Origin: Salegentibacter echinorum
Lineage (GTDB): Bacteria > Bacteroidota > Bacteroidia > Flavobacteriales > Flavobacteriaceae
Assembly: GCF_900129445.1 (NCBI RefSeq)
Contig: NZ_FQVT01000012.1
Coordinates: forward strand, 1 to 64,000
Length of the DNA: 64,000 bases
Reading direction: 5' to 3'
The notes beneath the pieces are model-generated. The model was not told the origin of the DNA, did no database searches, and was given only the letters and a program-made list of their open reading frames with translations. The first letter of the stretch is position 1. Every line of letters starts with the position of its first letter. Both the position numbers and the translations under genes were made by a program. Positions 1-64,000 of this stretch are shown here, piece by piece.

Positions 1-101
1 TAAAAAGAACTATTGATGTCCACCTTCAAAAAAGCCTTCAATGTGCATTCCCTTAAAGCGGGTTGCTGCAATTGGTTGTATTCGCGATTTTTAGGGTTCA
101 T
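1..101 (-). CDS. partial small ORF downstream of integrase
   Basis: An open frame begins at an ATG 21 bases after the integrase stop and runs off the left edge of the window, giving 33 codons starting MNPKNREYNQLQQ. It has the same orientation as the integrase, as expected for the next gene inside an integrative element. No domain can be recognised from so short a piece. A non-coding spacer remains possible. Confidence 0.3.
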   Translation of the reverse strand, partial: MNPKNREYNQLQQPALRECTLKAFLKVDINSSF

Positions 102-121
102 AGTTTTTGAAAAAAGGATTA

Positions 122-1408
122 TTACGCACCTTGCTCTGCAAAAGATTTCATGGCCTTGGCCAGGGTTAACGCTTGTTGGTTCCCATCTTTTCCTACATAT
201 TTTAAGAATTGAGCTTCAGAGGAATGTCCAGTGGCGTTTATCAATAGGGCTGTATTTATTTTTCCGTAATAATTTGTAGCAAAAGACCTTCGCCCGATAT
301 GGGTGCTGACCGCCTTATATTTGGGTACTTCCATAAATTCATACCTGTTGGTTTTCGGGTTCTTCCTATGCGCAGTAACCTTGCTGTGGATTTTGGCAAT
401 ACGGCACACGTCTTTGATGAGGGAGTTGTAAATTGTTTTGTTACCCTCTGGATGGTTGGAAAAAGCAGGCGGGAATTCCCCACCGCGTTTGTCCAATATA
501 TCCGTTACTTCCTTGGTTAGCGGAATATAGAGCGGCTTTCCGGTCTTTTTTTGGCTGATGTCCAAAAACAGCATTCCTTCCATTTCCACCAGTTTATCTT
601 TGGAAAAGCGCAGGAAATCGGAAACCCGCTGGGCGGTAAAGCAACTAATGATTAGCCAATCCCTGGCAATCTCCGTGCGACGGTCGGGCATTGGAGTTGC
701 GGCAATTGTTTTTAGTTCTTCAAAATCTAAATGGACGTGACTGGTCTTTTGGTATTTCAGCCCCCGGGTAATATAGGGTAGTTGGGTGCTGGTGGGGAGC
801 CCGTTTTCTTTGGCGTGGTTACAAACGGTCAATAATACCTTTAAGGTTTTCACCTTAGTGTTGTGTGCATAATTCTCCCGATCGCACCAGCGTTGCAGGG
901 AGAGGGCAAAACGTTTGTCCACTTCATTGATATAAACGGTACCATGGGTGTCTTCATAACGCTCCAACCGATGTTTGAATACTTTGATCTTTTTAATGGT
1001 GTTGGCGTTTAAACTTGTTTTTTTGGACTCAAGGAAGTAATCAAAATAGGAGAGCAGGGCTTTAGAGAGTTCGGTTGTTTTTCGGGGGGTAATGACCTTA
1101 TTAAGCCATCTGCTATTGATTATTTGTCCATCTGTACGATTATTGAGCCTGTCGGTAAGAAGCACTTTTAAGTGATCTAGATCTTTTTGAAGGATGATAA
1201 GTTGATTGTTTGCCCTTTGGATCCACTGCTTTTCCTGTGCATCGGCTCCGGTGGGAATTTTTCGAAGTTTTACTTTTCCCTTGCTAAATAATTTTGGGTC
1301 TATGGTCTTTTTTGTTTTGCTTTTAGCATCCACCTCCCGACCTTCCCGAACGCGTACGTAAATTGGTGCTGGATTTTTACTGGATTGTATAAAAAAAGAA
1401 ATGGCCAT
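122..1408 (-). CDS. tyrosine recombinase / phage-type integrase
   Basis: Site-specific recombinase of the lambda-integrase fold, expected to catalyse integration and excision of a mobile element through a covalent 3'-phosphotyrosine intermediate. The 428 residues show the Bacteroidota layout: an N-terminal arm-binding domain (about 1-90), a SAM-like core-binding domain (about 110-215) and a catalytic domain (about 225-420). The catalytic set is visible: R261 in TAQR, a lysine in SQKKTG (about 287), H370-x-x-R373 in THIGRR, H395 in TGHSS and the nucleophile Y404 in LKYVG. The gene appears complete. It sits at the window edge with a second frame behind it, so the element probably extends to the left and its attachment site probably lies to the right of the start codon. 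The cargo is outside this window. Confidence 0.93.
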   Translation of the reverse strand: MAISFFIQSSKNPAPIYVRVREGREVDAKSKTKKTIDPKLFSKGKVKLRKIPTGADAQEKQWIQRANNQLIILQKDLDHLKVLLTDRLNNRTDGQIINSRWLNKVITPRKTTELSKALLSYFDYFLESKKTSLNANTIKKIKVFKHRLERYEDTHGTVYINEVDKRFALSLQRWCDRENYAHNTKVKTLKVLLTVCNHAKENGLPTSTQLPYITRGLKYQKTSHVHLDFEELKTIAATPMPDRRTEIARDWLIISCFTAQRVSDFLRFSKDKLVEMEGMLFLDISQKKTGKPLYIPLTKEVTDILDKRGGEFPPAFSNHPEGNKTIYNSLIKDVCRIAKIHSKVTAHRKNPKTNRYEFMEVPKYKAVSTHIGRRSFATNYYGKINTALLINATGHSSEAQFLKYVGKDGNQQALTLAKAMKSFAEQGA

Positions 1409-1410
1409 AA

Positions 1411-1470
1411 TCTGTGGACTTAAATAAAGGAAATACTAAGATACAATTTCTAGTCCACATCTAGTCCACA
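1411..1470. repeat. GTCCACA boxes upstream of integrase
   Basis: Two perfect tandem copies of the 11-mer TCTAGTCCACA (1449-1459, 1460-1470) lie 41 bases upstream of the integrase start. A third, inverted copy of the core (TGTGGACT, 1413-1420) lies closer to the start. Repeated boxes next to an integrase gene are typical of arm-type integrase or excisionase binding sites. The sequence is direct; the function is inference. Confidence 0.45.
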
Positions 1471-1641
1471 ATTATGCAATAACATCACATTTAACTCTAT
1501 TGCATTTCACTATTTGTCGAAGTCTAATATACTGTAATCATTGATTTTATAAGGATACTTCAAAGTAAATAGCGCTTTTAGTCCTTGTCTTAATTTGTAT
1601 AAACTTCCTCCTGGCAAGGTCACAATACAATTACAGATATT

Positions 1642-1680
1642 AAGCGCAATCACTTGTTTATAAAGAGATTGCGCTTTTTT
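1642..1680 (+). terminator. Rho-independent terminator-like hairpin
   Basis: Perfect 10-bp stem, AAGCGCAATC (1642-1651) with GATTGCGCTT (1667-1676), followed by a run of T. No gene on the plus strand ends just upstream in this window, so it may have belonged to a gene displaced or truncated by insertion of the element to the left. Confidence 0.55.
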
Positions 1681-1837
1681 GTATTTATAAAACTTCGCTA
1701 TTTTAGTCCGGAAATAACTTTAAGAGGTTCTACTTCACTTTTTTATACTTAATATTTTTCAATTTTTAATAATCTCACATAGTTCGGGTGTGGGTATGCT
1801 TATACCAAAAACTGTTGAAGCCTCTAAATTTCAAATG

Positions 1838-1860
1838 CTAGTGTCACCTAATGACACTAG
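1838..1860. promoter_or_regulatory. perfect 9-bp-arm palindrome upstream of sigma/FecR locus
   Basis: CTAGTGTCA and TGACACTAG are separated by CCTAA, with no T-tract after them. The site lies 215 bases upstream of the ECF sigma gene in an otherwise AT-rich gene-free stretch (1681-2074). It could be a regulator's operator or a small structured RNA element. No regulator is known for it. Confidence 0.35.
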
Positions 1861-2074
1861 GTCAACCTTATAGTATTTCAGCTCAATATTCAGCAAATTT
1901 ATACCAAATGAATTGTGAATTACATTGATTGAGATGTTAAAAAATTTTTGATATACGAGCGATGTTATGCGTAATATGAAAAATATTGTTAATTTCGGTA
2001 AGTTGGGTTTAATCAAAATAAATTAAAAGCTTCTTCTAAGAGCAGAAAAGATGTTTGAAAAAGATTGATATCAA

Positions 2075-2812
2075 ATGGCATACTTCAAAAATAATATGGC
2101 AATTAGGATAACATCAAAAGATGAGTTTAATGGGCATTTTGACAGACTTGACCAATCAGAAAAGCATGAAACAGCCGAGTTAAGTCACAAAGAAAACTCA
2201 AAGTCTTCCATAGTTTGGCAAAACGCTGAATTAAAGGAAAAATTGGCGGCAAGGATTTGGGGAGAATTAAAAGGGGGTAATGTTGAGTCTTTAGGTGAGC
2301 TATATGATTTATACATAGAAGAGCTTTATGCTTATGGGATGGAGAAAAATCAAAATAAGAATAAGGTTATGGATGCCATTCATGACCTTTTTGTTGATCT
2401 TTATAAATACCGTACCAACATAGTAGCTCCTTCCAATGTTAAATATTATTTATTGAGATCTTTAAAGCGAAAAATATTTAAAAAAGCACTTTTCAAGAGA
2501 CATGTGAAGCTGAAAGAACATTTTCTGGAAACTAAAAATGATGAGACCTCCCTAACTTGTGAAGAGCAGATAATTGAAGCTGAATATTCAAAAGAAAAAA
2601 AAGATAAATTAAAAGCTGCTTTAGTGTTTTTAACTAAGAGACAACAAAAGGCTATACATTTAAGATATACCGAAAACCGACCTTACGACGAAATCGCGGA
2701 AACCATGAATATTAGTATCGCCACTTCCAGAACCCTGGTGTACCGTGCATTATCGGCACTTAGAAAGCACTGTTTGCCCTTCACTTTATTGATTTTTAAA
2801 ATTTTATTATAA
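2075..2812 (+). CDS. FecI-type ECF RNA polymerase sigma factor
   Basis: Extracytoplasmic-function sigma factor of the Bacteroidota FecI class, which redirects RNA polymerase to the neighbouring receptor operon when its anti-sigma partner is signalled. Sigma region 2 covers about residues 70-125 (ELYDLYIEELYAYG ... HDLFVDLYKY). Region 4 with its helix-turn-helix covers about 185-235 (LTKRQQKAIHLRY ... YDEIAETMNIS). At 245 aa it is longer than the usual 170-200, because of a roughly 50-residue polar N-terminal leader. A second in-frame ATG at 2096 would shorten this only slightly. The FecR gene follows in the same direction, and a SusC receptor with an STN domain follows that, so this is a cell-surface signalling cassette. 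Confidence 0.88.
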   Translation: MAYFKNNMAIRITSKDEFNGHFDRLDQSEKHETAELSHKENSKSSIVWQNAELKEKLAARIWGELKGGNVESLGELYDLYIEELYAYGMEKNQNKNKVMDAIHDLFVDLYKYRTNIVAPSNVKYYLLRSLKRKIFKKALFKRHVKLKEHFLETKNDETSLTCEEQIIEAEYSKEKKDKLKAALVFLTKRQQKAIHLRYTENRPYDEIAETMNISIATSRTLVYRALSALRKHCLPFTLLIFKILL

Positions 2813-2919
2813 AAAAAATAATTTTCTTGTCTATAAACCATAAGACTCGTGCTTATGTATATAGATAGGCCAAATATCTGGTTATAACCTATTAAAACAG
2901 TCAGGTTAATTTTTATCTA

Positions 2920-3954
2920 ATGAGGGAAAACGAAAAAAATGAATTAAGAGCCAGGATTATAGCCTCTGCTTATAGTCATAAGAATAGAAGAAAGCGATTA
3001 TTTTATGCCCTTTCGGCCGCAGCTTCGGTGGTTGTAATATTAGCAATAGGATTATACAAATATGATTCTTCGTCTTCCCCATTAATGGAATATGCCAGAT
3101 CTTCAGAAAACCTGAAGTTGGAAAATATGAATGACGTTCAGTTATTTTTAAATAGAAATAAAAGATTGGCCATAGAAAAAGAAAATTCGAGTTTAGCCTA
3201 TCAAAGCAACGGGAATGAGCTAAATATAATTGATTCTGTGGGTAGGGGACAGAAAGTGCTTCTTAAAGATTCAAACACCTTTAATACTCTTATGGTTCCT
3301 TATGGAAAAAGATCTAAGATTGTCTTGTCAGACGGTACCATAGTATGGTTAAATTCTGGCTCAAAACTAATTTATCCGGTAACGTTCAGAGGGAAAACCA
3401 GGGAGGTGGTTCTTGAAGGTGAAGCAATATTTGATGTTTCACACGATATTAATCATCCTTTTAGAGTACGCTCCAAAGGCCAGGTTATTGAGGTTCTTGG
3501 GACAGTATTTAATGTGAGTAATTACCCAGATGAGGATAATATTAAAACCGTGCTTAAAAGTGGTAGTGTTGAAATTAGTTATCAATCAGACTCCTTTTTC
3601 AAATCTCGGGAAAGAAAAAAAATTACACCGGGCACAATGGCTGTTTATAGTAAAAACAGCCCAAATGTTAAAACAAAATCTGTAGATGTAGAGCAGTACT
3701 TTTCCTGGCGAAATGGTGTGTTGATTTTTAAGAATAATAATTTGGAATACATTATGAAAAAATTGGGGCGATATTATAATGTAGATATAAAGCTTCACGA
3801 AGTTGCAACAAAAAATGAAACTTATTCGGGATACCTAGATCTAAAAGATTCTATAGATCATGTTTTGAAAACACTGCAGGAAGCGGCAAATTTTCAATAT
3901 AAACGAAACCAAAACGGATCAATATTAATTAATAAAACAAAAAATATGGAATGA
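2920..3954 (+). CDS. FecR-family anti-sigma factor
   Basis: Inner-membrane anti-sigma regulator that passes a signal from the outer-membrane receptor to the FecI-type sigma factor encoded just upstream. It has a short cytoplasmic N-terminus, one membrane helix at about residues 26-46 (rich in A, V, I, L), a periplasmic FecR domain (about 125-225, including LSDGTIVWLNSGSKL and VLEGEAIFDVSHD) and a C-terminal DUF4974-like module (about 265-335). That module interacts with receptor STN domains in related systems. The length of 344 aa is normal for the family. The gene order sigma, anti-sigma, STN-SusC, SusD is the standard trans-envelope signalling layout. Confidence 0.92.
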   Translation: MRENEKNELRARIIASAYSHKNRRKRLFYALSAAASVVVILAIGLYKYDSSSSPLMEYARSSENLKLENMNDVQLFLNRNKRLAIEKENSSLAYQSNGNELNIIDSVGRGQKVLLKDSNTFNTLMVPYGKRSKIVLSDGTIVWLNSGSKLIYPVTFRGKTREVVLEGEAIFDVSHDINHPFRVRSKGQVIEVLGTVFNVSNYPDEDNIKTVLKSGSVEISYQSDSFFKSRERKKITPGTMAVYSKNSPNVKTKSVDVEQYFSWRNGVLIFKNNNLEYIMKKLGRYYNVDIKLHEVATKNETYSGYLDLKDSIDHVLKTLQEAANFQYKRNQNGSILINKTKNME

Positions 3955-4049
3955 TAAAAACAAAAAAGCCACGAGATGCGCTAACATCTTGTGAATTAGT
4001 CAGCTAAATTACTTATGCAGAGCAATATTAACTAACGAAAACCAAAATT

Positions 4050-4646
4050 ATGAATAAAAATGAAAGATTTAGGTCATGTTGTGATTTAAATAACTTTACG
4101 CGAAATGTATTAAAGATTATGCGTGTTCTAATAATCCTGATAGGGCTTGGGCTCGGTTCTTCCTATGCGAATTCTTCCTATAGCCAGCCTAAAATTAACA
4201 TTGCCATTAAAGACGCGAGTCTAATTGAATTTTTTAAAGAAATCCAGTCAAATTCAGATTTTGTATTTTTTTATAAAGATGATGTATTAAAGAATAAAGC
4301 GAGAATTACTGTAAATTTTGAACGGGCATCTATAGAACAAGTCTTAAAGAGCGCTCTTGAGAATACTGGACTTGCTTATAAAATTTCAGATAAACAGGTT
4401 GTAATAAAACAGGTTTCGAAGCCATCTAAATTGACAAGCCAGAAAGAAAGTCAAGAGACAATTACAGTCACGGGAACAATTACAGAAGCTGGGACAGGAA
4501 TGCCTATTCCGGGTGTAAATATCCTGGAAAAAAATGCTGAGAATGGAACAATGAGTGATTTCGACGGAAATTATCAAATTGATGTGCCAGAAGATGCTGT
4601 TCTTAAGGTGAGCTATATGGTTACGCTACCCAGGAGGTTGAAGTAA
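4050..4646 (+). CDS. SusC/RagA receptor, N-terminal part (frameshifted)
   Basis: N-terminal portion of a TonB-dependent glycan transporter. It shows a signal peptide (about residues 25-42, RVLIILIGLGLGSSYA), an STN signalling domain (about 48-112) and the start of a carboxypeptidase-regulatory-like beta domain (about 137-195). STN domains occur in receptors that talk to FecR proteins, matching the upstream genes. After VLKVSY the frame leaves the family pattern and stops at ...TLPRRLK. Reading one base back from about 4617 continues as GYATQEVEVNGRNEIDIVL, the expected SusC sequence. One base has therefore been lost at about 4617-4619, in ATAT. This is either a real inactivating mutation or an assembly or sequencing error. 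Confidence 0.85.
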   Translation: MNKNERFRSCCDLNNFTRNVLKIMRVLIILIGLGLGSSYANSSYSQPKINIAIKDASLIEFFKEIQSNSDFVFFYKDDVLKNKARITVNFERASIEQVLKSALENTGLAYKISDKQVVIKQVSKPSKLTSQKESQETITVTGTITEAGTGMPIPGVNILEKNAENGTMSDFDGNYQIDVPEDAVLKVSYMVTLPRRLK

Positions 4647-4711
4647 ATGGTCGTAACGAAATCGATATCGTTTTAGAACAGGATGCTGCGGCATTAGATG
4701 AAGTTGTTGTC

Positions 4712-7600
4712 GTGGGATATGGAACTCAACGTAAGCAGGATTTAACCGGTGCTGTATCTGTAGTAAAAACTGAAGAAATGGTGCAACAACCCAATGCCCA
4801 GGTAACAAATCAATTGCAAGGTAGGGTCTCTGGGGTAAGTATTACCGGTGGTGGTCAACCAGGTCAGGCGCCACAGGTGAAAATTCGCGGTTCTAATACG
4901 TTTGGGAATAACACGCCTTTGTATGTAGTAGATGGAATTCCTACTGAAAGCATAGAGAATATCAATCCAAATGATATAGAAACTATGCAGGTGCTTAAAG
5001 ACGCTGCTTCTGCTTCTATTTATGGTTCTCGTGCAGCAAATGGGGTGATTATTATTACCACTAAAAGCGGTAAAGGTAAACTCTCTGTAAATTATGATGC
5101 TTATTACGGCACGCAAATGGTTCAAAGTGGAAATCCGTGGGATATTTTATCCTCCCAGGAAATGGCAGATCTTACCTTTAGAGCTATTAGAAATACAAAT
5201 CCCGGAGATCCTATTAGTCATTCACAATACGGTGATGGTGCAGAGCCGGTTTTACCAAATTATATTGCTCCTGTAGGTGCTAATACGGTAGATGAGTCTC
5301 TTTATAATGTAGATCCATACTATACAGATCCTTCACAACTTAACGATTTTTATCGTATTGTAGAAGCTAATAAACAAGGAACTAACTGGTTTCAGGAAAT
5401 TTTTAATTCGGCACCCATCACCAGTCACAATCTTTCGGTAAGTAATGGTGGTGAACAGGGAAGTTTCTTATTCTCCCTTAATTATTTCGATCAAAAAGGA
5501 ACATTAGATAATACCTATTTAAAACGTTATACTATGCGTGTGAATAGCGTGTTTAATATTTCAGATAATATTAGGGTTGGTGAAAACCTAAGTTTTGCTA
5601 TTCGTGAGAACCCCCAACTAGGCGATCTCACAGAGGGTAGTGCCGTGGGTATGGCTTTTAGGCAACAACCAATTATTCCGGTTCGGGATATTAATGGAAA
5701 TTTTGCCGGCTCTTTTGGGCAGGGGCTTGGTAATGCCAGGAATCCAGTAGCCATATTGGAGAGGTTGAAGAATAATCGTGGCGTATCTAATAAGCTTTTT
5801 GGAAATATTTTTGCTGAAATAGATTTCCTGGAACACTTCACCATTAGAACAAATTTTGGAGGTAAATATTTCTCCAACACTTTTAATTCATTTGCTTTTC
5901 CTGAATATGAAAACGCCGAAAATAATTCAGTAAACTCTTATACTGAAGGAGCGCAGACTAATTTTAACTGGACATGGGCTAACACTCTAACCTATAAAAA
6001 TACTATTGCCGATTTGCATAATCTTACAGTGGTTTTAGGAACAGAGGCTTATCAAAATAAAGGACGTGAAGTAGGTGGTACCACACAGTCTTATTTCAGT
6101 TTCGATCCAGATTATGTAACCCTGGATACCGGTTCGGGTACGCAAACCAATTACAGCTTTAAGTATGCCGATGCGCTTTCATCCATTTTTGGAAGAATAG
6201 ACTATAATTTCGATGACCGATATTTATTTGGTGCAACTATAAGAAGAGATGGTTCTTCTCGATTTTTAAATGAACAATACGGTTGGTTCCCTGCCGCCAG
6301 TGCAGGTTGGAATGTAAGCAACGAAGCTTTTTTTGAATCAAATTGGATAGATGATTTAAAAGTACGGGCTGGATACGGAGTAATGGGGAACCAAATTAAT
6401 GTAGATCCTGCCAATTCATTTACCACTTTTGGCGGAAATAATCAAACCTCTTTTTACGCTATCTCAGGAAGTAACTCTTCTACCAGTGAAGGTTTTCAGC
6501 AATCCAGAATTGGAAATCCCGATGCAAAATGGGAAAAGAATATTAACGCCAACTTTGGGATAGATGCCACCTTATTCAATAATAGTGTGCAAATTACTGC
6601 CGATTACTACCGTAAAGATGTAAACGATCTTTTGTATAATCCCAATCTACCGGCAACAGTGGGTTCTGCCACAGTGCCTTATGTAAACGTGGGGAAAATG
6701 ACTAATAGCGGGATAGATATAGATCTTTCAACTTATTTTACTCTTGCTGAAGATTTACAATTCAATACTACTGTTACTTTTACCAGTTATAGTAATGAAA
6801 TTGTAAAGATTGCCGATGGCTTAAATTATTTCGATTTGGAAACACGTCGTTTTAATGGGAGCTCGATAATTCGAAATGCCGAGGGTGGCTCTGTTAGTCA
6901 GTTCTTTGGGTATAAAGTAGATGGCTTCTGGGATTCGCAAGATGAAATAGACCAGGCAAATGCCGCAGCCCGGGAGAGTACCGGTAATGAGAATACTACT
7001 TACCAATCTGATGTTGCTGTAGGTCGTTTTCGTTATGCCGATGTGAATGGTGATAACCGAATTACTGCAGATGATCGTACTTTTATTGGTAATCCCAATC
7101 CAGACTTTACTTACGGTCTAAACCTGGAACTTATGTATAAAAACTGGGACTTTAGTATGTTTTTATACGGTTCACAAGGAAATGATATTTGGAACAATGT
7201 GAAATGGTACACAGATTTTTATAGCTCGTTTAACGGGGCTAAGAGTGCAACCGCACTTTATGACTCCTGGACACCAGAGAACATGAATGCAAGCGCACCA
7301 ATTCAACAAACTGTAGGATCTTTTAGTTTGGCAGATGTTCCAAATTCTTATTTCGTGGAAGATGGGTCTTATCTTAGGGCAAAGCAAATCCAGTTAGGAT
7401 ACTCTTTACCTACCTCTGTTTTAGATGCTATTCATATTTCTAAGCTAAGAGTTTATGTACAAATGGCCAATGCATTTACTATCACCTCCTATTCTGGTAT
7501 TGATCCGGAAATTTCTGGAGGATCGGTAAATTTTGGGATTGATGAAGGAGCATACCCTAACCAAAGACAATTGATATTTGGACTTAACGCAAGTTTATAA
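4712..7600 (+). CDS. SusC/RagA TonB-dependent receptor, plug and barrel part
   Basis: Outer-membrane TonB-dependent transporter that imports oligosaccharides under a SusD lid. This frame holds the plug domain (about residues 1-115, with VVGYGTQRKQDLTG just upstream and in this frame, RIRGSNTFG-type and LYVVDGIPTE motifs) and the 22-strand barrel up to the terminal LIFGLNASL. The first ATG in frame is not the true start: the coding frame is open back to about 4619 and joins the preceding fragment there. With the lost base restored the protein would be about 1180 aa, normal for an STN-containing SusC. SusD begins at the last base of the stop codon, so the two are co-translated. An intact downstream frame suggests the mutation is recent or an artefact. 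Confidence 0.92.
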   Translation: MGYGTQRKQDLTGAVSVVKTEEMVQQPNAQVTNQLQGRVSGVSITGGGQPGQAPQVKIRGSNTFGNNTPLYVVDGIPTESIENINPNDIETMQVLKDAASASIYGSRAANGVIIITTKSGKGKLSVNYDAYYGTQMVQSGNPWDILSSQEMADLTFRAIRNTNPGDPISHSQYGDGAEPVLPNYIAPVGANTVDESLYNVDPYYTDPSQLNDFYRIVEANKQGTNWFQEIFNSAPITSHNLSVSNGGEQGSFLFSLNYFDQKGTLDNTYLKRYTMRVNSVFNISDNIRVGENLSFAIRENPQLGDLTEGSAVGMAFRQQPIIPVRDINGNFAGSFGQGLGNARNPVAILERLKNNRGVSNKLFGNIFAEIDFLEHFTIRTNFGGKYFSNTFNSFAFPEYENAENNSVNSYTEGAQTNFNWTWANTLTYKNTIADLHNLTVVLGTEAYQNKGREVGGTTQSYFSFDPDYVTLDTGSGTQTNYSFKYADALSSIFGRIDYNFDDRYLFGATIRRDGSSRFLNEQYGWFPAASAGWNVSNEAFFESNWIDDLKVRAGYGVMGNQINVDPANSFTTFGGNNQTSFYAISGSNSSTSEGFQQSRIGNPDAKWEKNINANFGIDATLFNNSVQITADYYRKDVNDLLYNPNLPATVGSATVPYVNVGKMTNSGIDIDLSTYFTLAEDLQFNTTVTFTSYSNEIVKIADGLNYFDLETRRFNGSSIIRNAEGGSVSQFFGYKVDGFWDSQDEIDQANAAARESTGNENTTYQSDVAVGRFRYADVNGDNRITADDRTFIGNPNPDFTYGLNLELMYKNWDFSMFLYGSQGNDIWNNVKWYTDFYSSFNGAKSATALYDSWTPENMNASAPIQQTVGSFSLADVPNSYFVEDGSYLRAKQIQLGYSLPTSVLDAIHISKLRVYVQMANAFTITSYSGIDPEISGGSVNFGIDEGAYPNQRQLIFGLNASL

Positions 7601-9390
7601 TGATAAAAACAATGATTATGAAAAAATATAAATTTTTAAGGATTTTATTTTTAGCGGCAACAGTTTCGCTAAGCATGGGGTCTTGTAGTGACGATTTCTT
7701 AGACCAACCCGCATTAGGCTCTTTAAGTGAAGATGTAGTGGCCAATAAAATTGGTGTAGAAAAATTATTAATTGGCGCCTATGCAGCTTTAGACGGTCAG
7801 GGGCTTGGAGGAGGAGGTGCCTGGGAATCGGCATCAGATAATTGGGTGTATGGTTCAGTTGCCGGTGGAGTTGCCAGTAAAGGTAGTTTTGGCGGTGACC
7901 AGCCGGCTATAGATCAAATTGTGAAATTTATTTCCAACCCTTCCAATGGTTTTTATAATAGTAAATGGATAGCGGCCTATGAAGGGATTGCTCGCACCAA
8001 TAATGTGTTGAGCCTACTTGCTAATGTAGAGGATATAAGTGAAGAAGAAAGAAGTAATCTTGCTGGGCAGGCCAGGTTTTTGCGAGGACATTATTATTTT
8101 GAATTAAAGAAAATGTTCAATATGGTGCCCTGGGTAGATGAAAACACCGAGGACCCCAAACAGCCAAACGATACCGATATCTGGCCTAATATTGAAGCCG
8201 ATTTTCAATTTGCTTTTGATAATCTTCCGGGAACACAATCAGAATTCGGACGTGCCAATAAATGGGCAGCAGGAGCTTATTTGGGAAAAACATATTTATA
8301 CCAACATAAATTTTCTGAAGCCTCTACTATATTTACACAGGTTATTGAATCTGGTACAAATTCAGCCGGAGAAAAGTATGATCTTGTAGCTCAATTTGAA
8401 GATAATTTTGATGCTGAAACAGAAAATAATGCTGAAACTGTTTTTGATGTACAAATGGTCGCAAATGATGGTACCAGTTCTATTGCAAATTCTAATCAGG
8501 GCGGGATGCTCAATTTTCCCTACAACAGTCCTTTTAGATGTTGTGGGTTTTATCAGCCTACCCAGGATTTAGTGAATTCGTACAAAACAAAATCGGGTAG
8601 CGGCCTTCCATTCCTGGATAACTATAATCAGGATCCTGTAAAAAATGATATGGGCGTGGGTGCAGATGAAGCATTTACTCCTTATACAGGGCCGGTAGAT
8701 CCACGTTTAGATTGGACAGTAGGACGTCGAGGGATTCCATATCACGATTGGGGGAAACATCCCGGTGCAGCCTGGATAAGGGATCAATCTTATGGAGGTC
8801 CTTATGCTCCAAAAAAGAATATTTATTGGCAAGCCACTCAAGACTTGTATAGTGATCAAAGTTCATGGGCGCCAGGTACCGCGATTAATGTGCATATTAT
8901 TCGTTTTGCCGATGTGCTCTTAATGGCTGCTGAAGCCGAAGCACAAACAGGAAACCTGGGTCTGGCCATGGATTATGTTAACCGTGTGCGTGAGAGAGCT
9001 TCAAATCCGCAAGGATTTTTAAAAGCATACATTGATGAGAATAGTCCGCTAACCGGTTTTGATGAGTCTGAAAATGCTGCCAATTATAATATTGGATTAT
9101 ACACTGCTTCAGAATTTTCTTCAAAAGAAAACGCGCTGGAGGCTATTTACTTTGAGCGTAAACTTGAATTAGCCATGGAAGGACATCGCTTTTTTGACCT
9201 GGTACGTTGGGGTATTGCCGAAGAGACCTTAAACGAGTATTTTGAGTATCAGGGAGATATTACTACCGATGTTAGGGGAGGTAAATTTATTTCAGGTAAA
9301 AGCGAATACTACCCTATTCCACAAGCTCAAATAGATCTAAGTTTGAATAGTGCAGGGGAACCTACTTTAACCCAAAATCCCGGATACTAG
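7600..9390 (+). CDS. SusD/RagB glycan-binding lipoprotein
   Basis: Surface-exposed lipoprotein that forms the lid of the SusC channel and captures oligosaccharides. A lipoprotein signal ends in LSMGSC (Cys29; Cys23 if the ATG at 7618 is used), followed by DDFLDQPALG, the usual SusD N-terminus. SusD-like TPR helices occupy about 90-330, and the C-terminal RagB part contains FADVLLMAAEAEAQTG, FERKLELAMEGHRFFDLVRWG and YYPIPQAQID. The length of 596 aa is within the usual range. It overlaps the SusC stop by one base. The locus has no adjacent glycoside hydrolase; oxidoreductases and DUF1080 proteins follow instead, so the ligand is likely a small glycoside or disaccharide (inference). Confidence 0.95.
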   Translation: MIKTMIMKKYKFLRILFLAATVSLSMGSCSDDFLDQPALGSLSEDVVANKIGVEKLLIGAYAALDGQGLGGGGAWESASDNWVYGSVAGGVASKGSFGGDQPAIDQIVKFISNPSNGFYNSKWIAAYEGIARTNNVLSLLANVEDISEEERSNLAGQARFLRGHYYFELKKMFNMVPWVDENTEDPKQPNDTDIWPNIEADFQFAFDNLPGTQSEFGRANKWAAGAYLGKTYLYQHKFSEASTIFTQVIESGTNSAGEKYDLVAQFEDNFDAETENNAETVFDVQMVANDGTSSIANSNQGGMLNFPYNSPFRCCGFYQPTQDLVNSYKTKSGSGLPFLDNYNQDPVKNDMGVGADEAFTPYTGPVDPRLDWTVGRRGIPYHDWGKHPGAAWIRDQSYGGPYAPKKNIYWQATQDLYSDQSSWAPGTAINVHIIRFADVLLMAAEAEAQTGNLGLAMDYVNRVRERASNPQGFLKAYIDENSPLTGFDESENAANYNIGLYTASEFSSKENALEAIYFERKLELAMEGHRFFDLVRWGIAEETLNEYFEYQGDITTDVRGGKFISGKSEYYPIPQAQIDLSLNSAGEPTLTQNPGY

Positions 9391-9419
9391 TTTTATGATC
9401 ATTTAATTAGGAAATTTAG

Positions 9420-9460
9420 CAACAGCCAGTAACAGGGATGTTATTGGTCTGTTGTTTTTT
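9420..9460 (+). terminator. terminator after SusD
   Basis: A long interrupted stem pairs CAACAG (9420-9425) with CTGTTG (9449-9454), CCA with TGG, and TAACA (9430-9434) with TGTTA (9439-9443), and is followed by TTTTTT. It lies 30 bases after the SusD stop, so the SusCD transcript probably ends here and the oxidoreductase genes have their own promoter. Confidence 0.75.
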
Positions 9461-9891
9461 CTAGAAATATCTAACACTTTTTGGATTAAAAACTTCAGCC
9501 TAAACACATTAGAATATAGGATGAAACGCCAAGGTAGCACTGCATAATTTTTCGAGCTTTTCTTCTCTCTTTCGGGTTAGGAAAAAGGAAAAGGCCGAAA
9601 TTTCAAATATTTTACCCCGTTCTAAAGGATGTTGTCGAATTATTCTGTAATAAAGACACCTGTTGGTGCAGTTACACCAACTCAATTTAATTCATTTATT
9701 TCTTCAGGAATTGTATTTTTAACAAAAATCATTATAAGTGACCTAACTTTATGAAAATTTTAGATTTAAGTTTTTAGTTTATTCAATTAATAAGTAAATT
9801 TCGGGAAATTAACACGTAACTATTGTAAAACGCGTGATCTAGACTAATAAACACAACTTAATAATCCATTTTTGAAAACAAGTATTTAATC
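9461..9891. other. gene-free spacer between SusD and oxidoreductase operon
   Basis: AT-rich stretch with no credible gene on either strand. It presumably holds the promoter of the Gfo/Idh/MocA-DUF1080 operon, but no clear TTTG / TAnnTTTG pair was identified. Confidence 0.4.
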
Positions 9892-11238
9892 ATGATGAAA
9901 AAAGACAGACGTTCCTTTATAAAAAATTTAGGAATTGCAGGGGCTACTGCAGCCATACTTCCTTCCACACTTACCGCAGAGACCAAACATGTGAACCTTT
10001 TAAATAGGGGAGAATTATTTGGAGAAGCCAAACCCCTAAAAATCGCCCTAATAGGTGCCGGTGGCATGGGTAGTGCAGATACCAATACAGCACTAAGACA
10101 TAAAAACATAGAGTTGGTTGCCGTTTGTGATTTGTACGACGGTCGCCTGGACGATGCCAGGAATAAATGGGGGAGCGATTTGTTTTTAACCAAAGACTAT
10201 CAGGACGTTCTAAAACGCAGCGATATTGATGCGGTAATTATAGGCACCCCAGATTTTTGGCACAAGAAAATTAGTGTAGATGCCCTAAATGCCGGGAAGC
10301 ACGTATATTGTGAGAAACCTATGGTGCACAGTGTAGATGAAGGCCATGAGATTATTAAAGCCTGGAAGAAATCTGGGAAAATCTATATGGTAGGCAGCCA
10401 GGGGATGTCTTCCCTGGGTAACGAAAAAGCAAAAGAATTATTGGCTGCAGGGGCCATTGGGGAGTTGAACTATGCCGAAGGTTTTTGGGCGAGGAACTCT
10501 GCACTTGGTGCCTGGCAATACCCCATTCCCAACGATGCCTCTACCCAAACGGTAGATTGGAAAGAATACTTATCCATAACCAAAGACCGTCCATTTGATC
10601 CCTTAAGATTCTTTAGATGGCGAAATTATCTGGATTATGGAACAGGAATGGCTGGTGACCTTTTTGTACACCTGTTCTCGAGTCTGCACTTCATCACGAA
10701 TTCAATAGGACCCAACAGAATTTCTTCCACAGGAGGCTTGCGGCATTGGAAAGACGGGCGTGAGGTTCCCGATGTGCAATTAGGAATGTTTGATTACCCG
10801 GAAACCAAAGAGCATCCCGGGTTCAACCTTTCTTTGCGCTGTAATTTTGTAGATGGCACCAGCGGAGGTACTTTTCTAAAACTTGTGGGCAGCAAAGGTT
10901 CTATGGATGTCGCCTGGAATAGTCTAACCCTTAAGCGAAATGCTGGTGGTGAAAGTGATGATCCCTTCTTAGCCGAAAAAGCAAAAGAAGGATCGAGTCG
11001 CGCAGATCGTAAAAAAATGGTGGCACCTTTAGAAACCGTTTACAACGCCCAAAGTGGATACAAAGGAGCTCATTATGATCATTTTGCCAATTTCTTTACC
11101 GCTATTCGAGAGAATGGATCGGTAGCGGAAGATCCTGTTTTTGGGTTCCGGGCGGCAGCACCCGCTTTGCTGTGTAATGAAAGTTATAGAAAGAACGAAT
11201 TTATAGGATGGGATCCAAAGAAAATGAAAAAGGTTTAA
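9892..11238 (+). CDS. Tat-exported Gfo/Idh/MocA oxidoreductase
   Basis: NAD(P)-dependent sugar oxidoreductase predicted to act in the periplasm. The N-terminus KKDRRSFIKNLGIAGA is a twin-arginine signal, so the enzyme would be exported folded with its nucleotide bound. A Rossmann domain follows (about 45-165: IALIGAGGMGS, DAVIIGTPDFWH, and the family motif CEKP at about residue 142). A C-terminal alpha/beta domain (about 175-420) contains the substrate pocket. Members of this family oxidise sugar hydroxyls, including C3 of glycosides. It leads a tight run with a DUF1080 lipoprotein 18 bases downstream. Together they fit oxidation to a 3-keto-glycoside followed by cleavage; the substrate is unknown. 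Confidence 0.9.
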   Translation: MMKKDRRSFIKNLGIAGATAAILPSTLTAETKHVNLLNRGELFGEAKPLKIALIGAGGMGSADTNTALRHKNIELVAVCDLYDGRLDDARNKWGSDLFLTKDYQDVLKRSDIDAVIIGTPDFWHKKISVDALNAGKHVYCEKPMVHSVDEGHEIIKAWKKSGKIYMVGSQGMSSLGNEKAKELLAAGAIGELNYAEGFWARNSALGAWQYPIPNDASTQTVDWKEYLSITKDRPFDPLRFFRWRNYLDYGTGMAGDLFVHLFSSLHFITNSIGPNRISSTGGLRHWKDGREVPDVQLGMFDYPETKEHPGFNLSLRCNFVDGTSGGTFLKLVGSKGSMDVAWNSLTLKRNAGGESDDPFLAEKAKEGSSRADRKKMVAPLETVYNAQSGYKGAHYDHFANFFTAIRENGSVAEDPVFGFRAAAPALLCNESYRKNEFIGWDPKKMKKV

Positions 11239-11256
11239 ATTTTTTAAAAACTAAAA

Positions 11257-12072
11257 ATGAAAAAAACACTAATCTGCTTGCTATTGGCAGTTTCTACAAT
11301 AGCCTGTAAGAATTCGAATGACAAGAAGGAACAAACGGAAGAAAATAATCTAAGCCAGGAGAATAGTGCTGATGCTGCAGAAAATGAGGAAGAATGGCAG
11401 TATTTGTTCGACGGAAGCAGCCTTGACGGCTGGCGCGGTTATGGCGAAGAGGAAATGCCACCGGGTTGGGTAATAGAAGGTGATGAATTAACCTATAAGA
11501 CTGAACTTGGTAAAGAGGAAGATTACCAGGGCGGTCGCGATATTATTTATGGGGCTGAAGAGTTTGATAATTTTGAATTGTATTTGGAGTGGAAACTTCC
11601 CAAAGGCGGTAACAGCGGTATTTTTTACCACGTCAAAGAAGGTTATGCCAATCCGTCTAAAGTAGCTCCGGAATACCAGCTCATTGATGATGAAAATTAC
11701 GAGAACATCCATGATCTTACCGGCTATAACAAAAGCCTTGGTCATACCGAGAATCTTTCCGAATTAAAGCCATTGAACAGAACAGCGGCAGATTATTCTA
11801 TGTATGCGCCCAATGAGGAGAAGAAAAACTTAAATCCGGTAGGCGAGTGGAATACCAGTAAAATTGTGTACACCCCAGAGAAAGTAGAACACTGGCTCAA
11901 TGGAGAAAAGGTAGTTTCTTTTAACCCCCAATCTGAAGATTGGAAAAAGAAAAAGAACTCCGGCAAATGGAAAGGGAGCCCAGATTACGCTAAATTTAAG
12001 AGCGGGTACATTGGCCTGCAGGATCACGCCAGTCCTATTTGGTTTAGAAATATAAAAATTAAGAAACTATAA
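11257..12072 (+). CDS. DUF1080 / 3-keto-disaccharide hydrolase lipoprotein
   Basis: Predicted periplasmic or surface lipoprotein with a concanavalin-like DUF1080 domain, a Pfam family now named 3-keto-disaccharide hydrolase. The lipobox is STIAC (Cys17), followed by an acidic linker to about residue 45. Family motifs are YLFDGSSLDGWRG, GGNSGIFYHV, APEYQLIDDE, GEWNTSKI, HWLNGEKV and the terminal GYIGLQDHASPIWFRNIKI. At 271 aa it belongs to the longer subtype with a central insertion. Its place directly after a Tat-exported dehydrogenase supports cleavage of oxidised glycosides. Hydrolase versus lyase (eliminating) chemistry cannot be decided from the sequence. Confidence 0.88.
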   Translation: MKKTLICLLLAVSTIACKNSNDKKEQTEENNLSQENSADAAENEEEWQYLFDGSSLDGWRGYGEEEMPPGWVIEGDELTYKTELGKEEDYQGGRDIIYGAEEFDNFELYLEWKLPKGGNSGIFYHVKEGYANPSKVAPEYQLIDDENYENIHDLTGYNKSLGHTENLSELKPLNRTAADYSMYAPNEEKKNLNPVGEWNTSKIVYTPEKVEHWLNGEKVVSFNPQSEDWKKKKNSGKWKGSPDYAKFKSGYIGLQDHASPIWFRNIKIKKL

Positions 12073-12074
12073 AC

Positions 12075-12111
12075 TTATCCGCCCAGTTATTATTTGGGCG
12101 GATAAAATTTT
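12075..12111 (+). terminator. strong intergenic hairpin between two DUF1080 genes
   Basis: Perfect 11-bp stem TTATCCGCCCA / TGGGCGGATAA with a 9-base loop, starting two bases after a stop codon and followed by AATTTT. The T-tract is weak, so it may be an attenuator or a 3'-end stabiliser within the operon as well as a terminator. Confidence 0.5.
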
Positions 12112-12127
12112 AAAGAAGAAGACAAAA

Positions 12128-12721
12128 ATGAAAAAACTTAGTTTGATTGCCATTGTATTGAGTATTGCCTTTACCGGTTGCCAATCTGGAAAAAAGCTTT
12201 TTAACGGAAAAAACCTTGACGGATGGACCATTCATGGTACCGAGAAATGGTATGTTGAAGATGGATTGTTAATCTCTGAAAGCGGTCCCGATGCAAAGTA
12301 TGGGTACCTGGCTACCGAAGATAATTATAAGAATTTTGAACTCAGTTTAGAATTTAAACAGGAGGCCGATGGCAACTCTGGGGTGTTTATACGTTCTGAA
12401 ATTGACGGTACAAAGATTGCTGGTTGGCAAGTAGAAGTAGCCCCGCCAAATCTGCATACCGGGGGGATTTATGAATCTTATGGCCGCGGTTGGCTTATTA
12501 AACCTGCTCCCGAAAAAGAAGATGTACTTAAGTATGGAGCGTGGAATACATTGAAGATAAAAGTGCAGGGCGACCAGGTAACCAGCTGGTTAAACGGCGT
12601 GGAGATGGTTGATTTTTCCGATGAAAAAATTGGTGCTGCCAATGGTAAAATCGCCCTGCAAATACACGATGGCGGTGGTATTAAAGTTTATTGGAGAAAT
12701 ATTAAGCTGAAAGAACTTTAA
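12128..12721 (+). CDS. DUF1080 / 3-keto-disaccharide hydrolase lipoprotein (short form)
   Basis: A compact member of the same family as its neighbours: lipobox FTGC (Cys18), then essentially only the DUF1080 beta-sandwich. Visible motifs are KLFNGKNLDGWTIHG, DGNSGVFIRSEI, GWQVEVAPP, YGAWNTLKIKV, SWLNGVEMVDF and the C-terminal VYWRNIKLKEL. At 197 aa it lacks the linker and insertion of the 271-aa and 277-aa paralogues, so it may act on a different linkage or on smaller substrates (inference). It is separated from the preceding gene only by a hairpin, so it is probably in the same transcription unit. Confidence 0.85.
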   Translation: MKKLSLIAIVLSIAFTGCQSGKKLFNGKNLDGWTIHGTEKWYVEDGLLISESGPDAKYGYLATEDNYKNFELSLEFKQEADGNSGVFIRSEIDGTKIAGWQVEVAPPNLHTGGIYESYGRGWLIKPAPEKEDVLKYGAWNTLKIKVQGDQVTSWLNGVEMVDFSDEKIGAANGKIALQIHDGGGIKVYWRNIKLKEL

Positions 12722-13135
12722 AAGACTAAAACTGTTAAAATAATTAGTATTACTAACTTACTGGACTCTTATGCAAATTGAAGAAGGGGCTAATTGATTT
12801 TTTAGTTTGCTGAAAAATCTGTTGTAGAAGTGATACTTTAAATTATCAATTTGGTTTTATAGCTTAGGAAGAAATTCTACTTATATTTAAAAATAAAATC
12901 TGTGTTAGAGAGAACTGCACAGAGATGTTGACACAATTGAAAACACTAATATGAACTCATTTAGACGTTGCAACAAAATCAAGAGTTTACTGTTCATTTA
13001 AAGGTTCTTTTTGACTGGCATAGTTGCGCTATGGAAGGAGAAAAAAGATAAAAAATAGATGTAAAAGAGGGATTTTAGCCAATAGAGAAAATTTAAATGA
13101 GTTCTATAACTGCAACCAATATTAAAAACGGTATT
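12722..13135. other. gene-free spacer with a decayed dispersed repeat
   Basis: No gene is seen. The segment 13026-13080 (GCTATGGAAGGAGAAAA...) closely resembles 29033-29094, so it appears to be one copy of a decayed intergenic repeat. The rest is AT-rich and probably includes the promoter of the next oxidoreductase. Confidence 0.45.
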
Positions 13136-14614
13136 ATGAAGAAAAATAAGAATAAAAATAACGGATTGTCCCGTCGAAAATTTATTACTAATACTGCCGC
13201 TGTGGCTGCGGGAATTTCAATAGTGCCTCGTCATGTTTTAGGAGGTGTTGGTTTTACAGCTCCCAGTGACACACTTAACATTGCCGGGATTGGTGTAGGT
13301 GGCATGGGAAGGTCTAATCTCAAGGCTATGAACAGCGAGAGAATTGTTGCACTTTGTGATGTAGATTGGCGATATGCCCAAAAGACCTTTACCGATTATC
13401 CCGATGCTAAAAAGTTTAAGGATTATCGTGTGATGTTCGATAAAATGGGAGATGATATTGATGCGGTAGTTATTGCAACCCCAGATCATACCCATGCAAT
13501 TTCTGCGGGAGAAAGTATGACCCGTGGGAAACACGTGTACCTTCAAAAGCCCTTGACACATTCTATTTATGAATCCAGGTATCTCACAAAATTGGCTGAA
13601 GAGACTGGGGTAGCCACACAAATGGGGAACCAGGGACATTCCGGGGATGGAACCAGGTTGTTTGCTGAATGGATTCAGAACGGTGAAATTGGAGATCCTC
13701 TAGAAGCCCATTGCTGGACCAATAGACCTATCTGGCCACAAGGTCTTGAGAGACCGGAAAATAAACCTGAAGTTCCAGATACTCTAGATTGGGACCTATT
13801 CCTGGGCCCTGCGAAATATAGACCATATAATCCCGCCTACACTCCGTGGAACTGGCGTGCCTGGTGGGACTTTGGAACCGGAGCTTTAGGAGATATGGGT
13901 TGCCATATTATAGACCCCATATATTTTGCGTTAAATTTAGGACATCCTACCGGTTTTGAAGGAAGCTCTTCCCAGGTGAATACCGAGAGCGCTCCTATCT
14001 CAGAAAAAGTCTCTTATTATTTCCCGGAGAATAAAAAACTGGGAAAAGTTAAATTTGATCCTATAAAAATGACCTGGTATGATGGAGGTTTGCTTCCAGA
14101 TCGCCCCGAAGGTATAAAACCAGGGAAAATTATGGGTGATGGAGGTGGAGGCTCCATGGTAGTGGGGACTAAAGGTACTATCATTTGTAGTACTTATGGT
14201 CGTGATCCTTATATAATTGGCCGTGAGGACAATCCGCCAAAGACAGAGAAAATCTATCCACGTGTGGAAACCAGTCATGAGATGGATTGGGTTCGCGCTT
14301 GTAAAGAACCTAAGAACAGTAGAAAAGAAGCTAGTGCTCACTTTGGATATTCAGGGCCTTTTAACGAGGTTGTGGTTATGGGGAACCTGGCTGTACGTCT
14401 TCAGGATTTAAAGAAGCGGTTAGATTGGGATTCAGAAAAAATGGAAATTACCAATATTGGGGCGAATGAAGAAATTAAAGTAGTTACATCAGACAGCTTT
14501 ACGGTAGTAAACGGAGATCCAAAGTTTGATACCCAATTTGAAACTATGAATGCTAAAAATGCTGCAGAAGAATATATTAAACATACCTACAGGGACGGTT
14601 GGGAATTATCCTGA
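13136..14614 (+). CDS. Tat-exported Gfo/Idh/MocA oxidoreductase (QKP variant)
   Basis: Second exported sugar oxidoreductase. The ATG at 13136 is preferred because it places the Tat motif (SRRKFI, then a hydrophobic TAAVAAGISIV) near the N-terminus; an ATG 39 bases upstream is possible. The Rossmann fold shows IGVGGMGRSN and DAVVIATPDHTH. The family's usual EKP lysine motif reads QKP here (VYLQKPLTHS), with the lysine kept and the glutamate replaced. The C-terminal domain includes WNWRAWWDFGTGALGDMGCH, characteristic of the large (about 440-500 aa) Bacteroidota/Planctomycetota branch. The next gene, 36 bases on, is another DUF1080 lipoprotein, repeating the dehydrogenase-plus-DUF1080 module. 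Confidence 0.9.
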   Translation: MKKNKNKNNGLSRRKFITNTAAVAAGISIVPRHVLGGVGFTAPSDTLNIAGIGVGGMGRSNLKAMNSERIVALCDVDWRYAQKTFTDYPDAKKFKDYRVMFDKMGDDIDAVVIATPDHTHAISAGESMTRGKHVYLQKPLTHSIYESRYLTKLAEETGVATQMGNQGHSGDGTRLFAEWIQNGEIGDPLEAHCWTNRPIWPQGLERPENKPEVPDTLDWDLFLGPAKYRPYNPAYTPWNWRAWWDFGTGALGDMGCHIIDPIYFALNLGHPTGFEGSSSQVNTESAPISEKVSYYFPENKKLGKVKFDPIKMTWYDGGLLPDRPEGIKPGKIMGDGGGGSMVVGTKGTIICSTYGRDPYIIGREDNPPKTEKIYPRVETSHEMDWVRACKEPKNSRKEASAHFGYSGPFNEVVVMGNLAVRLQDLKKRLDWDSEKMEITNIGANEEIKVVTSDSFTVVNGDPKFDTQFETMNAKNAAEEYIKHTYRDGWELS

Positions 14615-14650
14615 TCGAGTAAGATTTTAAAAGCAGATTAAATTATAAAT

Positions 14651-15484
14651 ATGAAAAAAGTACTTATGAAAACCTTCAGTAAAACTATTATGATGCCGTT
14701 AGTTCTCGTTTTATTTTTCAGCCTTAATAGCTGCGGTGAAAATAAAAAGAAAGCTAATGAAGATAACCAGGAAGAGAGTAAAGAGATGAAAGAAGCAAGC
14801 ACAACTTCGGCTAACAACGAGCTTTCAGAAAAAGAAAAAGAAGATGGTTGGAAACTTCTTTTTGACGGGGAATCTACAGACGGCTGGCGTGGTTACGGCA
14901 AAGATGATTTTCCAGACCGCGGTTGGGTTGTAGAAAATGGTACCCTTAAGCTTAATGGCTCTGGAGCCGGGGAAGCGGGTGGAGCCGGCGATATTATTTA
15001 TGATGGGCAATTTAAAGATTTTGAACTTAGCCTGGAATGGAAGATTTCAGAAGGAGGTAATAGTGGTATTTTGTATTTGGCCCAGGAGATCGAAGGTCAG
15101 CCAATATGGAAATCTGCTCCTGAAATGCAAATTTTGGACAATGAAAAACATCCCGATGCTAAATTAGGCAAAGACGGAAACCGAAAAGCCGGTTCTCTGT
15201 ATGACTTGATTCCCGCCGATCCTCAAAATGCTAAACCAGCCGGAGAATGGAATACCGTTTCCATTATGGTGTATCGAGGTACCGTAGTTCACAGTATGAA
15301 TGGTGAAAATGTTGTGGAATACCATTTATGGACAGATGATTGGAAGAACATGATCGCCGAAAGTAAGTTCGCTGGTTGGGAAGATTTTATAAATGCCGGG
15401 GGCGAAGATCACAAAGGCTATATAGGACTTCAGGATCACGGAGATGATGTTTGGTTTCGGAATATAAAAATTAAAGAGTTGTAG
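14651..15484 (+). CDS. DUF1080 / 3-keto-disaccharide hydrolase lipoprotein
   Basis: Third DUF1080 protein of the locus. A lipoprotein signal ends in LNSC (about Cys28), followed by a charged Lys/Glu linker (about 29-65) and the catalytic beta-sandwich: LLFDGESTDGWRGYG, GGNSGILYLAQE, SAPEMQILDNEKH, AGEWNTVSIMV, HSMNGENVVEY and GYIGLQDHGDDVWFRNIKI. It is closest in layout to the 271-aa paralogue upstream, including the same terminal motif, which suggests duplication of a dehydrogenase-DUF1080 pair. Expected location is periplasm or outer membrane. The exact substrate and cleavage chemistry are not visible. Confidence 0.88.
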   Translation: MKKVLMKTFSKTIMMPLVLVLFFSLNSCGENKKKANEDNQEESKEMKEASTTSANNELSEKEKEDGWKLLFDGESTDGWRGYGKDDFPDRGWVVENGTLKLNGSGAGEAGGAGDIIYDGQFKDFELSLEWKISEGGNSGILYLAQEIEGQPIWKSAPEMQILDNEKHPDAKLGKDGNRKAGSLYDLIPADPQNAKPAGEWNTVSIMVYRGTVVHSMNGENVVEYHLWTDDWKNMIAESKFAGWEDFINAGGEDHKGYIGLQDHGDDVWFRNIKIKEL

Positions 15485-15485
15485 T

Positions 15486-15551
15486 TAGCTTTTAGACCGG
15501 AGACAAATTAATTTCAGATTTCCTGTCTAAAACAGCTAAAAGAGATTTTTT
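15486..15551 (+). terminator. possible terminator after third DUF1080 gene
   Basis: Starting just after the stop codon, TAGCTTTTAGAC is followed by GTCTAAAA (15524-15531) and CTAAAAG (15536-15542), giving two competing stems, and then by TTTTTT. The alternative pairings make this weaker than a simple hairpin. Confidence 0.35.
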
Positions 15552-15595
15552 CGGAAGCATACCTCGCACCTTTGTGACGAGGTTGTTGATTTCTA
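15543..15595. repeat. dispersed repeat, partial copy C
   Basis: GAAGCATACCTCG ... GAGGTTGTTGATTT matches the right half of the copy at 36796-36905 and, more loosely, the copy at 39491-39596. It is intergenic in each case. Confidence 0.55.
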
Positions 15596-15608
15596 ACTTC
15601 AAAAACAC

Positions 15609-15669
15609 AAAACTGTTTTCAAATACCTTTTAAATGTATTATTTAGAGTGTGTGTTTGAAAACAGTTTT
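15609..15669. repeat. 15-bp perfect inverted repeat before TIM-barrel gene
   Basis: AAAACTGTTTTCAAA (15609-15623) pairs with TTTGAAAACAGTTTT (15655-15669) across a 31-base AT-rich loop, ending 18 bases before the next start codon. It could be a terminator for the previous gene, a leader structure for the next one, or the remnant ends of a small mobile element. Confidence 0.55.
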
Positions 15670-15687
15670 ATTTAACCCAACTATTTT

Positions 15688-16710
15688 ATGAAAATTAAAT
15701 CAATTTATTTTTACAGACTACTATTCTTAGCTCTATTTCCTTTAACCATACTATCCTGTAAAAATCAAGATGGTAAAAACAAAGAGAATAAAAATCTTAA
15801 AGCTGAAGCGGAACGACAGGTCGAGCCGTTTTTTAAACTTTCCCTCGCGCAGTGGTCCCTGCATAAACCTATTTTCGATGGAAAGTTAGATCCTATGGAT
15901 TTTGCTGAAAAAGCCAACGAAATGGGCTTTGAGGGGATAGAGTATGTGAGTACTTTTTATGCTGAAAAAATAAAAAATGCTGAAGATCCCGAAAAAGCTA
16001 TGCAGGAAACCCTGGATAGTTTAAAAGCGAAAAGTGAGGAGTTTGAAGTAGAAAATGTTCTAATCATGGTAGATGGAGAAGGAGAGTTGGCTTCTGCCGA
16101 TAGAGAAGAGCGCGAACAAGCGGTAGAAAATCATAAGAAATGGGTAGATGCAGCTCAATTTCTTGGGGCTCATGCAATTCGTGTGAATTTATTTGGTGCT
16201 GAGGATCGTGAAGAATGGAAAAAATCTGCAGTCTCTGGGCTTAAAATGCTAAGCGAATATGCTAAAGAAAAGAATATAAATATATTGGTAGAGAACCACG
16301 GGTACCTTTCTTCTAATGCGAAACTTTTAGTAGAAGTAATGAAAGAAGTGGCCATGGAGAACTGTGGCACTCTCCCCGATTTTGGTAACTTTTGTCTTAA
16401 AAGAGAAGGTGGGAAACGTTGGGAAGCAGCTTGTATAGAAGAATATCCTACCTATCAGGGAATCGAAGAAATGATGCCCTATGCCAAGGCGGTAAGTGCA
16501 AAATCTTATGATTTTAATGAGCAGGGGGCAGAGACAACTTTAGACTATAAACGTATTATGAAAATTGTTCAGGATGCGGGATATACCGGTTTTGTTGGCG
16601 TGGAGTATGAAGGAGAAAATCTTTCGCCAAAGGAAGGAATTATGGCCACAAAAGAACTTTTAATTCGCGTGGGTAAAGAATTAAATGACGAGGGAAAAGA
16701 GGAACAATAG
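15688..16710 (+). CDS. xylose-isomerase-like TIM-barrel lipoprotein
   Basis: Sugar-phosphate isomerase/epimerase superfamily protein (AP-endonuclease-2 fold) with a lipoprotein signal (TILSC, Cys24), so it acts outside the cytoplasm. The barrel starts at FFKLSLAQWSLHKP and contains the metal-ligand signatures of the family: ILVENHGY (Glu), LPDFGNFC (Asp) and VGVEYEGE (Glu). The family includes epimerases, isomerases and dehydratases acting on keto sugars, including enzymes paired with 3-keto-glycosides. Its place between oxidoreductases and DUF1080 proteins suggests it processes the 3-keto product. The length of 340 aa is normal. The reaction is inference. Confidence 0.85.
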   Translation: MKIKSIYFYRLLFLALFPLTILSCKNQDGKNKENKNLKAEAERQVEPFFKLSLAQWSLHKPIFDGKLDPMDFAEKANEMGFEGIEYVSTFYAEKIKNAEDPEKAMQETLDSLKAKSEEFEVENVLIMVDGEGELASADREEREQAVENHKKWVDAAQFLGAHAIRVNLFGAEDREEWKKSAVSGLKMLSEYAKEKNINILVENHGYLSSNAKLLVEVMKEVAMENCGTLPDFGNFCLKREGGKRWEAACIEEYPTYQGIEEMMPYAKAVSAKSYDFNEQGAETTLDYKRIMKIVQDAGYTGFVGVEYEGENLSPKEGIMATKELLIRVGKELNDEGKEEQ

Positions 16711-16980
16711 GTCTTTTTGGCTTAAGTAAGGCTAGTGGAGTTGCGTGTTTACAAGTAGTGAAAATCAGCAAAAGTTTGTCTATGGATCCGTTTACTTATT
16801 TGCACGTTTTTTTAGAAAAAAAGAATAGCTAAAGTATAGAAGTACAATGGAATAAACAACCTCGGGCGCAAACCCACGGGGTATTATAAAAGAAGGTTAT
16901 TTTGATTTCCATTCAAGCCTCGGAGCTCCCTATAGGTATTGGAATAAATCTGGATTATTGAATAAAAGAGTATTGTGGTT

Positions 16981-18120
16981 ATGAGTAAAAAGATAAAATT
17001 AGGAATTCTTGGTGGTGGTGAAGACTCTTTAATTGGTATTCTGCACCGGGTAGCGGCCAATATGTTCGATAGGTTTGAAGTAGTTGGAGGAGTTTTTAGC
17101 CGTGATTTTAAAGAAAGTAGGCAATTTGCTGAAGATTTAGGTATCGGTTCAAAGAAGGTTTATAAAGATTTGGATCAACTCATTGAAGGAGAATCTAAAC
17201 TTCCGGCCGATGAACGTATCCAGGTGGTTTCAATTCTTACACCCAACTTTCTTCACTTTTCAATGGCCAAAAAGCTGCTTGAAAACGGGTTTCACGTGAT
17301 TTGTGAAAAACCATTAACCACTACTTATGGGGAAGCGAAAATACTGGAAGATACCCTAAATAATGCGAAAACTATCTTTGCCGTCACTTATACTTACTCA
17401 GGGTATCCTATGATAAGGCAAATGAAAGAAATGATTGCTGCCGGGGAGATTGGAGAGATTCAAAAGATAGACATACAATATTACCAGGGCTGGATTAACC
17501 CAATTATTCATAACGAGGAACAGAGAAACAGTATATGGCGTCTGGATCCCGAGAAAAGCGGGATTAGTTGTTGTATTGCTGATATTGGTACCCACGCTTT
17601 TCATATGGCAGAATATGTTTCGGGGCTTAGAGTCGAAAAACTCCTGGCCGATCTCAATTATATGTATCCAGATAATAAAATGGATGTTGACGGCACCGTT
17701 CTGCTTAGATTTTCAGAATATGTAAAAGGGGTGCTTAGGGCAAGCCAAACCGCTACAGGAGAAGAAAATGATTTTACAATAAAAATCTACGGAAAAAAAG
17801 CCGGACTAAAATGGGGACAGGAAAGCCCTAATTACCTGTATAAAATAGAAGAAGGCCAGCCCATTAAAATTTTAAAACCTGGTCACGGGTATAATTCGGC
17901 ACTATCTTTAGATGGAACAAAATTACCTCCCGGTCACCCAGAGGGTATTTTCGATTCTATGGGGAATATTTATAAAGGTGTGGCCAAAGCTATAAAAGGT
18001 GAAGAATACCATCCCGGGGAATTTCCCGGTATAAAAGATGGAGCTCGTGGAATGAATTTTATTGAGAAAGTGGTTGCTTCGCACGCAGAAGGGAATGTTT
18101 GGGTGAGTTTAGATAATTAA
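16981..18120 (+). CDS. cytoplasmic Gfo/Idh/MocA oxidoreductase
   Basis: NAD(P)-dependent oxidoreductase without a signal peptide. The ATG at 16981 is taken as the start; the in-frame GTG six bases upstream is less likely. A Rossmann fold (KLGILGGGEDSLIG, IQVVSILTPNFLH), the CEKPLTT catalytic-lysine motif (about residue 111) and the C-terminal sugar-binding domain (SCCIADIGTHAFHMAEY, HPGEFPGIKDGARG) are all present. It resembles family members acting on pyranoses or inositols. Unlike the two Tat-exported paralogues it stays inside, so it may reduce a keto sugar after uptake and close the redox loop (inference). It is the last gene of the locus. Confidence 0.87.
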   Translation: MSKKIKLGILGGGEDSLIGILHRVAANMFDRFEVVGGVFSRDFKESRQFAEDLGIGSKKVYKDLDQLIEGESKLPADERIQVVSILTPNFLHFSMAKKLLENGFHVICEKPLTTTYGEAKILEDTLNNAKTIFAVTYTYSGYPMIRQMKEMIAAGEIGEIQKIDIQYYQGWINPIIHNEEQRNSIWRLDPEKSGISCCIADIGTHAFHMAEYVSGLRVEKLLADLNYMYPDNKMDVDGTVLLRFSEYVKGVLRASQTATGEENDFTIKIYGKKAGLKWGQESPNYLYKIEEGQPIKILKPGHGYNSALSLDGTKLPPGHPEGIFDSMGNIYKGVAKAIKGEEYHPGEFPGIKDGARGMNFIEKVVASHAEGNVWVSLDN

Positions 18121-18570
18121 TAAAACAATAAGATTTTGAATAATTATTGAAAAAACAACTTAAGATTTCGTGCTTATAGGTGTTTGCATTAATTTCAAAA
18201 ACTAATAAGCTTGATTTTGTTAGCATTCAAAAAGAGGGATTATTTCTCTACAAATCTAAAGTGACCTCACTGATTTTTGAATTAGAAAAACGAGGCTTTA
18301 CTGCATAAATATTTCATTTAAAACAACTTGGTTGAAACTTAAGTAGCGGAAGTGAAAAAACTTCAGGATCTATCCTATTAAATTCAGTAGCAAAATGTTT
18401 TTTTTGATGTTATAAACTACATATTTCTACTTTTATCAGGATTTTTTAAATAAAAGATTAAAATTTCAGCAAATAGAATAAAGGAGTTTGTGCTGCTAAT
18501 TATTTTACTAAATTTGAATTACAATTAAATCTGGTTTATCACGTTACATTAAAAACCCTAATAAAAACCT
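18121..18570. other. gene-free AT-rich spacer before exbB
   Basis: No gene, RNA or convincing hairpin is seen. The stretch separates the sugar locus from the TonB operon and must contain the promoter of the latter, but no clean -33/-7 pair stands out. Confidence 0.35.
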
Positions 18571-19272
18571 ATGCTATACTTTTTACAGCAGGATGGAGCT
18601 GCCGAAGCCGCCCAACAGGCAGAGCCGGTAGTAGAAGAAAAAACCCTGTCTTTATTCGATTTAATGCTTAGTGGTGGTCTTGGAGGCCAAATTATTATCA
18701 TTATTCTCTTCGTGTTGCTGTTCGCAGCCGTTTATATTTATTTTGAACGTCTTTTTGCTATTAAATCGGCCAGCCAGGTCGATAAGAATTTTATGTTGCA
18801 GATTAAAGATAACGTGCTCAATGGAAATATTGAATCGGCAAAGATGCGCTGCGCACAAAGTGATTCTCCCGTAGCCAGGTTAACCGAAAAAGGAATTTCC
18901 AGAATTGGAAGTCCGTTGGAAGATATTAATACGGCTATAGAAAACGCCGGCCGGTTAGAAGTTTATAAACTCGAGAAAAATGTGAGCATTCTGGCTACCA
19001 TTGCCGGTGCTGCACCTATGATTGGGTTTTTGGGTACTGTAATTGGTATGGTGCTTGCATTCCATGAGTTGGCTACCAGTAGTGGCCAGGCGCAAATGGG
19101 TGCCCTGGCAGAAGGTATTTATACTGCGATGACCACTACCGTTGCTGGGCTTATAGTTGGAATTATCGCTTATATTGGTTATAATCACCTGGTGGTGAAA
19201 ACCGATAAAGTGGTGCACCAAATGGAAGCTACAGCGGTAGATTTCTTAGACCTGTTAAACGAGCCTGCTTAA
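18571..19272 (+). CDS. exbB: ExbB/TolQ-family proton channel protein
   Basis: Inner-membrane subunit of the TonB energy-transducing motor. After a short acidic leader a first membrane helix runs from about residue 33 to 55 (IIIIILFVLLFAAVYIYF). Two further helices are at about 145-170 (GAAPMIGFLGTVIGMVLAF) and 185-210 (TAMTTTVAGLIVGIIAYIGY), which is the MotA/TolQ/ExbB domain. It is followed at one base by an exbD gene and then a TonB-type gene, so the full motor is encoded here. It would energise SusC-type receptors such as those in this window. Confidence 0.93.
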   Translation: MLYFLQQDGAAEAAQQAEPVVEEKTLSLFDLMLSGGLGGQIIIIILFVLLFAAVYIYFERLFAIKSASQVDKNFMLQIKDNVLNGNIESAKMRCAQSDSPVARLTEKGISRIGSPLEDINTAIENAGRLEVYKLEKNVSILATIAGAAPMIGFLGTVIGMVLAFHELATSSGQAQMGALAEGIYTAMTTTVAGLIVGIIAYIGYNHLVVKTDKVVHQMEATAVDFLDLLNEPA

Positions 19273-19273
19273 T

Positions 19274-19666
19274 ATGAATTTAAGAGGAAGAAATAAAATA
19301 AGCCCAGAGTTTAGTATGAGCTCTATGACAGATATTGTATTTCTGTTATTGATCTTTTTTATGCTAACCTCGCCGGTGATCACACCAGAGGCCTTAGACC
19401 TTATTCTGCCAAAAGCTAAAGGAAAAACCACTAACGTGCAGAATGTTGCGGTAAGCATCACCAAAGACCTGCAATTTTATGTAAACGATGAACGGGTAAG
19501 TCAGTCGGCTTTAGAAACTAATTTACGTTCAAAGTTGGCTGGAAAGGAAACACCAACCATAATTTTGAGGGCAGAAGAAGGTGTGCCTATCGAAAAAGCG
19601 GTTAAAGTTATGGATATCGCAAACCAAAATAATTATAAGATTGTTTTGGCGGTAAAACCCGAATAG
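19274..19666 (+). CDS. exbD: ExbD/TolR-family proton channel protein
   Basis: Partner of ExbB in the proton-driven TonB motor. One N-terminal membrane helix (about 15-40) carries the proton-conducting aspartate in MSSMTDIVFLLLIFFML. A periplasmic ExbD domain follows (about 45-130, ending with KIVLAVKPE). At 130 aa it is a typical single-domain ExbD. The start codon lies one base after the exbB stop and the TonB gene starts four bases after its own stop, so the three are co-transcribed. Confidence 0.93.
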   Translation: MNLRGRNKISPEFSMSSMTDIVFLLLIFFMLTSPVITPEALDLILPKAKGKTTNVQNVAVSITKDLQFYVNDERVSQSALETNLRSKLAGKETPTIILRAEEGVPIEKAVKVMDIANQNNYKIVLAVKPE

Positions 19667-19670
19667 TACA

Positions 19671-20501
19671 ATGAGTATGTTAGAAACCAAACATGAAAAG
19701 AAATCTTTTACCATCACGGTAATTCTACACGTGCTGTTAATTGCATTATTATTTTTGTTGGGTTTCACTTATTTAGACCCACCACCCGAAAGTGGGATAG
19801 CTATAAATTTTGGTACTGCTGAAGTTGGCTCAGGCAATGAGCAACCTACAGAGCCGGTGAAGTCGGCGCCAAAACGAAATACTGCACCCCAAACACAACC
19901 AGAACCCGAACCAATTATTGAAGAAGAGGTGGTGACCCAGGAGCTGGAAGAAGCTCCGGTAATTGAAAAGAAAGAAAAGCCAAAGCCGGTAGTTGAAAAA
20001 AAGCCGGAACCCAAACCTAAAGAAGAAGAACCGCCGGTAGAAGAACCAGAACCAAAACCCGATAAATCTACTACAGATGCAATGAGTAGTATTTTAAACG
20101 GGCCCGAGAAATCTGGTACAGCAGAATCTGGGGAGGGTAATGATAACCAGGCAGGAGATAAAGGTGATCCGGAAGGTGATTTAAATGCCAGTTCCTACTA
20201 TGGTACTGGATCTGGTTTGGATGGTGATGGAAATTATCGCCTGGGAGGAAGACGTGCCTTAAATAAGGAAAAATTTGTACAAGATTGTAATGAATCTGGT
20301 ATTGTAGTGGTGCGAATTGAAGTAAACCGGGATGGGCAGGTTATAAATGCTACCCCGGGCGTAAAGGGAACTACAAATAGTGCTTCCTGTTTAACAGAAC
20401 CGGCCAAAAGAGCCGCAATGGCTACTCGTTTTAATAGCGATGATAATGCTCCTTCCAGACAGGTAGGAACGATTATTTATAACTTTAAACTTTCCGAATA
20501 A
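19671..20501 (+). CDS. TonB-family energy transducer
   Basis: Periplasm-spanning protein that delivers ExbB/ExbD energy to outer-membrane receptors. A single N-terminal membrane anchor (about 12-35, FTITVILHVLLIALLFLLGF) is followed by a long Pro/Glu/Lys-rich linker (about 60-150) that would span the periplasm. A Gly/Asp-rich stretch and a C-terminal domain (about 205-276) contain VVVRIEVNRDGQVINA and paired cysteines (DCNES and ASCLTE). The C-terminal domain resembles those of Bacteroidota TonB-like proteins. Its stop codon directly abuts the TTG start of folC. Confidence 0.88.
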   Translation: MSMLETKHEKKSFTITVILHVLLIALLFLLGFTYLDPPPESGIAINFGTAEVGSGNEQPTEPVKSAPKRNTAPQTQPEPEPIIEEEVVTQELEEAPVIEKKEKPKPVVEKKPEPKPKEEEPPVEEPEPKPDKSTTDAMSSILNGPEKSGTAESGEGNDNQAGDKGDPEGDLNASSYYGTGSGLDGDGNYRLGGRRALNKEKFVQDCNESGIVVVRIEVNRDGQVINATPGVKGTTNSASCLTEPAKRAAMATRFNSDDNAPSRQVGTIIYNFKLSE

Positions 20502-21722
20502 TTGAGTGCTTATCAAGAAACTGTTGAGTGGATGTTTCAGCAGTTGCCTATGTACCAAAGACAAGGTGCGCAGGCTTTTAAAAAAGACCTTAGCAGAACA
20601 CTTAAACTCGCTGAATATCTCGGTAATCCGCAGCAGCAATTTAAATCTGTTCATATCGCCGGTACCAATGGTAAAGGCTCTACGGCGCATATTTTAGCTT
20701 CAGTAATGCAACAAGCCGGTTATAAGGTGGGTTTATATACTTCACCGCATCTTAGGGATTTTAGAGAACGTATTAAGATAAACGGACAGTTAATTCCGAA
20801 GAAATCAGTAACAACTTTTATAAAAGATAACAAAGACTTTCTTACCGAACATAAACTATCGTTTTTTGAGATGACGGTAGGGATGGCTTTTAATTACTTT
20901 GCTGAAGAAAAAGTAGAGCTTGCCATTGTAGAAACAGGATTAGGCGGCAGGTTGGATTCTACCAATATCATAACTCCTGAAGTGTCGGTGATCACCAACA
21001 TAGGATTAGATCACACTGCTTTTTTGGGAGATACCCTGGCGGAAATTGCCAAAGAGAAAGCCGGAATCATAAAAAACAATGTTCCTGTAGTGATTGGTGA
21101 AAAACAAAAGGATACTACAGCTGTGTTTACTGAGAAATCCAAAAAGTCTAATTCTAAAATGATTTTTGCACAGGACTTAAATTCGAAAAATCATACGACC
21201 GATTTAAAAGGAGAATATCAGAATAAAAACCTGCAAACTGCAGTAGCTACGGTAAATATTCTTAGGGATTTAGGTTGGGACATTTCTGAAGAGTCTCTTA
21301 CAAACGGGATGATCGCTGTAAAGCTAAATACCGGTTTACAGGGGCGCTGGGATGTTTTACAGGAAAAACCAAGAGTGGTTTGTGATACAGCGCATAATGT
21401 AGAAGGTTTAAAATTGGTGCTGGAACAACTTAAAAAAGAAAAATTTCGGCAATTACATATCGTTTTGGGTACCGTAAACGATAAAGATTTGGATAGCATA
21501 TTGCCACTTTTTCCAAAATCGGCATTTTATTATTTTTCAAAGCCAAATATTCCCCGCGGACTGGAAGCAGGAATATTACAAAAAAAAGCCGGTAGTTTTG
21601 GGTTGAAGGGAGAGGTATATAGTTCTATTTCAAATGCCTACGAAGCCGCGCTTCATAATGCTTTAGACGAAGATTTGGTCTTTATAGGAGGGAGTACATT
21701 TACCGTAGCAGAAATAATTTAA
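20502..21722 (+). CDS. folC: bifunctional folylpolyglutamate / dihydrofolate synthase
   Basis: Cytosolic Mur-ligase-type enzyme that adds glutamate to dihydropteroate and to folates. It has a P-loop GTNGKGSTAH (about residues 53-62), IVETGLGGRLDSTN, ITNIGLDHTAFLG and the C-terminal ligase domain with CDTAHNVEG. The start is a TTG directly after the tonB stop; it is chosen because SAYQETVEWMFQQLPMYQRQG matches the usual N-terminus of the Bacteroidota enzyme, whereas the first ATG (20532) would cut into it. The length of 406 aa is standard. It is the last gene of the exbB-exbD-tonB unit. Confidence 0.93.
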   Translation: MSAYQETVEWMFQQLPMYQRQGAQAFKKDLSRTLKLAEYLGNPQQQFKSVHIAGTNGKGSTAHILASVMQQAGYKVGLYTSPHLRDFRERIKINGQLIPKKSVTTFIKDNKDFLTEHKLSFFEMTVGMAFNYFAEEKVELAIVETGLGGRLDSTNIITPEVSVITNIGLDHTAFLGDTLAEIAKEKAGIIKNNVPVVIGEKQKDTTAVFTEKSKKSNSKMIFAQDLNSKNHTTDLKGEYQNKNLQTAVATVNILRDLGWDISEESLTNGMIAVKLNTGLQGRWDVLQEKPRVVCDTAHNVEGLKLVLEQLKKEKFRQLHIVLGTVNDKDLDSILPLFPKSAFYYFSKPNIPRGLEAGILQKKAGSFGLKGEVYSSISNAYEAALHNALDEDLVFIGGSTFTVAEII

Positions 21723-21739
21723 AATTTTTCACTTTTTTC

Positions 21740-21770
21740 TTTGTGTAAACTAAAAACAAACATATATTTG
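21740..21770 (+). promoter_or_regulatory. Bacteroidota-type promoter of tRNA-Val
   Basis: TTTG at 21740-21743 and TATATTTG at 21763-21770 with a 19-base spacer match the TTTG-N19-TAnnTTTG consensus of the Bacteroidota housekeeping sigma factor. The tRNA begins 18 bases further on. Confidence 0.8.
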
Positions 21771-21788
21771 CATCCGAATTACAGGATA

Positions 21789-21863
21789 GGGCGCGTAGCT
21801 CAGTTGGTTCAGAGCACTTGGTTTACACCCAAGGGGTCAGGGGTTCGAATCCCTTCGCGCCCA
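21789..21863 (+). tRNA. tRNA-Val (anticodon TAC)
   Basis: A complete cloverleaf can be folded by eye. The acceptor is GGGCGCG with CGCGCCC and discriminator A; the D arm is in TAGCTCAGTTGGTTCAGAGCA; the anticodon stem is CTTGG/CCAAG with loop TTTACAC (anticodon TAC at 21824-21826); the T arm has AGGGG-TTCGAAT-CCCTT. The CCA end is not encoded. It has its own promoter upstream and a terminator directly downstream. Confidence 0.97.
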
Positions 21864-21874
21864 CATTATTTTCC

Positions 21875-21910
21875 AAATCCCTAAAGCAACCTGCTTTTAG
21901 GGATTTTTTT
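21875..21910 (+). terminator. terminator of tRNA-Val
   Basis: AAATCCCTAAA (21875-21885) pairs with TTTAGGGATTT (21896-21906) across a short loop, followed by further T residues; it starts 12 bases after the tRNA. Confidence 0.85.
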
Positions 21911-21972
21911 ATGGCTAAATATTTTACATACATTCTTTTTGGATCAAGAACATTTTCTGGGTTTTTGAGTTT

Positions 21973-22173
21973 TTAAGCAAATAATTTTTCGAGGCGAAAT
22001 AAGAAAAATTCGGGTTTTCTTACTCCTCTTAACTGTGCTCTAAATGCTTTAATTTTGGCATTAAAAGATTCTGCTGATGCATTTGTATTTCTATTTATAA
22101 AGTAATTGAGAATGGGCCTGTAGTTGAGGCTAATGGAATCGGCGATAGTGTTAGTTTGGATGTTTATCTTAAC
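21973..22173 (-). pseudogene. 3' remnant of an ISL3-family transposase
   Basis: On the minus strand 66 codons read VKINIQTNTIADSI ... NYFINRNTNASAESFNAKIK ... FRAQLRGVRKPEFFLFRLEK LFA stop. The RNTNASAESFNAKIK block and the FFLFRLEKLFA end are characteristic of the C-terminus of ISL3-type DDE transposases. An in-frame stop lies just upstream at 22174-22176, and the remaining several hundred codons are missing, as are clear terminal inverted repeats. It is a dead insertion-sequence fragment beside the tRNA terminator. Confidence 0.8.
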
Positions 22174-22233
22174 TTAGCCATCTAAATTCTCAATAAACTT
22201 GAGTTTGTATAGTAGCTTTACAAAATAAAATTT

Positions 22234-23229
22234 ATGAAAAAGCTTATTAGAATATTTTCTATAGCTTGTTACCTAATTGCAGTATTGTTAATAATCTTCA
22301 CTGTACTTTCTATATTTAGAAATGCCGGGATTCGATATTTAAAGATGCTCGATTTCCCTCGTATTCAAATGTTTATCATCATAATAATCAACTTGTTTAT
22401 TCTTTGGATATTAATAAAAAAGTGGAGATGGTACGATTACTTGATAACGATTGGATTAATAGCTGGGTTGATTATTAATGCTGTATTTCTAATTAATTAT
22501 ACCCGTATAGTTCCTGTGAAAGTTCAGGGGATAAATAAAGTAAAACCTTCAGAGGAACGATTCAGTCTTTTAATGGCCAATGTGAAAATGTCTAATAATA
22601 GAACACAGCCTTTAATTGATTTGGTTGAAAACGAAAAACCCGATTTAGTTCTGGTTATGGAAGTTGATGAATGGTGGAATAAAAAACTAGAAATTTTGGA
22701 CGAAGAATATCCTTATTCCAAACAGGCTCTTAACGAGCTTGCTTATGGAATGGTTTTATACAGTAAATTACCATTAAAAAACGTTGAAATCGATTATTTA
22801 AATAATAAGAATGTACCCTCATTTGAAAGTATTATTTCCCTGCCGGGGAAGAAAGAATTCGTATTCCATTCGGTTCATCCTGTTCCACCTACTTATTTTA
22901 AAAACCTACCAGATAACGCCGGTCAGGAGGAAAAAGCTTTAAAAAAAATAGGAAAACAAATTCAGGAAGACAAGAGGCCAGCCATCGTAGCTGGTGATTT
23001 AAATGATGTAGTTTGGTCGTATGTTGATAATCTAACAGGAACACAAAATATCCTTTACGATGTTAGGATTGGTAGGGGTTTCTTCAACAGTTTTAACGCA
23101 AATAATTTCTTAATGCGATGGCCTTTGGATCATGTCTTTGTAACAAAAGAATTTCGTTTAAAACAGTTAAAACGCTTGCCAAAAATTGGTTCAGATCACT
23201 TTCCTGTTTTTGTTGAATTGGTGCTATAA
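22234..23229 (+). CDS. membrane-anchored endonuclease/exonuclease/phosphatase-family protein
   Basis: Three hydrophobic helices fill the first about 95 residues (IACYLIAVLLIIFTVLSIF, MFIIIIINLFILWILI, LITIGLIAGLIINAVFLI). A DNase I-like EEP domain then faces the periplasm or outside: LLMANVKMSNNR, DLVLVMEVDEWW (metal-binding Glu), HSVHPVPPT (catalytic His), VAGDLNDVVWS and GSDHFPVFVEL (final Asp-His pair). The family hydrolyses phosphodiester or phosphomonoester bonds in nucleic acids or lipids, so the substrate is open. At 331 aa it fits the 'endonuclease' proteins commonly annotated in Flavobacteriaceae. No operon partner is evident. Confidence 0.85.
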   Translation: MKKLIRIFSIACYLIAVLLIIFTVLSIFRNAGIRYLKMLDFPRIQMFIIIIINLFILWILIKKWRWYDYLITIGLIAGLIINAVFLINYTRIVPVKVQGINKVKPSEERFSLLMANVKMSNNRTQPLIDLVENEKPDLVLVMEVDEWWNKKLEILDEEYPYSKQALNELAYGMVLYSKLPLKNVEIDYLNNKNVPSFESIISLPGKKEFVFHSVHPVPPTYFKNLPDNAGQEEKALKKIGKQIQEDKRPAIVAGDLNDVVWSYVDNLTGTQNILYDVRIGRGFFNSFNANNFLMRWPLDHVFVTKEFRLKQLKRLPKIGSDHFPVFVELVL

Positions 23230-23475
23230 TCCAAAACATTCACGGAAATGACCTTACTGCTCTACTGTGACTGAATTTAACAATCCCATATTTAGGATTG
23301 TGAAGCCTTCGTCACTTTAAAGGTTTATCTCGAATTCATAGATAATTCAGATTAAATCTTCACTCTCGCCCTAATCAAATTTTTAACTTTTTTGATTTTT
23401 ATAAATACCCACAGAACTTTTTAATTTTTGTAAATTTGGAAAAAATACTAATAATAGGAAATTATCCAATTGCAA

Positions 23476-24690
23476 ATGAAAAAGTCTATAATTCATCTGG
23501 ATCTCGATGCTTTCTTTGTGTCGGTAGAAAGGAAACTGGATAGCAGGCTTAACAATAGGCCATTAATTGTGGGCGGACTGGGCGATCGTGGGGTGGTTGC
23601 TGCTTGCAGTTATGAAACGCGAACTTATGGGGTTCAATCTGGGATGCCCATGAAAGTCGCCCGGCAGCTATGTCCGCAGGCTACGGTTATAAAAGGAAAT
23701 GCCGGCACTTATACCAAACACTCCCAAACGGTTACCGAAATTATTAAAAGTGAGGTGCCTAGTTTTGAAAAAGCCAGTGTAGATGAGTTTTATGCCGATT
23801 TAAGCGGAATGGATAAGTTTTTTGGCATCAACAAATTTGCCCACGAGCTTAGACAAAAGATCATAAAAGAAAGCGGACTTCCCATTTCTTTTGGGCTCTC
23901 ACAAAATAAGGTTGTTTCTAAAATAGCCACCGGAGAAGGCAAACCAAATGCCGAAATGATTGTACAACAGGGAAACGAAAGAAATTTTTTGGCTCCTTTA
24001 AGTGTAAGTAAAATTCCTATGGTAGGCGGAAAAACCTTTCAGAAGTTGATCAATTTGGGAGTTCGAAAAATAAGTACCATCCAGGAGATGCCGGTAGAAA
24101 TGTTGGAGAGCGTTTTTGGTAAAACAGGCAGGACGATTTGGAAACGTGCTCATGGGCTCGATAATACTCCCATTATTCCCTACCACGAAAGAAAGTCTAT
24201 TTCTACCGAGCGTACTTTTGGCAAAGATACCATAGATATGGTAAGGTTGCACGCGACCCTGGTAGCCATGGCCGATAGCCTGGCTTATCAACTGCGCAGG
24301 GGTGGGAAACTTACCTCGGTAGTGAGCGTGAAAATTCGTTATTCAGATTTTCAAACTCAAAGTAAGCAGGTTAAAATCCCATACACCAGTGCAGATCATA
24401 TTCTTATTCCCAAGGTTGAGGAATTATTTAAAAAACTTTACACCCGCAGGTTGCTTATTCGTCTTATTGGTGTAAGATTTAGTGGTTTGGTGGGCGGTAA
24501 CTATCAAATCAACCTTTTTGATGATTCTCAGGATATGCTAAATCTGTATAATTCCTTAGATAAAATTAAGAACCAGTTTGGGGAACACAGCGTACGGCGG
24601 GCGGTAACTTTGGGCACCAAAACTATTGGCCGAATGGATAATCCGTTTAACGGGGAACCACCAACCGTTTTAGCACATAGAAAGCAATAA
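23476..24690 (+). CDS. dinB: Y-family DNA polymerase IV
   Basis: Error-prone translesion polymerase. The ATG at 23476 is chosen over a TTG six bases upstream. Catalytic acidic residues are in HLDLDAFFVSVER and ASVDEFYADLS; the steric-gate region and YETRTYGVQSGMP are conserved. Two HhH-type thumb motifs surround IPMVGGKTFQKLINLGV, and the little-finger domain runs from about 245 to 350. The stop overlaps the start of the following dnaE-type gene by one base, so the two are translationally coupled. That pairing of a Y-family polymerase with a C-family polymerase parallels damage-inducible mutasome cassettes in other phyla. Confidence 0.93.
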   Translation: MKKSIIHLDLDAFFVSVERKLDSRLNNRPLIVGGLGDRGVVAACSYETRTYGVQSGMPMKVARQLCPQATVIKGNAGTYTKHSQTVTEIIKSEVPSFEKASVDEFYADLSGMDKFFGINKFAHELRQKIIKESGLPISFGLSQNKVVSKIATGEGKPNAEMIVQQGNERNFLAPLSVSKIPMVGGKTFQKLINLGVRKISTIQEMPVEMLESVFGKTGRTIWKRAHGLDNTPIIPYHERKSISTERTFGKDTIDMVRLHATLVAMADSLAYQLRRGGKLTSVVSVKIRYSDFQTQSKQVKIPYTSADHILIPKVEELFKKLYTRRLLIRLIGVRFSGLVGGNYQINLFDDSQDMLNLYNSLDKIKNQFGEHSVRRAVTLGTKTIGRMDNPFNGEPPTVLAHRKQ

Positions 24691-27600
24691 TGTTTTATTT
24701 AAACTCCCATACCTGGTACTCGTTGCGCTACGGAACTTTTTCTGTAGAAAAGCTCTGTGAACTTGCCCGAGATTTTAAAGTAAGACATCTCGCGCTTACC
24801 GATATTAATAACACTTCGGCCTGTCTTAATTTTATAAAAATAGCTTCAGGATTTGGTATAAACCCGTTGGTGGGTATCGATTTTAGAAATGGCGCCGAGC
24901 AACAATATGTGGGCATCGCAAAGAATAACCAGGGATTTCTTCAGCTTAATGAACATCTATCCTATAAATTACATAAAAAGGAAACTTTTAATTTTGAAGC
25001 ACCGCCATTGCCAGACTGTTTTATTATCTATCCGTTTGAGCAGATTTTAGCGCATAAGAAAACCAGCTTTAAAGCCAATGAATTTATAGGGATTTCGGTA
25101 GAAAGTCTTCGGAAGCTTAAGTTTTCAGAATATTTAGCATTTAAAGAAAAGTTGATGCTGCAGCAAACACTTAGCTTTAGAAATAAGCGGGATTTTAATG
25201 CGCACCGGTTGCTAAGAGCCATAGACAATAATACTTTGCTCAGTAAACTTCCAGAAACAGAGCAGGGCGATTATTCTCAAAGGGTTTTACCTTTAAAAAC
25301 AATTAAAAAAGCCTTTCAGGATTATCCTTATATTTTAGAAAATACGCAAAAGCTAGTGGATAGTTGCGAGGTGAAATTTAAGTTTGGTAAAACCCAAAAC
25401 CGAAACCTACAGGTTGTAGAAAACAGTGTACAGGAAGATGTGGCCAGGTTAAAAAAGCTTTGTAAAGACAGGTTGCCTGCGCGCTATCCAGAAGCCGATG
25501 CAAAAGTATATGAACGGGTAGAAAAAGAGCTTAAGGCGATTATCAAGCTGGGTTTTGTTTCCTATTTTTTAATCAATTATGATATTGTGCAGTACGCCCG
25601 CTCCAAAAACTTTCCGTTTATTGGCCGGGGGAGTGGTGCCAACTCGATTATTGCTTATATTATTGGGATTACCAATGTAGATCCCATTGAGTTAGATCTA
25701 TATTTTGAGCGTTTTATTAACGAAAACCGGAGTTCGCCACCAGATTTTGACATCGATTTTTCCTGGAAAGATCGCAACGAGGTAACCCGATTTATTTTTG
25801 AAAACTATGAACATACTGCGCTTATGGGAACTTATGTTACCTTTAAACGCCGTGCGGTTGCCAGGGAGTTAGGAAAGGTTTTTGGCCTGCCAAAAGAGAA
25901 TATTGATAAACTTTCTGCCGGTTTTTTTAATTTTTCTGAATTGGATCAACTAGAGCAATTGGTGCTAAGATATAGTGCGTTAATTGAAGGTTTTCCCAAT
26001 TATTTAAGTGTGCATTCTGGTGGAATTTTAATTCTGAATGATTCAGTTTTTAATTATGCTGCTACTTTTTTGCCGCCCAAGGGGTTTCAAACTATGCAGA
26101 TAGATATGAATATTGCTGAAGAAGTAGGCATTCATAAGTTTGATATTCTTGCCCAACGAGGACTCTCAAAAATCACCGATGCAATAGCGCTAGTAAAGGA
26201 AAATCAGCCACAGGCTAAGCTTGAAGATATTGAAAATGTTTCAGTCTTTAAAAATGATCCTGAAATCAATAATCTCCTAAAAACGGGGGATTGTATGGGG
26301 GTTTTTTATGTGGAATCCCCGGCAATGCGCGGCTTGCTTACTAAGCTGCAAACCGATAATTATTTAAACCTGGTAGCGGCCAGTTCTATAATTAGGCCAG
26401 GGATTTCCAGCGGTGGGATGAAAGAAGAGTATATTAAACGCCACAGGGATCCACAACGTAGAAAGCAGGGGCATCCTGTGATGCTGGAGATTATGGGTGA
26501 TACTTATGGGATTATGGTGTACCAGGAAGATGTGATGAAAGTGGCCCATAAGTTCGCGGGACTCAGTTTTGAGGATGCCGATGTGCTGCGCCGGGGGATG
26601 AGTGGTAAGAAAACTTCTAAAGGACAAATGCAGCGAATTGAAGCAAAATTTAGAAATAATTGTATTCAGAAGAAATACGATAAGAAAATTATAGATGAGG
26701 TTTGGGAACAAATATCCTCTTTTGCAGGATATGCTTTTCCGAAGGGACACTCGGCTTCCTATGCTATAGAAAGTTACCAGAGCTTGTATTTAAAAAGGTA
26801 TTTTCCGCTGGAGTTTATGGTTGCAGCCTTGAATAATGGCGGTGGATTTTATAATTTGGAAACTTATATTCAGGAGATAAGAAAATGTGGAGGGCGTGTA
26901 CATCCTCCCTGTATTAATAAAAGTGACCATCCCAATGTGATCTATGGGAAGGATATCTACTTAGGACTGGGTTATATTAAAGAGCTGGAAACGAAGACCA
27001 TTCAACATATCCTGGAAAATCGGCAGTTTTTTGGGAGATTTAAGTCTTTTAATGATTTTATAGACCGAATAAATATTTCGATAGACCAGCTGAGTTTATT
27101 GTTGAAAATAAATGCCTTTCGGTTTACGGGCATCGATAAACATCATTTGATCTGGAAAGCACATTTTAAATTACAGGGCTCAAAACCAGAGACCAATCAG
27201 GAAAAATTGTTTACTACGCCTACAAAAGATTTTAAATTGCCCGAGTTTAAATATTCTGAACTCGTGGAAGCTTTTGACCAGATGCAGCTTTTAGGATTTT
27301 CGCTTTCCAATCAATTTAAATTATTAAAACATCCTATTCAAAAATCGGTGCGGGCCAAAGAGTTGAAAAACTATATTGACCGGGAAATAACGATTTATGG
27401 TGATTTGATAACCGTTAAAAAAACCGGCACCTCAAACGGAAAATATATGTATTTTGGGACATTTTATGATGTGGAAAATGAGGTTTTTGATACCGTTCAA
27501 TTCTCAAAAATTGCCGCAAAATTTCCGCTACGTAGCAAAGGTATTTATAAATGCCGGGGCGTGGTAAAAAATGATCTGGGCTATATTTCTATCGCGATAA

Positions 27601-27698
27601 ACCAAATTTCCCGGGAAGAAACCTTAAGTGACCCCAGGTTAGTAGATAATTATGGGAAATTTGCTTTAGGTTCAAATTCTCATAAATTTCAAGAATAA
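24690..27698 (+). CDS. C-family DNA polymerase III alpha-like (second, DnaE-type)
   Basis: Family-C DNA polymerase of 1002 aa, clearly shorter than the replicative Bacteroidota DnaE (about 1,400-1,500). It has an N-terminal PHP domain (about 1-200), palm and fingers with the catalytic PDFDIDFSWKD motif (about 350) and GRGSGANSIIAYIIG, HSGG, GMSGKK and HSASYAIESYQSLYLKRYFP blocks, a helix-hairpin-helix region and a C-terminal OB-fold-like part (ITIYGDLITVKKTG). The PHP metal site is degenerate: the canonical TDH after the second strand reads TDI, so proofreading is unlikely. Coupling to dinB suggests a translesion role like DnaE2. Confidence 0.92.
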   Translation: MFYLNSHTWYSLRYGTFSVEKLCELARDFKVRHLALTDINNTSACLNFIKIASGFGINPLVGIDFRNGAEQQYVGIAKNNQGFLQLNEHLSYKLHKKETFNFEAPPLPDCFIIYPFEQILAHKKTSFKANEFIGISVESLRKLKFSEYLAFKEKLMLQQTLSFRNKRDFNAHRLLRAIDNNTLLSKLPETEQGDYSQRVLPLKTIKKAFQDYPYILENTQKLVDSCEVKFKFGKTQNRNLQVVENSVQEDVARLKKLCKDRLPARYPEADAKVYERVEKELKAIIKLGFVSYFLINYDIVQYARSKNFPFIGRGSGANSIIAYIIGITNVDPIELDLYFERFINENRSSPPDFDIDFSWKDRNEVTRFIFENYEHTALMGTYVTFKRRAVARELGKVFGLPKENIDKLSAGFFNFSELDQLEQLVLRYSALIEGFPNYLSVHSGGILILNDSVFNYAATFLPPKGFQTMQIDMNIAEEVGIHKFDILAQRGLSKITDAIALVKENQPQAKLEDIENVSVFKNDPEINNLLKTGDCMGVFYVESPAMRGLLTKLQTDNYLNLVAASSIIRPGISSGGMKEEYIKRHRDPQRRKQGHPVMLEIMGDTYGIMVYQEDVMKVAHKFAGLSFEDADVLRRGMSGKKTSKGQMQRIEAKFRNNCIQKKYDKKIIDEVWEQISSFAGYAFPKGHSASYAIESYQSLYLKRYFPLEFMVAALNNGGGFYNLETYIQEIRKCGGRVHPPCINKSDHPNVIYGKDIYLGLGYIKELETKTIQHILENRQFFGRFKSFNDFIDRINISIDQLSLLLKINAFRFTGIDKHHLIWKAHFKLQGSKPETNQEKLFTTPTKDFKLPEFKYSELVEAFDQMQLLGFSLSNQFKLLKHPIQKSVRAKELKNYIDREITIYGDLITVKKTGTSNGKYMYFGTFYDVENEVFDTVQFSKIAAKFPLRSKGIYKCRGVVKNDLGYISIAINQISREETLSDPRLVDNYGKFALGSNSHKFQE

Positions 27699-27907
27699 CA
27701 CCAACTTAGTTTTGTAGAGTAGCAAAGAAAACGAAGTTGCTTTTTTATTCCATGAAAATAGAGCGCAAAAAGAACGAATTTGAATGCTCCACTACTTGGC
27801 TGAATTGGTGTAAGCTCTACAACAATAAAGTTTCTTAATTTCTGGTTCTCAGGATTTTCTTTAACCGGGGAATAGTGGTTTTAAATATCACCTAACTAAA
27901 CCATTAT

Positions 27908-28468
27908 TTAAACTTCTTTGACAAAAATTTTTCTTGAAACAGCAGTTTCAATAAGTCTATCAAGTTTTTCTGTATAAAACCCTGAAATTGCACCTTCTTT
28001 CTCTGTATCCATAAGTTCTTTACGAGCTACGGGAACACTATATGGTAATGACCAGGCTCTTAAAGCTTTAGAAATATTTTCCATTGCATTTATTCCATTC
28101 ATCGCTTGAACACCATCTGCCCAACAAATTGTTGCCACTTTCTTGTCTGTTAGATAAGGTTTTGGTAATCGAGATGTAGTTTCCAGCCAGTCCAAACAAT
28201 TTTTCATCGCACCGGGAATGCTTCCGTGATATAAAGGAGCTAGCCAAAAGTGAGTATCTGCTGCAAGAAATTGTTCTGTCATATTCTTTACAGTTTGAGG
28301 TGTCTCAGGAAATGAGAAATCCAACATGGGGATAGCTTCTTGTGACAGATTAAAAACTGTAGTTTCAATATTCTTTTCTTTTAATCTTTTCAATAGATAG
28401 TTTGAGATTATACTTGCTGTAGAGTTAGCTCCACTTTCAACACTTCCAATAAATATTATTACTTTCAC
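27908..28468 (-). CDS. NADPH-dependent FMN reductase / flavodoxin-fold protein
   Basis: Cytosolic flavoprotein of the FMN_red superfamily (186 aa, normal length). The N-terminal beta strand and phosphate loop read KVIIFIGSVESGANST; the flavin-contact segments are WLAPLYHGSIPGAMKNCLDWL and VATICWADGVQAMNGINAMEN. The start is a GTG overlapping the stop of a small upstream frame (GTGA). Such proteins reduce quinones, azo dyes or iron via NAD(P)H; the substrate cannot be read from the sequence. Confidence 0.82.
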   Translation of the reverse strand: MKVIIFIGSVESGANSTASIISNYLLKRLKEKNIETTVFNLSQEAIPMLDFSFPETPQTVKNMTEQFLAADTHFWLAPLYHGSIPGAMKNCLDWLETTSRLPKPYLTDKKVATICWADGVQAMNGINAMENISKALRAWSLPYSVPVARKELMDTEKEGAISGFYTEKLDRLIETAVSRKIFVKEV

Positions 28469-28668
28469 AAAATACGTTTTAGATAATTTCTAAATTCAAT
28501 TAGCTCAACAAAAACCAGGGGATTAAATAAGCTATAATTCCAAAGCCAAGTATATAAAAAATAAAGGATAAACCCTACTAATATTTGAATATGGATAGTT
28601 ATCATATCAATTAGTATTACGGTTTTAGCTGATTTGCTCCAGGATTTATTAAGTGAAAATCTAAACAA
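28465..28668 (-). CDS. small membrane ORF, probably a truncated cytochrome-b-like protein
   Basis: A 67-residue frame with one strong membrane segment (IHIQILVGFILYFLYTWLW). The block SAKTVILIDMITIHIQILVG resembles the middle of an about 150-aa Bacteroidota membrane protein family (THIQLLVGLILYF pattern), whose later helices are absent. The stop overlaps the GTG of the next gene, so it may serve mainly as a translated leader, or be a decaying remnant. The function is unknown. Confidence 0.4.
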   Translation of the reverse strand: MFRFSLNKSWSKSAKTVILIDMITIHIQILVGFILYFLYTWLWNYSLFNPLVFVELIEFRNYLKRIL

Positions 28669-28682
28669 GCAATATAATTAAA

Positions 28683-28950
28683 ATTGAACTCCAATGGCGT
28701 GCAAAACCTTATAATTGATTTGTTGTAAAACCTTGATATAGTAGAATTCTTATAGATTTTTTGTATTTAGGATTTACATTTTGATTCAGCTGAAATTACC
28801 GATTTTTAAATTAGAAAGGTCTTGACTGCGCTCGACCTGGCATAAAACATCGTTTTTTAGTAAATTATAATGTCACTTCGAGCGCAGTCGAGAAGTTTTT
28901 CTATGAATTGTTTAGTTTTATAATTATTTAGGACGTTATTAGTTGAACTT
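28683..28950 (+). repeat. dispersed repeat R1, copy 1 (inverted partner at 32540-32822)
   Basis: About 270 bases, nearly filling a 451-base gene-free stretch, match the reverse complement of 32540-32822, including ATTGATTTG-TGTAAAACC, GTAGAATTCTTATAG, TGAAATTACCGATTTTT and TAATGTCACTTCGAGCGC. Its core is a hairpin, CTTGACTGCGCTCGA (28821-28835) against TCGAGCGCAGTCGAG (28878-28892), with one G-T pair. The segment 29033-29094 beyond it is another decayed repeat, shared with 13026-13080. Confidence 0.85.
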
Positions 28951-29119
28951 ATTTAAACTTTTCCTCTTGAAGTGAAATTTAGCGAGTTTTTACTTATTTG
29001 AAGGCTTTTTTGAGGGTACAGTCCCGAAATTTCTGGGCTATGGAAGGATAAAAGAACAAAAAATCGACGTAGAAAAAGGAGTTTTTCAGTCTAAAAAATT
29101 CAAAATCTTTAAAACTAGC

Positions 29120-30169
29120 CTAAACCGAAACTTCTTCCTCTTTTATGTAATTTGCGATATATTCGGCGTCTTTTTTTATTCCGCCTAAAGTGGCAGATCC
29201 ACGCGTGTGCAGCCAGGGTAAACCAATAAAGTAAAGTCCTTTTATATTACTAATGCCCCGGTCGTGTTTGGGATAGCCGTCTTTAGTGAGTTCCAGGCCA
29301 TCAATCCAGGAAAAGTTTGGTCGGTAACCGGTGGCCCAAATAATGTTTTTTAGATCGTGAATTTCCCTGGTTTCGGTGACAATGGTTTTACCTTCAGCAT
29401 TTATGGTATTTCCAACGGGTTTCACATTGTCCCTCTTGAGAATTCCCTTTACATCGGTGCCAATAACCGGCTGTCGCGATTTAATTATTTTACGACCTAT
29501 CCAGGATTTTCGGCTAAAACTTAGAAATCCGGTTTTGGTAAACCACCACCATAGGGTTTTACCCAATATTTCCTGTGGTAATACCTGTACATCTGTAGCT
29601 CCTGAAAAATATGTGATTCTCTCAGAATCTGAAATTTCATCTAATATTTGAAATCCGGAATCCCCGGCACCTACCACCATTGCAGCACCTTCCTGTAATT
29701 GCTGCGGATTTTTATAAAAATTACTGTGAATTTGAAAAATGTCTTCAGAGATCTTTTTAGAAAAAGAGGGGGTGTAGGGTATATGGAAGGGTCCGGTAGC
29801 AATAACCAAATTCCTGGTTTTTAATGTTCCGTTTTCGTGTTTTAGCGTAAAAATTCCCTGCTCTTTGTGAACACTGCTAATTAAGGTGTTCAGCTGAAGT
29901 TGAATATTAAATCGCTTTGCATATTGCTTAAAATAATTGGCAACCTCTTCCTTATTGGGATAATAACCTTTTTTTGCCGGAAAATCCATTCCCGGTAAGT
30001 TGTTAAATTCTGAAGGAGTAAATAGTGTTAAAGAATCCCAGCGGTTTAACCAGGATGCGCCAACTTCATCCTCCTTATCGACTACCAGATAATTTTTTCC
30101 TAATTTATCAAGATAGTAAGCCATAGAAAGTCCGGCCTGGGCGGCACCAATAACAACAAAATCTAACAT
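29120..30169 (-). CDS. flavin-containing monooxygenase-like NAD(P)/FAD oxidoreductase
   Basis: CzcO/YUCCA-like flavoprotein of 349 aa. The FAD-binding dinucleotide fold is at the N-terminus (FVVIGAAQAGLSMAYYL, a GxxxxG variant, followed by VVDKEDEVGASWLNRWDSL). A second, NADPH-binding fold starts at about residue 163 (AAMVVGAGDSGFQI), and ATGYRPN is the late family motif. Substrates in this family range from amines to ketones (Baeyer-Villiger) and cannot be assigned. A -7-like element, TATCTTTG on the minus strand (30183-30190), lies 13 bases upstream of the ATG. The gene lies within the block bounded by two inverted R1 repeats. Confidence 0.85.
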   Translation of the reverse strand: MLDFVVIGAAQAGLSMAYYLDKLGKNYLVVDKEDEVGASWLNRWDSLTLFTPSEFNNLPGMDFPAKKGYYPNKEEVANYFKQYAKRFNIQLQLNTLISSVHKEQGIFTLKHENGTLKTRNLVIATGPFHIPYTPSFSKKISEDIFQIHSNFYKNPQQLQEGAAMVVGAGDSGFQILDEISDSERITYFSGATDVQVLPQEILGKTLWWWFTKTGFLSFSRKSWIGRKIIKSRQPVIGTDVKGILKRDNVKPVGNTINAEGKTIVTETREIHDLKNIIWATGYRPNFSWIDGLELTKDGYPKHDRGISNIKGLYFIGLPWLHTRGSATLGGIKKDAEYIANYIKEEEVSV

Positions 30170-30513
30170 TCAATTTTTTTTGCAAAGATAGGTTTTTTGA
30201 ATAAATAAGAAGTTCATTCTGTGAGTTTTAGACCGTGTTAACCTGCATTATTCAAGGTTATTAATTAATTTTTCTAATTGCGCGGGTTAACCCCGACTTA
30301 GTTGTACCTATTTTTGAGTATCAAAAATATTGGTAAAACTTAGTCGCAGTATAGCAACGAGGTCAATCTGGTCAATATTTCGGGTTCAGACTTTATACAA
30401 CAGGATAGAAGAATTTCTCCTGAAGTTTTTTAGATGTAAAGCATCCTTTAATTATCGTTTTTATAAGGATTTAAAACTATTAAATGCAGCAAAAATTCTT
30501 AATTTTAAAAATT
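30170..30513. other. divergent spacer upstream of monooxygenase and creatininase
   Basis: No gene is seen. Near the left end the minus-strand TATCTTTG (30183-30190) matches the TAnnTTTG -7 box and should drive the monooxygenase. The AT-rich remainder should hold the promoter of the creatininase operon; no clear pair is seen there. Confidence 0.4.
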
Positions 30514-31287
30514 ATGGAAAAACAGATAAAACCTTATGTGCTGGCCGATACTAATTGGAAGCACGTAAAAGACGAGGAGTTTAGTGTCGCTATTTTACCC
30601 TGGGGCGCTACCGAAGCTCACAATTACCACTTACCTTATGCCACAGATAATATTTTGGCCGAGGAAGCTGCCATAAGATCGGCAGGAAAGGCCTGGGAAC
30701 AACAAGCTAAAGCCGTTGTTTTACCCTGTATTCCTTTTGGAGTGAATACGGGACAAATGGATGTAAAACTTTGTATGAATTTTAATCCCTCAACCCAGTA
30801 TGCCATCTTAAAAGATGTCGCGCAGGTTTTGCAAAAACACGGTATAAATAAGTTGGTGATCTTAAATGCTCACGGTGGCAACAACTTTAAACAAATGATT
30901 AGGGAGTTAAGCCTGGAGTATCCAAAGTTATTTGCCTGTTCTGTAAACTGGTGGCAAACAACAGATGCAAAACCTTATTTTAAGGAGCCGGGTGATCACG
31001 CCGGGGAGTTGGAAACTGCCGCCATTATGCACCTACGGCCGCAGCTTGTTCTGCCGCTTGAAGAAGCCGGTACCGGTAAAGCAAAGGAATTTAAAATAAC
31101 CGCTCTACGGGAAGGTTGGGCAAGCGCACAACGCGAGTGGACTCAAGTCACTAAAGATACCGGGGTTGGAAATCCCAAAGCGGCAACTGCCGAAAAAGGT
31201 GAAGTTTTCTTTGAAAAGTCCACCGATTTAATTGCAGAATTTCTGCAGGAATTGCACGAAGCAGATCTTAAAGATATGTATCACTAA
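30514..31287 (+). CDS. creatininase-family amidohydrolase
   Basis: Metal-dependent amidohydrolase of the creatininase fold. Metal and catalytic motifs are visible: LPWGATEAHNYHLPYATDN (Glu and His ligands), LVILNAHGGNN and DHAGELETAAIMHLRP. The ATG at 30514 is favoured over one ten codons upstream because family members start just before this point. At 257 aa it has the normal length. Members hydrolyse cyclic amides or formamides, including creatinine and cofactor-biosynthesis intermediates; the substrate here is unknown. Its stop overlaps the start of a CidA/LrgA gene, with LrgB next, an unexpected but tight three-gene operon. Confidence 0.87.
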   Translation: MEKQIKPYVLADTNWKHVKDEEFSVAILPWGATEAHNYHLPYATDNILAEEAAIRSAGKAWEQQAKAVVLPCIPFGVNTGQMDVKLCMNFNPSTQYAILKDVAQVLQKHGINKLVILNAHGGNNFKQMIRELSLEYPKLFACSVNWWQTTDAKPYFKEPGDHAGELETAAIMHLRPQLVLPLEEAGTGKAKEFKITALREGWASAQREWTQVTKDTGVGNPKAATAEKGEVFFEKSTDLIAEFLQELHEADLKDMYH

Positions 31288-31619
31288 TGCTTAAATCTTT
31301 AGTTTATATTTTCGGATTTTTATTTTTAGGAGAGACCATCACCTATTTTTTTGAAATGCCAATTACCGGGAATATTCTTGGCATGATCCTCATTTTTCTA
31401 GCACTGCGTTTTAAAATCATCAAATTAAAAGATGTAAAACCTGCTTCAGATAAATTGATGAAATACTTAATCCTATTTTTTATTCCCTATGGCGTGGGCT
31501 TAATGACGCACTTTGATATCATTGCCAATTATTGGGTGCCAATATCAGTAGCAATTATTGCCAGTACAGCGTTTGCCCTTTATGTGACTGCAATTATTAT
31601 GGAAAAATTTGGTAAGTGA
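31287..31619 (+). CDS. CidA/LrgA-family membrane protein
   Basis: Small holin-like membrane protein of 110 aa with four hydrophobic helices (from VYIFGFLFLGETITYFF to SVAIIASTAFALYVTAII). The conserved PITGNILGMILIFLAL segment and an ITHFD-like MTHFD after the third helix identify the LrgA/CidA family. In other bacteria LrgA/LrgB pairs transport small organic acids such as pyruvate or glycolate, or influence lysis. It overlaps both neighbours by one base (ATG/TAA and TGATG), so it is strictly co-translated with creatininase and LrgB. Confidence 0.88.
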   Translation: MLKSLVYIFGFLFLGETITYFFEMPITGNILGMILIFLALRFKIIKLKDVKPASDKLMKYLILFFIPYGVGLMTHFDIIANYWVPISVAIIASTAFALYVTAIIMEKFGK

Positions 31620-32311
31620 TGCAGGAATTTTTTCAATTACCGGTATTTGGAGTGTTAATAAGTATAAGCGCTTATATGGGCGCAGAAAAGCTTCAGAAGA
31701 AATTTAACTATCCGTTTTTCAACCCCGTATTAATCGCTATCCTTTTTATCATCGGGTTTCTTCTCGTTTTTAATATTGATTTTGAAACTTACAATCGAGG
31801 TGGTAAGTATATTAGCTTCTTTTTAGGACCTTCTATTGTTGCTTTAGGAGTATTTTTTTATGAAAAATATGAAGAGGTGAAACAAAATCTAAAAGTGTTC
31901 CTAATCACGGTTTTTATAGGCGGAATAAGCGGTGTGTTAAGCGTAGTATTGATACTCTATTTATTACAAGCTCCAGATTTCCTTATAAAATCCCTCGCAG
32001 CAAAATCGGTCACCACGCCTATTGCCATAGAGATTAGCAGGCTTATTGAAGGTGTACCTGAAGTTACTGCCGGGGTAGTGCTTGCTGCCGGGGTTTTTGG
32101 CAATGCCTTTGGTCCTTTTTTACTGAAGAAATTAGGGATTAAAAGTAAGATCGCAATAGGAACTGCGCTTGGGACAACTTCACACGGAATCGGGACTGCA
32201 AGGGCTTTTGAAGAAGGTAAACTGCCGGGAGTTTACAGTGGGCTCGCTATGTGCGTAAATGGAATAATTACCGCATTAATCACTCCATATTTGCTGGAAT
32301 TGTTTCTTTAA
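31619..32311 (+). CDS. LrgB/CidB-family membrane protein
   Basis: Larger partner of LrgA: six or more membrane helices across 231 aa, with the family signatures LAAKSVTTPIAIEISRLIEG, VTAGVVLAAGVFGNAFGP and ALGTTSHGIGTARAFEEG. The ATG inside the LrgA stop codon (TGATG) is taken as the start. LrgAB-type complexes move small carboxylates in other bacteria. Here the link to a creatininase suggests either uptake of an amidohydrolase substrate or export of its acid product (inference). No regulator of the LytTR type, the usual companion, is present in the window. Confidence 0.9.
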   Translation: MQEFFQLPVFGVLISISAYMGAEKLQKKFNYPFFNPVLIAILFIIGFLLVFNIDFETYNRGGKYISFFLGPSIVALGVFFYEKYEEVKQNLKVFLITVFIGGISGVLSVVLILYLLQAPDFLIKSLAAKSVTTPIAIEISRLIEGVPEVTAGVVLAAGVFGNAFGPFLLKKLGIKSKIAIGTALGTTSHGIGTARAFEEGKLPGVYSGLAMCVNGIITALITPYLLELFL

Positions 32312-32539
32312 AAATCATTGATGTCCGATAAAAATATAACTAATTAGCATGTTCTCTTTTATAGCAAAGCCCAAAAGCGATTTCATAATTATCCACCTTG
32401 CTATTAGAAATCTTTACGAAAAAGAGTTAATTGAAGAATATCACTTATGAAAAAAGTTGGATTCTCAGTTAGTTAGAGTTTAGTCTTTTCTCTTTTTTCT
32501 TGCAGCGAAGCGATCTTGTTTCTTTACCGGACAATAGTG

Positions 32540-32822
32540 TTTAAAAATAAATATCTTGAACCAATAACGTTCTAAATAATTATAAAGCTAAAAAGTTCAT
32601 AGAAAAACTTCTCGACTGCGCTCGAAGTGACATTATAATTACTAAAAAACAATGTCTTATGTCTGGTCGAGCGCAGTCGAGACCTCCTTAATTGAAAAAA
32701 ATCGGTAATTTCAGTTGAATCAAAAATTAAGTCCTTTAATTCAAAAAACTATAAGAATTCTACGATAATATGGTTTTACAGCAAATCAATAATAACGTTA
32801 AAGACGCCATTGACTTTGAACT
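32540..32822 (-). repeat. dispersed repeat R1, copy 2 (inverted)
   Basis: Reverse-complement copy of 28683-28950. Its central hairpin is perfect, CTCGACTGCGCTCGA (32611-32625) with TCGAGCGCAGTCGAG (32667-32681). It occupies most of the 762-base gene-free stretch after lrgB. The preceding ACCGGACAATAGTG segment (about 32527-32540) resembles 27862-27877, so more than one repeat family is nested here. No gene is seen in 32312-32539 or 32823-33073. Confidence 0.85.
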
Positions 32823-33073
32823 TAAAACTTTAAACCAAATACTGACATTTGTCATATTTTTCAGCGGCTGTTGAGCTTATCTTTGGGGAAAGAATTTATG
32901 AGTAGAGTTTCGCTTCCTCAAAAAGAAGAAAGTTTGAATTAGCCGTGAAAACCATCTTCAAGTGAATACGATTAAAGAAGCGAGTGGCTGTCTTTGCAGC
33001 TAAATTTTGTTGTTAAAAAGACTGTTTGGAATGTAGATGCGTTAGTTGGGAAATATGTTCTTAACAGTCTTTT

Positions 33074-33571
33074 TTAAAATAAAAACGCTCTAAATTCCCA
33101 GGCTTTATAGCTAAAAAATACAAGGAAGCCAATTGCTACCACAAACTCCATAAATGTAGAGGCCAATAACCCTATAAAAGAGCCATAAGCAGCTTTCATC
33201 GCTTTTTTAGAGTTTGCTTTATTCAGGATTTCCCCTACAAAAGCACCTACAAACGCGCCTATAATTATGCCTAAGGGTATGGGAAGAAAAATGCCAATGA
33301 TTAGGCCTATAGTTGCGCCCCACATTCCGGTTTTGCTGCCGCCATATCTTTTGGTGCCCATTGCAGGAATAATAATTTGCATCGCATAAATTATTACTGC
33401 CAAAATTAAAGAAATACCCAAAACCCAGTAATTTATGGGAACCGATGGTGCTAAATAGAGTAGTAACAACCCTAACCAGCTAAAAGGTACCCCGGGCAAC
33501 ACCGGTAAAAAACTTCCCAAAACCCCCAGGATTGTTAATACTGCTCCCAGAATAAATAAAATAAGATCCAT
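33074..33571 (-). CDS. DUF456 membrane protein
   Basis: Highly hydrophobic 165-aa inner-membrane protein of the DUF456 family. The N-terminal LGVLGSFLPVLPGVPFSWLGLLLLY is the diagnostic segment. The middle alternates glycine-rich helices (MGTKRYGGSKTGMWGATIGLIIGIF, IIIGAFVGAFVGEIL) that resemble glycine-zipper membrane segments. The function is not known for the family. It is transcribed away from the blaI-type gene; a minus-strand TATCTTTG at 33594-33601 matches the -7 box and lies 22 bases upstream of its ATG. Confidence 0.85.
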   Translation of the reverse strand: MDLILFILGAVLTILGVLGSFLPVLPGVPFSWLGLLLLYLAPSVPINYWVLGISLILAVIIYAMQIIIPAMGTKRYGGSKTGMWGATIGLIIGIFLPIPLGIIIGAFVGAFVGEILNKANSKKAMKAAYGSFIGLLASTFMEFVVAIGFLVFFSYKAWEFRAFLF

Positions 33572-33620
33572 AGTTATGCTGCTTGTATTTCTTCAAAGAT
33601 AATGGTTTCAGAAAATATTT

Positions 33621-33664
33621 TAAACTAAATCATTAGGTTAAACTAAACATTTAGTTTATATTTG
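33621..33664 (+). promoter_or_regulatory. BlaI-type operator overlapping -7 promoter box
   Basis: A perfect palindrome, TAAACTAAA (33639-33647) and TTTAGTTTA (33650-33658) separated by CA, overlaps the -7 element TATATTTG (33657-33664). An extra half-site TAAACTAAA lies at 33621-33629. It sits 50 bases upstream of the BlaI-type repressor gene, which is where an autoregulatory operator is expected. The palindrome is direct observation; repressor binding is inference. Confidence 0.7.
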
Positions 33665-33714
33665 TAATCTAAAGTTCAAAGTTCTGGAATTGACAGAAAT
33701 AACATATAGATATT

Positions 33715-34077
33715 ATGAAACAGCTCACCAAAGCAGAAGAGGAGATTATGCAAATTCTCTGGAAATTAGAAAAAGCCAATGTTGCGGCAATTATCGACGA
33801 GATGCCCAAGCCAAAACCGGCTTATAATACGGTTTCTACTATTGTTAGGATTTTAGAAGATAAAGGTTTTGTGGCTCACGAAAAGAGGGGGAAAGGCTAC
33901 TGGTATTATCCGTTGCTCGCCAGGGAAACTTACAGTAACCAAAGTATTAATAAGCTCATGAATAATTATTTTAATGGGTCTTTTAAAAGTATGGTGTCTT
34001 TTTTTATGAAAAAGAATGAGCTGGATACTGCCGATTTGGAGGCGATCTTAAAAGAAATTAATAAAAAAGAAGACTAA
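33715..34077 (+). CDS. BlaI/MecI/CopY-family transcriptional repressor
   Basis: Winged-helix repressor of 120 aa. The N-terminal DNA-binding domain (about 1-75) contains TKAEEEIMQILWKLEKANV, PAYNTVSTIVRILEDKGFV and a basic wing, KRGKGYWYYP. The short C-terminal part (about 80-120) is for dimerisation. In classical systems a metalloprotease sensor (BlaR1/MecR1) inactivates it, and the next gene, overlapping by one base, encodes that type of protein. A palindromic operator lies in front of the gene, so autoregulation is likely. The regulon need not concern beta-lactams. Confidence 0.92.
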   Translation: MKQLTKAEEEIMQILWKLEKANVAAIIDEMPKPKPAYNTVSTIVRILEDKGFVAHEKRGKGYWYYPLLARETYSNQSINKLMNNYFNGSFKSMVSFFMKKNELDTADLEAILKEINKKED

Positions 34078-35525
34078 TGTTACACTATATACTACAGGTC
34101 ATTATTTTTCAACTGGTCTTTTTGCTGGTGTATGAGTTTTGGCTGAAAAAAGAAACGTTTTTCACCTTGAATAGATGGTACTTGTTAGTAACACCAATCA
34201 TATCCTTTTTATTACCACTATTAAAGATTGAAGGTCTGGCGGCTTTAGTGCCGGCCGATTCGGTAGCGGTAATTTCCCAGGTTTGGTTGCCAGAAGTGAT
34301 TTTGGGAGCGGGAGCTCAACCCGAAAGAATTCAGCAATTGCCCGCTGTTAATATAACCGCACAGGCTACGGAAATTAACTGGTGGCTGGTACTTTATTTA
34401 AGCGGATTTACATTCGGATTTATACTTCTGCTAAAGAAATACTTCAGCCTTAAAAAACTCTTTCGGTTTAGTATTATTTCTGAAGATAAGAAGATAAAAA
34501 TCATAGAAATACCCGATTCTAAATTAGCCTGTACTTTTTTTAACACCGTTTTCCTGGGTGAGAAATTAGCGGATGCTGAAAGACAACAAATCCTAAAGCA
34601 CGAATTGGTTCATGTGAAGGAGAAACACAGTTTTGACCTCGTGTTTTTTGAAGTTTTAAAACTGGTATTTTGGTTTAACCCCTTAATGTACCTGTACCAA
34701 TCCCGGCTTGCCACTTTGCACGAATTCATCGCCGATGCAAAAGTGTTACAGAGCGTAGGAAAAAAATCTTATTATGAGCAATTGCTCAATACCGCGTTTA
34801 ATACGCAGAATATTTCATTCATCAATCAATTTTTTAATCATTCATTAATCAAAAAACGAATAGTTATGTTACAAAAATCAAAATCGAAAACAATCGCAAA
34901 AATGAAGTATTTGGTAGTACTACCACTACTTTTACTAATGCTCACTTATGTTTCCTGTTCAGATGATAAAGAGGAATTAAATGATGATCTAAGCATTTCA
35001 GAACAACTTGCAGAGATAAAAACAGCTCTGGAAGATGGAAAACAGCTCAATAATGAAGAGGTAAGACAATTCCTGGAAATTATGGAACAGGTAAAACAAA
35101 CTACTCCGCCACCACCGCCATTACCACCGAATATGAGAAATGGAAAATCAAATGATCACGGAAATGATATTCCATTTGCAGTTATCGATGAAGTTCCTGT
35201 TTTTCCGGGCTGTGAGGATTTAAATTCTGAAGCAGAGAAGAAAGACTGTATGTCTAAAGAAATCAATCAATTTGTAAATAAAAATTTTAACACTGATGAA
35301 ATGCAGAAATATGCCGAGCCCGGTATAAATCGTGTTATTGTTCAGTTTAAAATAGATGAAAATGGTAATATTCAAAAAATAAAATCCAGGGCGGCAAATC
35401 CTAAATTAGAAGCCGAAGCTAAGCGGATTATTTCAGAACTTCCTAAAATGAAACCGGGCAAACAGCAAGGGAAAGCGGTAAATACAATGTATTCACTTCC
35501 TATAGTTTTTCAGGTAAATGAGTAA
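34077..35525 (+). CDS. M56 (BlaR1-type) membrane metalloprotease with TonB-like C-terminal domain
   Basis: Inner-membrane zinc peptidase sensor. There are two helices at the N-terminus, one at about 100-120, and the M56 site KHELVHVKEKH (HExxH, His175-His179) with HEFIAD (Glu216) as the third ligand. A fourth helix (about 278-296) ends in LTYVSC. The periplasmic part has no penicillin-binding sensor domain. After a Pro-rich spacer it carries a domain beginning EVPVFPGCEDL that resembles a TonB C-terminal domain. It should cleave the BlaI-type repressor on an unknown envelope signal. The TPR gene starts inside its last codons (8-base overlap). Confidence 0.9.
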   Translation: MLHYILQVIIFQLVFLLVYEFWLKKETFFTLNRWYLLVTPIISFLLPLLKIEGLAALVPADSVAVISQVWLPEVILGAGAQPERIQQLPAVNITAQATEINWWLVLYLSGFTFGFILLLKKYFSLKKLFRFSIISEDKKIKIIEIPDSKLACTFFNTVFLGEKLADAERQQILKHELVHVKEKHSFDLVFFEVLKLVFWFNPLMYLYQSRLATLHEFIADAKVLQSVGKKSYYEQLLNTAFNTQNISFINQFFNHSLIKKRIVMLQKSKSKTIAKMKYLVVLPLLLLMLTYVSCSDDKEELNDDLSISEQLAEIKTALEDGKQLNNEEVRQFLEIMEQVKQTTPPPPPLPPNMRNGKSNDHGNDIPFAVIDEVPVFPGCEDLNSEAEKKDCMSKEINQFVNKNFNTDEMQKYAEPGINRVIVQFKIDENGNIQKIKSRAANPKLEAEAKRIISELPKMKPGKQQGKAVNTMYSLPIVFQVNE

Positions 35526-36663
35526 AATTGGCCTAATAATTTTACTGTTATTTGTTAGCAAAGTCGAAGCTCAAACTTCGGCTTTAGCTGTTTCAGATAG
35601 TTTGTATGCCGTAGGCGAATATGATAAAGCAATTGCAGCACTAAAAGAAATAAGTCCAAAATCAGAGAAAATCCATTTAAAACTTGCCAAGAATTACGCA
35701 GCGAACCGGGAAACCGAAGAAGCACTTTTTCAGTATAAAAAAGTTTTAGAAAATAATCAGAATCGGGTATTAACTGCGGTTTCTTATGGCGAACTTTTCA
35801 TGAAAGCAGGGCAACTAAAGCGAGCAGATAGTGTTTTTAGAGCTTTGGCCAGGCAATATCCTAAAAATGCCAGGTTTCAATATCGCCTGGGCTTAATAAA
35901 AGAGAAGCAAAAAGATAGCACGGCGATTCATCATTTTATGTTTACCATTGCTTTAAACGAACGCCACCAGGGCGCTTTGTATAAAGTGGCCAAAAATAAA
36001 CTACAAAACCGGCTATACACCATGGCCGAGCATTTTAGTAAAATGGGGCTTGAAGTAAATCCTAAAAACCCTTCTTTACTTTCCATTTTGGCGCAAACAT
36101 ATTCTTCGCTTAAACTTTATAAAGAAGCAATTCCGCATTATGAAAAGCTAATCCAGCTAGGGCAGGAGTCTGTATTTATTTATACGAAACTGGGTTTTGC
36201 CTATTACCGAGAGGGAAATTATAAAGACGCCATCAAAATGTATAAAAATGCATTGCAAATAGAAGACCGTAGTTCAGATACTCACTATACCCTGGGAAAA
36301 CTTTATGCGTTAACCGGTGATTTAGACAAGTCTGAAACTCATTTTCTTATGGCTATTCTAATAAAAAATCAGTCGGTAGATGCTGAATATTTAAGCTTGG
36401 CATTAACCTACAAAATGCAGGAAAAACACAAAGAGGCTTTGAAATATTTCAATAAAGCTCTGGCCGAAAATCCCGAAAATGAACGGGCACTTTATGAACG
36501 AGCCGTAGCTGCCGATAACTACTATAAGGATGATAAAGCGGCGATAAACTATTATCAGGATTATTTTAACAAGTATGAAAATATAGGAAATGCCGGGATG
36601 TTATCCAGGGCTAAAAATAGAATTAGTGATCTAAAGAAAAAGATGCATTTAGCCGAAAAATAG
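35518..36663 (+). CDS. exported tetratricopeptide-repeat protein
   Basis: Signal peptide (SKIGLIILLLFVSKVEAQ) followed by about nine TPR units over residues 25-370; regular A/G/Y/A positions are visible in SVFIYTKLGFAYYREGNYKDAIKMYKNAL and YLSLALTYKMQEKHKEALKYFNKAL-type segments. Such solenoids scaffold protein contacts in the periplasm. Because the gene overlaps the M56 sensor gene by eight bases it is probably a partner or co-regulator of that signalling system. No catalytic domain is seen. Confidence 0.85.
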   Translation: MSKIGLIILLLFVSKVEAQTSALAVSDSLYAVGEYDKAIAALKEISPKSEKIHLKLAKNYAANRETEEALFQYKKVLENNQNRVLTAVSYGELFMKAGQLKRADSVFRALARQYPKNARFQYRLGLIKEKQKDSTAIHHFMFTIALNERHQGALYKVAKNKLQNRLYTMAEHFSKMGLEVNPKNPSLLSILAQTYSSLKLYKEAIPHYEKLIQLGQESVFIYTKLGFAYYREGNYKDAIKMYKNALQIEDRSSDTHYTLGKLYALTGDLDKSETHFLMAILIKNQSVDAEYLSLALTYKMQEKHKEALKYFNKALAENPENERALYERAVAADNYYKDDKAAINYYQDYFNKYENIGNAGMLSRAKNRISDLKKKMHLAEK

Positions 36664-36691
36664 TACGAAGTTTTATTCTGCTGGTCCTGCT

Positions 36692-36736
36692 GAGCCCGTC
36701 GAAGCACAGCCTGTCGAAGCAAAACTTGTTGAAGCA
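36692..36736. repeat. three tandem 15-bp units (GTCGAAGCA type)
   Basis: GAGCCCGTCGAAGCA, CAGCCTGTCGAAGCA and AAACTTGTTGAAGCA follow one another. Similar single words occur at about 39427 and about 48755 (CTGAGCCTGTCG, CAGGCTTGTTGAAGC), indicating an intergenic repeat family of this genome. Confidence 0.6.
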
Positions 36737-36795
36737 AATTAGATCATTTTTTTTAAGATGATTACTAAACTACTTTAAACCAACAATATAAAATT

Positions 36796-36905
36796 TTAAT
36801 CGCTGGGCGATAGCCAAGGATTCAATTTCCCGGGGGCTTGCCTCGAAATAAAAGATATTTTTCTGAAGCATACCTCGTATACCAGGGGCGAGCTTGTTGA
36901 TTTTT
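36796..36905 (+). repeat. dispersed repeat R2, copy A
   Basis: TAATCGC-GGGCGATAGCCAAGG ... CGGGGGCTTG ... ACATACCTCG-type sequence shared with 39491-39596 (most of the length) and with 15543-15595 (right half). It lies in the gene-free stretch between the TPR protein and the lipoprotein gene, which otherwise shows only the 15-bp units. Confidence 0.75.
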
Positions 36906-36985
36906 ACAGCCTAACACATTTATTATTCAAAACATTCTTCTCTTAAATTTCCTTACTTTTGCTAAAAGTCCAAGCGTGATTGCCA

Positions 36986-37459
36986 ATGAAAAGAGTTTTA
37001 CTCCTTATTGCTGTATTTTTATTTCTCTCCTGTAACTTCGAGACTAAGAAAATCTCTTCAGAAGAGGTGTTGGAACTTGAATCTAAGACCTTAAACTGGA
37101 AAGAAGTAGATGAGTATCCCGCTTTTAAAGATTGCCAGGAAATCACAGAACTCTCTGCGGCGCGCCAATGTTTTGAGCAGGAAGTTGCAGAAAATGTGTA
37201 TGCTTATCTTGCCAAACAGCAACCTGTAGTTACCCAAAGTATAGACGACACGCTATTTTTGTTTCTGCAAATTGACAGAAAGGGAACGCCCAGGATAGAT
37301 TCGGTAGAAATAGACACCACGCTTACCAATGAGCTGCCAGAGCTTAGAACCTGGCTTAACCAAAGTATAGATTCCTTACCAAAAATATATCCCGCCAGTA
37401 AACGCGGCGTACCGGTTGCTACCGTTTTTAAAATGCCTGTGGTTATAAAAGCAGAATAG
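36986..37459 (+). CDS. lipoprotein related to the C-terminal domain of the M56 sensor
   Basis: Short lipoprotein: MKRVLLLIAVFLFLSC gives a lipobox at Cys16. The mature part begins WKEVDEYPAFKDCQEI with a second conserved Cys about 20 residues later. This matches the layout of the M56 protein's tail (EVPVFPGCEDL ... DC), including the late TVFKMPVVIKAE end versus TMYSLPIVFQVNE. It is therefore a free-standing TonB-C-like domain. A TACTTTTG -7 box (36954-36961) supports the ATG at 36986 rather than the TTG six bases earlier. It may share a ligand or partner with the M56 sensor (inference). Confidence 0.72.
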   Translation: MKRVLLLIAVFLFLSCNFETKKISSEEVLELESKTLNWKEVDEYPAFKDCQEITELSAARQCFEQEVAENVYAYLAKQQPVVTQSIDDTLFLFLQIDRKGTPRIDSVEIDTTLTNELPELRTWLNQSIDSLPKIYPASKRGVPVATVFKMPVVIKAE

Positions 37460-37533
37460 GGTTTTGAAGTTAGAGGTTGAAAATTAGAAGTTAGAAGCAC
37501 GAAACTGGAAGATCGAAGTTAAAAGTATATTTT

Positions 37534-37690
37534 CAAAGGTTGTAGTTTAAAAAAAGCTAATATACTCGTAATTAGCTGTCATTGCGACGTAGGAGGAATC
37601 TTTTCCCTTAGAATAAAGATTCTTCACTCCGCAAGCTTAGCCTGTCTTGAGCAAAGACGAAAGGTTCTGAATGACTGGTCAAAATATTAT
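37534..37690 (+). repeat. dispersed repeat R3, copy 1, preceded by word-like repeats
   Basis: GGTTGTAGTTTAA ... CTGTCATTGCGACGTAGGAG GAATCT ... GGTTCTGAATGAC matches 56636-56776. The inner ends form an imperfect inverted repeat (GTCATT ... AATGAC; GAATCTTT ... AAAGGTTC). The bases just before it (37462-37530) are degenerate GAAGTTAGA/TTGAAAATTAGAAG words. Confidence 0.7.
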
Positions 37691-37733
37691 TTGCACAAAA
37701 TATTCATGTATTGGTGGCTGAAAAAAGGATGCT

Positions 37734-38012
37734 TTAACTCCCAATCGCGACATTCCACTTTCTCACCGTCCAGGATTTGATTAAGCCATTGTTATAATAG
37801 GGATCGTTTTTTACAAAAGCTTCAATAATTTTTTCGCTATCAGCTTTAAAAATGAGTAGCGCTTCGTTTGCCGGATTCTCCAAAGCACCGCCTTGTTGTA
37901 AGTAACCTTCATTGAAATATTCGGTGGCGTGGCTTAGATGTTCTTTTCTGAATTTTTTACGCTCTTCCAAAAAATTATCTCCTGTTTTATAAGTCAGTAT
38001 ATAGTATTTCAT
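37734..38012 (-). CDS. YciI-family protein
   Basis: Small cytosolic protein of the YCII family (92 aa), with the ferredoxin-like fold pattern YYILTYKTGDNFLEERKKFR, the conserved HLSHATEYFNEGYLQQGGAL containing the putative active-site His, and FVKNDPYYNNGLIKSWTVRKW near the end. Some relatives act in chlorinated-aromatic degradation, but most are of unknown function. It is a lone gene between repeat-rich spacers. Confidence 0.85.
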   Translation of the reverse strand: MKYYILTYKTGDNFLEERKKFRKEHLSHATEYFNEGYLQQGGALENPANEALLIFKADSEKIIEAFVKNDPYYNNGLIKSWTVRKWNVAIGS

Positions 38013-38119
38013 AGTTGATTTTTATCCAAATTATTCATAGAAATTACTGAAAGGTCTAAAGCGATTAAGTTCAACTATCCCGAGCACTCGAGATTAATCC
38101 CCTTAAAAAACAAATCTCA

Positions 38120-39256
38120 TTAATCACGTGAATTATGCGGGTTAAATGTTCTTCCCTTCCAGGAATAACTCGAAAATAGCGTTTTTATCGCCACAAAACT
38201 GCTAAAAAAAGGATAAAAAATACTGCTCCACCAATAGTGGATTAGAGCTTTCTTTCTATTAAAAGTTACCGCCGATTGATAGATTAAGGTAAAATCCAGG
38301 CAGATTTTTACAATAAAAACTAATAGAATAATACCAAAATTAATCATCTGAAATAAACTTAATATTACAGTAACTAATAAACTGAAATTCATCAAGAGAA
38401 CTACTATACCCGCAAATTTCGCAAAAAGACTAGTGTAGGAAGGTGTTTTAGAAGCCCAGCGTAGCCTTTGTGAGATGAGGTTTTTAAAACTTTTCTGTGC
38501 TTTGGTGTACACTATACTTTCGTTATTTTTAAGAAACGAAATTTTATAGTTCTTCTGCTGAAATTTTTGCAATAAAAACACATCGTCCCCACTGGCAATT
38601 TCAGTATTACCTTCATATCCGGAAACTTCAAAAAACGCCTGTTTTTTATAACAAAGATTTGCCGCGCTACAAAAAAAAGATTTTTTAATGCCAAAAGCAC
38701 CGCCTGTAGTGGCTTGCAAGCTAAAAACATCTATTTCTTCAAAAATCTGCGATAATTTTTGGGTTGGGCGTAAGGCAACCTGGCCTGCCACCAGCGTGCT
38801 CTCGGTACGGATTAAAAAATCATTGTAAACCTGTAACCATTTAATAGGCAGCTGGCAATCGGCATCGGTGGTTAAAGTATAATCAAACTTAGCCTCGTTT
38901 ATTGCCGTGTGTATAGCGTCTTTTTTTGGAGAATTGGTAAACCTTTTATTGGCTATTATTTTTAACTGAATTTCAGGATATTTCTGCTGGAAATTTTTAA
39001 TGATCGCTACTCCTGTATCTTCAGAAGCGTCATTTATCATTAAAATTTCAAATTTCGATGCTGGGTAATTTATTTCAGCAATACTTTTTAAAAGATCAGG
39101 TAAATTTTCTGCTTCGTTTCTAAAGGGAATAATGATAGAAAAATAATGCTGTGATGGCAATCCTTCCGAAGAAAAATAGGGAATCCTTTTCCATCCGTAG
39201 ATAAGACTAAGGATAAGTACAGCATAGAGCGTGCAAATAAGGTAGAAAATTAGCAT
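38120..39256 (-). CDS. membrane glycosyltransferase family 2
   Basis: Processive-type inverting glycosyltransferase. One N-terminal membrane helix precedes the GT-A domain (FSIIIPFRNEAENLPDLLKS, EILMINDASEDTG, LTTDADCQLP as the DxD metal site). The QxxRW-type acceptor motif reads SQRLRWASKTPS, and there are three or four C-terminal helices (about 285-360). At 378 aa it resembles GT2 enzymes making glycolipids or surface polysaccharides in Bacteroidota. It stands alone, away from the EPS locus; donor and product are unknown. Confidence 0.87.
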   Translation of the reverse strand: MLIFYLICTLYAVLILSLIYGWKRIPYFSSEGLPSQHYFSIIIPFRNEAENLPDLLKSIAEINYPASKFEILMINDASEDTGVAIIKNFQQKYPEIQLKIIANKRFTNSPKKDAIHTAINEAKFDYTLTTDADCQLPIKWLQVYNDFLIRTESTLVAGQVALRPTQKLSQIFEEIDVFSLQATTGGAFGIKKSFFCSAANLCYKKQAFFEVSGYEGNTEIASGDDVFLLQKFQQKNYKISFLKNNESIVYTKAQKSFKNLISQRLRWASKTPSYTSLFAKFAGIVVLLMNFSLLVTVILSLFQMINFGIILLVFIVKICLDFTLIYQSAVTFNRKKALIHYWWSSIFYPFFSSFVAIKTLFSSYSWKGRTFNPHNSRD

Positions 39257-39490
39257 AGTTTAAGGTTCTAAAACCAATTTTTTGAATTTTCTAAATTGAA
39301 ATCTGAATAAAAATAACACATATCTAAGTGTGAGTTCTTGATGTTAGTTTGGTATTACTTAGCTTTGCGAAGCTAATGGAATTTCAACAAATAATCCTCC
39401 AGACAAGGGGTGGTATAAATTTGTCTCGCTGAGCCTGTCGCAGCGTCAAACCTAAATTATTAGTTTTTTAGCTTATTTGCAATTGAAAAC

Positions 39491-39596
39491 TAATCGCAGG
39501 GCGATAGCCAAGGGTTTAATTTCCGGGGGCTTGTCTTGAAATAGAAAAGTTTATTTGAAAACATACCTCGCACTCCTGGGTTTGGCTTCTTGAATT
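39491..39596 (+). repeat. dispersed repeat R2, copy B
   Basis: Second long copy of the element at 36796-36905, sharing TAATCGCAGGGCGATAGCCA and CGGGGGCTTG, then diverging in the last 30 bases. It lies in the 388-base gene-free stretch between the divergent GT2 and ruvC genes. A GCTGAGCCTGTCGCAGCG word (about 39428) precedes it. Confidence 0.7.
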
Positions 39597-39644
39597 TAAC
39601 TCAACGGGTTAGCTATTTAATACATTTTAAATCTATAGATTATT

Positions 39645-40244
39645 TTGAAAAGTGAGCGTATCATATTAGGAATTGATCCCGGCACGACAATTATGGGGTT
39701 CGGACTTATAAAAGTTGAAAATAAAAAGATGCAATTTATGCAACTTAATGAACTTCAGCTTAATAAATACAAAGATCATTATGTAAAGCTGAAACTTATA
39801 TTTGAGCGTACTATAGAGCTCATAGACACCTACCATCCCGATGAAATCGCAATTGAGGCTCCGTTTTTTGGTAAAAACGTGCAGTCTATGCTTAAATTGG
39901 GTAGGGCACAGGGCGTGGCGATGGCTGCTGGACTTTCACGGGAAATTCCAATCACAGAATACCTTCCGAAGAAAATCAAAATGGCCATAACCGGCAATGG
40001 AAACGCCAGTAAGGAGCAGGTAGCCAAAATGTTGCAAAGTACTTTAGGCTTGAAAACCTTGCCAAAAAACCTCGATTCTACCGATGGCCTTGCCGCGGCG
40101 GTGTGTCATTTTTATAATTCCGGCAATCCAATTAAAGGTAAATCTTACAGTGGTTGGGCTGCCTTCGTTAAACAGAATGGCCCTCCAGCCCCCAAAGGGG
40201 GAGTTAATTCAGTAAATTTACGAGGGAAAAAATCCAAAAAATAG
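39645..40244 (+). CDS. ruvC: crossover junction endodeoxyribonuclease
   Basis: Holliday-junction resolvase that cuts four-way recombination junctions with RuvAB. The catalytic acidic residues are in [21 protein letters not shown] and [19 protein letters not shown] start is used; no ATG precedes the first beta strand (RIILGIDPG) closely enough. The normal protein ends shortly after FYNSGNP. Here an extra basic tail follows that is encoded by a CCCCCAAAGGGGG repeat element (40189-40201), giving [11 protein letters not shown]. The tail therefore seems to be repeat-derived, with no expected effect on the fold. Confidence 0.93.
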
Positions 40245-40337
40245 TCCCTGACTTTTAAAAGGAACAATAGCATGAATATTGAAAAAATAACTGAAGGGCA
40301 AGTTGTTTCCCCTTCCCTTTGGGGGGGGCGGGAGGGG
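40189..40337. repeat. CCCCC/GGGGG repeat pair bridging ruvC end and hemW start
   Basis: CCCCCAAAGGGGG at 40189-40201 lies inside the ruvC C-terminal codons; a second C-run/G-run (CCCCTTCCC-TTT-GGGGGGGG, about 40309-40328) lies inside the first codons of hemW. A third, CCCCCTTTTGGGGG (41599-41612), abuts the stop of the rlmB-like gene. Such GC-rich hairpins stand out in this AT-rich genome. Confidence 0.7.
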
Positions 40338-41471
40338 CTGGCATCTATTTACATCCACATCCCTTTTTGTAAGCAAGCCTGTCATTATTGTGATTTTCAT
40401 TTCTCGACTTCCTTAAAGAAAAAGAGCCAATTGGTAAGTATGCTGTGCAAAGAATTGGTGTTGCGGAAAGATGAATTACCTGCGGAAGAAATTCAGTGTA
40501 TTTATTTTGGGGGAGGTACTCCCAGTTTATTGGATGCGGAGGAGTTGAAACAGCTATTTGACACAATTTATACCCACTATAGGATTGCTGAAAACCCCGA
40601 AATCACGCTGGAAGCAAACCCCGATGATCTTACGCCGGGAAAAGTGGAGATGTTGGCTGCTTCAAAAATTAACCGATTAAGTATTGGAATACAGTCTTTT
40701 TTTGAAGAGGATTTAAAGTTAATGAACCGCGCCCATAACGCTAAGGAAGCATTAGAAAGTATAAACCTGGCGAAAGCGTATTTTGATAATATTTCTATAG
40801 ATCTTATTTATGGAATTCCCGGGATGAGTGCAGCACGCTGGTGTGAAAATCTTGCAAAAGCTTTAAAGCTTAAAGTTCCGCATATATCGAGTTATGCACT
40901 CACGGTAGAACCCAATACTGCTTTGCATAAATTTATTGAAAAAGGAAAAATAAAACCGGTAGATGATGCAGCTGCAAAAGAACATTTTCAAATTTTAGTC
41001 AGCACCTTAACCGCAAATAGTTTTGAACATTATGAATTTTCCAACTTTGGAAAACCCGGCTATTTTTCGCAAAATAATATGGCCTATTGGTTAGGTAAGC
41101 CTTATTTGGGCATAGGTCCCGGCGCTCATTCTTTCGATAGGGAAACGAGAAAATGGAATATTTCGAATAATCCGCTTTATATTAAAGCTTTGGAAAAAGG
41201 AGAACTTCCGCAGGAGATGGAGCGTTTATCTACGGCCGATAAGTTCAATGAGTATATAATGACGCGACTTAGAACAAAATATGGGGTGGGAATTGTTGAG
41301 ATAGCCAGGAAGTTTGGCGATACTTATGAAAAACATTTTCAGAAGCAGGTAATCCCTTTGCAAAAAGAAGAATTGATAAAGGAAGAAGATGGCGTTTATC
41401 ACATCACGGAAAAAGGTAAGTTTTTAAGTGACGGCATCGCTGCCGATTTGTTTTACCTGGAAGCAGAGTGA
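40272..41471 (+). CDS. hemW: HemW-like radical SAM protein (coproporphyrinogen III oxidase family)
   Basis: Radical-SAM protein with the [4Fe-4S] motif CKQACHYCDF directly after YIHIPF, as in HemN/HemW. The absence of HemN's N-terminal extension and the length mark it as HemW, a haem chaperone rather than an oxidase. Other signatures are IYFGGGTPSLL, RLSIGIQSF, LIYGIPGM and YALTVEPNTALH. Family members normally begin about two residues before IYIHIPF; here about 23 extra N-terminal residues (from ATG 40272, including SPSLWGGREG) come from a G-rich repeat. The alternatives are a non-ATG start nearer IYIHIPF or a repeat insertion that moved the start. Confidence 0.9.
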   Translation: MNIEKITEGQVVSPSLWGGREGLASIYIHIPFCKQACHYCDFHFSTSLKKKSQLVSMLCKELVLRKDELPAEEIQCIYFGGGTPSLLDAEELKQLFDTIYTHYRIAENPEITLEANPDDLTPGKVEMLAASKINRLSIGIQSFFEEDLKLMNRAHNAKEALESINLAKAYFDNISIDLIYGIPGMSAARWCENLAKALKLKVPHISSYALTVEPNTALHKFIEKGKIKPVDDAAAKEHFQILVSTLTANSFEHYEFSNFGKPGYFSQNNMAYWLGKPYLGIGPGAHSFDRETRKWNISNNPLYIKALEKGELPQEMERLSTADKFNEYIMTRLRTKYGVGIVEIARKFGDTYEKHFQKQVIPLQKEELIKEEDGVYHITEKGKFLSDGIAADLFYLEAE

Positions 41472-41612
41472 TATTTCCATAAATATTTCAAAATATTTTT
41501 AGATAACGTAGGTTTCATTCACAGCTGTCTCATGAATATTTTGTAGTAGAAATGAGATGGAGAATGAGAAAACAGCCTTATTCACATCTAGTTCTATTCC
41601 CCCTTTTGGGGG

Positions 41613-42359
41613 TTAGGTGGCTATTTTTCTTCTTTGTCTTAGCGTTTCATAAAGTATAGCACCACAGGCCACCGAAACATTTAAAGAAGCAATACTACCC
41701 AAAAGTGGAAGTTTGGCACGAACATCAACGGCTTTTAGAACCGAATTTGAAACTCCCTTAGCTTCATTTCCCATAATGATTGCTGTGGCGCGGTTAAGAT
41801 CTGTTTCGTAAATGCTTTGATCAGATTTTTCGGTAGCGGCGAGCGTTTGCACCCCCGATGATTGCAAATAGTAAACAGCGTCTTTAATATGGTTTACTTT
41901 AACGATAGGGAGGTTAAAGACCCCACCAGCCGAAGTTTTTACAGTATCAGCATTTAAAGGTGCGCCGCCTTTTTCGGGAATAATGATGGCATCAACACCT
42001 GTACATTCTGCAGTTCTTATAATAGCACCAAAATTACGAACGTCATTAATTTGGTCTAAAAGTAGAAAAAGTGGTTTTTCTTTTTGTTGAAGAATAGTTT
42101 CAACAGTAGTTTCAAGTTCGCCAAAACTAATAGGAGAGATGTTAGCCACAACGCCCTGGTGATTACCGGTAGCCAGTTTGTTAAGCTTTTCTACCGGTAC
42201 AAAAGAAATCCTGTAATTCTCTTGCTGAATCAACCGGTTTAATTCCTGAAATAACGGTCCTGTAAGACCTTTTTGAATATAAATTTTATCGATGCTCTTA
42301 CCGCCCTGAATAGCTTCTATTACAGTTCTAATCCCAAAAATACGTGTGGTTTCTTCCAT
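41613..42359 (-). CDS. rlmB: 23S rRNA (guanosine-2'-O-)-methyltransferase RlmB-like (SpoU/TrmH family)
   Basis: Deep-knot (SPOUT) methyltransferase modifying rRNA or tRNA ribose. It has an N-terminal substrate-binding domain (about 1-75, IFGIRTVIEAIQGG) and a catalytic domain with motifs LLLDQINDVRNFGAIIRTAE, AIIMGNEAKGVSNSVL and LPLLGSIASLNVSVACGAIL. The length of 248 aa is normal. The final Ala-Thr-stop (GCC ACC TAA) directly abuts a CCCCCTTTTGGGGG element. A TACCTTTG box on the minus strand (42364-42371) lies only four bases upstream of the ATG, so the mRNA may be leaderless or start just inside. Confidence 0.92.
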   Translation of the reverse strand: MEETTRIFGIRTVIEAIQGGKSIDKIYIQKGLTGPLFQELNRLIQQENYRISFVPVEKLNKLATGNHQGVVANISPISFGELETTVETILQQKEKPLFLLLDQINDVRNFGAIIRTAECTGVDAIIIPEKGGAPLNADTVKTSAGGVFNLPIVKVNHIKDAVYYLQSSGVQTLAATEKSDQSIYETDLNRATAIIMGNEAKGVSNSVLKAVDVRAKLPLLGSIASLNVSVACGAILYETLRQRRKIAT

Positions 42360-42405
42360 AGTGCAAAGGTAGGTTTTGTTTTTAGAAATTCAGGTTTCTA
42401 AAAAT

Positions 42406-42434
42406 AAAAAACCACCCGGTTAGGGGTGGTTTTT
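42406..42434. terminator. terminator between lipoprotein gene and rlmB
   Basis: AACCACCC (42410-42417) pairs with GGGTGGTT (42424-42431), flanked by A-runs on the left and T on the right, so it can act in both directions. The minus-strand lipoprotein gene ends 29 bases to the right; it terminates the SusCD-lipoprotein operon. Confidence 0.75.
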
Positions 42435-42462
42435 AAAAAAATAATTTTAGTTATTTCTAACT

Positions 42463-43611
42463 TTAGAATCCATCGGAATATTCGATGTCAAAACTAACAA
42501 CATCGCCATTTACTGAAGTAACATTTCCTACTTTAAACACACCATAGAAGGTTTTGGTTTCTACTTCCCCATCTTCATCTTCAATTTCCCTGGTATCTTT
42601 GAAGATAAATACATCTCCATTTTCCAGATTGGTAGCTGAGGTTATTATGCTTCCATCTTCAAAAGCAGCTTTGGTAGAAAGCACATCAGCGTTTTCAATA
42701 TCGAAACTATCATCGGCTTTTACAAAACTTGCATCAGATCCATCGATTACTTCGAAACCAGTCGGCGTCATATAACGAATATCAGAATTTTCCGTCCCAT
42801 TGGCAGCAATAGTTCCAGTTTGAAGGTTTAATTGATTCATTCCTGCATCTTTTGAAAGCGTTACAGAATTGGAGTTCTGGAAAGCTTTTGGCGTAATCAC
42901 CAATTGAGAAGATACCGCATCCATAAGGCTACCGCTGTTAGCTGTAAACCTATAATACAGTGTATCATTCACCGCAAGGTCTAGATCTTCATAATCGGTT
43001 TCGTTTAATACTACAGATCCACCATCGGTGGAAAGATCAGCACCACTATCCATATATTCGCCATCAGAATTCTTTTTAAGTTCTAATGTCACTGCGTCAA
43101 CTCCTGCTGAAAATGTGGAAACATCATATCCCAATTCTACTGAAGATAGCGAATCCATCGTAGTTTCAGAAGGATTATCTTCTAAAGAGATTGCTTTATT
43201 TACGGCTACGCTAAAATCATCGCTGGTGACATTTCCATTAGAATATGTTGTTTTTATATCTATAGGATATGATCCAGTTTCCTGGTCAACTCCGTCTTCA
43301 TCAGGAAAAGTATAGTCTCCAAGAATAGATGAATTGAAGGTTGCCGTATTGTCTCCTGTTAGTGTAGCTTGCCCGATTACAGAGCCATCCTGAACAATTT
43401 CCACGGTTTCTACGCTTACGCCTTCACCTGTAAAAAGCTTAATGTTTAAATCGGAGCTTCTGTCAAAACGTGAAATAGAATTATCAACTAGAGTTGCATA
43501 TCCTCCAAGGTCGTTTAGGTCATTGTCGAAACCGTCGTCATCGGTTTCGCAAGAGGCAAAGCCAAAAGCAATAATTAAGCTAAGGCTTATTGGTTTTATA
43601 TATTTTTTCAT
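42463..43611 (-). CDS. unrecognised surface lipoprotein of SusCD operon
   Basis: Lipoprotein of 382 aa: MKKYIKPISLSLIIAFGFASC (lipobox Cys20) then a highly acidic start (ETDDDGFDNDLNDLGG). The rest is rich in Ser, Thr, Asp, Gly and Val with alternating beta pattern, consistent with two or three Ig-like or beta-sandwich modules (about 40-125, 130-240, 245-380). No catalytic motif is seen. It is the last gene behind a SusC-SusD pair, where glycan-binding or SusE/F-like proteins commonly lie, so a surface ligand-binding role is likely (inference). The family is not recognised. Confidence 0.75.
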   Translation of the reverse strand: MKKYIKPISLSLIIAFGFASCETDDDGFDNDLNDLGGYATLVDNSISRFDRSSDLNIKLFTGEGVSVETVEIVQDGSVIGQATLTGDNTATFNSSILGDYTFPDEDGVDQETGSYPIDIKTTYSNGNVTSDDFSVAVNKAISLEDNPSETTMDSLSSVELGYDVSTFSAGVDAVTLELKKNSDGEYMDSGADLSTDGGSVVLNETDYEDLDLAVNDTLYYRFTANSGSLMDAVSSQLVITPKAFQNSNSVTLSKDAGMNQLNLQTGTIAANGTENSDIRYMTPTGFEVIDGSDASFVKADDSFDIENADVLSTKAAFEDGSIITSATNLENGDVFIFKDTREIEDEDGEVETKTFYGVFKVGNVTSVNGDVVSFDIEYSDGF

Positions 43612-43647
43612 TTTAATAATTTATAATTTAATCAATGATTATAATAA

Positions 43648-45063
43648 CTATTGAGCATCCCAGAAAACCGGGGTTTGAGTATCATCACCGCCAATTGCTT
43701 CCGCTGCAGCTTTATAATTTTCCTCATTTAGGTTAGTTTCATCTACAGGATAAGTATATCGCAATGGCACATCTGATTCAAGATCTGCTGGAACATTTAA
43801 TTCCGGAGCATCATACTTTCTCCATACAGACCATCCCTGGAAAGGATTATCATACATCGCTAACCAGTACTGCTTGGCAAACTGCGCCACAGAACCATCG
43901 TAAACAACGGCAGGCTGCGATAAATAAGCAGAAATTTCACCATCTGCAACTCCCCAGTATTCCATAGAAGCTGTAATAGCCGCATTGTAATGAGTTTCGG
44001 CGTCTCCACCTACGCTATACCCAAGATCGGCAGCTTTAGATTGATTGAAGCGTACTTCAGCATAATCTAAAAGAATACCCTCCCGAGTTGGTTGTTTTAA
44101 AATTTCCCCAACATGAGTATAAGAACCATAGTTATTACTAGCTCCGTATATTCCACCTTCATATCCTTCAATATTTTGATCAAAATACACCATTCTTCTA
44201 GGATCATCTAACTCATTCATATAATCTATGATAGTGTTGGATGCAAGAAAGTCTGAACGTCCACTAAGTACTAAATCCTCCCATAGTGGGTTACCATAAG
44301 GATCATTCCCCTGGTATTCTACTGTTGCATTGTCTGCATTAGAAGTAAATACTCCACCGGTCACCGCAGATTCTACGGTAGATTGAGATAGACCCGGGTT
44401 AACATCAGAAATTCGCATTCCCAATCTTAATTTTAGGGAATTCGCAAACATTTGCCATTTAGCCATATCCCCACCGTAAACCACATCGGCAGTAGTATAT
44501 CCATTTCCTGCAGATAACATAGCATCAACGGCGTTTAATCTATTAATTAAATCTTCATAAATTGCCATATCATCGTCATACTTTGGTAAAGGAAATTCTT
44601 CGGCCTGTAAAGCTTCAGTGTAGGGGATGTCTCCAAACATATCTACAAGTACGTGCCAGGCATAAACCTCAATTACTTCCAATTGGCCTAACCTAGCATC
44701 TATCTCTCCCTGGCTCAAATCCTCTTCCATTACAATTGATTTAGCATCCTGAAGATCAAGTAGCACATCCCTGTAAATCTCAGACCAAACTCTATCTGGG
44801 TTTGATCGTGAAGAGAAGTTATAGTTAGGCTCATCCAAATACGTAGTCGTGGTGAAATACTGGGCTAAAAATCTATATAAACCCTGGTTTACATTAGGTG
44901 TCGCCATATTATCGGAAAGGCTTACCGTAGCTGCAGTAAACAAAAAGTCTGAAGCTACTTCCGTAGGATTCTTGGGATCCCTGTTTAGATCCTCATATTC
45001 TTCGTCGCTTTGGCAGGACCATAAGGTCGCGACTGCCATTAAAGCTATTATATATTTCTTCAT
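43648..45063 (-). CDS. SusD/RagB-like outer-membrane lipoprotein
   Basis: SusD-like substrate-capture lipoprotein of 471 aa (ATG at 45063; an in-frame TTG lies six bases upstream). Lipobox TLWSC, followed by QSDEEYEDLNRDPKNPTEV, is the typical start of the SusD-like-2 branch. Helical TPR segments follow, and the end contains YWLAMYDNPFQGWSVWRKY with the FxxWRK pattern of that branch. It is 11 bases downstream of its SusC partner. The ligand could be a glycan or a peptide; no degradative enzyme is adjacent. Confidence 0.92.
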   Translation of the reverse strand: MKKYIIALMAVATLWSCQSDEEYEDLNRDPKNPTEVASDFLFTAATVSLSDNMATPNVNQGLYRFLAQYFTTTTYLDEPNYNFSSRSNPDRVWSEIYRDVLLDLQDAKSIVMEEDLSQGEIDARLGQLEVIEVYAWHVLVDMFGDIPYTEALQAEEFPLPKYDDDMAIYEDLINRLNAVDAMLSAGNGYTTADVVYGGDMAKWQMFANSLKLRLGMRISDVNPGLSQSTVESAVTGGVFTSNADNATVEYQGNDPYGNPLWEDLVLSGRSDFLASNTIIDYMNELDDPRRMVYFDQNIEGYEGGIYGASNNYGSYTHVGEILKQPTREGILLDYAEVRFNQSKAADLGYSVGGDAETHYNAAITASMEYWGVADGEISAYLSQPAVVYDGSVAQFAKQYWLAMYDNPFQGWSVWRKYDAPELNVPADLESDVPLRYTYPVDETNLNEENYKAAAEAIGGDDTQTPVFWDAQ

Positions 45064-45074
45064 AATCAATTTTA

Positions 45075-48000
45075 TTAAAAGTTAAACTTAAGGCTTGCAC
45101 CAATTTCACGTACTGCCGGATAAGCACCAGATTGGTAACCTTGAGCGTTTCCTGAACTAAGTCCTGCTTCTGGATCTGAGTAAGGAATGTTTTTGTGTAT
45201 AATCCAAAGGTTTCTTCCTATCAAAGAGATAGACGCCCTTGTAAATGGAATGGCATCCAATACTTTTTCTCCAAAATCATAAGTAAGGTTAACCTCTCGT
45301 AGCTTTACAAAGGAAGCATCGTAAACGTGCCCTTCGTTAGCATCTCTTGCATAACCAAAGGGATTGTTGGAATTAGAAGCATCTGCCCTTACAGTGTTTT
45401 CTGAAGTATTGGTTACTTCATAAGTACCATCGGTATTGTATTTGATATCACCCTGTACACCATCTAAGATCACACCACCACCATTTTCTAAGGTGTTTCT
45501 AATTGGATTGCCAAGATCATTTGTACCTACACTACTTTCGTAAAGACCGGTAGCACGACCATACCAGGTGTCTAATGAGAAAACATCCCCACCTTCCTGA
45601 ACGTCAATTAAGAAGCTTAGGCTAAGGTTCTTATAACTAAAGGTGTTAGAAATACCTCCGGTCCAATCTGGTTGGATATTTCCAATATCATAATTAGAAT
45701 TTGGGGTTCTGGCGTATGTTCCACTTTCTGTAATTACTTTATTACCATTATCATCATATACATAAGCTGTACCTCTAATGGCGCCATAAGGTTGCCCAGG
45801 TGCTGCATTAACAGTAATTCCTCCCTGGTAACTGTTTAACTCAAGCTTATCGATACCGTCTGCAAGTTCCAGTACCTCACTTTTGTTTTTTGCCCAGTTA
45901 ACGGTCATATTCCAATTAAAGTCTTCAGTTCTAATTGGGTTTAACCTTAAAGAGGCTTCAATACCTTTATTTTCTATCGTACCGGCATTTAATAATTTAA
46001 CTGAATAACCAGTGGCGGTTGATACCGGTACAAGTGTGATTTGATTCTCTGTTTGAGAGTTATAGTAAGACACATCAAATCCTATCCTTTTATCCAGGAT
46101 ATTTGCTTCCAGTCCAACTTCATAAGACTTCATACGCTCTGGAACAAGGTTTGGATTGTTAAGATTGGAATTGTTACTTGCCCAACCTGCAGTTCCAAAT
46201 GGTGCAGAAATATTATAAGTATTAAATACGCGATAAGGATCGGTATCATTACCAACCTCTGCATAATTACCTCTAAGTTTTGCGAAGTTTAACCAGCTGG
46301 CATCAAATACATTGGAGAGCAAGACACTTGCAGAAACAGAAGGATACCAAAATACATTATCATCTTTTGGAAGTGTAGAAGAACGGTCCCTTCTAATTGT
46401 TCCTTCTAAATAGTAGGTGTCTAAATACCCAAAACCGGCCCTGGCGTAAATACCATCTAACATTCTCGTATTTTCATACTCATCAGGTGGATTAATCGGG
46501 GAAGCGGAATTACTCAAAGCGTAAAAACCAGCTTTATTTAAACCGCCATTGGTTTGCGCATCAATATAATTTCTTGAATTTCTACGAAGGTTAAAACCAA
46601 CGTTTCCATCTAAATTAAGATCTGGTGTAAGATCTTTATTAAAGTTAACAATAAGATCGTAGTTATATTCAGAAGATCTATTGTTGTATCTCTGATACTC
46701 AGCGATGTCTGCACTACCTACGTTAATTCTTTGTTCTTGTAATTCATCGAAGGTATCAAATGAAAAACGTCCTAGCACAGTAAATACGTCATTTATCTCG
46801 TAATTTAAGTTTACGTTACCAAAGTACCTGTTACGGGTGTCGGTTTCGTAATTCTCGTAAAGCGTCCAATATGGGTTATCTGAGTAAATAGGAGATAGGT
46901 TATCTGGACCATTTGGGTTCCAGGTGATATTTTCCCCTGTTTCAAAATAAGCATCCCTCATCTCATAAATATCTGCGTTGGTTTGGTACCATTGTCTAAA
47001 TTGTTGCATAATGTTTAAAGAACTGTAACCTGTTCCATAACGTCCTTTACCATCAGTCTTGGTATAAGTAATATTAGCTTGCGCAGTTAATTTATCAGTC
47101 AAATCTTGAGAGCCACTAAACTTAAGGGTATTCCTTTTAATCCTACTGTTTGGTAAGTTTCCTTGTTGGTTAAAATTGGTTGCGCTCAACCTGAATGAAC
47201 CTTTATCGTTACCACCATCTAAAGCAATAGAATTAATCGCGGTATAGCCTGTTTCCCAAATATCATTTGGGGTATGTTTGGCAGCCTCCCACGGTGTAGC
47301 TTGTTGATAAGTGTCCAATTGTGGATAAATAGAATTCCATTGGTAAATAGGTTGCCCGTCAAATCTCGCACCAAAAGAAGCATCTTCAGTAAAGGGTGTA
47401 GTTAAATCCTTGGTACCATCTCCGGTTACATCATAAAGATTGAAATATCCATCTTCTGACTGGTAGTATGGGCCATATCCAGCACCATATTGGTCCTGGT
47501 ATTCAGGTAGGGTTTCGTTATCCACATTGGTAGTCATAAGTGTTGAGCTCACAGAAACACCAATTCCTTTGCTTTTGCTACCCTTCTTAGTCTCAATAAT
47601 AACTGCACCATTGGCAGCTCTTGCTCCATAAAGGGCAGTTGCGGCCGCTCCTTTAAGTACGTTAATAGATTTGATATCGTTTGGGTTGATATCTGAAGCA
47701 GCGTTACCATAATCGTAACCTCCTCTACCAGCAGACTGGCCAGTCCGGTTGTTATTGGCATTGCTCACCGGGGTTCCATCTATTACGAATAAAGCCTGGT
47801 TATTTCCAGATAAAGAAGAATTACCACGAATTACCACGTTAGAAGATCCACCAAGCGTACCGGAAGAAGAAACTTTAAGCCCTGCTACCTTACCCGAAAG
47901 GGAGTTTACGAAGTTTTGGGTAGGCACATCTGATACCTCAGATCCTTCTACCTCCTGAGTGGCATAACCAAGAGATTTCTTTTCTCTTTCAATACCAAGA

Positions 48001-48326
48001 GCAGTCACTACTACTTCGTCTAATTGGGCAGAATCGGTTTTTAAGGTAACATCTATAATGTTGTTATTTGCTACCGTATATTCTGCAGTTTCCATTCCCA
48101 CGAAAGAAAATACCAAAACATCGCCCTGTGAGGCGGCAATGGAATAATTTCCGTCAAAATCTGATTGGGTTCCTGTATTGGTTCCCTTAACCAAAACGGT
48201 TACGCCCGGAAGGGGTAACCCATCATCATCGACTACCGTACCGGTAATCGTGCGTTCTTGTGCAAAGACAATTTGCACTGCTAACACCAATAAAAGTGTT
48301 AGAATACTACTAAACTTTGTTCTCAT
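45075..48326 (-). CDS. SusC/RagA TonB-dependent outer-membrane transporter
   Basis: Intact TonB-dependent receptor of 1083 aa. It has a signal peptide ending VFAQ, and a carboxypeptidase-regulatory-like domain (about 25-105, TITGTVVDDDGLPLPGVTVL) ending in the TonB-box region LDEVVVTALGIEREKKSLGY. The plug domain (about 115-235) includes NVVIRGNSSLSG, ALFVIDGTPVSN and INVLKGAAATALYG, and the 22-strand barrel ends with ASLKFNF. Unlike the first SusC of the window it has no STN domain, so it is not wired to a FecI/FecR pair. It forms a canyon-lid complex with the following SusD-like protein. Confidence 0.95.
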   Translation of the reverse strand: MRTKFSSILTLLLVLAVQIVFAQERTITGTVVDDDGLPLPGVTVLVKGTNTGTQSDFDGNYSIAASQGDVLVFSFVGMETAEYTVANNNIIDVTLKTDSAQLDEVVVTALGIEREKKSLGYATQEVEGSEVSDVPTQNFVNSLSGKVAGLKVSSSGTLGGSSNVVIRGNSSLSGNNQALFVIDGTPVSNANNNRTGQSAGRGGYDYGNAASDINPNDIKSINVLKGAAATALYGARAANGAVIIETKKGSKSKGIGVSVSSTLMTTNVDNETLPEYQDQYGAGYGPYYQSEDGYFNLYDVTGDGTKDLTTPFTEDASFGARFDGQPIYQWNSIYPQLDTYQQATPWEAAKHTPNDIWETGYTAINSIALDGGNDKGSFRLSATNFNQQGNLPNSRIKRNTLKFSGSQDLTDKLTAQANITYTKTDGKGRYGTGYSSLNIMQQFRQWYQTNADIYEMRDAYFETGENITWNPNGPDNLSPIYSDNPYWTLYENYETDTRNRYFGNVNLNYEINDVFTVLGRFSFDTFDELQEQRINVGSADIAEYQRYNNRSSEYNYDLIVNFNKDLTPDLNLDGNVGFNLRRNSRNYIDAQTNGGLNKAGFYALSNSASPINPPDEYENTRMLDGIYARAGFGYLDTYYLEGTIRRDRSSTLPKDDNVFWYPSVSASVLLSNVFDASWLNFAKLRGNYAEVGNDTDPYRVFNTYNISAPFGTAGWASNNSNLNNPNLVPERMKSYEVGLEANILDKRIGFDVSYYNSQTENQITLVPVSTATGYSVKLLNAGTIENKGIEASLRLNPIRTEDFNWNMTVNWAKNKSEVLELADGIDKLELNSYQGGITVNAAPGQPYGAIRGTAYVYDDNGNKVITESGTYARTPNSNYDIGNIQPDWTGGISNTFSYKNLSLSFLIDVQEGGDVFSLDTWYGRATGLYESSVGTNDLGNPIRNTLENGGGVILDGVQGDIKYNTDGTYEVTNTSENTVRADASNSNNPFGYARDANEGHVYDASFVKLREVNLTYDFGEKVLDAIPFTRASISLIGRNLWIIHKNIPYSDPEAGLSSGNAQGYQSGAYPAVREIGASLKFNF

Positions 48327-48970
48327 TATAAAATTTGTTTGAATTAGCCATTGCCAAAAGTGCTAATAAATGCTTAATTAAACAAGCTTTTATTTTTAAA
48401 AATGCGCTTAGTTTTTAAGAAATGCTTAGGAAATCCCGCTATTTGCTTCGTTTTCAGTAGCTGTGAGCCAAATTTGACAATGTTAAAATTCGAAAATATA
48501 TCTTACTTTTGTTGTCTAAAGCCTTGTGTTTCTGCTATAATATGAAGTTTTTTAAAGTTTTGGAGTGAAGCAATTGCCAAAAATATATTTTGAGGGTTTG
48601 TATGATGGTATTGTAATGTGGTAAAACCAAGGAAATATTTTTTAATACCAATTTAACTTTGTATAGTCATAGAGAAAACGAAGTTCCTTTTCGGCTCAGG
48701 AGGGCGTATGGGTGAAACTTCCACGTTAGGCTGAGTACTTCGATAAATTCAGCACAGGCTTGTTGAAGCCCTGGTTTTTACATCTTCTGCGATATTAAGT
48801 TTTTGAACGAGCTAAGGGTAATTCGGGCAAAAAAGAACAATAAGCTTAGGTAACTTGACTCTCCAACTCAGGGGGAGGTGCTTTGACAAACCTGTATCAT
48901 ATATTTAATCGATGGAGGTTACCCTGTTTAGCTGAATTATAGCTATTTAATCCCGATAGAAGTATAAATA
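48327..48970. other. gene-free, repeat-bearing spacer upstream of SusC
   Basis: No gene is seen over 644 bases. The left part should hold the SusC promoter. The segment about 48651-48692 (CAATTTAACTTTGTATAGTC ... GAAAACGAAGTTCC) resembles 27702-27745, so it is a decayed dispersed repeat. A CAGGCTTGTTGAAGC word lies at about 48756. Confidence 0.5.
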
Positions 48971-49669
48971 TTACCGACTCACCATTTCTTTACGCTCGTC
49001 GCTTTCTATTAGCCCGTCGCGAAGTCTAATGATTCTATGGGCATGGTCTGCGATGTCTTCTTCATGTGTTACCAAAATAACGGTGTTTCCGGCAGCGTGT
49101 ATGTCATCAAATAACTTCATGATTTCTACTGAAGTTTTTGAATCCAGATTTCCGGTAGGTTCATCGGCCAGGATTATAGATGGCTTATTAACCAAAGCTC
49201 TGCCTACTGCTACCCGTTGACGCTGCCCACCAGAAAGCTGATTGGGTTTATGATCCATTCGATCTCCCAATCCCACATTGGTAAGGACTTCCCGGGCACG
49301 TTCATTACGGTCGCTTTTACTGTGGCCGGCATAGATCATGGGTAAAGCGACATTTTCTAAAGCCGTAGTTCTTGGTAACAGATTAAATGTTTGAAATACA
49401 AAACCAATTTCTTTGTTTCTAATTTCGGCAAGTTCATCATCGCTCATTTGGCTCACATCTTTACCGTTAAGAATGTAGCTCCCGGAAGTTGAAGTGTCCA
49501 GGCAGCCCAACAAATTCATAAGCGTTGACTTCCCAGAGCCCGACGGTCCCATAATAGCCACGTATTCCCCGCGATCTATATTTAGGTCTATTCCTTTTAA
49601 TACTTTCACAACCTCATTGCCCAAAGGAAAATCGCGGGTGATCTGCTTAATTTCAATGACTTTACTCAT
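48971..49669 (-). CDS. MacB/LolD-type ABC transporter ATP-binding protein
   Basis: ATPase subunit of a FtsX-type (MacB/LolCDE-like) ABC transporter: Walker [11 protein letters not shown]-loop [17 protein letters not shown], signature [15 protein letters not shown], Walker [14 protein letters not shown] and the H-loop VTHEED. It has 232 aa and a single domain. These ATPases power lipoprotein release or efflux through periplasm-spanning mechanotransmission. No permease gene is adjacent, so the partner is encoded elsewhere. Confidence 0.92.
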
Positions 49670-49714
49670 AAAGAAATAATTTTGTACTTATAAGACGTGG
49701 GTTCCTGTTTTTTG

Positions 49715-50647
49715 TTACAACCTGATTTTAAAATGCTGTTTAGCCTGTTCTTTTCTGAAGAAGATAAGTCCGAGATAATAGGTGTCTATACTTACCGTAA
49801 CCTGCAAATGGGCTTTAATTTCTTCCCAGGCAGCTTCCATTCCAGGAGACCAGTGGATATCGTCAAATACAAACACGCTGTCATTATGGGAGGTTGGTAA
49901 AAGTTTTTCAAAGTAATCTAGCGTTGCTTCTCTGGTGTGGTTTCCGTCAAAATAGATGAGGTCGTGGATGGTTTGTTGTTTGTGGTTTGGTGTTCTCGGT
50001 TGTCTGTTCTCTGTTCTCTGTTGTGGGTTGTCGGGTTTGGGGTGGCTGTTTGTTGTTTGTTGTTTGCGGTTTGTTGTTTGGTGTTGCAAGGGAAGCAGCT
50101 TTTCGAATTCCCCTATTTTAACTTTCGCATTTTTAAGTCCGAATTTTGCTAATTGTTGTTGCGCGATTTTGGCTGTTTGAGGGCATCCTTCCAAACTTAT
50201 AACATTGACCCATTTGTTTGCTGCCAAAGCCGCGGTGCCGATTCCCAGGGAGGTGCCGAGCTCCAAAATATTTTGACAATTTAAGTATTTTACCAGCCTA
50301 AACAAGAACCGGGCTCTTTTCTTAGGGATTCCCACGTGTTTTGCTATCGCCGATACCGCTCTTGTATCAGAAGAAAATACTTTACTTCCCGCTCCAAAAT
50401 CGGTCACTTTTATTTTTTGTTTATTCTGAAGCAATTCTTTCCTGTAAGTTTCCAAAAGCTCGTATTCCGGATGATAATTTTTATCATAAAAACATTTTGT
50501 CACCAAATCGTAAACAAATGGCGAGTGTAACCCGTGCTGGTTTTGGGATTTTAAGAGGAATTTTATGTAAGGTGGTATGCGCAAAGCGGTTCGTTGTTTA
50601 TGGTTTGTTGTTTGTTGTTGAGACTGCAAACCGTTTTGTTTTGGCAA
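49715..50647 (-). CDS. SAM-dependent O-methyltransferase with repeat-derived insertion
   Basis: Class I methyltransferase: SAM motif ILELGTSLGIGTAALA (about 127-142), SLEGCPQTAKIA and the late block IYFDGNH / DSVFVFDDIHWSPGMEAAWEEI. Between FEKLLP (186) and HDLIYFDGNH (228) about 40 residues consist only of Q, T, N, K, R, H and P words (QTTNRKQQTTN), encoded by a degenerate TTTGTTG-type repeat (49970-50090). That loop is absent from the expected fold. The first about 21 residues (QQQTTNHKQRT) have the same origin, so the original start is probably the TTG at 50584 (RIPPYIKFLLKSQNQHG). The frame remains open, and activity is uncertain. Confidence 0.8.
   Translation of the reverse strand: MPKQNGLQSQQQTTNHKQRTALRIPPYIKFLLKSQNQHGLHSPFVYDLVTKCFYDKNYHPEYELLETYRKELLQNKQKIKVTDFGAGSKVFSSDTRAVSAIAKHVGIPKKRARFLFRLVKYLNCQNILELGTSLGIGTAALAANKWVNVISLEGCPQTAKIAQQQLAKFGLKNAKVKIGEFEKLLPLQHQTTNRKQQTTNSHPKPDNPQQRTENRQPRTPNHKQQTIHDLIYFDGNHTREATLDYFEKLLPTSHNDSVFVFDDIHWSPGMEAAWEEIKAHLQVTVSIDTYYLGLIFFRKEQAKQHFKIRL
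49970..50090. repeat. degenerate TTTGTTG-word repeat inside a coding sequence
   Basis: GGTTTGTTGTTTGTGGTTTGG, TGTTCTCTGTTCTCTGTTG and similar G/T-only words run for about 120 bases in frame within the methyltransferase gene. A second block (about 50585-50640) lies at its 5' end. The complementary strand reads CAAACAACAAACC, close to the CCAAACA array at 51097. Confidence 0.8.
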
Positions 50648-50663
50648 ATTAAGATAGTCAAGC

Positions 50664-51059
50664 TTAAGGTTTTTTAAATTTCTGTCCTTTCATCTCAGTT
50701 TTTCTAAGATAGAACATAAATGCTCCTATTTTATTTTCCGTTTTAAGACACTCTGATTTCAACTCATCAAATTGAATTTCATTAATCAAAGATTTATCTA
50801 ATGCACGATATAACTGCGACCGTAATTCAGCAGTAGAGCCTTTAGAGAAACTTAGAAAATTATGGAATTCTTTATTTCCGCCGCGACCAAATCCTTCCGC
50901 GATATTATCCATAATAGAACCAGAGCTTCTTTCCATTTGATCTCGTAGGGCAAAGTTCTTACCTAAAGCAGTGTTTGTGAAAAGAGTATTTATTTTTTGA
51001 CAGATTATCCTAGCTAATTGCCAGGCTTCGATATCTTCGAATTTTTCAATCTTTCCCAT
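50664..51059 (-). CDS. four-helix-bundle protein (S23 / IVS-like)
   Basis: Small helical protein of 131 aa of the four-helix-bundle family related to proteins encoded in 23S rRNA intervening sequences. Characteristic blocks are FEDIEAWQLARIICQKI, LRDQMERSSGSIMDNIAEGF, NKEFHNFLSFSKGSTAELRS and the final amphipathic helix. The molecular role is not settled; some relatives (Avd) bind nucleic acid in diversity-generating retroelements. It lies between a repeat-invaded methyltransferase gene and an 11-copy heptamer array. Confidence 0.87.
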   Translation of the reverse strand: MGKIEKFEDIEAWQLARIICQKINTLFTNTALGKNFALRDQMERSSGSIMDNIAEGFGRGGNKEFHNFLSFSKGSTAELRSQLYRALDKSLINEIQFDELKSECLKTENKIGAFMFYLRKTEMKGQKFKKP

Positions 51060-51096
51060 GATTTCTTGTTTTATTTAATCTAAAAATAATAGATTT

Positions 51097-51173
51097 CCAA
51101 ACACCAAACACCAAACACCAAACACCAAACACCAAACACCAAACACCAAACACCAAACACCAAACACCAAACA
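51097..51173. repeat. (CCAAACA)11 tandem heptamer array
   Basis: Eleven exact, uninterrupted copies of CCAAACA (77 bases) end five bases from the stop codon of the ABC-F gene. The plus strand of the array contains no G or T. Exact copies suggest recent slippage and probable length variation between strains. Confidence 0.95.
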
Positions 51174-51178
51174 ACTCA

Positions 51179-53041
51179 CTACTCCATCTCTGCTCCCAAT
51201 TCAAACCATCGTTCAGTTTTGTTTTCTATCTCATCCTCAATTTCCTGCAATTTTATAGAGTTTTCTTTAATCTCATCGGGGTTTAGTTCTTCTAAAAATT
51301 TTTGCTGAAGCTTTTCTTTTTTCTTTTCTAATTTCGCGATCTCTTTTTCTAACCTGCCAAATTCTTTTTGTTCGCTATAACTCAGTTTACCCGAAGTACT
51401 GTCTTTTTTCCAGTCTTTTTTCGTTTCAGTCTGGCTGGCCGGTTTTTTCGGTGCTTCAGCAAGGGTTTCTTCATACTCGCGATAATCGGAATAATTGCCG
51501 GGAAAATCCTGAACTTCAGCATTACCCTGAAAAACAAATAGGTGATCTACAATCTTATCCATAAAATACCTGTCGTGAGAAACTACCACCAGGCAACCGG
51601 GAAAATCTAAGAGAAAACTTTCCAGAACGTTTAGGGTTACAATATCAAGATCGTTGGTAGGCTCATCGAGAATTAAAAAGTTAGGATTCTGGATAAGAAC
51701 GGTACATAAATAGAGTCGCTTTTTCTCGCCTCCACTTAGTTTTTCAACAAAATCATACTGTTTTTTACGGTCAAATAAAAAGCGTTCCAGCAGCTGTTGG
51801 GCAGAGATTTGCCGGCCTTTTTTAAGCGGAATATAATCCCCAAACTCCCTAATTACTTCTATAACTTTTTGCCCGGGTTTAATAGTAATTCCTTTTTGGG
51901 TGTAGTAACCAAACTTGATGGTTTCGCCAATCACTACCTTCCCGGCATCGGGATTAATACTGCCGGTTAGAATATTTAAAAAGGTGGACTTACCGGTGCC
52001 GTTTTTACCAATTATGCCAATGCGTTCACCGCGTTTAAAGTTATAGCTAAAGTTTTTCAGCAACTGGTTATCTTCATAAGACTTTCCGATATTGTGAAGT
52101 TCCACCACTTTACTACCCAGCCGCTCCATATTAAGCTCCAACTGCACTTCGTGATCCTGCCGGCGCTTATGGGCGCGGTCTTTAATATCTTGAAAATCAT
52201 CTATTCGCGATTTAGATTTGGTGGTTCGCGCCTTTGGCTGTCGGCGCATCCAATCGAGCTCCTTTTTATAGAGTTGTTTTGCTTTTTCGGTATTGCTGGC
52301 TTCCATGGCCATACGAGCATCTTTTTTATCCAGGTAGTAGCCATAATTTCCTTTATAGGTGTAGAGTTGGCCGTGATCCAGTTCCACTATTTCATTGCAA
52401 ACCCTCTCCAGGAAATACCTGTCATGAGTTACCATAAAAATTGTGAAGTTCTCTTTCTTAAAATACTCTTCCAGCCACTCTATCATATCCAGATCGAGGT
52501 GGTTGGTAGGCTCATCCATAATAATAAAGTCTGGCTTTTGTAAAAGCATTACCGCCAGGGCCAAACGTTTTTTTTGTCCGCCAGAAAGATATTTTACTTC
52601 TTTAGTAAGATCTTCTAGTTTTAGTTTAGACAGGATTTGTTTGTACTGCGTTTCGAAATCCCAGGCCTGGGCAGCTTCCATTTCCTCAAAAGCTTTTTGA
52701 TAAGCATCTGTATCGTTAGGATTTTGTAAAGCTTTTTCGTAGCGGTTAATTATTGCCAGGGTTTCATTTTCTGAAGAAAAAATAGTTTCTTGAATAGTGA
52801 GATGTTGATCCAGGTTGGGTTCTTGCGGAAGAAAGGCCGTGGTAATATTTTTTCTGTAAACAACCTTTCCATCATCTGGGATATCAAATCCTGCCAGGAT
52901 ATTGAGAAGTGAAGTTTTGCCTGTACCATTTTTAGCAATAAAACCTACTTTTTGCCCCTCATTGATACCAAAGGAAATCTCTTTAAACAAAACCCTTTCC
53001 CCGTATGCCTTCGCAATATTCTCTACACTTAAATAATTCAC
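51179..53041 (-). CDS. ABC-F family ATPase (Uup/Ettl-type)
   Basis: Soluble protein of 620 aa with two ABC ATPase domains and no membrane helices, as in ribosome-associated ABC-F translation factors. Domain 1 has Walker A AKNGTGKTS, signature LSGGQKKRLALAV and Walker B IIMDEPTNHLD. Domain 2 has GKNGTGKST, LSGGEKKRLYLCTV and LILDEPTNDLD. A charged linker of about 85 residues joins them, and a C-terminal coiled coil (about 555-615, FGRLEKEIAKLEKKKEKLQ) points to the Uup branch. The start is a GTG. It is monocistronic, with a tandem repeat at its 3' end. Confidence 0.92.
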   Translation of the reverse strand: MNYLSVENIAKAYGERVLFKEISFGINEGQKVGFIAKNGTGKTSLLNILAGFDIPDDGKVVYRKNITTAFLPQEPNLDQHLTIQETIFSSENETLAIINRYEKALQNPNDTDAYQKAFEEMEAAQAWDFETQYKQILSKLKLEDLTKEVKYLSGGQKKRLALAVMLLQKPDFIIMDEPTNHLDLDMIEWLEEYFKKENFTIFMVTHDRYFLERVCNEIVELDHGQLYTYKGNYGYYLDKKDARMAMEASNTEKAKQLYKKELDWMRRQPKARTTKSKSRIDDFQDIKDRAHKRRQDHEVQLELNMERLGSKVVELHNIGKSYEDNQLLKNFSYNFKRGERIGIIGKNGTGKSTFLNILTGSINPDAGKVVIGETIKFGYYTQKGITIKPGQKVIEVIREFGDYIPLKKGRQISAQQLLERFLFDRKKQYDFVEKLSGGEKKRLYLCTVLIQNPNFLILDEPTNDLDIVTLNVLESFLLDFPGCLVVVSHDRYFMDKIVDHLFVFQGNAEVQDFPGNYSDYREYEETLAEAPKKPASQTETKKDWKKDSTSGKLSYSEQKEFGRLEKEIAKLEKKKEKLQQKFLEELNPDEIKENSIKLQEIEDEIENKTERWFELGAEME

Positions 53042-53228
53042 AGTCCTGATTTTTTTGCAAAATAAGCGGAAATTTAGGACTTATACCATTTTAAAGTAAT
53101 ATTGTGGACTTGTTTTAGATACAACGTTTATAATTCAGATCATACAGATTTCCACGAGTGAAATTTCCACACCCAAAGGCTGGTAAATAGATATTCATTC
53201 TAAATTCTTTAGGTAATGTGATAATTCT

Positions 53229-53258
53229 TTTGTGTTTTCGTTACAAAAACTATATTTG
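53229..53258 (+). promoter_or_regulatory. promoter of the polysaccharide export operon
   Basis: TTTG (53229-53232) and TATATTTG (53251-53258) with an 18-base spacer match the Bacteroidota promoter pattern. The site lies about 90 bases before the ATG of the Wza-like gene and overlaps an upstream in-frame TTG, which rules that TTG out as the start. Confidence 0.75.
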
Positions 53259-53345
53259 TTAAATATTTCTAAATTTAGGGCGCAAAAAAGTTTAAGTTGT
53301 GTCTTCGTCGATTTTATTGACTTTACATCTGGAATTAAGAGCAAA

Positions 53346-54143
53346 ATGCTGAAAAAATATCAATTCATTTTACTGCTATTGATAGGAATACTAAGTTTTT
53401 CCTCCTGTATTTCTACTAAAAAAACTACCTATCTGCAGGAGAACAACAAGACCTTAGATAGTATTATTCAAATTCAGCAATTAAAAAAACCATATCGCAT
53501 TCAAACAGGAGACCTTTTGAGTATTAGGGTAAAAGCCCTGGACCAGGAATTGGTAGGCATGTTTAATCCCGTGGGGGAATTAAATAGCAGCGCAACCACC
53601 GAAGAAAGGGTATATTTTGACGGTTTTACCGTAGATGATCACGGCAATATTAGGGTGCCAACACTTGGCGCAGTAAATGTTTTAGGCTACACCGAACGGG
53701 AGGTGCGGGAGAAAATTGAAAAGCTTCTGTTGGAAAATTATTTTAAAGAGGAAGCAAACATTTTTGTGACCGTGAAACTGGCTGGAATTAGATATACTAC
53801 TTTAGGGGAAATTGGCACCGGTAGCCAGGTGATTTACAAAGAAAAAGTGACCATAATGGAGGCGGTAGCCAATGCCGGGGGAATAAATGAATTTGGTGAT
53901 ATGGAACACGTGAAAATCATTAGACAATATCCCTATGGTGAAGAAATTCACACGATAGATCTTACTAGTATTGATGCCACCAAAAGTGAATACTATTACA
54001 TTCAGCCCAATGACCTTATTTTAGTAAACGCGTTGCCGCAAAAAGCTTTAGGATTTGGTTCTACGGGACTGGAGGTTTTTAGGACCGCGGTAACCATACT
54101 TTCTTTTGTCACCACCACAATTTTATTATTTAGCAGGATTTAA
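53346..54143 (+). CDS. wza: Wza-like polysaccharide export lipoprotein
   Basis: Outer-membrane lipoprotein of the polysaccharide biosynthesis/export (OPX) family. The ATG at 53346 gives a clean lipoprotein signal (KKYQFILLLLIGILSFSSC). The Poly_export domain (PYRIQTGDLLSIRVKALDQE ... GNIRVPTLGAVNVLGYTEREV) and an SLBB-like domain (YTTLGEIGTGSQVIYKEKVT) follow. A C-terminal hydrophobic segment (VTILSFVTTTILLFS) could form the outer-membrane helix. The adjacent gene, overlapping by one base, encodes the Wzc-type co-polymerase, so the two form the export conduit. Confidence 0.92.
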   Translation: MLKKYQFILLLLIGILSFSSCISTKKTTYLQENNKTLDSIIQIQQLKKPYRIQTGDLLSIRVKALDQELVGMFNPVGELNSSATTEERVYFDGFTVDDHGNIRVPTLGAVNVLGYTEREVREKIEKLLLENYFKEEANIFVTVKLAGIRYTTLGEIGTGSQVIYKEKVTIMEAVANAGGINEFGDMEHVKIIRQYPYGEEIHTIDLTSIDATKSEYYYIQPNDLILVNALPQKALGFGSTGLEVFRTAVTILSFVTTTILLFSRI

Positions 54144-56614
54144 TGGCGCACGAAGATGATCATATTTCAGATGTAGGTTCCACTTTCGATTTTAAGGGGT
54201 TTATCCTTAAGGTTATTAGTTACTGGAAGTTGGTGGTCTTATCAATTTTGATAAGTCTCGCAGTGGCTTACTATAATAATGTGCGGAAATTACCGGAATA
54301 CAGGCTGGGAAATTCCATTTCCATAAAAGATGATCAAAATCCGTTTTTCACCAGTAATACCAGTTTGACCTTTAATTGGGGCGGAACTTCAGACAAGGTG
54401 AACACAGCGATGACCATTTTAAAGTCCCGGTCGCATAATGAAGAGGTGGTAGAACAGCTTCAGTTTTACATTCAAATATTAAAGGATGGAGAATATCAGC
54501 GGGTGGACGCTTATGGAAGCACGCCCTTTAAAATAATTGCAGATACCAGCAAGCCCCAGGCGCTTAATGTAACGATGAAGATTAGTTTTATAGATTCTGC
54601 GACTTATAACCTATCGGCAGCGGTACCGGCAAATCTTCAGCTTCAGCAATACAATTCAAAAGAAAAAACTTATAAAGAGGTTGTTCCTAAGGATTTTAGC
54701 AAAAATTATAAAACGGGAACGACTGTAAACCTTCCTTTTTTTAACGGGACTATTCAGCGTGTAGAAAAACCTTTGCAGGCGGGAACTCCTTTTTACGTAA
54801 GTTTTCTCAATTTTGACTCGGCTGTTGGTCGGTACAGGAATGTTAATGTGAACCCTGAATCCCAGGGCTCTTCAGTTTTAAAACTGAATCAAAGTGGCGG
54901 CAATAAAAACCGGATTGTAGCTTATTTAAACGGCACGGTAAAAGTGCTTAGCGATAATATGCTGGCGCGGAAAAACCTTTTTGCTACCAAGACTATTCGG
55001 TTTATAGATTCCAGTTTGGCGGTGCAGTCTAAAGCCTTGAAACTGGTAGAAGCAGAGCTTAATCAGTTTAGAAATGAAAATGCCATTATGGATATTTCGG
55101 CAGAGAGTTCGCAGATGTCCAATAAGCTTTCTACTTTAGATTTAAGAAAAGAAGAGATTAGGCGGCAACTTTCTTATTACGAAACGCTGCAGACCTATTT
55201 AGAAACCCGCACCGATTATTCTAATGTGCCCGCGCCCTCGGTTGCTGGAATATCTGAAGGGAGTATTGCGAGCGGGGTTTCGCGAATTATTACTTTAGCT
55301 GAAGAAAGAAGTAATTATCAATATTCCCTGAAGGAAAACTCACCTGTTTTTGACGATATAGACCGACAAATAAATTCGGTGAAATCTATTTTGTTGGAAA
55401 ATATTAAATCTTCAAAAGGTTTATTGCAGGAAGAGCAAAGGGATATTAGCCGGCAAATTTCCAGGCTGGAAACTGAAATTAGTAAGTTGCCACAGGAAGA
55501 ACAGGATTTACTTAAAATTCAACGTCGCTATAGCCTCAATGAAAAATCTTATAATATGTTCCTGGAAAAAAGGAGCGAGGCAGGCCTTATTAAAGCGGCC
55601 AATGTAAGTGATGTGATGGTAATAGATTCGGCTAAAGATACCGGTGGCGGGAAAATTGGGCCAAATACCCAGTTAAATTATGTGATGGCGGTAATGGTAG
55701 GTGGTATGATTCCGCTTACTTTTGTTTTTCTATTGGTTTTTCTGAATACCAATATTCACAACGCCCAGGAAGTGACGCGTTTATCACCAATTCCGATTCT
55801 GGGAATGATAGGAAAAAGTAAAACCGATTCTAACCTTGTGGTTTACAATAATCCTAAATCTTCAGTTTCAGAAGGTTTTAGAGGGTTGCGTTCCAGTCTT
55901 CAGTTTATGTACAAAAAACAAGGAGTTTCGGGATCCAAGACGCTTTTAATCACTTCTTCAGTTTCAGGGGAAGGAAAAACCTTTTGCGCCATGAACCTGG
56001 CTACAGTCTTCGCGCTAAGTCAGCGAAAAACGGTATTGGTAGGTGTCGATTTAAGGAAGCCTAAGATTTTTGATGATTTTCAGCTAAACAATGACCTGGG
56101 CGTGGTGAATTATTTAATAGCTCAGGCCAATGCCGATGAGATTATTCAGGAGAGCAAAATTCCATATTTAGACGTGATTACGGCTGGTCCCGTGCCACCA
56201 AATCCTTCAGAATTATTGATTAATGAACAAATGGATAAGTTGATGGAGGAATTAAAAGAACGCTACGATTATATTATACTCGATACCCCACCAATAGGTA
56301 TGGTGGCCGATGCTTTGAACCTGGTAAAATATGCCGATGCCAATATTTATTTAATTAGGCAGGATTACACAAAACGCGGGATGCTGGAGTCTATTAATGA
56401 AAAATACCACAAAGGTGAGATTAAAAACATCAGTTTTGTCTTAAATCACTTTGTACACCGCGCGAAATATGGTTACGGTTATGGCTATGGTTACGGTTAT
56501 GGCTACGGCTACGGCTATGGCTACAACCGCTACTCAAAAGGCTACGTAGAAAAATCTAATCCTACCCGCAATTTTAAACGTTGGTGGAAAAAAGCGATGC
56601 GTAATTTTGAATAA
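54143..56614 (+). CDS. wzc: Wzc-like polysaccharide co-polymerase / BY-kinase
   Basis: Inner-membrane bacterial tyrosine kinase controlling polysaccharide chain length and export. It has a Wzz domain with a first membrane helix at about 27-45, a long periplasmic coiled-coil part (about 280-480, with GNVR-type RRYSLNEKSYNMFLEKRSEA) and a second helix (about 508-535). The cytoplasmic kinase has Walker A SVSGEGKTF, A' VGVDLRKPK and Walker B YIILDTPPIG. The C-terminal tail carries ten tyrosines alternating with glycine, plus two more, the expected autophosphorylation cluster in an unusually regular form. At 823 aa it is full length. Confidence 0.94.
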   Translation: MAHEDDHISDVGSTFDFKGFILKVISYWKLVVLSILISLAVAYYNNVRKLPEYRLGNSISIKDDQNPFFTSNTSLTFNWGGTSDKVNTAMTILKSRSHNEEVVEQLQFYIQILKDGEYQRVDAYGSTPFKIIADTSKPQALNVTMKISFIDSATYNLSAAVPANLQLQQYNSKEKTYKEVVPKDFSKNYKTGTTVNLPFFNGTIQRVEKPLQAGTPFYVSFLNFDSAVGRYRNVNVNPESQGSSVLKLNQSGGNKNRIVAYLNGTVKVLSDNMLARKNLFATKTIRFIDSSLAVQSKALKLVEAELNQFRNENAIMDISAESSQMSNKLSTLDLRKEEIRRQLSYYETLQTYLETRTDYSNVPAPSVAGISEGSIASGVSRIITLAEERSNYQYSLKENSPVFDDIDRQINSVKSILLENIKSSKGLLQEEQRDISRQISRLETEISKLPQEEQDLLKIQRRYSLNEKSYNMFLEKRSEAGLIKAANVSDVMVIDSAKDTGGGKIGPNTQLNYVMAVMVGGMIPLTFVFLLVFLNTNIHNAQEVTRLSPIPILGMIGKSKTDSNLVVYNNPKSSVSEGFRGLRSSLQFMYKKQGVSGSKTLLITSSVSGEGKTFCAMNLATVFALSQRKTVLVGVDLRKPKIFDDFQLNNDLGVVNYLIAQANADEIIQESKIPYLDVITAGPVPPNPSELLINEQMDKLMEELKERYDYIILDTPPIGMVADALNLVKYADANIYLIRQDYTKRGMLESINEKYHKGEIKNISFVLNHFVHRAKYGYGYGYGYGYGYGYGYGYNRYSKGYVEKSNPTRNFKRWWKKAMRNFE
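56468..56524 (+). repeat. in-frame Tyr-Gly dipeptide array in Wzc tail
   Basis: Nineteen codons alternate TAT/TAC with GGT/GGC (ten Tyr, nine Gly). The hexanucleotide GGTTAY/GGCTAY repeats with synonymous variation, so the protein pattern is maintained by selection or by older slippage. Confidence 0.95.
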
Positions 56615-56635
56615 GAGAAAATGGTCTATTAAAAT

Positions 56636-56776
56636 GCAGGGTTGTAGTTTAATCAAGCTATTACTGCTGGAATGATCTGTCATTCCGAAGTAGGAGGAAT
56701 CTGTTCTCTTTGAATAAGGATTCTTTGTTTCGTAAGGCTAAAGACGAAAGATTCTGAATGACAAACGAGGATATTA
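56636..56776 (+). repeat. dispersed repeat R3, copy 2
   Basis: GGGTTGTAGTTTAA ... CTGTCATTCCGAAGTAGGAG GAATCT ... AGATTCTGAATGAC matches 37534-37690. It fills much of the 350-base spacer between the Wzc and PAS genes. A -7-like TAGCTTTG (56934-56941) near the end of the spacer should drive the PAS gene. Confidence 0.7.
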
Positions 56777-56965
56777 TCAAGGCAGTGCTGAACTAGAGCT
56801 AAACGCATTAATCTTTTGCCAATATTACAAATAGAAAAGGTTATTCTCATTTGAAATAATCCTATAAATGGCCGTTTTGTTGTTAAAAATGACGTGATTA
56901 ATTCTTCTAAAAAACAGCCTGTCTAATTTATTGTAGCTTTGCATCTGAAAGTTAAAGTAGTCTTG

Positions 56966-57532
56966 ATGAAAAAAAATATGACACAGATGATGAGTTTGGA
57001 TATCTATCTTGATTCTTTAAGCAAGAAGAATTACCAGAAGGTGAAGAAGGAATTTTTAGCATCATCTGTAAGCATAATGCCTTTAGAGAGTTGGAATGTT
57101 CATATTGAAAATTTTCACGAGCTGCAACAAGCGCAAAAACGCCAAAATAGTATTGATGCTTTTAAAGAGATTGCAAAGAAATACCAGTGGAAGAATGAGA
57201 TAGATGAGCTGTTTGTAAATAAAGATTTTGAAGCGCTTATACTTACCGATAGTAAAAACGAGATACAATGGGTTAATGATGGTTTTACCGAGATGACCGG
57301 TTATAGCAAGAATTATGCGATGCACAAAAATCCAAAATTTCTCCAGGGAAAAGATACAGATCCAGCCGCTTTAAAAAGAATTAGAAAGCAATTATCACGT
57401 AATTTGCCATTTAAAGAAGTGCTGCTGAATTATAAAAAAAATTCCACTCCATATAATTGTGAAATTAGTGTGATCCCGCTTGCCACAGACAAAACTACAC
57501 ATTTTCTAGCCCTGGAACGTGAAATAGCCTAG
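56966..57532 (+). CDS. LOV-like PAS protein lacking the photoactive cysteine
   Basis: Protein of 188 aa with a helical N-terminus (about 1-75) and one PAS domain (about 80-188). The PAS has LOV-type spacing: ILTDSKNEIQWVNDGFTEMTGYS, then NPKFLQGKDTDPAALKRI, then LLNYKKNSTPYNCEISVIPL. Classical LOV photoreceptors have NCRFLQ with the flavin-adduct cysteine; here that position is proline. It may bind flavin without forming an adduct, bind another ligand, or be a sensor that lost light response. The ATG at 56966 is chosen because a -7 box covers the upstream TTG. There is no output domain; it lies next to the EPS genes. Confidence 0.8.
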   Translation: MKKNMTQMMSLDIYLDSLSKKNYQKVKKEFLASSVSIMPLESWNVHIENFHELQQAQKRQNSIDAFKEIAKKYQWKNEIDELFVNKDFEALILTDSKNEIQWVNDGFTEMTGYSKNYAMHKNPKFLQGKDTDPAALKRIRKQLSRNLPFKEVLLNYKKNSTPYNCEISVIPLATDKTTHFLALEREIA

Positions 57533-57630
57533 AAGGTATAAGAAATACTGATTGTTAACTCTAGTGAATTTTAACAGGTTAAATCCTGAAAATAAATTTT
57601 TTGTAGGTTTCAGTGCTAATTTTAAATTTA

Positions 57631-57684
57631 ATCATCACATCATCACATCATCACATCATCACATCATCACATCATCACATCATC
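57631..57684. repeat. (ATCATCAC)6.75 tandem octamer array
   Basis: Six exact copies plus six bases of ATCATCAC, ending on the stop codon of the convergent PH-domain gene. Like the heptamer array at 51097, it sits at a gene's 3' end and is exact, so copy number probably varies. Confidence 0.95.
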
Positions 57685-58061
57685 TAGATTCCCTTATCTG
57701 CCAAATAGCGCTGTACTGCATAGATATCTATACTTTTATTAAAGCGTTTACTCACACTGGGATTGTTTTCGCTAGAAATCCAGATCTTTAATTCGGCATC
57801 AAGATCGAAGGTGCCGGCTGTTTCCAGGGAAAAGCGGGAAATATGCCGATAGGGAAGGGAGAGGTATTCCTGTTTTCTCCCGGTCAAACCCTGAATATCA
57901 ATTAGAATAAGTCGCTTATTGGTAAACATGAAAATATCGCGTAATAAAGAAAAACCAAGTTCAATTTCTTCGGTTTCAGTGAGTAGCCTTCCGTATTTTG
58001 AATCTAATTCTTCTTTAGAAATACTGGCTGCATTGCCAATTAATTTATTGAATAAGCTCAT
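57684..58061 (-). CDS. bacterial PH-domain protein
   Basis: Cytosolic 125-aa protein consisting of one bacterial pleckstrin-homology domain (bPH-1 type): ELGFSLLRDIFMFTNKRLILIDIQGLTGRKQEYLSLPY is followed by HISRFSLETAGTFDLDAELKIWISS, the family's beta-strand signature. An N-terminal helix precedes it (LFNKLIGNAASISKEEL) and a C-terminal helix closes the fold (YAVQRYLADKGI). The ligand and function of these proteins are unknown. Its stop codon overlaps the ATCATCAC array. Confidence 0.85.
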   Translation of the reverse strand: MSLFNKLIGNAASISKEELDSKYGRLLTETEEIELGFSLLRDIFMFTNKRLILIDIQGLTGRKQEYLSLPYRHISRFSLETAGTFDLDAELKIWISSENNPSVSKRFNKSIDIYAVQRYLADKGI

Positions 58062-58381
58062 ATTTTTGATGTTTTTAGCGCTTCAAGTTAATTATAATTT
58101 TGCCACGAAACACGAATTTATAAAGTTTAAAAAGGACGCTGATTAAGCAGGATTAGCCTGATAAAAATTGTAAAATCATTTTAAAGCACTTCTAAAAAAA
58201 GGTTTCACGCAGAGATTCAAAGTCCATTAAGCTGAAAGTATAATATTGATTTCTTTGCATAGTTAGTAGGTTAATTTTTAACTTAATCATCAAACGTGAA
58301 ATTTTACAAATCATTAATTCTGATGAATAATCAGGATTAATGCTTATTTTCGGCACATAAAATTACCGGAATAAATTAAGT
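58062..58381. other. gene-free spacer before the ABC export permease
   Basis: No gene, RNA or clear promoter is seen in this AT-rich 320-base stretch. It separates the PH-domain gene from the O-antigen-type export genes and probably contains their promoter. Confidence 0.35.
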
Positions 58382-59233
58382 GTGGAGAGAGACTGGCTAT
58401 ATGAAATTACCCCAAAGAGAAAGCTAATAGACTTAAATTTTAAGGAGATTTGGCGTTACCGGGATTTGTTAGTATTGTTTGTAAAGCGCGATATCGTGAC
58501 TGTTTATAAACAAACTATCCTCGGGCCGCTTTGGTATTTTATCCAACCGCTTTTTACTTCTATAATTTTCACCCTCGTTTTTAATAATATTGCCAGTATT
58601 CCTACCGGAAATGTGCCCGCCTTTTTATTCAATCTAACCGGAATAACCGCGTGGAATTATTTTAATCAGTGTCTTACCGGTACCTCCAATACCTTTACCG
58701 CAAATGCCGGAATCTTTGGAAAAGTGTATTTCCCCAGGGTGATTATGCCCTTAAAAACCGTGATTTCCAATCTGTTTAAATTTGGGATTCAGCTGTTGAT
58801 TTTAATAGTTTTTTATTGCTATTTCCTATTCCGCGGCGCAGAGATAAGTCCGAATACCAATTTATTATTATTTCCAGTTTATGTTTTAATGATGGCTTTA
58901 TTGGGACTTGGTGCGGGAATGACGATTTCGGCATTAACTACTAAATATCGCGATCTTACGGTTTTAGTAGGATTTGCCACGAGTTTATTGATGTATGTTT
59001 CGGCAGTGCCATATCCGCTGAGTGAGGTTTCCGAAAAAATGCCCGATTTGGCTTGGCTGGTAAAATACAATCCGCTAACCCAAATAATTGAGGGATTTCG
59101 GTATATGGTTTTAGATACCGGTAGCTTTAGCTGGCTGGGTTTTGTTTACACATTAATTGTTTCCATAGTACTTTTTCTCCTCGGACTTATTATTTTTAAC
59201 CGAACGGAAAAGAATTTTATCGACACAGTTTGA
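58382..59233 (+). CDS. wzm: ABC-2 polysaccharide/polyol phosphate export permease (Wzm-like)
   Basis: Integral membrane component of an ABC exporter for O-antigen, capsule or teichoic-type polymers. An N-terminal interface helix (YRDLLVLFVKRDIVTVYKQT) precedes the first membrane helix in LGPLWYFIQPLFTSIIFTLVF; six hydrophobic helices follow (to FVYTLIVSIVLFLLGLIIF). This is the ABC2_membrane/TagG pattern, at a normal length of 283 aa. The start is a GTG. The matching ATPase is encoded 1.2 kb downstream, split off by a pyruvyl-transferase gene and repeat-rich spacers. Confidence 0.92.
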   Translation: MERDWLYEITPKRKLIDLNFKEIWRYRDLLVLFVKRDIVTVYKQTILGPLWYFIQPLFTSIIFTLVFNNIASIPTGNVPAFLFNLTGITAWNYFNQCLTGTSNTFTANAGIFGKVYFPRVIMPLKTVISNLFKFGIQLLILIVFYCYFLFRGAEISPNTNLLLFPVYVLMMALLGLGAGMTISALTTKYRDLTVLVGFATSLLMYVSAVPYPLSEVSEKMPDLAWLVKYNPLTQIIEGFRYMVLDTGSFSWLGFVYTLIVSIVLFLLGLIIFNRTEKNFIDTV

Positions 59234-59344
59234 TGGTAGTTCGCAGTCTCAGTGGGCAGTCGCACTTGGCAATATTCAGTAAAAAACTGACAGCCGATAA
59301 CCCAGAACCCATAACCCAGAACTGATAACCCACAACCGCTAACC
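59234..59344. repeat. word-like degenerate repeats upstream of pyruvyl transferase
   Basis: GTTCGCAGTCTCAGTGGGCA, GTCGCACTTGGCA and then ATAACCCAGAACCC, ATAACCCAGAACTG, ATAACCCACAACC fill the entire spacer up to the start codon. The same two word families recur after the gene (60164-60365). Confidence 0.85.
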
Positions 59345-60163
59345 ATGAAAAACCACCAAACAATTCCGTTATTTTACTGGTCATCTATTAAGTTTGAAGG
59401 AAAACCAAAGGAAAATTATGGGGATTTATTGTCTAAATATTTAGTGGAGAAAATCCGTGGAAAACCGGTGAAATGGGTGCAACCTAAAAAGCAGCCCTGG
59501 TATAAGCTGAATAAAACAAATTACCTGGCCGTGGGCAGCATCTTGGCGCACGCCACAAAAGATAGCGTGGTTTGGGGCAGCGGGATAATCGATGAAAAGC
59601 ACGCTGTGGCAGAGGCTGATTTTAAAGCGGTACGCGGCCCACGCACCCGAGAATTTTTGCTGAAATCTGGTTATGAATGTCCTGAAGTCTATGGCGACCC
59701 GGCTTTGCTATTACCGCTTTTTTATAACCCAGAGGTTGAAAAAAAATATAAAATTGGGATTGTGCCGCATTATGTAGATTACGCTCAGGTAAAACAATGG
59801 TACTCCAGTAATGAAGAAGTAAAAGTAATAGATTTATTAACCGACGATGTGGAGGCCACCACCCGGGAAATTCTCTCCTGTCAACAAATCATTTCCTCTT
59901 CTCTACACGGACTCATCGTTGCGCATGCTTATGGTATTCCAGCGGTTTGGGTAAAGGTTTCAGATAAGCTATTTGGGGATGGTGTTAAATATCTTGATTA
60001 TTTGGAATCGGTTGAAATAAAAACTTATACGCCTCCGGCATTAATCGGAACTGAAACCATTGAGGATTTACAGTTGCTTCTTAAAAACCACCGAAGCCTT
60101 CCGGGAGAAAATAAGGTGCGAGAGCTTGAAAAACAACTAATGCAAGTATGCCCTTTTAGATAG
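59345..60163 (+). CDS. polysaccharide pyruvyl transferase-family protein
   Basis: Predicted to transfer pyruvate from phosphoenolpyruvate onto a sugar to form a ketal, adding negative charge to the polymer. The PS_pyruv_trans pattern is visible: NYGDLLSKYLVEKI near the N-terminus, LAVGSILAHATKDSVVWGSG, VRGPRTREFLLKSG, YGDPALLLPLFY, GIVPHYVDY and ISSSLHGLIVAHAYGIPAVWV. The length of 272 aa is on the short side but appears complete. It sits between the exporter permease and its ATPase, and both flanks are word-like repeats, so it may be a separately acquired module. Confidence 0.87.
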   Translation: MKNHQTIPLFYWSSIKFEGKPKENYGDLLSKYLVEKIRGKPVKWVQPKKQPWYKLNKTNYLAVGSILAHATKDSVVWGSGIIDEKHAVAEADFKAVRGPRTREFLLKSGYECPEVYGDPALLLPLFYNPEVEKKYKIGIVPHYVDYAQVKQWYSSNEEVKVIDLLTDDVEATTREILSCQQIISSSLHGLIVAHAYGIPAVWVKVSDKLFGDGVKYLDYLESVEIKTYTPPALIGTETIEDLQLLLKNHRSLPGENKVRELEKQLMQVCPFR

Positions 60164-60365
60164 AAGTAGGCAGTTAGCAGTCGCAGTATGCAGTTGGCAG
60201 TCACAGTTTGCAGTGAATGGAACACCAAACCCCAAACACTAAACAAGTGGGCAGTCGCAGTTGCAGTTCGCAGTACAACAAAACCCAAACTTTAACAAAT
60301 TCAAACTCACAACTCATAACTCACAACCCATAACTCACAACTCACAACTGAGAACAGACAACCGA
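60164..60365. repeat. word-like degenerate repeats downstream of pyruvyl transferase
   Basis: Consecutive variants of GGCAGTTAGCAGTCGCAGT, then ACACCAAACCCCAAACACTA, GCAGTCGCAGTTGCAGTTCG and ACTCATAACTCACAACCC cover about 200 bases starting at the stop codon. No coding potential is seen. Confidence 0.88.
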
Positions 60366-60444
60366 ATTCCCATAAATTTTTATTACTTTTCCGAGATAAA
60401 TTAATACTTCAAAACTGCTTACTTAAATATTGCCAACTAAAAGT

Positions 60445-61698
60445 ATGGGTGTTATTCTAAAGGCCGAAAATATCTCGAAACAATATCGCCTGGGAAGGGT
60501 TGGCACGGGTACGCTTAGTCACGATCTTAACCGCTGGTGGCATACCGTGCGGGGCAAAGAAGATCCTTATCTTAAAGTAGGTGGTGTTAATGACCGCAGC
60601 GCCAAAGCAACTGAAGATTATGTTTGGGCTTTACGCGATATAAATTTTGAAGTAAATCAGGGCGAAGTCCTGGGAATAATTGGTAAAAACGGTGCGGGAA
60701 AATCTACCCTGCTAAAGATACTTTCCCGGGTAACTGCACCCACTACCGGTAGAATTAGAACAAAAGGCAGAATCGCTTCTTTACTGGAAGTAGGTACCGG
60801 TTTTCACCCCGAACTTACCGGCCGCGAAAACATCTTTATGAATGGCGCCGTTTTGGGTATGACCAAAACCGAGATTAAAAGCAAACTCGACGAAATTATC
60901 GCTTTTTCGGGTTGTGAAAAATATATAGACACCCCTACCAAACGCTATAGCAGTGGGATGAAAGTAAGATTAGGCTTTGCCGTGGCCGCGCATCTCGAAC
61001 CCGAAATCCTGGTGGTAGATGAGGTGCTGGCCGTGGGTGACGCCGAATTCCAAAAAAAAGCCATAGGTAAAATGCAGGACCTTTCCGGTGGTGAAGGGAG
61101 AACGGTGCTTTTTGTGAGTCATAATATGGCAAGTGTGAAAAAATTATGTACTACCGGAATTGTATTAGAAAATGGAACAATGAGTTTTAAAGGAATTATA
61201 GACGAGACTCTCTCATATTATCAAAACACCTATTCCGAAAATGTTCATACTATTTATCATGGCAATAATATTATTAAAAAAGCTAATTTGAATAATGAGA
61301 CTAATGTTATTAAATATAATTCAACGCTTCAGGTAGAAATCTCAATAGAGGTCAATGATATTATAAAGAAATTGATTTTAGGCATCGTCATTAAGGATTT
61401 AAATGATGTAGAAATGGTTGGAGTAAACAACAGGCATTACCATAAAAAAAGCATAAATGATTATGATGTAAAAAAAGGAAAAATTGTTCTTACAATTGAT
61501 AAATTAAAACTATTGCCCGGGAAATATAAGATTGATTTATATCTTGGCGATACTACAACAGATTTAGAAATAGTAAAAGATGCGCTAAAATTTGAGGTGG
61601 TAGAAAATTTTGAAATAGATTTAATGAAAAATATTGATTTTCGAATAAATAAGATTGTACACGAAAAAATTACGTGGGATTATTCCGAACTAATTTAA
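60445..61698 (+). CDS. wzt: polysaccharide ABC exporter ATPase (Wzt-like) with C-terminal carbohydrate domain
   Basis: ATPase partner of the Wzm-like permease. The ATG at 60445 is preferred over a TTG 15 bases upstream. The nucleotide-binding domain (about 1-240) has Walker A GIIGKNGAGKST, signature YSSGMKVRLGFAVA, Walker B ILVVDEVLAVGDAEF and FVSHNMASVK. Residues about 255-415 form a Wzt-C-type beta-sandwich that in relatives recognises the non-reducing end of the polymer. Base composition drops abruptly at the domain junction: I count 31 G+C in 61021-61080 but 10 in 61261-61320. The two domains therefore seem to have different histories. Confidence 0.92.
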   Translation: MGVILKAENISKQYRLGRVGTGTLSHDLNRWWHTVRGKEDPYLKVGGVNDRSAKATEDYVWALRDINFEVNQGEVLGIIGKNGAGKSTLLKILSRVTAPTTGRIRTKGRIASLLEVGTGFHPELTGRENIFMNGAVLGMTKTEIKSKLDEIIAFSGCEKYIDTPTKRYSSGMKVRLGFAVAAHLEPEILVVDEVLAVGDAEFQKKAIGKMQDLSGGEGRTVLFVSHNMASVKKLCTTGIVLENGTMSFKGIIDETLSYYQNTYSENVHTIYHGNNIIKKANLNNETNVIKYNSTLQVEISIEVNDIIKKLILGIVIKDLNDVEMVGVNNRHYHKKSINDYDVKKGKIVLTIDKLKLLPGKYKIDLYLGDTTTDLEIVKDALKFEVVENFEIDLMKNIDFRINKIVHEKITWDYSELI

Positions 61699-62396
61699 AA
61701 TATGAAACTGATTTGAAAAAATATATCAAGTCTTGGAAAGTTAAAACAAAAGAATCTAAATTTTATAAGAATTTATTTGTAAATGATCCTAATTGGAATA
61801 AAAAAACTCCTAATGAAGAAGAAAAGTTAAGATGGGAATTAATAAAAGATTTTTTTAAAAAAATAGAAAACAAAAATAGGGATTTACAGATACTAGATGT
61901 TGGTTCAGGTCGCGGATGGCTTACAAATTTACTCTCAGATTATGGAAAAGTTAAAGGCATTGAGCCCGTAGGAGCAGTAGTGCGACATGCCAGAAAGTTA
62001 TTCCCCGAACTATCTTTTGTTCTTGGTAAACTAAATGATTTTGTCAAAGATAGTGAGAAAGCGGGTAACTACGATTTAATAGTTTGTTCAGAAGTCATTG
62101 AACATATTCCTGATGATGATAAAAATAAATTTGTCCATAATATAAGCCTTCTTCTAAAAAAAGATGGTTACTTAATATTAACGACGCCGCGGAAAGAAGT
62201 TAGTAATGAATGGAATAAATATTTGATGCCAAATCAACCAGTAGAAGATTGGTTAAGCGAAGATGAAATAAAGGAAATTTTAAATAAAAATTCTTTTAAT
62301 GTAATTGATTTAAAAAGAATTTCTTTGCAACCAAGATTTGATGCGCCAAAATTTGAAATTTATCAATTATGGTTGTTTCGAAAAGGAGGAAAATAG
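61674..62396 (+). CDS. SAM-dependent methyltransferase
   Basis: Class I methyltransferase of 240 aa: SAM-binding motif LQILDVGSGRGWLTNLL, YDLIVCSEVIEHIPDDDK (motif II/III) and LKKDGYLILTTPRKEV. These are features of the Methyltransf_23/UbiE-like group that often cap or modify polysaccharides. The GTG start overlaps the Wzt gene by 25 bases; a TTG at 61713 would remove the overlap. In Wzm/Wzt systems a methyltransferase commonly caps the chain end recognised by the Wzt-C domain, which fits its position (inference). The gene is very AT-rich, like the following genes. Confidence 0.87.
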   Translation: MGLFRTNLKYETDLKKYIKSWKVKTKESKFYKNLFVNDPNWNKKTPNEEEKLRWELIKDFFKKIENKNRDLQILDVGSGRGWLTNLLSDYGKVKGIEPVGAVVRHARKLFPELSFVLGKLNDFVKDSEKAGNYDLIVCSEVIEHIPDDDKNKFVHNISLLLKKDGYLILTTPRKEVSNEWNKYLMPNQPVEDWLSEDEIKEILNKNSFNVIDLKRISLQPRFDAPKFEIYQLWLFRKGGK

Positions 62397-62493
62397 CACC
62401 TCTCATTTCGATAATAGTTCTTTGTTATCATCAAGTTCTATATTTATTAGATGTTTAATTTAAAAGTTTGTTATTGCTTACAATGAAAAGGAT

Positions 62494-63516
62494 ATGAAGA
62501 ATAACCTACCGCTTATATCTGTTGTGCTGCCTGTTTATAATTGCGGATCCTACATATCAGAAGCGATAGAGAGCATTTTGTCCCAAACCATTTCAGATTT
62601 TGAACTTTTAATAATTGATGATGCATCGCAAGATGACACCGTATCTCAGGTTGAAGCATTTGAAGATAAGCGTATAAGACTCATTAAAAAAACTGTAAAT
62701 AAAGGTCTAATTGATAGCTTAAATTTAGGTTTTTCTTTAGCAAAGGGGAAGTACATCGCCAGAATGGATGGTGACGATATTTCTTTAAGGAACAGATTTG
62801 AGAAACAATTAGCGATTTTAGAAAACAATCAGGACATAAAGGCAGTTGGCTGTTGGCTTCAGTTTTTTGGAAACGAAAATAAAGTTTTAAAACATTTTGA
62901 ATATCACAGTCAAATTCAAGCACAACTGCTAAACAGTTGCCCTATGAGTTTAGGTTCCGTTTTACTTGAAAAAGAAGCATTCAAAAAGTTCAAATTCGAT
63001 AAAGATAAACTTCACGTAGAGGATTATGATTTTTGGTCCCGATCTGCCTGGGAATGCGAATTTTATAATATTCCAGAATTCTTATATTTATACCGGGTTC
63101 ATGGAAATCAGGTTTCTTCAAAATACAGGAAGATACAGTTAGCAGGTAGTATTAAAATAAAATTGGAACTATACAAGAAACTTTCATATAACTGCGAAAA
63201 ATTCCCTGATCATTTACTAATTAGGTTGTTCTTTAAGAAAGAAATAAAAAATGCGTTAGATTTTAAATTTCTAGAAAAGTGGTTTCGCACACTGCTCAAA
63301 AAAAATAGTAAGGACAGGGTTTTTGAAAATACCGAGTTTAAAAAACATATAAAACAAGTTCGGAAAATGATTATTTATCATATATTTTTTTTAAATCCGG
63401 ACTCCAGGATTAGCTTTAACCAACGATTAAAAATTTTGTCAATGCTGAAATGGGATGAAATTAATTTTGTTCTAAGAAGAAAATTTAGAAAGCGCACCAG
63501 GTCACTAAAAGAATAG
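62494..63516 (+). CDS. glycosyltransferase family 2
   Basis: Inverting GT-A glycosyltransferase for surface polysaccharide synthesis. It opens with LISVVLPVYNCGSYISEAIE, has the nucleotide-binding ELLIIDDASQDDT, the DxD metal motif ARMDGDDIS and DYDFWSRSAWECEF downstream. The C-terminal about 120 residues are basic and helical without clear membrane segments, so the enzyme is cytosolic or peripheral. The length of 340 aa is normal. The low GC matches the flanking genes and suggests the exchanged part of the locus. Donor and acceptor are unknown. Confidence 0.88.
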   Translation: MKNNLPLISVVLPVYNCGSYISEAIESILSQTISDFELLIIDDASQDDTVSQVEAFEDKRIRLIKKTVNKGLIDSLNLGFSLAKGKYIARMDGDDISLRNRFEKQLAILENNQDIKAVGCWLQFFGNENKVLKHFEYHSQIQAQLLNSCPMSLGSVLLEKEAFKKFKFDKDKLHVEDYDFWSRSAWECEFYNIPEFLYLYRVHGNQVSSKYRKIQLAGSIKIKLELYKKLSYNCEKFPDHLLIRLFFKKEIKNALDFKFLEKWFRTLLKKNSKDRVFENTEFKKHIKQVRKMIIYHIFFLNPDSRISFNQRLKILSMLKWDEINFVLRRKFRKRTRSLKE

Positions 63517-63530
63517 AAATTATAGTTGAA

Positions 63531-64000
63531 ATGAATCCAACAAAAAATAGGAAAAGGATTTTGTTCAAACTATGGCAATTTCCGCATTTATCGGAGACTT
63601 TCATCACCGCTCAAATCATCACGGCCATAAAATGCGGTTTTGAGGTTTCTGTTTTAGTAAAAGAGGCTTTAGATTTTGAGGAAAGCAAACAGAAATCGCT
63701 TATAGAGGAGTACGAGATTACCGATAAAATAATTCCTGAAGATTATAAAGTTCCAAAAAATAAATTATTTCGATTATTGAAAATAGCTTTTCTGCTTCCA
63801 AATATTTTTAGAAATTTTATTTTCTTTAGAAGGTTTCTAAAAGAACAAAAGAAGTTAAGCTTATCCCTGTTCTATCAATTTCATTTCTATACCAAATTTA
63901 AAGATTTCGATATTATCCATGTTCAATACGGCACTAATCGAAGTCCTATTGATAACTTTAAAAAAATAGGTTTTTTCAATTCTAAACTTATAGTTTCTTT
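63531..64000 (+). CDS. glycosyltransferase (GT4-like), 5' part
   Basis: An open frame starts at ATG 63531, 14 bases after the previous stop, and runs off the right edge (156 codons seen). ILFKLWQFPHLSETFITAQI near the start is the typical N-terminus of WcaL/GT4-like glycosyltransferases, followed by IKCGFEVSVLV and later FDIIHVQYGTN, the acceptor-domain strand. The donor-binding half lies outside the window. Confidence 0.8.
   Translation, partial: MNPTKNRKRILFKLWQFPHLSETFITAQIITAIKCGFEVSVLVKEALDFEESKQKSLIEEYEITDKIIPEDYKVPKNKLFRLLKIAFLLPNIFRNFIFFRRFLKEQKKLSLSLFYQFHFYTKFKDFDIIHVQYGTNRSPIDNFKKIGFFNSKLIVS

Follow-up and report, generated by a model that had tools for sequence, protein, structure and literature searches.

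Two neighbouring gene cassettes of Salegentibacter echinorum probably cleave glycosides at the cell envelope by oxidation, elimination, hydration and reduction, as judged from their protein families, gene neighbourhoods, residue patterns and export motifs. They lie in the window, a 64,000 nt stretch of contig NZ_FQVT01000012.1. Cassette A comprises susC, susD and the genes of the dehydrogenase Gfo1 and the DUF1080 lipoproteins D1 and D2, and cassette B those of Gfo2 and D3, accompanied by the barrel gene APE and Gfo3; comparison with related loci indicates that the two are separately inherited.

Cleavage of sugar bonds by a route that begins with oxidation is already known from gut bacteria, and a pathway of the same kind was reportedly published by Nasseri in 2024. 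The use of such a pathway in place of classical glycoside hydrolases, proposed in an earlier sequence-only reading of this DNA, is therefore not new (Liou 2020 per PMC12385236; Price 2022, PMC9007349). What appears to be new from the alignment of 123 domains is that DUF1080, one "3-keto-disaccharide hydrolase" family in Pfam, holds at least two classes, cleanly split into E-x-Q and Q-x-E and often paired or fused. If these two classes perform different half-reactions, the annotation of the family must be split.

Organization of the locus

The following features were assigned.

2075..2812, forward strand: ECF-type sigma factor, Sigma-70 region 4 (PF08281; 67% part match in related locus L225)
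2920..3954, forward strand: FecR anti-sigma regulator (PF04773 and PF16344)
4050..4646, forward strand: SusC front end, an ORF of its own with STN and CarbopepD_reg domains (frame differs from that of the body, about 4619)
4712..7600, forward strand: SusC plug and barrel, ORF with GTG start (TIGR04056, 734 bits, from profile position 85)
7600..9390, forward strand: SusD lipoprotein (PF07980, E 9e-50)
9892..11238, forward strand: Gfo1, Tat-type Gfo/Idh/MocA dehydrogenase, cassette A (PF01408; Tat motif RRSFI)
11257..12072, forward strand: D1, DUF1080 lipoprotein of the E-x-Q class, cassette A (PF06439, E 1.3e-46; E139/Q141, H257)
12128..12721, forward strand: D2, DUF1080 lipoprotein of the Q-x-E class, cassette A (PF06439, E 2.3e-42; Q101/E103, H180, R89)
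13097..14614, forward strand: Gfo2, Tat-type glycoside 3-dehydrogenase of the BT_2158 family, cassette B (PF01408; NF058561; Tat motif RRKFI)
14651..15484, forward strand: D3, DUF1080 lipoprotein of the E-x-Q class, cassette B (PF06439, E 8.5e-53)
15609..15669, no strand: inverted repeat with 18-nt arms and 25-nt spacing, upstream of the barrel gene APE
15688..16710, forward strand: APE, xylose-isomerase-like barrel lipoprotein (PF01261, AP_endonuc_2, E 3.2e-26; 4ovx, E 2e-77; lipobox)
16975..18120, forward strand: Gfo3, cytoplasmic Gfo/Idh/MocA protein, candidate keto-sugar reductase (PF01408 and PF22725; 3v5n, E 3e-88)

The Pfam matches of the seven genes at 9892-18120 bear out the families that the sequence-only reading had named. 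All seven are open. Their key residues, whose loss in the dehydrogenases or DUF1080 proteins had been named as refuting, are kept at the level of sequence. The lipobox cysteine lies at position 17 in D1, 18 in D2, 28 in D3 and 24 in APE, as judged by pattern match, while neither a Tat motif nor a lipobox was found in Gfo3, which has an ATG at 16981. Scans for promoters and terminators gave chance-level results only.

The presumed STN-SusC/SusD pair is present with its domains and with an intact SusD, but SusC is split over two frames (4050-4646 and 4712-7600). Alignment with intact relatives runs in one frame as far as about 4619 and continues beyond it in a different one. This frame change lies inside the stretch 4451-4728, where similarity to L225 gives way to similarity to L222/L223; the body ORF shares 90-92% identity with SusC of L222/L223. 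The frame of susC thus appears to change where the front end was swapped. An assembly error is another possible cause of the break, since in one relative the assembly is interrupted by nearly identical copies of Gfo1.

Cassettes A and B lie apart in relatives

The idea of one pathway in one locus did not survive the comparison with relatives. None of the 34 related loci with Gfo1 has a Gfo2 homologue (at least 40% identity) nearby, and a same-genus genome assembled as one contig places the two genes at least 0.6 Mb apart. In distant Bacteroidales loci (e.g. L049), a Gfo1-like protein, a Gfo2-like protein and a fused D2-D3 protein occur together. A search of the window for an exact 12-24 nt repeat of the tRNA-Val gene, as an integration site, gave no match.

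Cassette B matches a characterized type

Gfo2 scored 791.5 bits in the NCBIfam model NF058561 (BT_2158 glycoside 3-dehydrogenase), above the curated cut-off of 750, and matched the solved proteins 8tdf (E 2.5e-171) and 8tdh over nearly the full length. D3 reached 179.6 bits in PF06439 (gathering cut-off 26.8) and matched solved Bacteroides-type enzymes (4hxc, E 5.3e-87; 8tda, E 9.6e-86; also 3nmb and 8rr2). These similarities assign cassette B to the BT2158-BT2157 type. Hence, the earlier 3-keto-glycoside interpretation is well supported for Gfo2-D3, whereas it is only plausible for Gfo1-D1-D2. According to PMC11300592, BT2158 is a periplasmic glycoside 3-dehydrogenase required for trehalose, leucrose and palatinose. 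Two observations count against our explanation, however: in the EKP motif, kept by 8tdf, Q replaces E in Gfo2, and deletion of BT2157 or BT2158 is described in PMC11501099 as causing no defect on raffinose-family sugars.

Cassette A lies outside the curated models

Gfo1 obtained 129.4 bits in NF058561 (cut-off 750) and 41.7 bits in NF058563, the model of the BT_2159 disaccharide 3-dehydrogenase (cut-off 650), which Gfo2 (33.2 bits) and Gfo3 (30.8 bits) do not pass either. Because Gfo1 fails both curated models, its reaction is guessed from its family and neighbours. Its partial matches to models of inositol 2-dehydrogenase and levoglucosan dehydrogenase were far under the cut-offs. The best solved sequence match was DgpA (7xr9, E 1.3e-27), which we take to be a C-glycoside 3-oxidase, over the N-terminal domain only. 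K142, D256 and H260 of Gfo1 are invariant in 19 sequences, and all three Gfo proteins retain the K of E/Q-K-P plus DxxxH. Cassette A is an independent unit, and by these profile comparisons its Gfo1 subfamily falls outside every curated model.

A D1/D3-type gene follows Gfo1 in 28 of the 34 loci; its absence nearby in the other 6 counts against our explanation. D1 scored 159.4 bits in PF06439 (gathering cut-off 26.8).

Ten proteins from the neighbourhood of Gfo1 in related loci gave no consistent hint at a substrate. They included DUF2961 and GH106 in L017, sulfatases in L009 and L036, a PD40 propeller in L134, MFS proteins in L018 and L028, Laminin_G_3 in L137 and a BNR match just below the cut-off in L040; the protein scanned in L031 had no family match.

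The candidacy of Gfo1 as a GH109-like single-protein glycosidase was rejected. Pfam has a GH109 C-terminal domain; in Gfo1 it gave GFO_IDH_MocA domains only, and the GH109 chain 6t2b was absent from the 34 solved matches of Gfo1 at E ≤ 1e-8.

D2 and the two DUF1080 classes

All 53 D2-type domains compared carry Q-x-E, and all 70 of the D1/D3 type carry E-x-Q. D2 (145.6 bits in PF06439, gathering cut-off 26.8) has no E-x-Q pair, and the Lys239 and Asp163 columns common to the D1/D3 classes are gapped in it; its class has invariants of its own, namely Arg89, Tyr115, Arg120 and Trp122. The alignment places D2 in a separate DUF1080 subfamily with a reversed acid/amide pair.

In each of the 17 Gfo1 loci with D2, a D1/D3-type gene is also present, and in 22 proteins the two types of domain are fused; 10 of 18 other loci have D2 without a second DUF1080 gene. 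The best solved match of D2 is the N-terminal half of the tandem protein 4jqt, which is D2-like (Q-x-E), while the C-terminal half is D3-like (E-x-Q); 4jqt is one chain, whereas the window encodes two lipoproteins. The earlier suggestion that a triple expansion of DUF1080 serves several linkages or anomers loses its footing here, as D2 represents another subfamily, whose members frequently accompany the other type or are fused to it. D2 may still act on another anomer.

D2 was also considered as the missing hydratase. This candidacy was weakened by the B. thetaiotaomicron 3-keto-O-glycoside lyase, which itself hydrates and in which, according to PMC13273386, one His change abolishes hydration. 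The His equivalent to H275, by a mapping inferred from the lyase, is kept in D1 (H257), D2 (H180) and D3 (H263). D2 probably acts at a different step on the substrate of cassette A, or on a different stereochemistry of it. More tentatively, and with considerable doubt, D2 may be a dedicated second 3-keto-sugar enzyme. E-x-Q and Q-x-E domains would then perform complementary half-reactions on one substrate (elimination versus hydration, or one anomer each), fed by Gfo1 as a new class of 3-dehydrogenase. The reversed pair would shift the proton-transfer residue by two positions along one strand, and the partner domains would be two lipoproteins here and one fused protein elsewhere.

Glycoside hydrolases, importer and known systems

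Scans of 20 proteins from the region 0.1-27.7 kb and of 10 more from 29 to 57 kb gave no match to a glycoside hydrolase family, so the absence noted earlier holds for these proteins. Because loci of this kind have no classical glycoside hydrolase, counts of such enzymes underestimate what these bacteria degrade. The proposed re-reduction inside the cell requires an importer, yet none was found in the same two protein sets; one is present elsewhere in this genome, in another keto-sugar locus of LacA-like type (C16 locus, L117).

BT2156 is presumably a barrel protein. As in the BT2159-BT2156 operon of B. thetaiotaomicron (Liou 2020 per PMC12385236), a BT2158-type dehydrogenase adjoins a BT2157-type DUF1080 protein, followed by the barrel. 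Unlike this operon, the window has no BT2159-type dehydrogenase, places the barrel and Gfo3 in apparently separate units and contains cassette A and D2 in addition. A further known system reportedly also divides the work between separate Gfo and DUF1080 modules for oxidation/reduction and elimination/hydration. The GlycDH-AtOGE-AtHYD-Gfo operon of Agrobacterium, as described in PMC10628242, similarly oxidises, eliminates, hydrates and reduces with participation of barrel proteins. Its eliminase is an Mn2+ barrel, however, whereas the likely eliminase of the window is a DUF1080 protein and its barrel has no obvious β7 His. The lactose cluster of Caulobacter is reported in PMC9007349 to contain LacABC, DUF1080, a transporter, two epimerases and a reductase and to be important for growth on lactose. 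It shares with our material the association of DUF1080 with a 3-dehydrogenase, and L117 of this genome resembles it; the dehydrogenases of the window, in contrast, are of the Gfo/Idh/MocA and not the GMC/LacA type.

Proposed mechanism and alternatives

In the mechanism that we favour, a Tat-exported dehydrogenase with its own NAD would oxidise a glycosyl residue at C3. Its E-x-Q DUF1080 partner (D1 for Gfo1, D3 for Gfo2) would β-eliminate the aglycone and add water, yielding a 3-keto-sugar, and the barrel lipoprotein APE may isomerise or hydrate the keto-sugar intermediate. The keto-sugar could be reduced by the same dehydrogenase, making the cycle redox-neutral, or be imported and then reduced by Gfo3.

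It is unlikely, but worth weighing, that cassette A targets a different sugar or position (e.g. an amino, deoxy or anhydro sugar or an inositol glycoside) and that Gfo1 is not a glucoside C3 oxidase. The failure of Gfo1 in both 3-dehydrogenase models and its weak inositol and levoglucosan dehydrogenase matches point this way, as do the GH106, DUF2961 and sulfatase neighbours and the best solved relatives of D1 and D2, which differ from those of D3. However, at the pair and at the Asp, Lys and His positions D1 retains every residue that its class shares with that of D3, and the best solved match of Gfo1, although confined to one domain, is DgpA. We consider it quite improbable that the DUF1080 proteins are direct endo-glycanases with a GH16-like fold, with dehydrogenases acting on released sugars or inositols and no 3-keto-glycoside cleavage. 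The single-domain DUF1080 protein THTE_1561 (23.7 kDa) is described in PMC10881899 as hydrolysing glucans directly, with activity on xanthan, lichenan, β-glucan and others, and SusD with an outer-membrane receptor is typical of glycan uptake; but D3 is closest to solved Bacteroides-type enzymes, its neighbour Gfo2 passes the glycoside 3-dehydrogenase model, and DUF1080 genes adjoin Gfo or GMC dehydrogenase genes in many loci.

Little probability likewise attaches to the locus being a recombinant remnant that is non-functional in this strain. The coincidence of the susC frame change with the similarity switch fits such a remnant, but all seven enzyme genes have open reading frames and keep their key residues, the SusC body, SusD, Gfo1, D1 and D2 share 82-92% identity with L008, and an assembly error could account for the break.

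The barrel protein, the inverted repeat and Gfo3

The inverted repeat upstream of APE is a possible operator or attenuator. No claim is made for a LacI-type operator; the two LacI genes of the genome are both outside the window. Single near-matches to the arm were genome-wide not commoner than those to a control (5 vs 8).

AtOGE-type Mn2+ eliminases were defined by ligands on β5, β6, β7 (His189) and β8 and a catalytic His134. In APE, E202, H204, D231 and E306 are conserved in 33 sequences, and a β7 His is not obvious in the sequence alignment (S270-A271-K272). Most of 20 loci with APE relatives adjoin genes of GMC-type dehydrogenases, Gfo3, MFS and DUF1080 proteins; 5 of the 20 have no partner gene, which counts against our explanation. 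The same kinds of genes are grouped together in L117 and L148, and in L117 a Gfo3 paralogue (83%) adjoins the MFS gene.

Gene content and layout of the locus

All seven genes assigned to named families at 9892–18120 by the sequence-only reading are open reading frames, and their family assignments are borne out.

Genes of the locus, with the gap to the preceding gene
9892–11238, Gfo1, Tat-type Gfo/Idh/MocA dehydrogenase; 501 bp after SusD
11257–12072, D1, DUF1080 (PF06439) lipoprotein; 18 bp after Gfo1
12128–12721, D2, DUF1080 lipoprotein; 55 bp after D1
13097–14614, Gfo2, Tat-type Gfo/Idh/MocA dehydrogenase; 375 bp after D2
14651–15484, D3, DUF1080 lipoprotein; 36 bp after Gfo2
15688–16710, APE, barrel lipoprotein; 203 bp after D3
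16975–18120, Gfo3, cytoplasmic Gfo/Idh/MocA enzyme; 264 bp after APE

Twin-arginine motifs were found in Gfo1 and Gfo2 and lipobox cysteines in D1, D2, D3 and APE, while Gfo3 showed neither. From the lipobox cysteine to the start of the Pfam domain there are about 29 residues in D1, 38 in D3 and 4 in D2. The sizes of the intergenic gaps suggest that the locus comprises several transcription units, not a single operon. The reported absence of glycoside hydrolases also held: no such family was recognized in the 20 proteins examined from 0.1 to 27.7 kb, nor in 10 more from 29 to 57 kb. The host genome amounts to 3.96 Mb in 40 contigs.

Further features of the window
122–1408 (−), tyrosine-recombinase-like gene (Phage_int_SAM_5), on one flank of the region
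15609–15669, inverted repeat with 18-nt arms ahead of APE
18571–19666, ExbB and ExbD genes immediately 3′ of Gfo3
21789–21864 (+), tRNA-Val gene, on the other flank
43648–48326 (−), second, different SusC-like/SusD-like pair (SusD-like_2)

Both 15-nt cores of the inverted repeat are exact and have no exact copy elsewhere in the genome; near-matches of one arm were no commoner than a control. ExbB/ExbD could energize the outer-membrane receptor. No repeat of the tRNA-Val gene of at least 12 nt was found within the window.

Two cassettes and their linkage in relatives

Scanning the species-genome collection with Gfo1 yielded 82 relatives, of which the best 80 were retained (loci L007–L086). Neighbours were counted in a sample of 41 loci, namely the 38 with a Gfo1 identity of at least 58% (L007–L044) plus L134, L137 and L140; leaving out L140, where Gfo1-D1-D2 is present on the minus strand, and six loci with less than 2 kb of downstream DNA, 34 were counted. 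A D1/D3-type gene lies within 5.5 kb of Gfo1 in 28 of these and is absent in six, and all 17 loci possessing D2 possess a D1/D3-type gene as well. Gfo3 occurs in 2/34. A Gfo2 of at least 40% identity was found near Gfo1 in none of the 34, the one Gfo2-like gene (in L015) reaching 31%. Hence, what had been read as a single locus and pathway is better described as two cassettes, SusCD-Gfo1-D1-D2 (cassette A) and Gfo2-D3 with APE and Gfo3 (cassette B), which also lie far apart in the genus genome G445.

Within the genus (15 genomes including this one, one of them just 61% complete), Gfo1 was matched in 11 and Gfo2 in 14 genomes at E ≤ 1e-100. Gfo2 at 79–81% identity is confined to G438, G445 and G446, the remaining genus matches being at 45–49%. 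The single 4.01 Mb contig of G445 has Gfo2-D3 at 0.28 Mb, another Gfo1 copy (73% identity) at 2.81 Mb and Gfo1-D1-D2 at 3.66 Mb, so that 0.6 Mb or more separates the two cassettes even on a circular chromosome. G440 and G442 carry an 84% Gfo1 without an 80% Gfo2, and G446 carries an 80% Gfo2 with a Gfo1 of only 73%. Adjacency of cassettes A and B, as seen in the window, is thus not general within the genus.

In G442 (L223–L226), four contig ends fall inside near-identical Gfo1 copies (99.6–100%), with two kinds of SusCD upstream and two kinds of DUF1080 downstream, as if one Gfo1 gene were common to two loci.

A chimeric susC gene

STN-SusC is one open reading frame of 1181 aa in L222 and L223 and of 1139 aa in L225, while the window susC aligns in one frame up to about 4619 and in another for the remainder. 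The window sigma, FecR and STN proteins are 65–67% identical to those of L225, the STN being 43–46% identical to L222/L223; the SusC body shows 90–92% identity to L222/L223 and about 30% to L225. At the DNA level, 2553–4728 matches L225 and the sequence from 4451 onwards matches L222/L223. Accordingly, the regulatory front (sigma-FecR-STN, from 2075 on) corresponds to the L225 kind of Gfo1 locus, and the SusC body (to 7600), SusD and the cassette to the L222/L223 kind. With this change of resemblance and a frame change inside the switch, the window susC is a chimera, arising either from recombination or from a join made in assembly.

Cassette B matches characterized families

Gfo2 passes the NCBI equivalog model for the BT_2158 family of glycoside 3-dehydrogenases (791.5 bits, cut-off 750), by which it is classed as a member of this curated family. 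It aligned with 8tdf over residues 51–504 (E 2.5e-171) and with 8tdh over residues 58–504 (E 1.1e-167). D3 matched 4hxc, 8tda, 3nmb and 8rr2 (E 5e-87 to 1.5e-85) and by similarity groups with the solved BT2157-type enzymes. Beside the best ten Gfo2 loci outside the genus (L107–L116, from a sample of 149 family genomes), D3 occurs in seven, APE in three and Gfo3 in two; L109, L110 and L113 lack D3 near Gfo2. The gene order is APE-Gfo3-Gfo2-D3 in L107 and APE-Gfo3-D-Gfo2-D3 in L115.

Cassette A and the D2 class of DUF1080

Gfo1 and D2 fall outside the curated BT_2158 and the solved BT2157-type families. DUF1080-like domains were present in 99 proteins of the collected loci; 98 of them gave 120 slices, which together with D1, D2 and D3 formed a 123-row alignment; classes were assigned by best BLAST match, independently of any motif. 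At one alternating acid/amide pair, E-x-Q is found in all D1-class (18/18), D3-class (47/47) and unclassed rows (5/5), and Q-x-E in the entire D2 class (34/34) and in the D2-type halves of more distantly related fusion proteins (19/19). D2 lacks Asp163 and Lys239 (D3 numbering), which never vary within the D1 or D3 class; invariant residues peculiar to the D2 class are Arg89, Tyr115, Arg120 and Trp122. In 4jqt, the order is Q/E in the N-terminal half and E/Q in the C-terminal one. No description of the Q-x-E class was found in a literature search that did not use the motif itself as a query and whose coverage did not extend to Nasseri 2024 and Kastner 2024.

Fusion of D2-type with D1/D3-type domains in 22 of the 98 proteins, with D2 first in 21 and the reverse order in one (L030), argues that the two types act jointly. 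D2 could be a dedicated second enzyme, the E-x-Q and Q-x-E domains performing complementary half-reactions fed by a new Gfo1 class of 3-dehydrogenases. We regard this reading as rather doubtful. Among 18 loci around D2 relatives, a second DUF1080 adjoins or is fused to D2 in eight and is missing in ten, which speaks against strict pairing and makes the reading slightly less likely. The ten partnerless loci also lack a Gfo gene, except for a Gfo-family gene 3.7 kb off in L138, and several have a TonB receptor close by; in their genomes Gfo1 (E ≤ 1e-60) is absent in three and present elsewhere at 47–53% in seven.

In L148 the order is SusC, SusD, Gfo, APE, another DUF1080, D2 and MFS. In L135, L136, L141, L142, L145 and L149, the surroundings of a partnerless D2-type gene include a TonB receptor and a protein of 545 aa, which resembles glucose-6-phosphate isomerase when judged by eye.

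Predicted chemistry

The window would work like the known C3-oxidation route. DxxxH and the lysine of E/Q-K-P are conserved in the dehydrogenases; at the first position of the latter motif, Gfo2 has Q and 8tdf E. The H275N variant of a B. thetaiotaomicron 3-keto-O-glycoside lyase is without hydration activity, according to PMC13273386, and BT2157 is given as 290 residues long in PMC11003636. In the 281-residue 8tda chain, D3 H263 aligns with a His at position 266, which would be residue 275 if that chain is BT2157 and ends at the native C-terminus, two conditions that we infer. This His is present in all D1 (18/18), D3 (47/47) and D2 rows (34/34) and in the 7/7 fused D2-type slices reaching the position, 12 slices being too short; the five unclassed rows have Glu (three) or a gap (two). 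Given its conservation, D1 and D3 each probably act as a complete lyase-hydratase, which leaves D2 to contribute something further, be it another anomer, step or substrate.

For the redox balance, an exported dehydrogenase might return the hydride to the keto-sugar. Alternatively, the keto-sugar would enter the cell and be reduced by Gfo3, requiring an importer; none was found among the window proteins scanned.

APE and a second keto-sugar locus

Of 296 phylum genomes, 65, this one among them, contain relatives of APE (E ≤ 1e-50). Among 20 loci around these relatives, listed by non-overlapping long ORFs only (with APE itself missing from the lists for L193, L194 and L196), a GMC-type gene was found in 15, a Gfo3-like gene in 11, DUF1080 in eight, MFS in eight and a Gfo2-like gene in two; five had none of these. 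E202, H204, D231 and E306 are kept in 33 sequences, a comparison in which APE showed no obvious equivalent of the β-7 His that AtOGE bears according to PMC10628242. Our guess is that APE is an isomerase or hydratase.

This genome possesses a second keto-sugar locus.

Contig C16, 152000–171900, L117: sigma, FecR, SusC, SusD, DUF1080, FGE-sulfatase-like gene, Gfo, APE, MFS, Gfo3, second barrel, GMC, Gluconate_2-dh3, DUF1080

Its MFS gene is the sole PF03825 match in the genome, PF03825 being the one transporter family searched genome-wide. The GMC/Gluconate_2-dh3 pair is LacA-like, there are two DUF1080 genes, and the paralogues are 78–79% (APE) and 83% (Gfo3) identical to the window genes.
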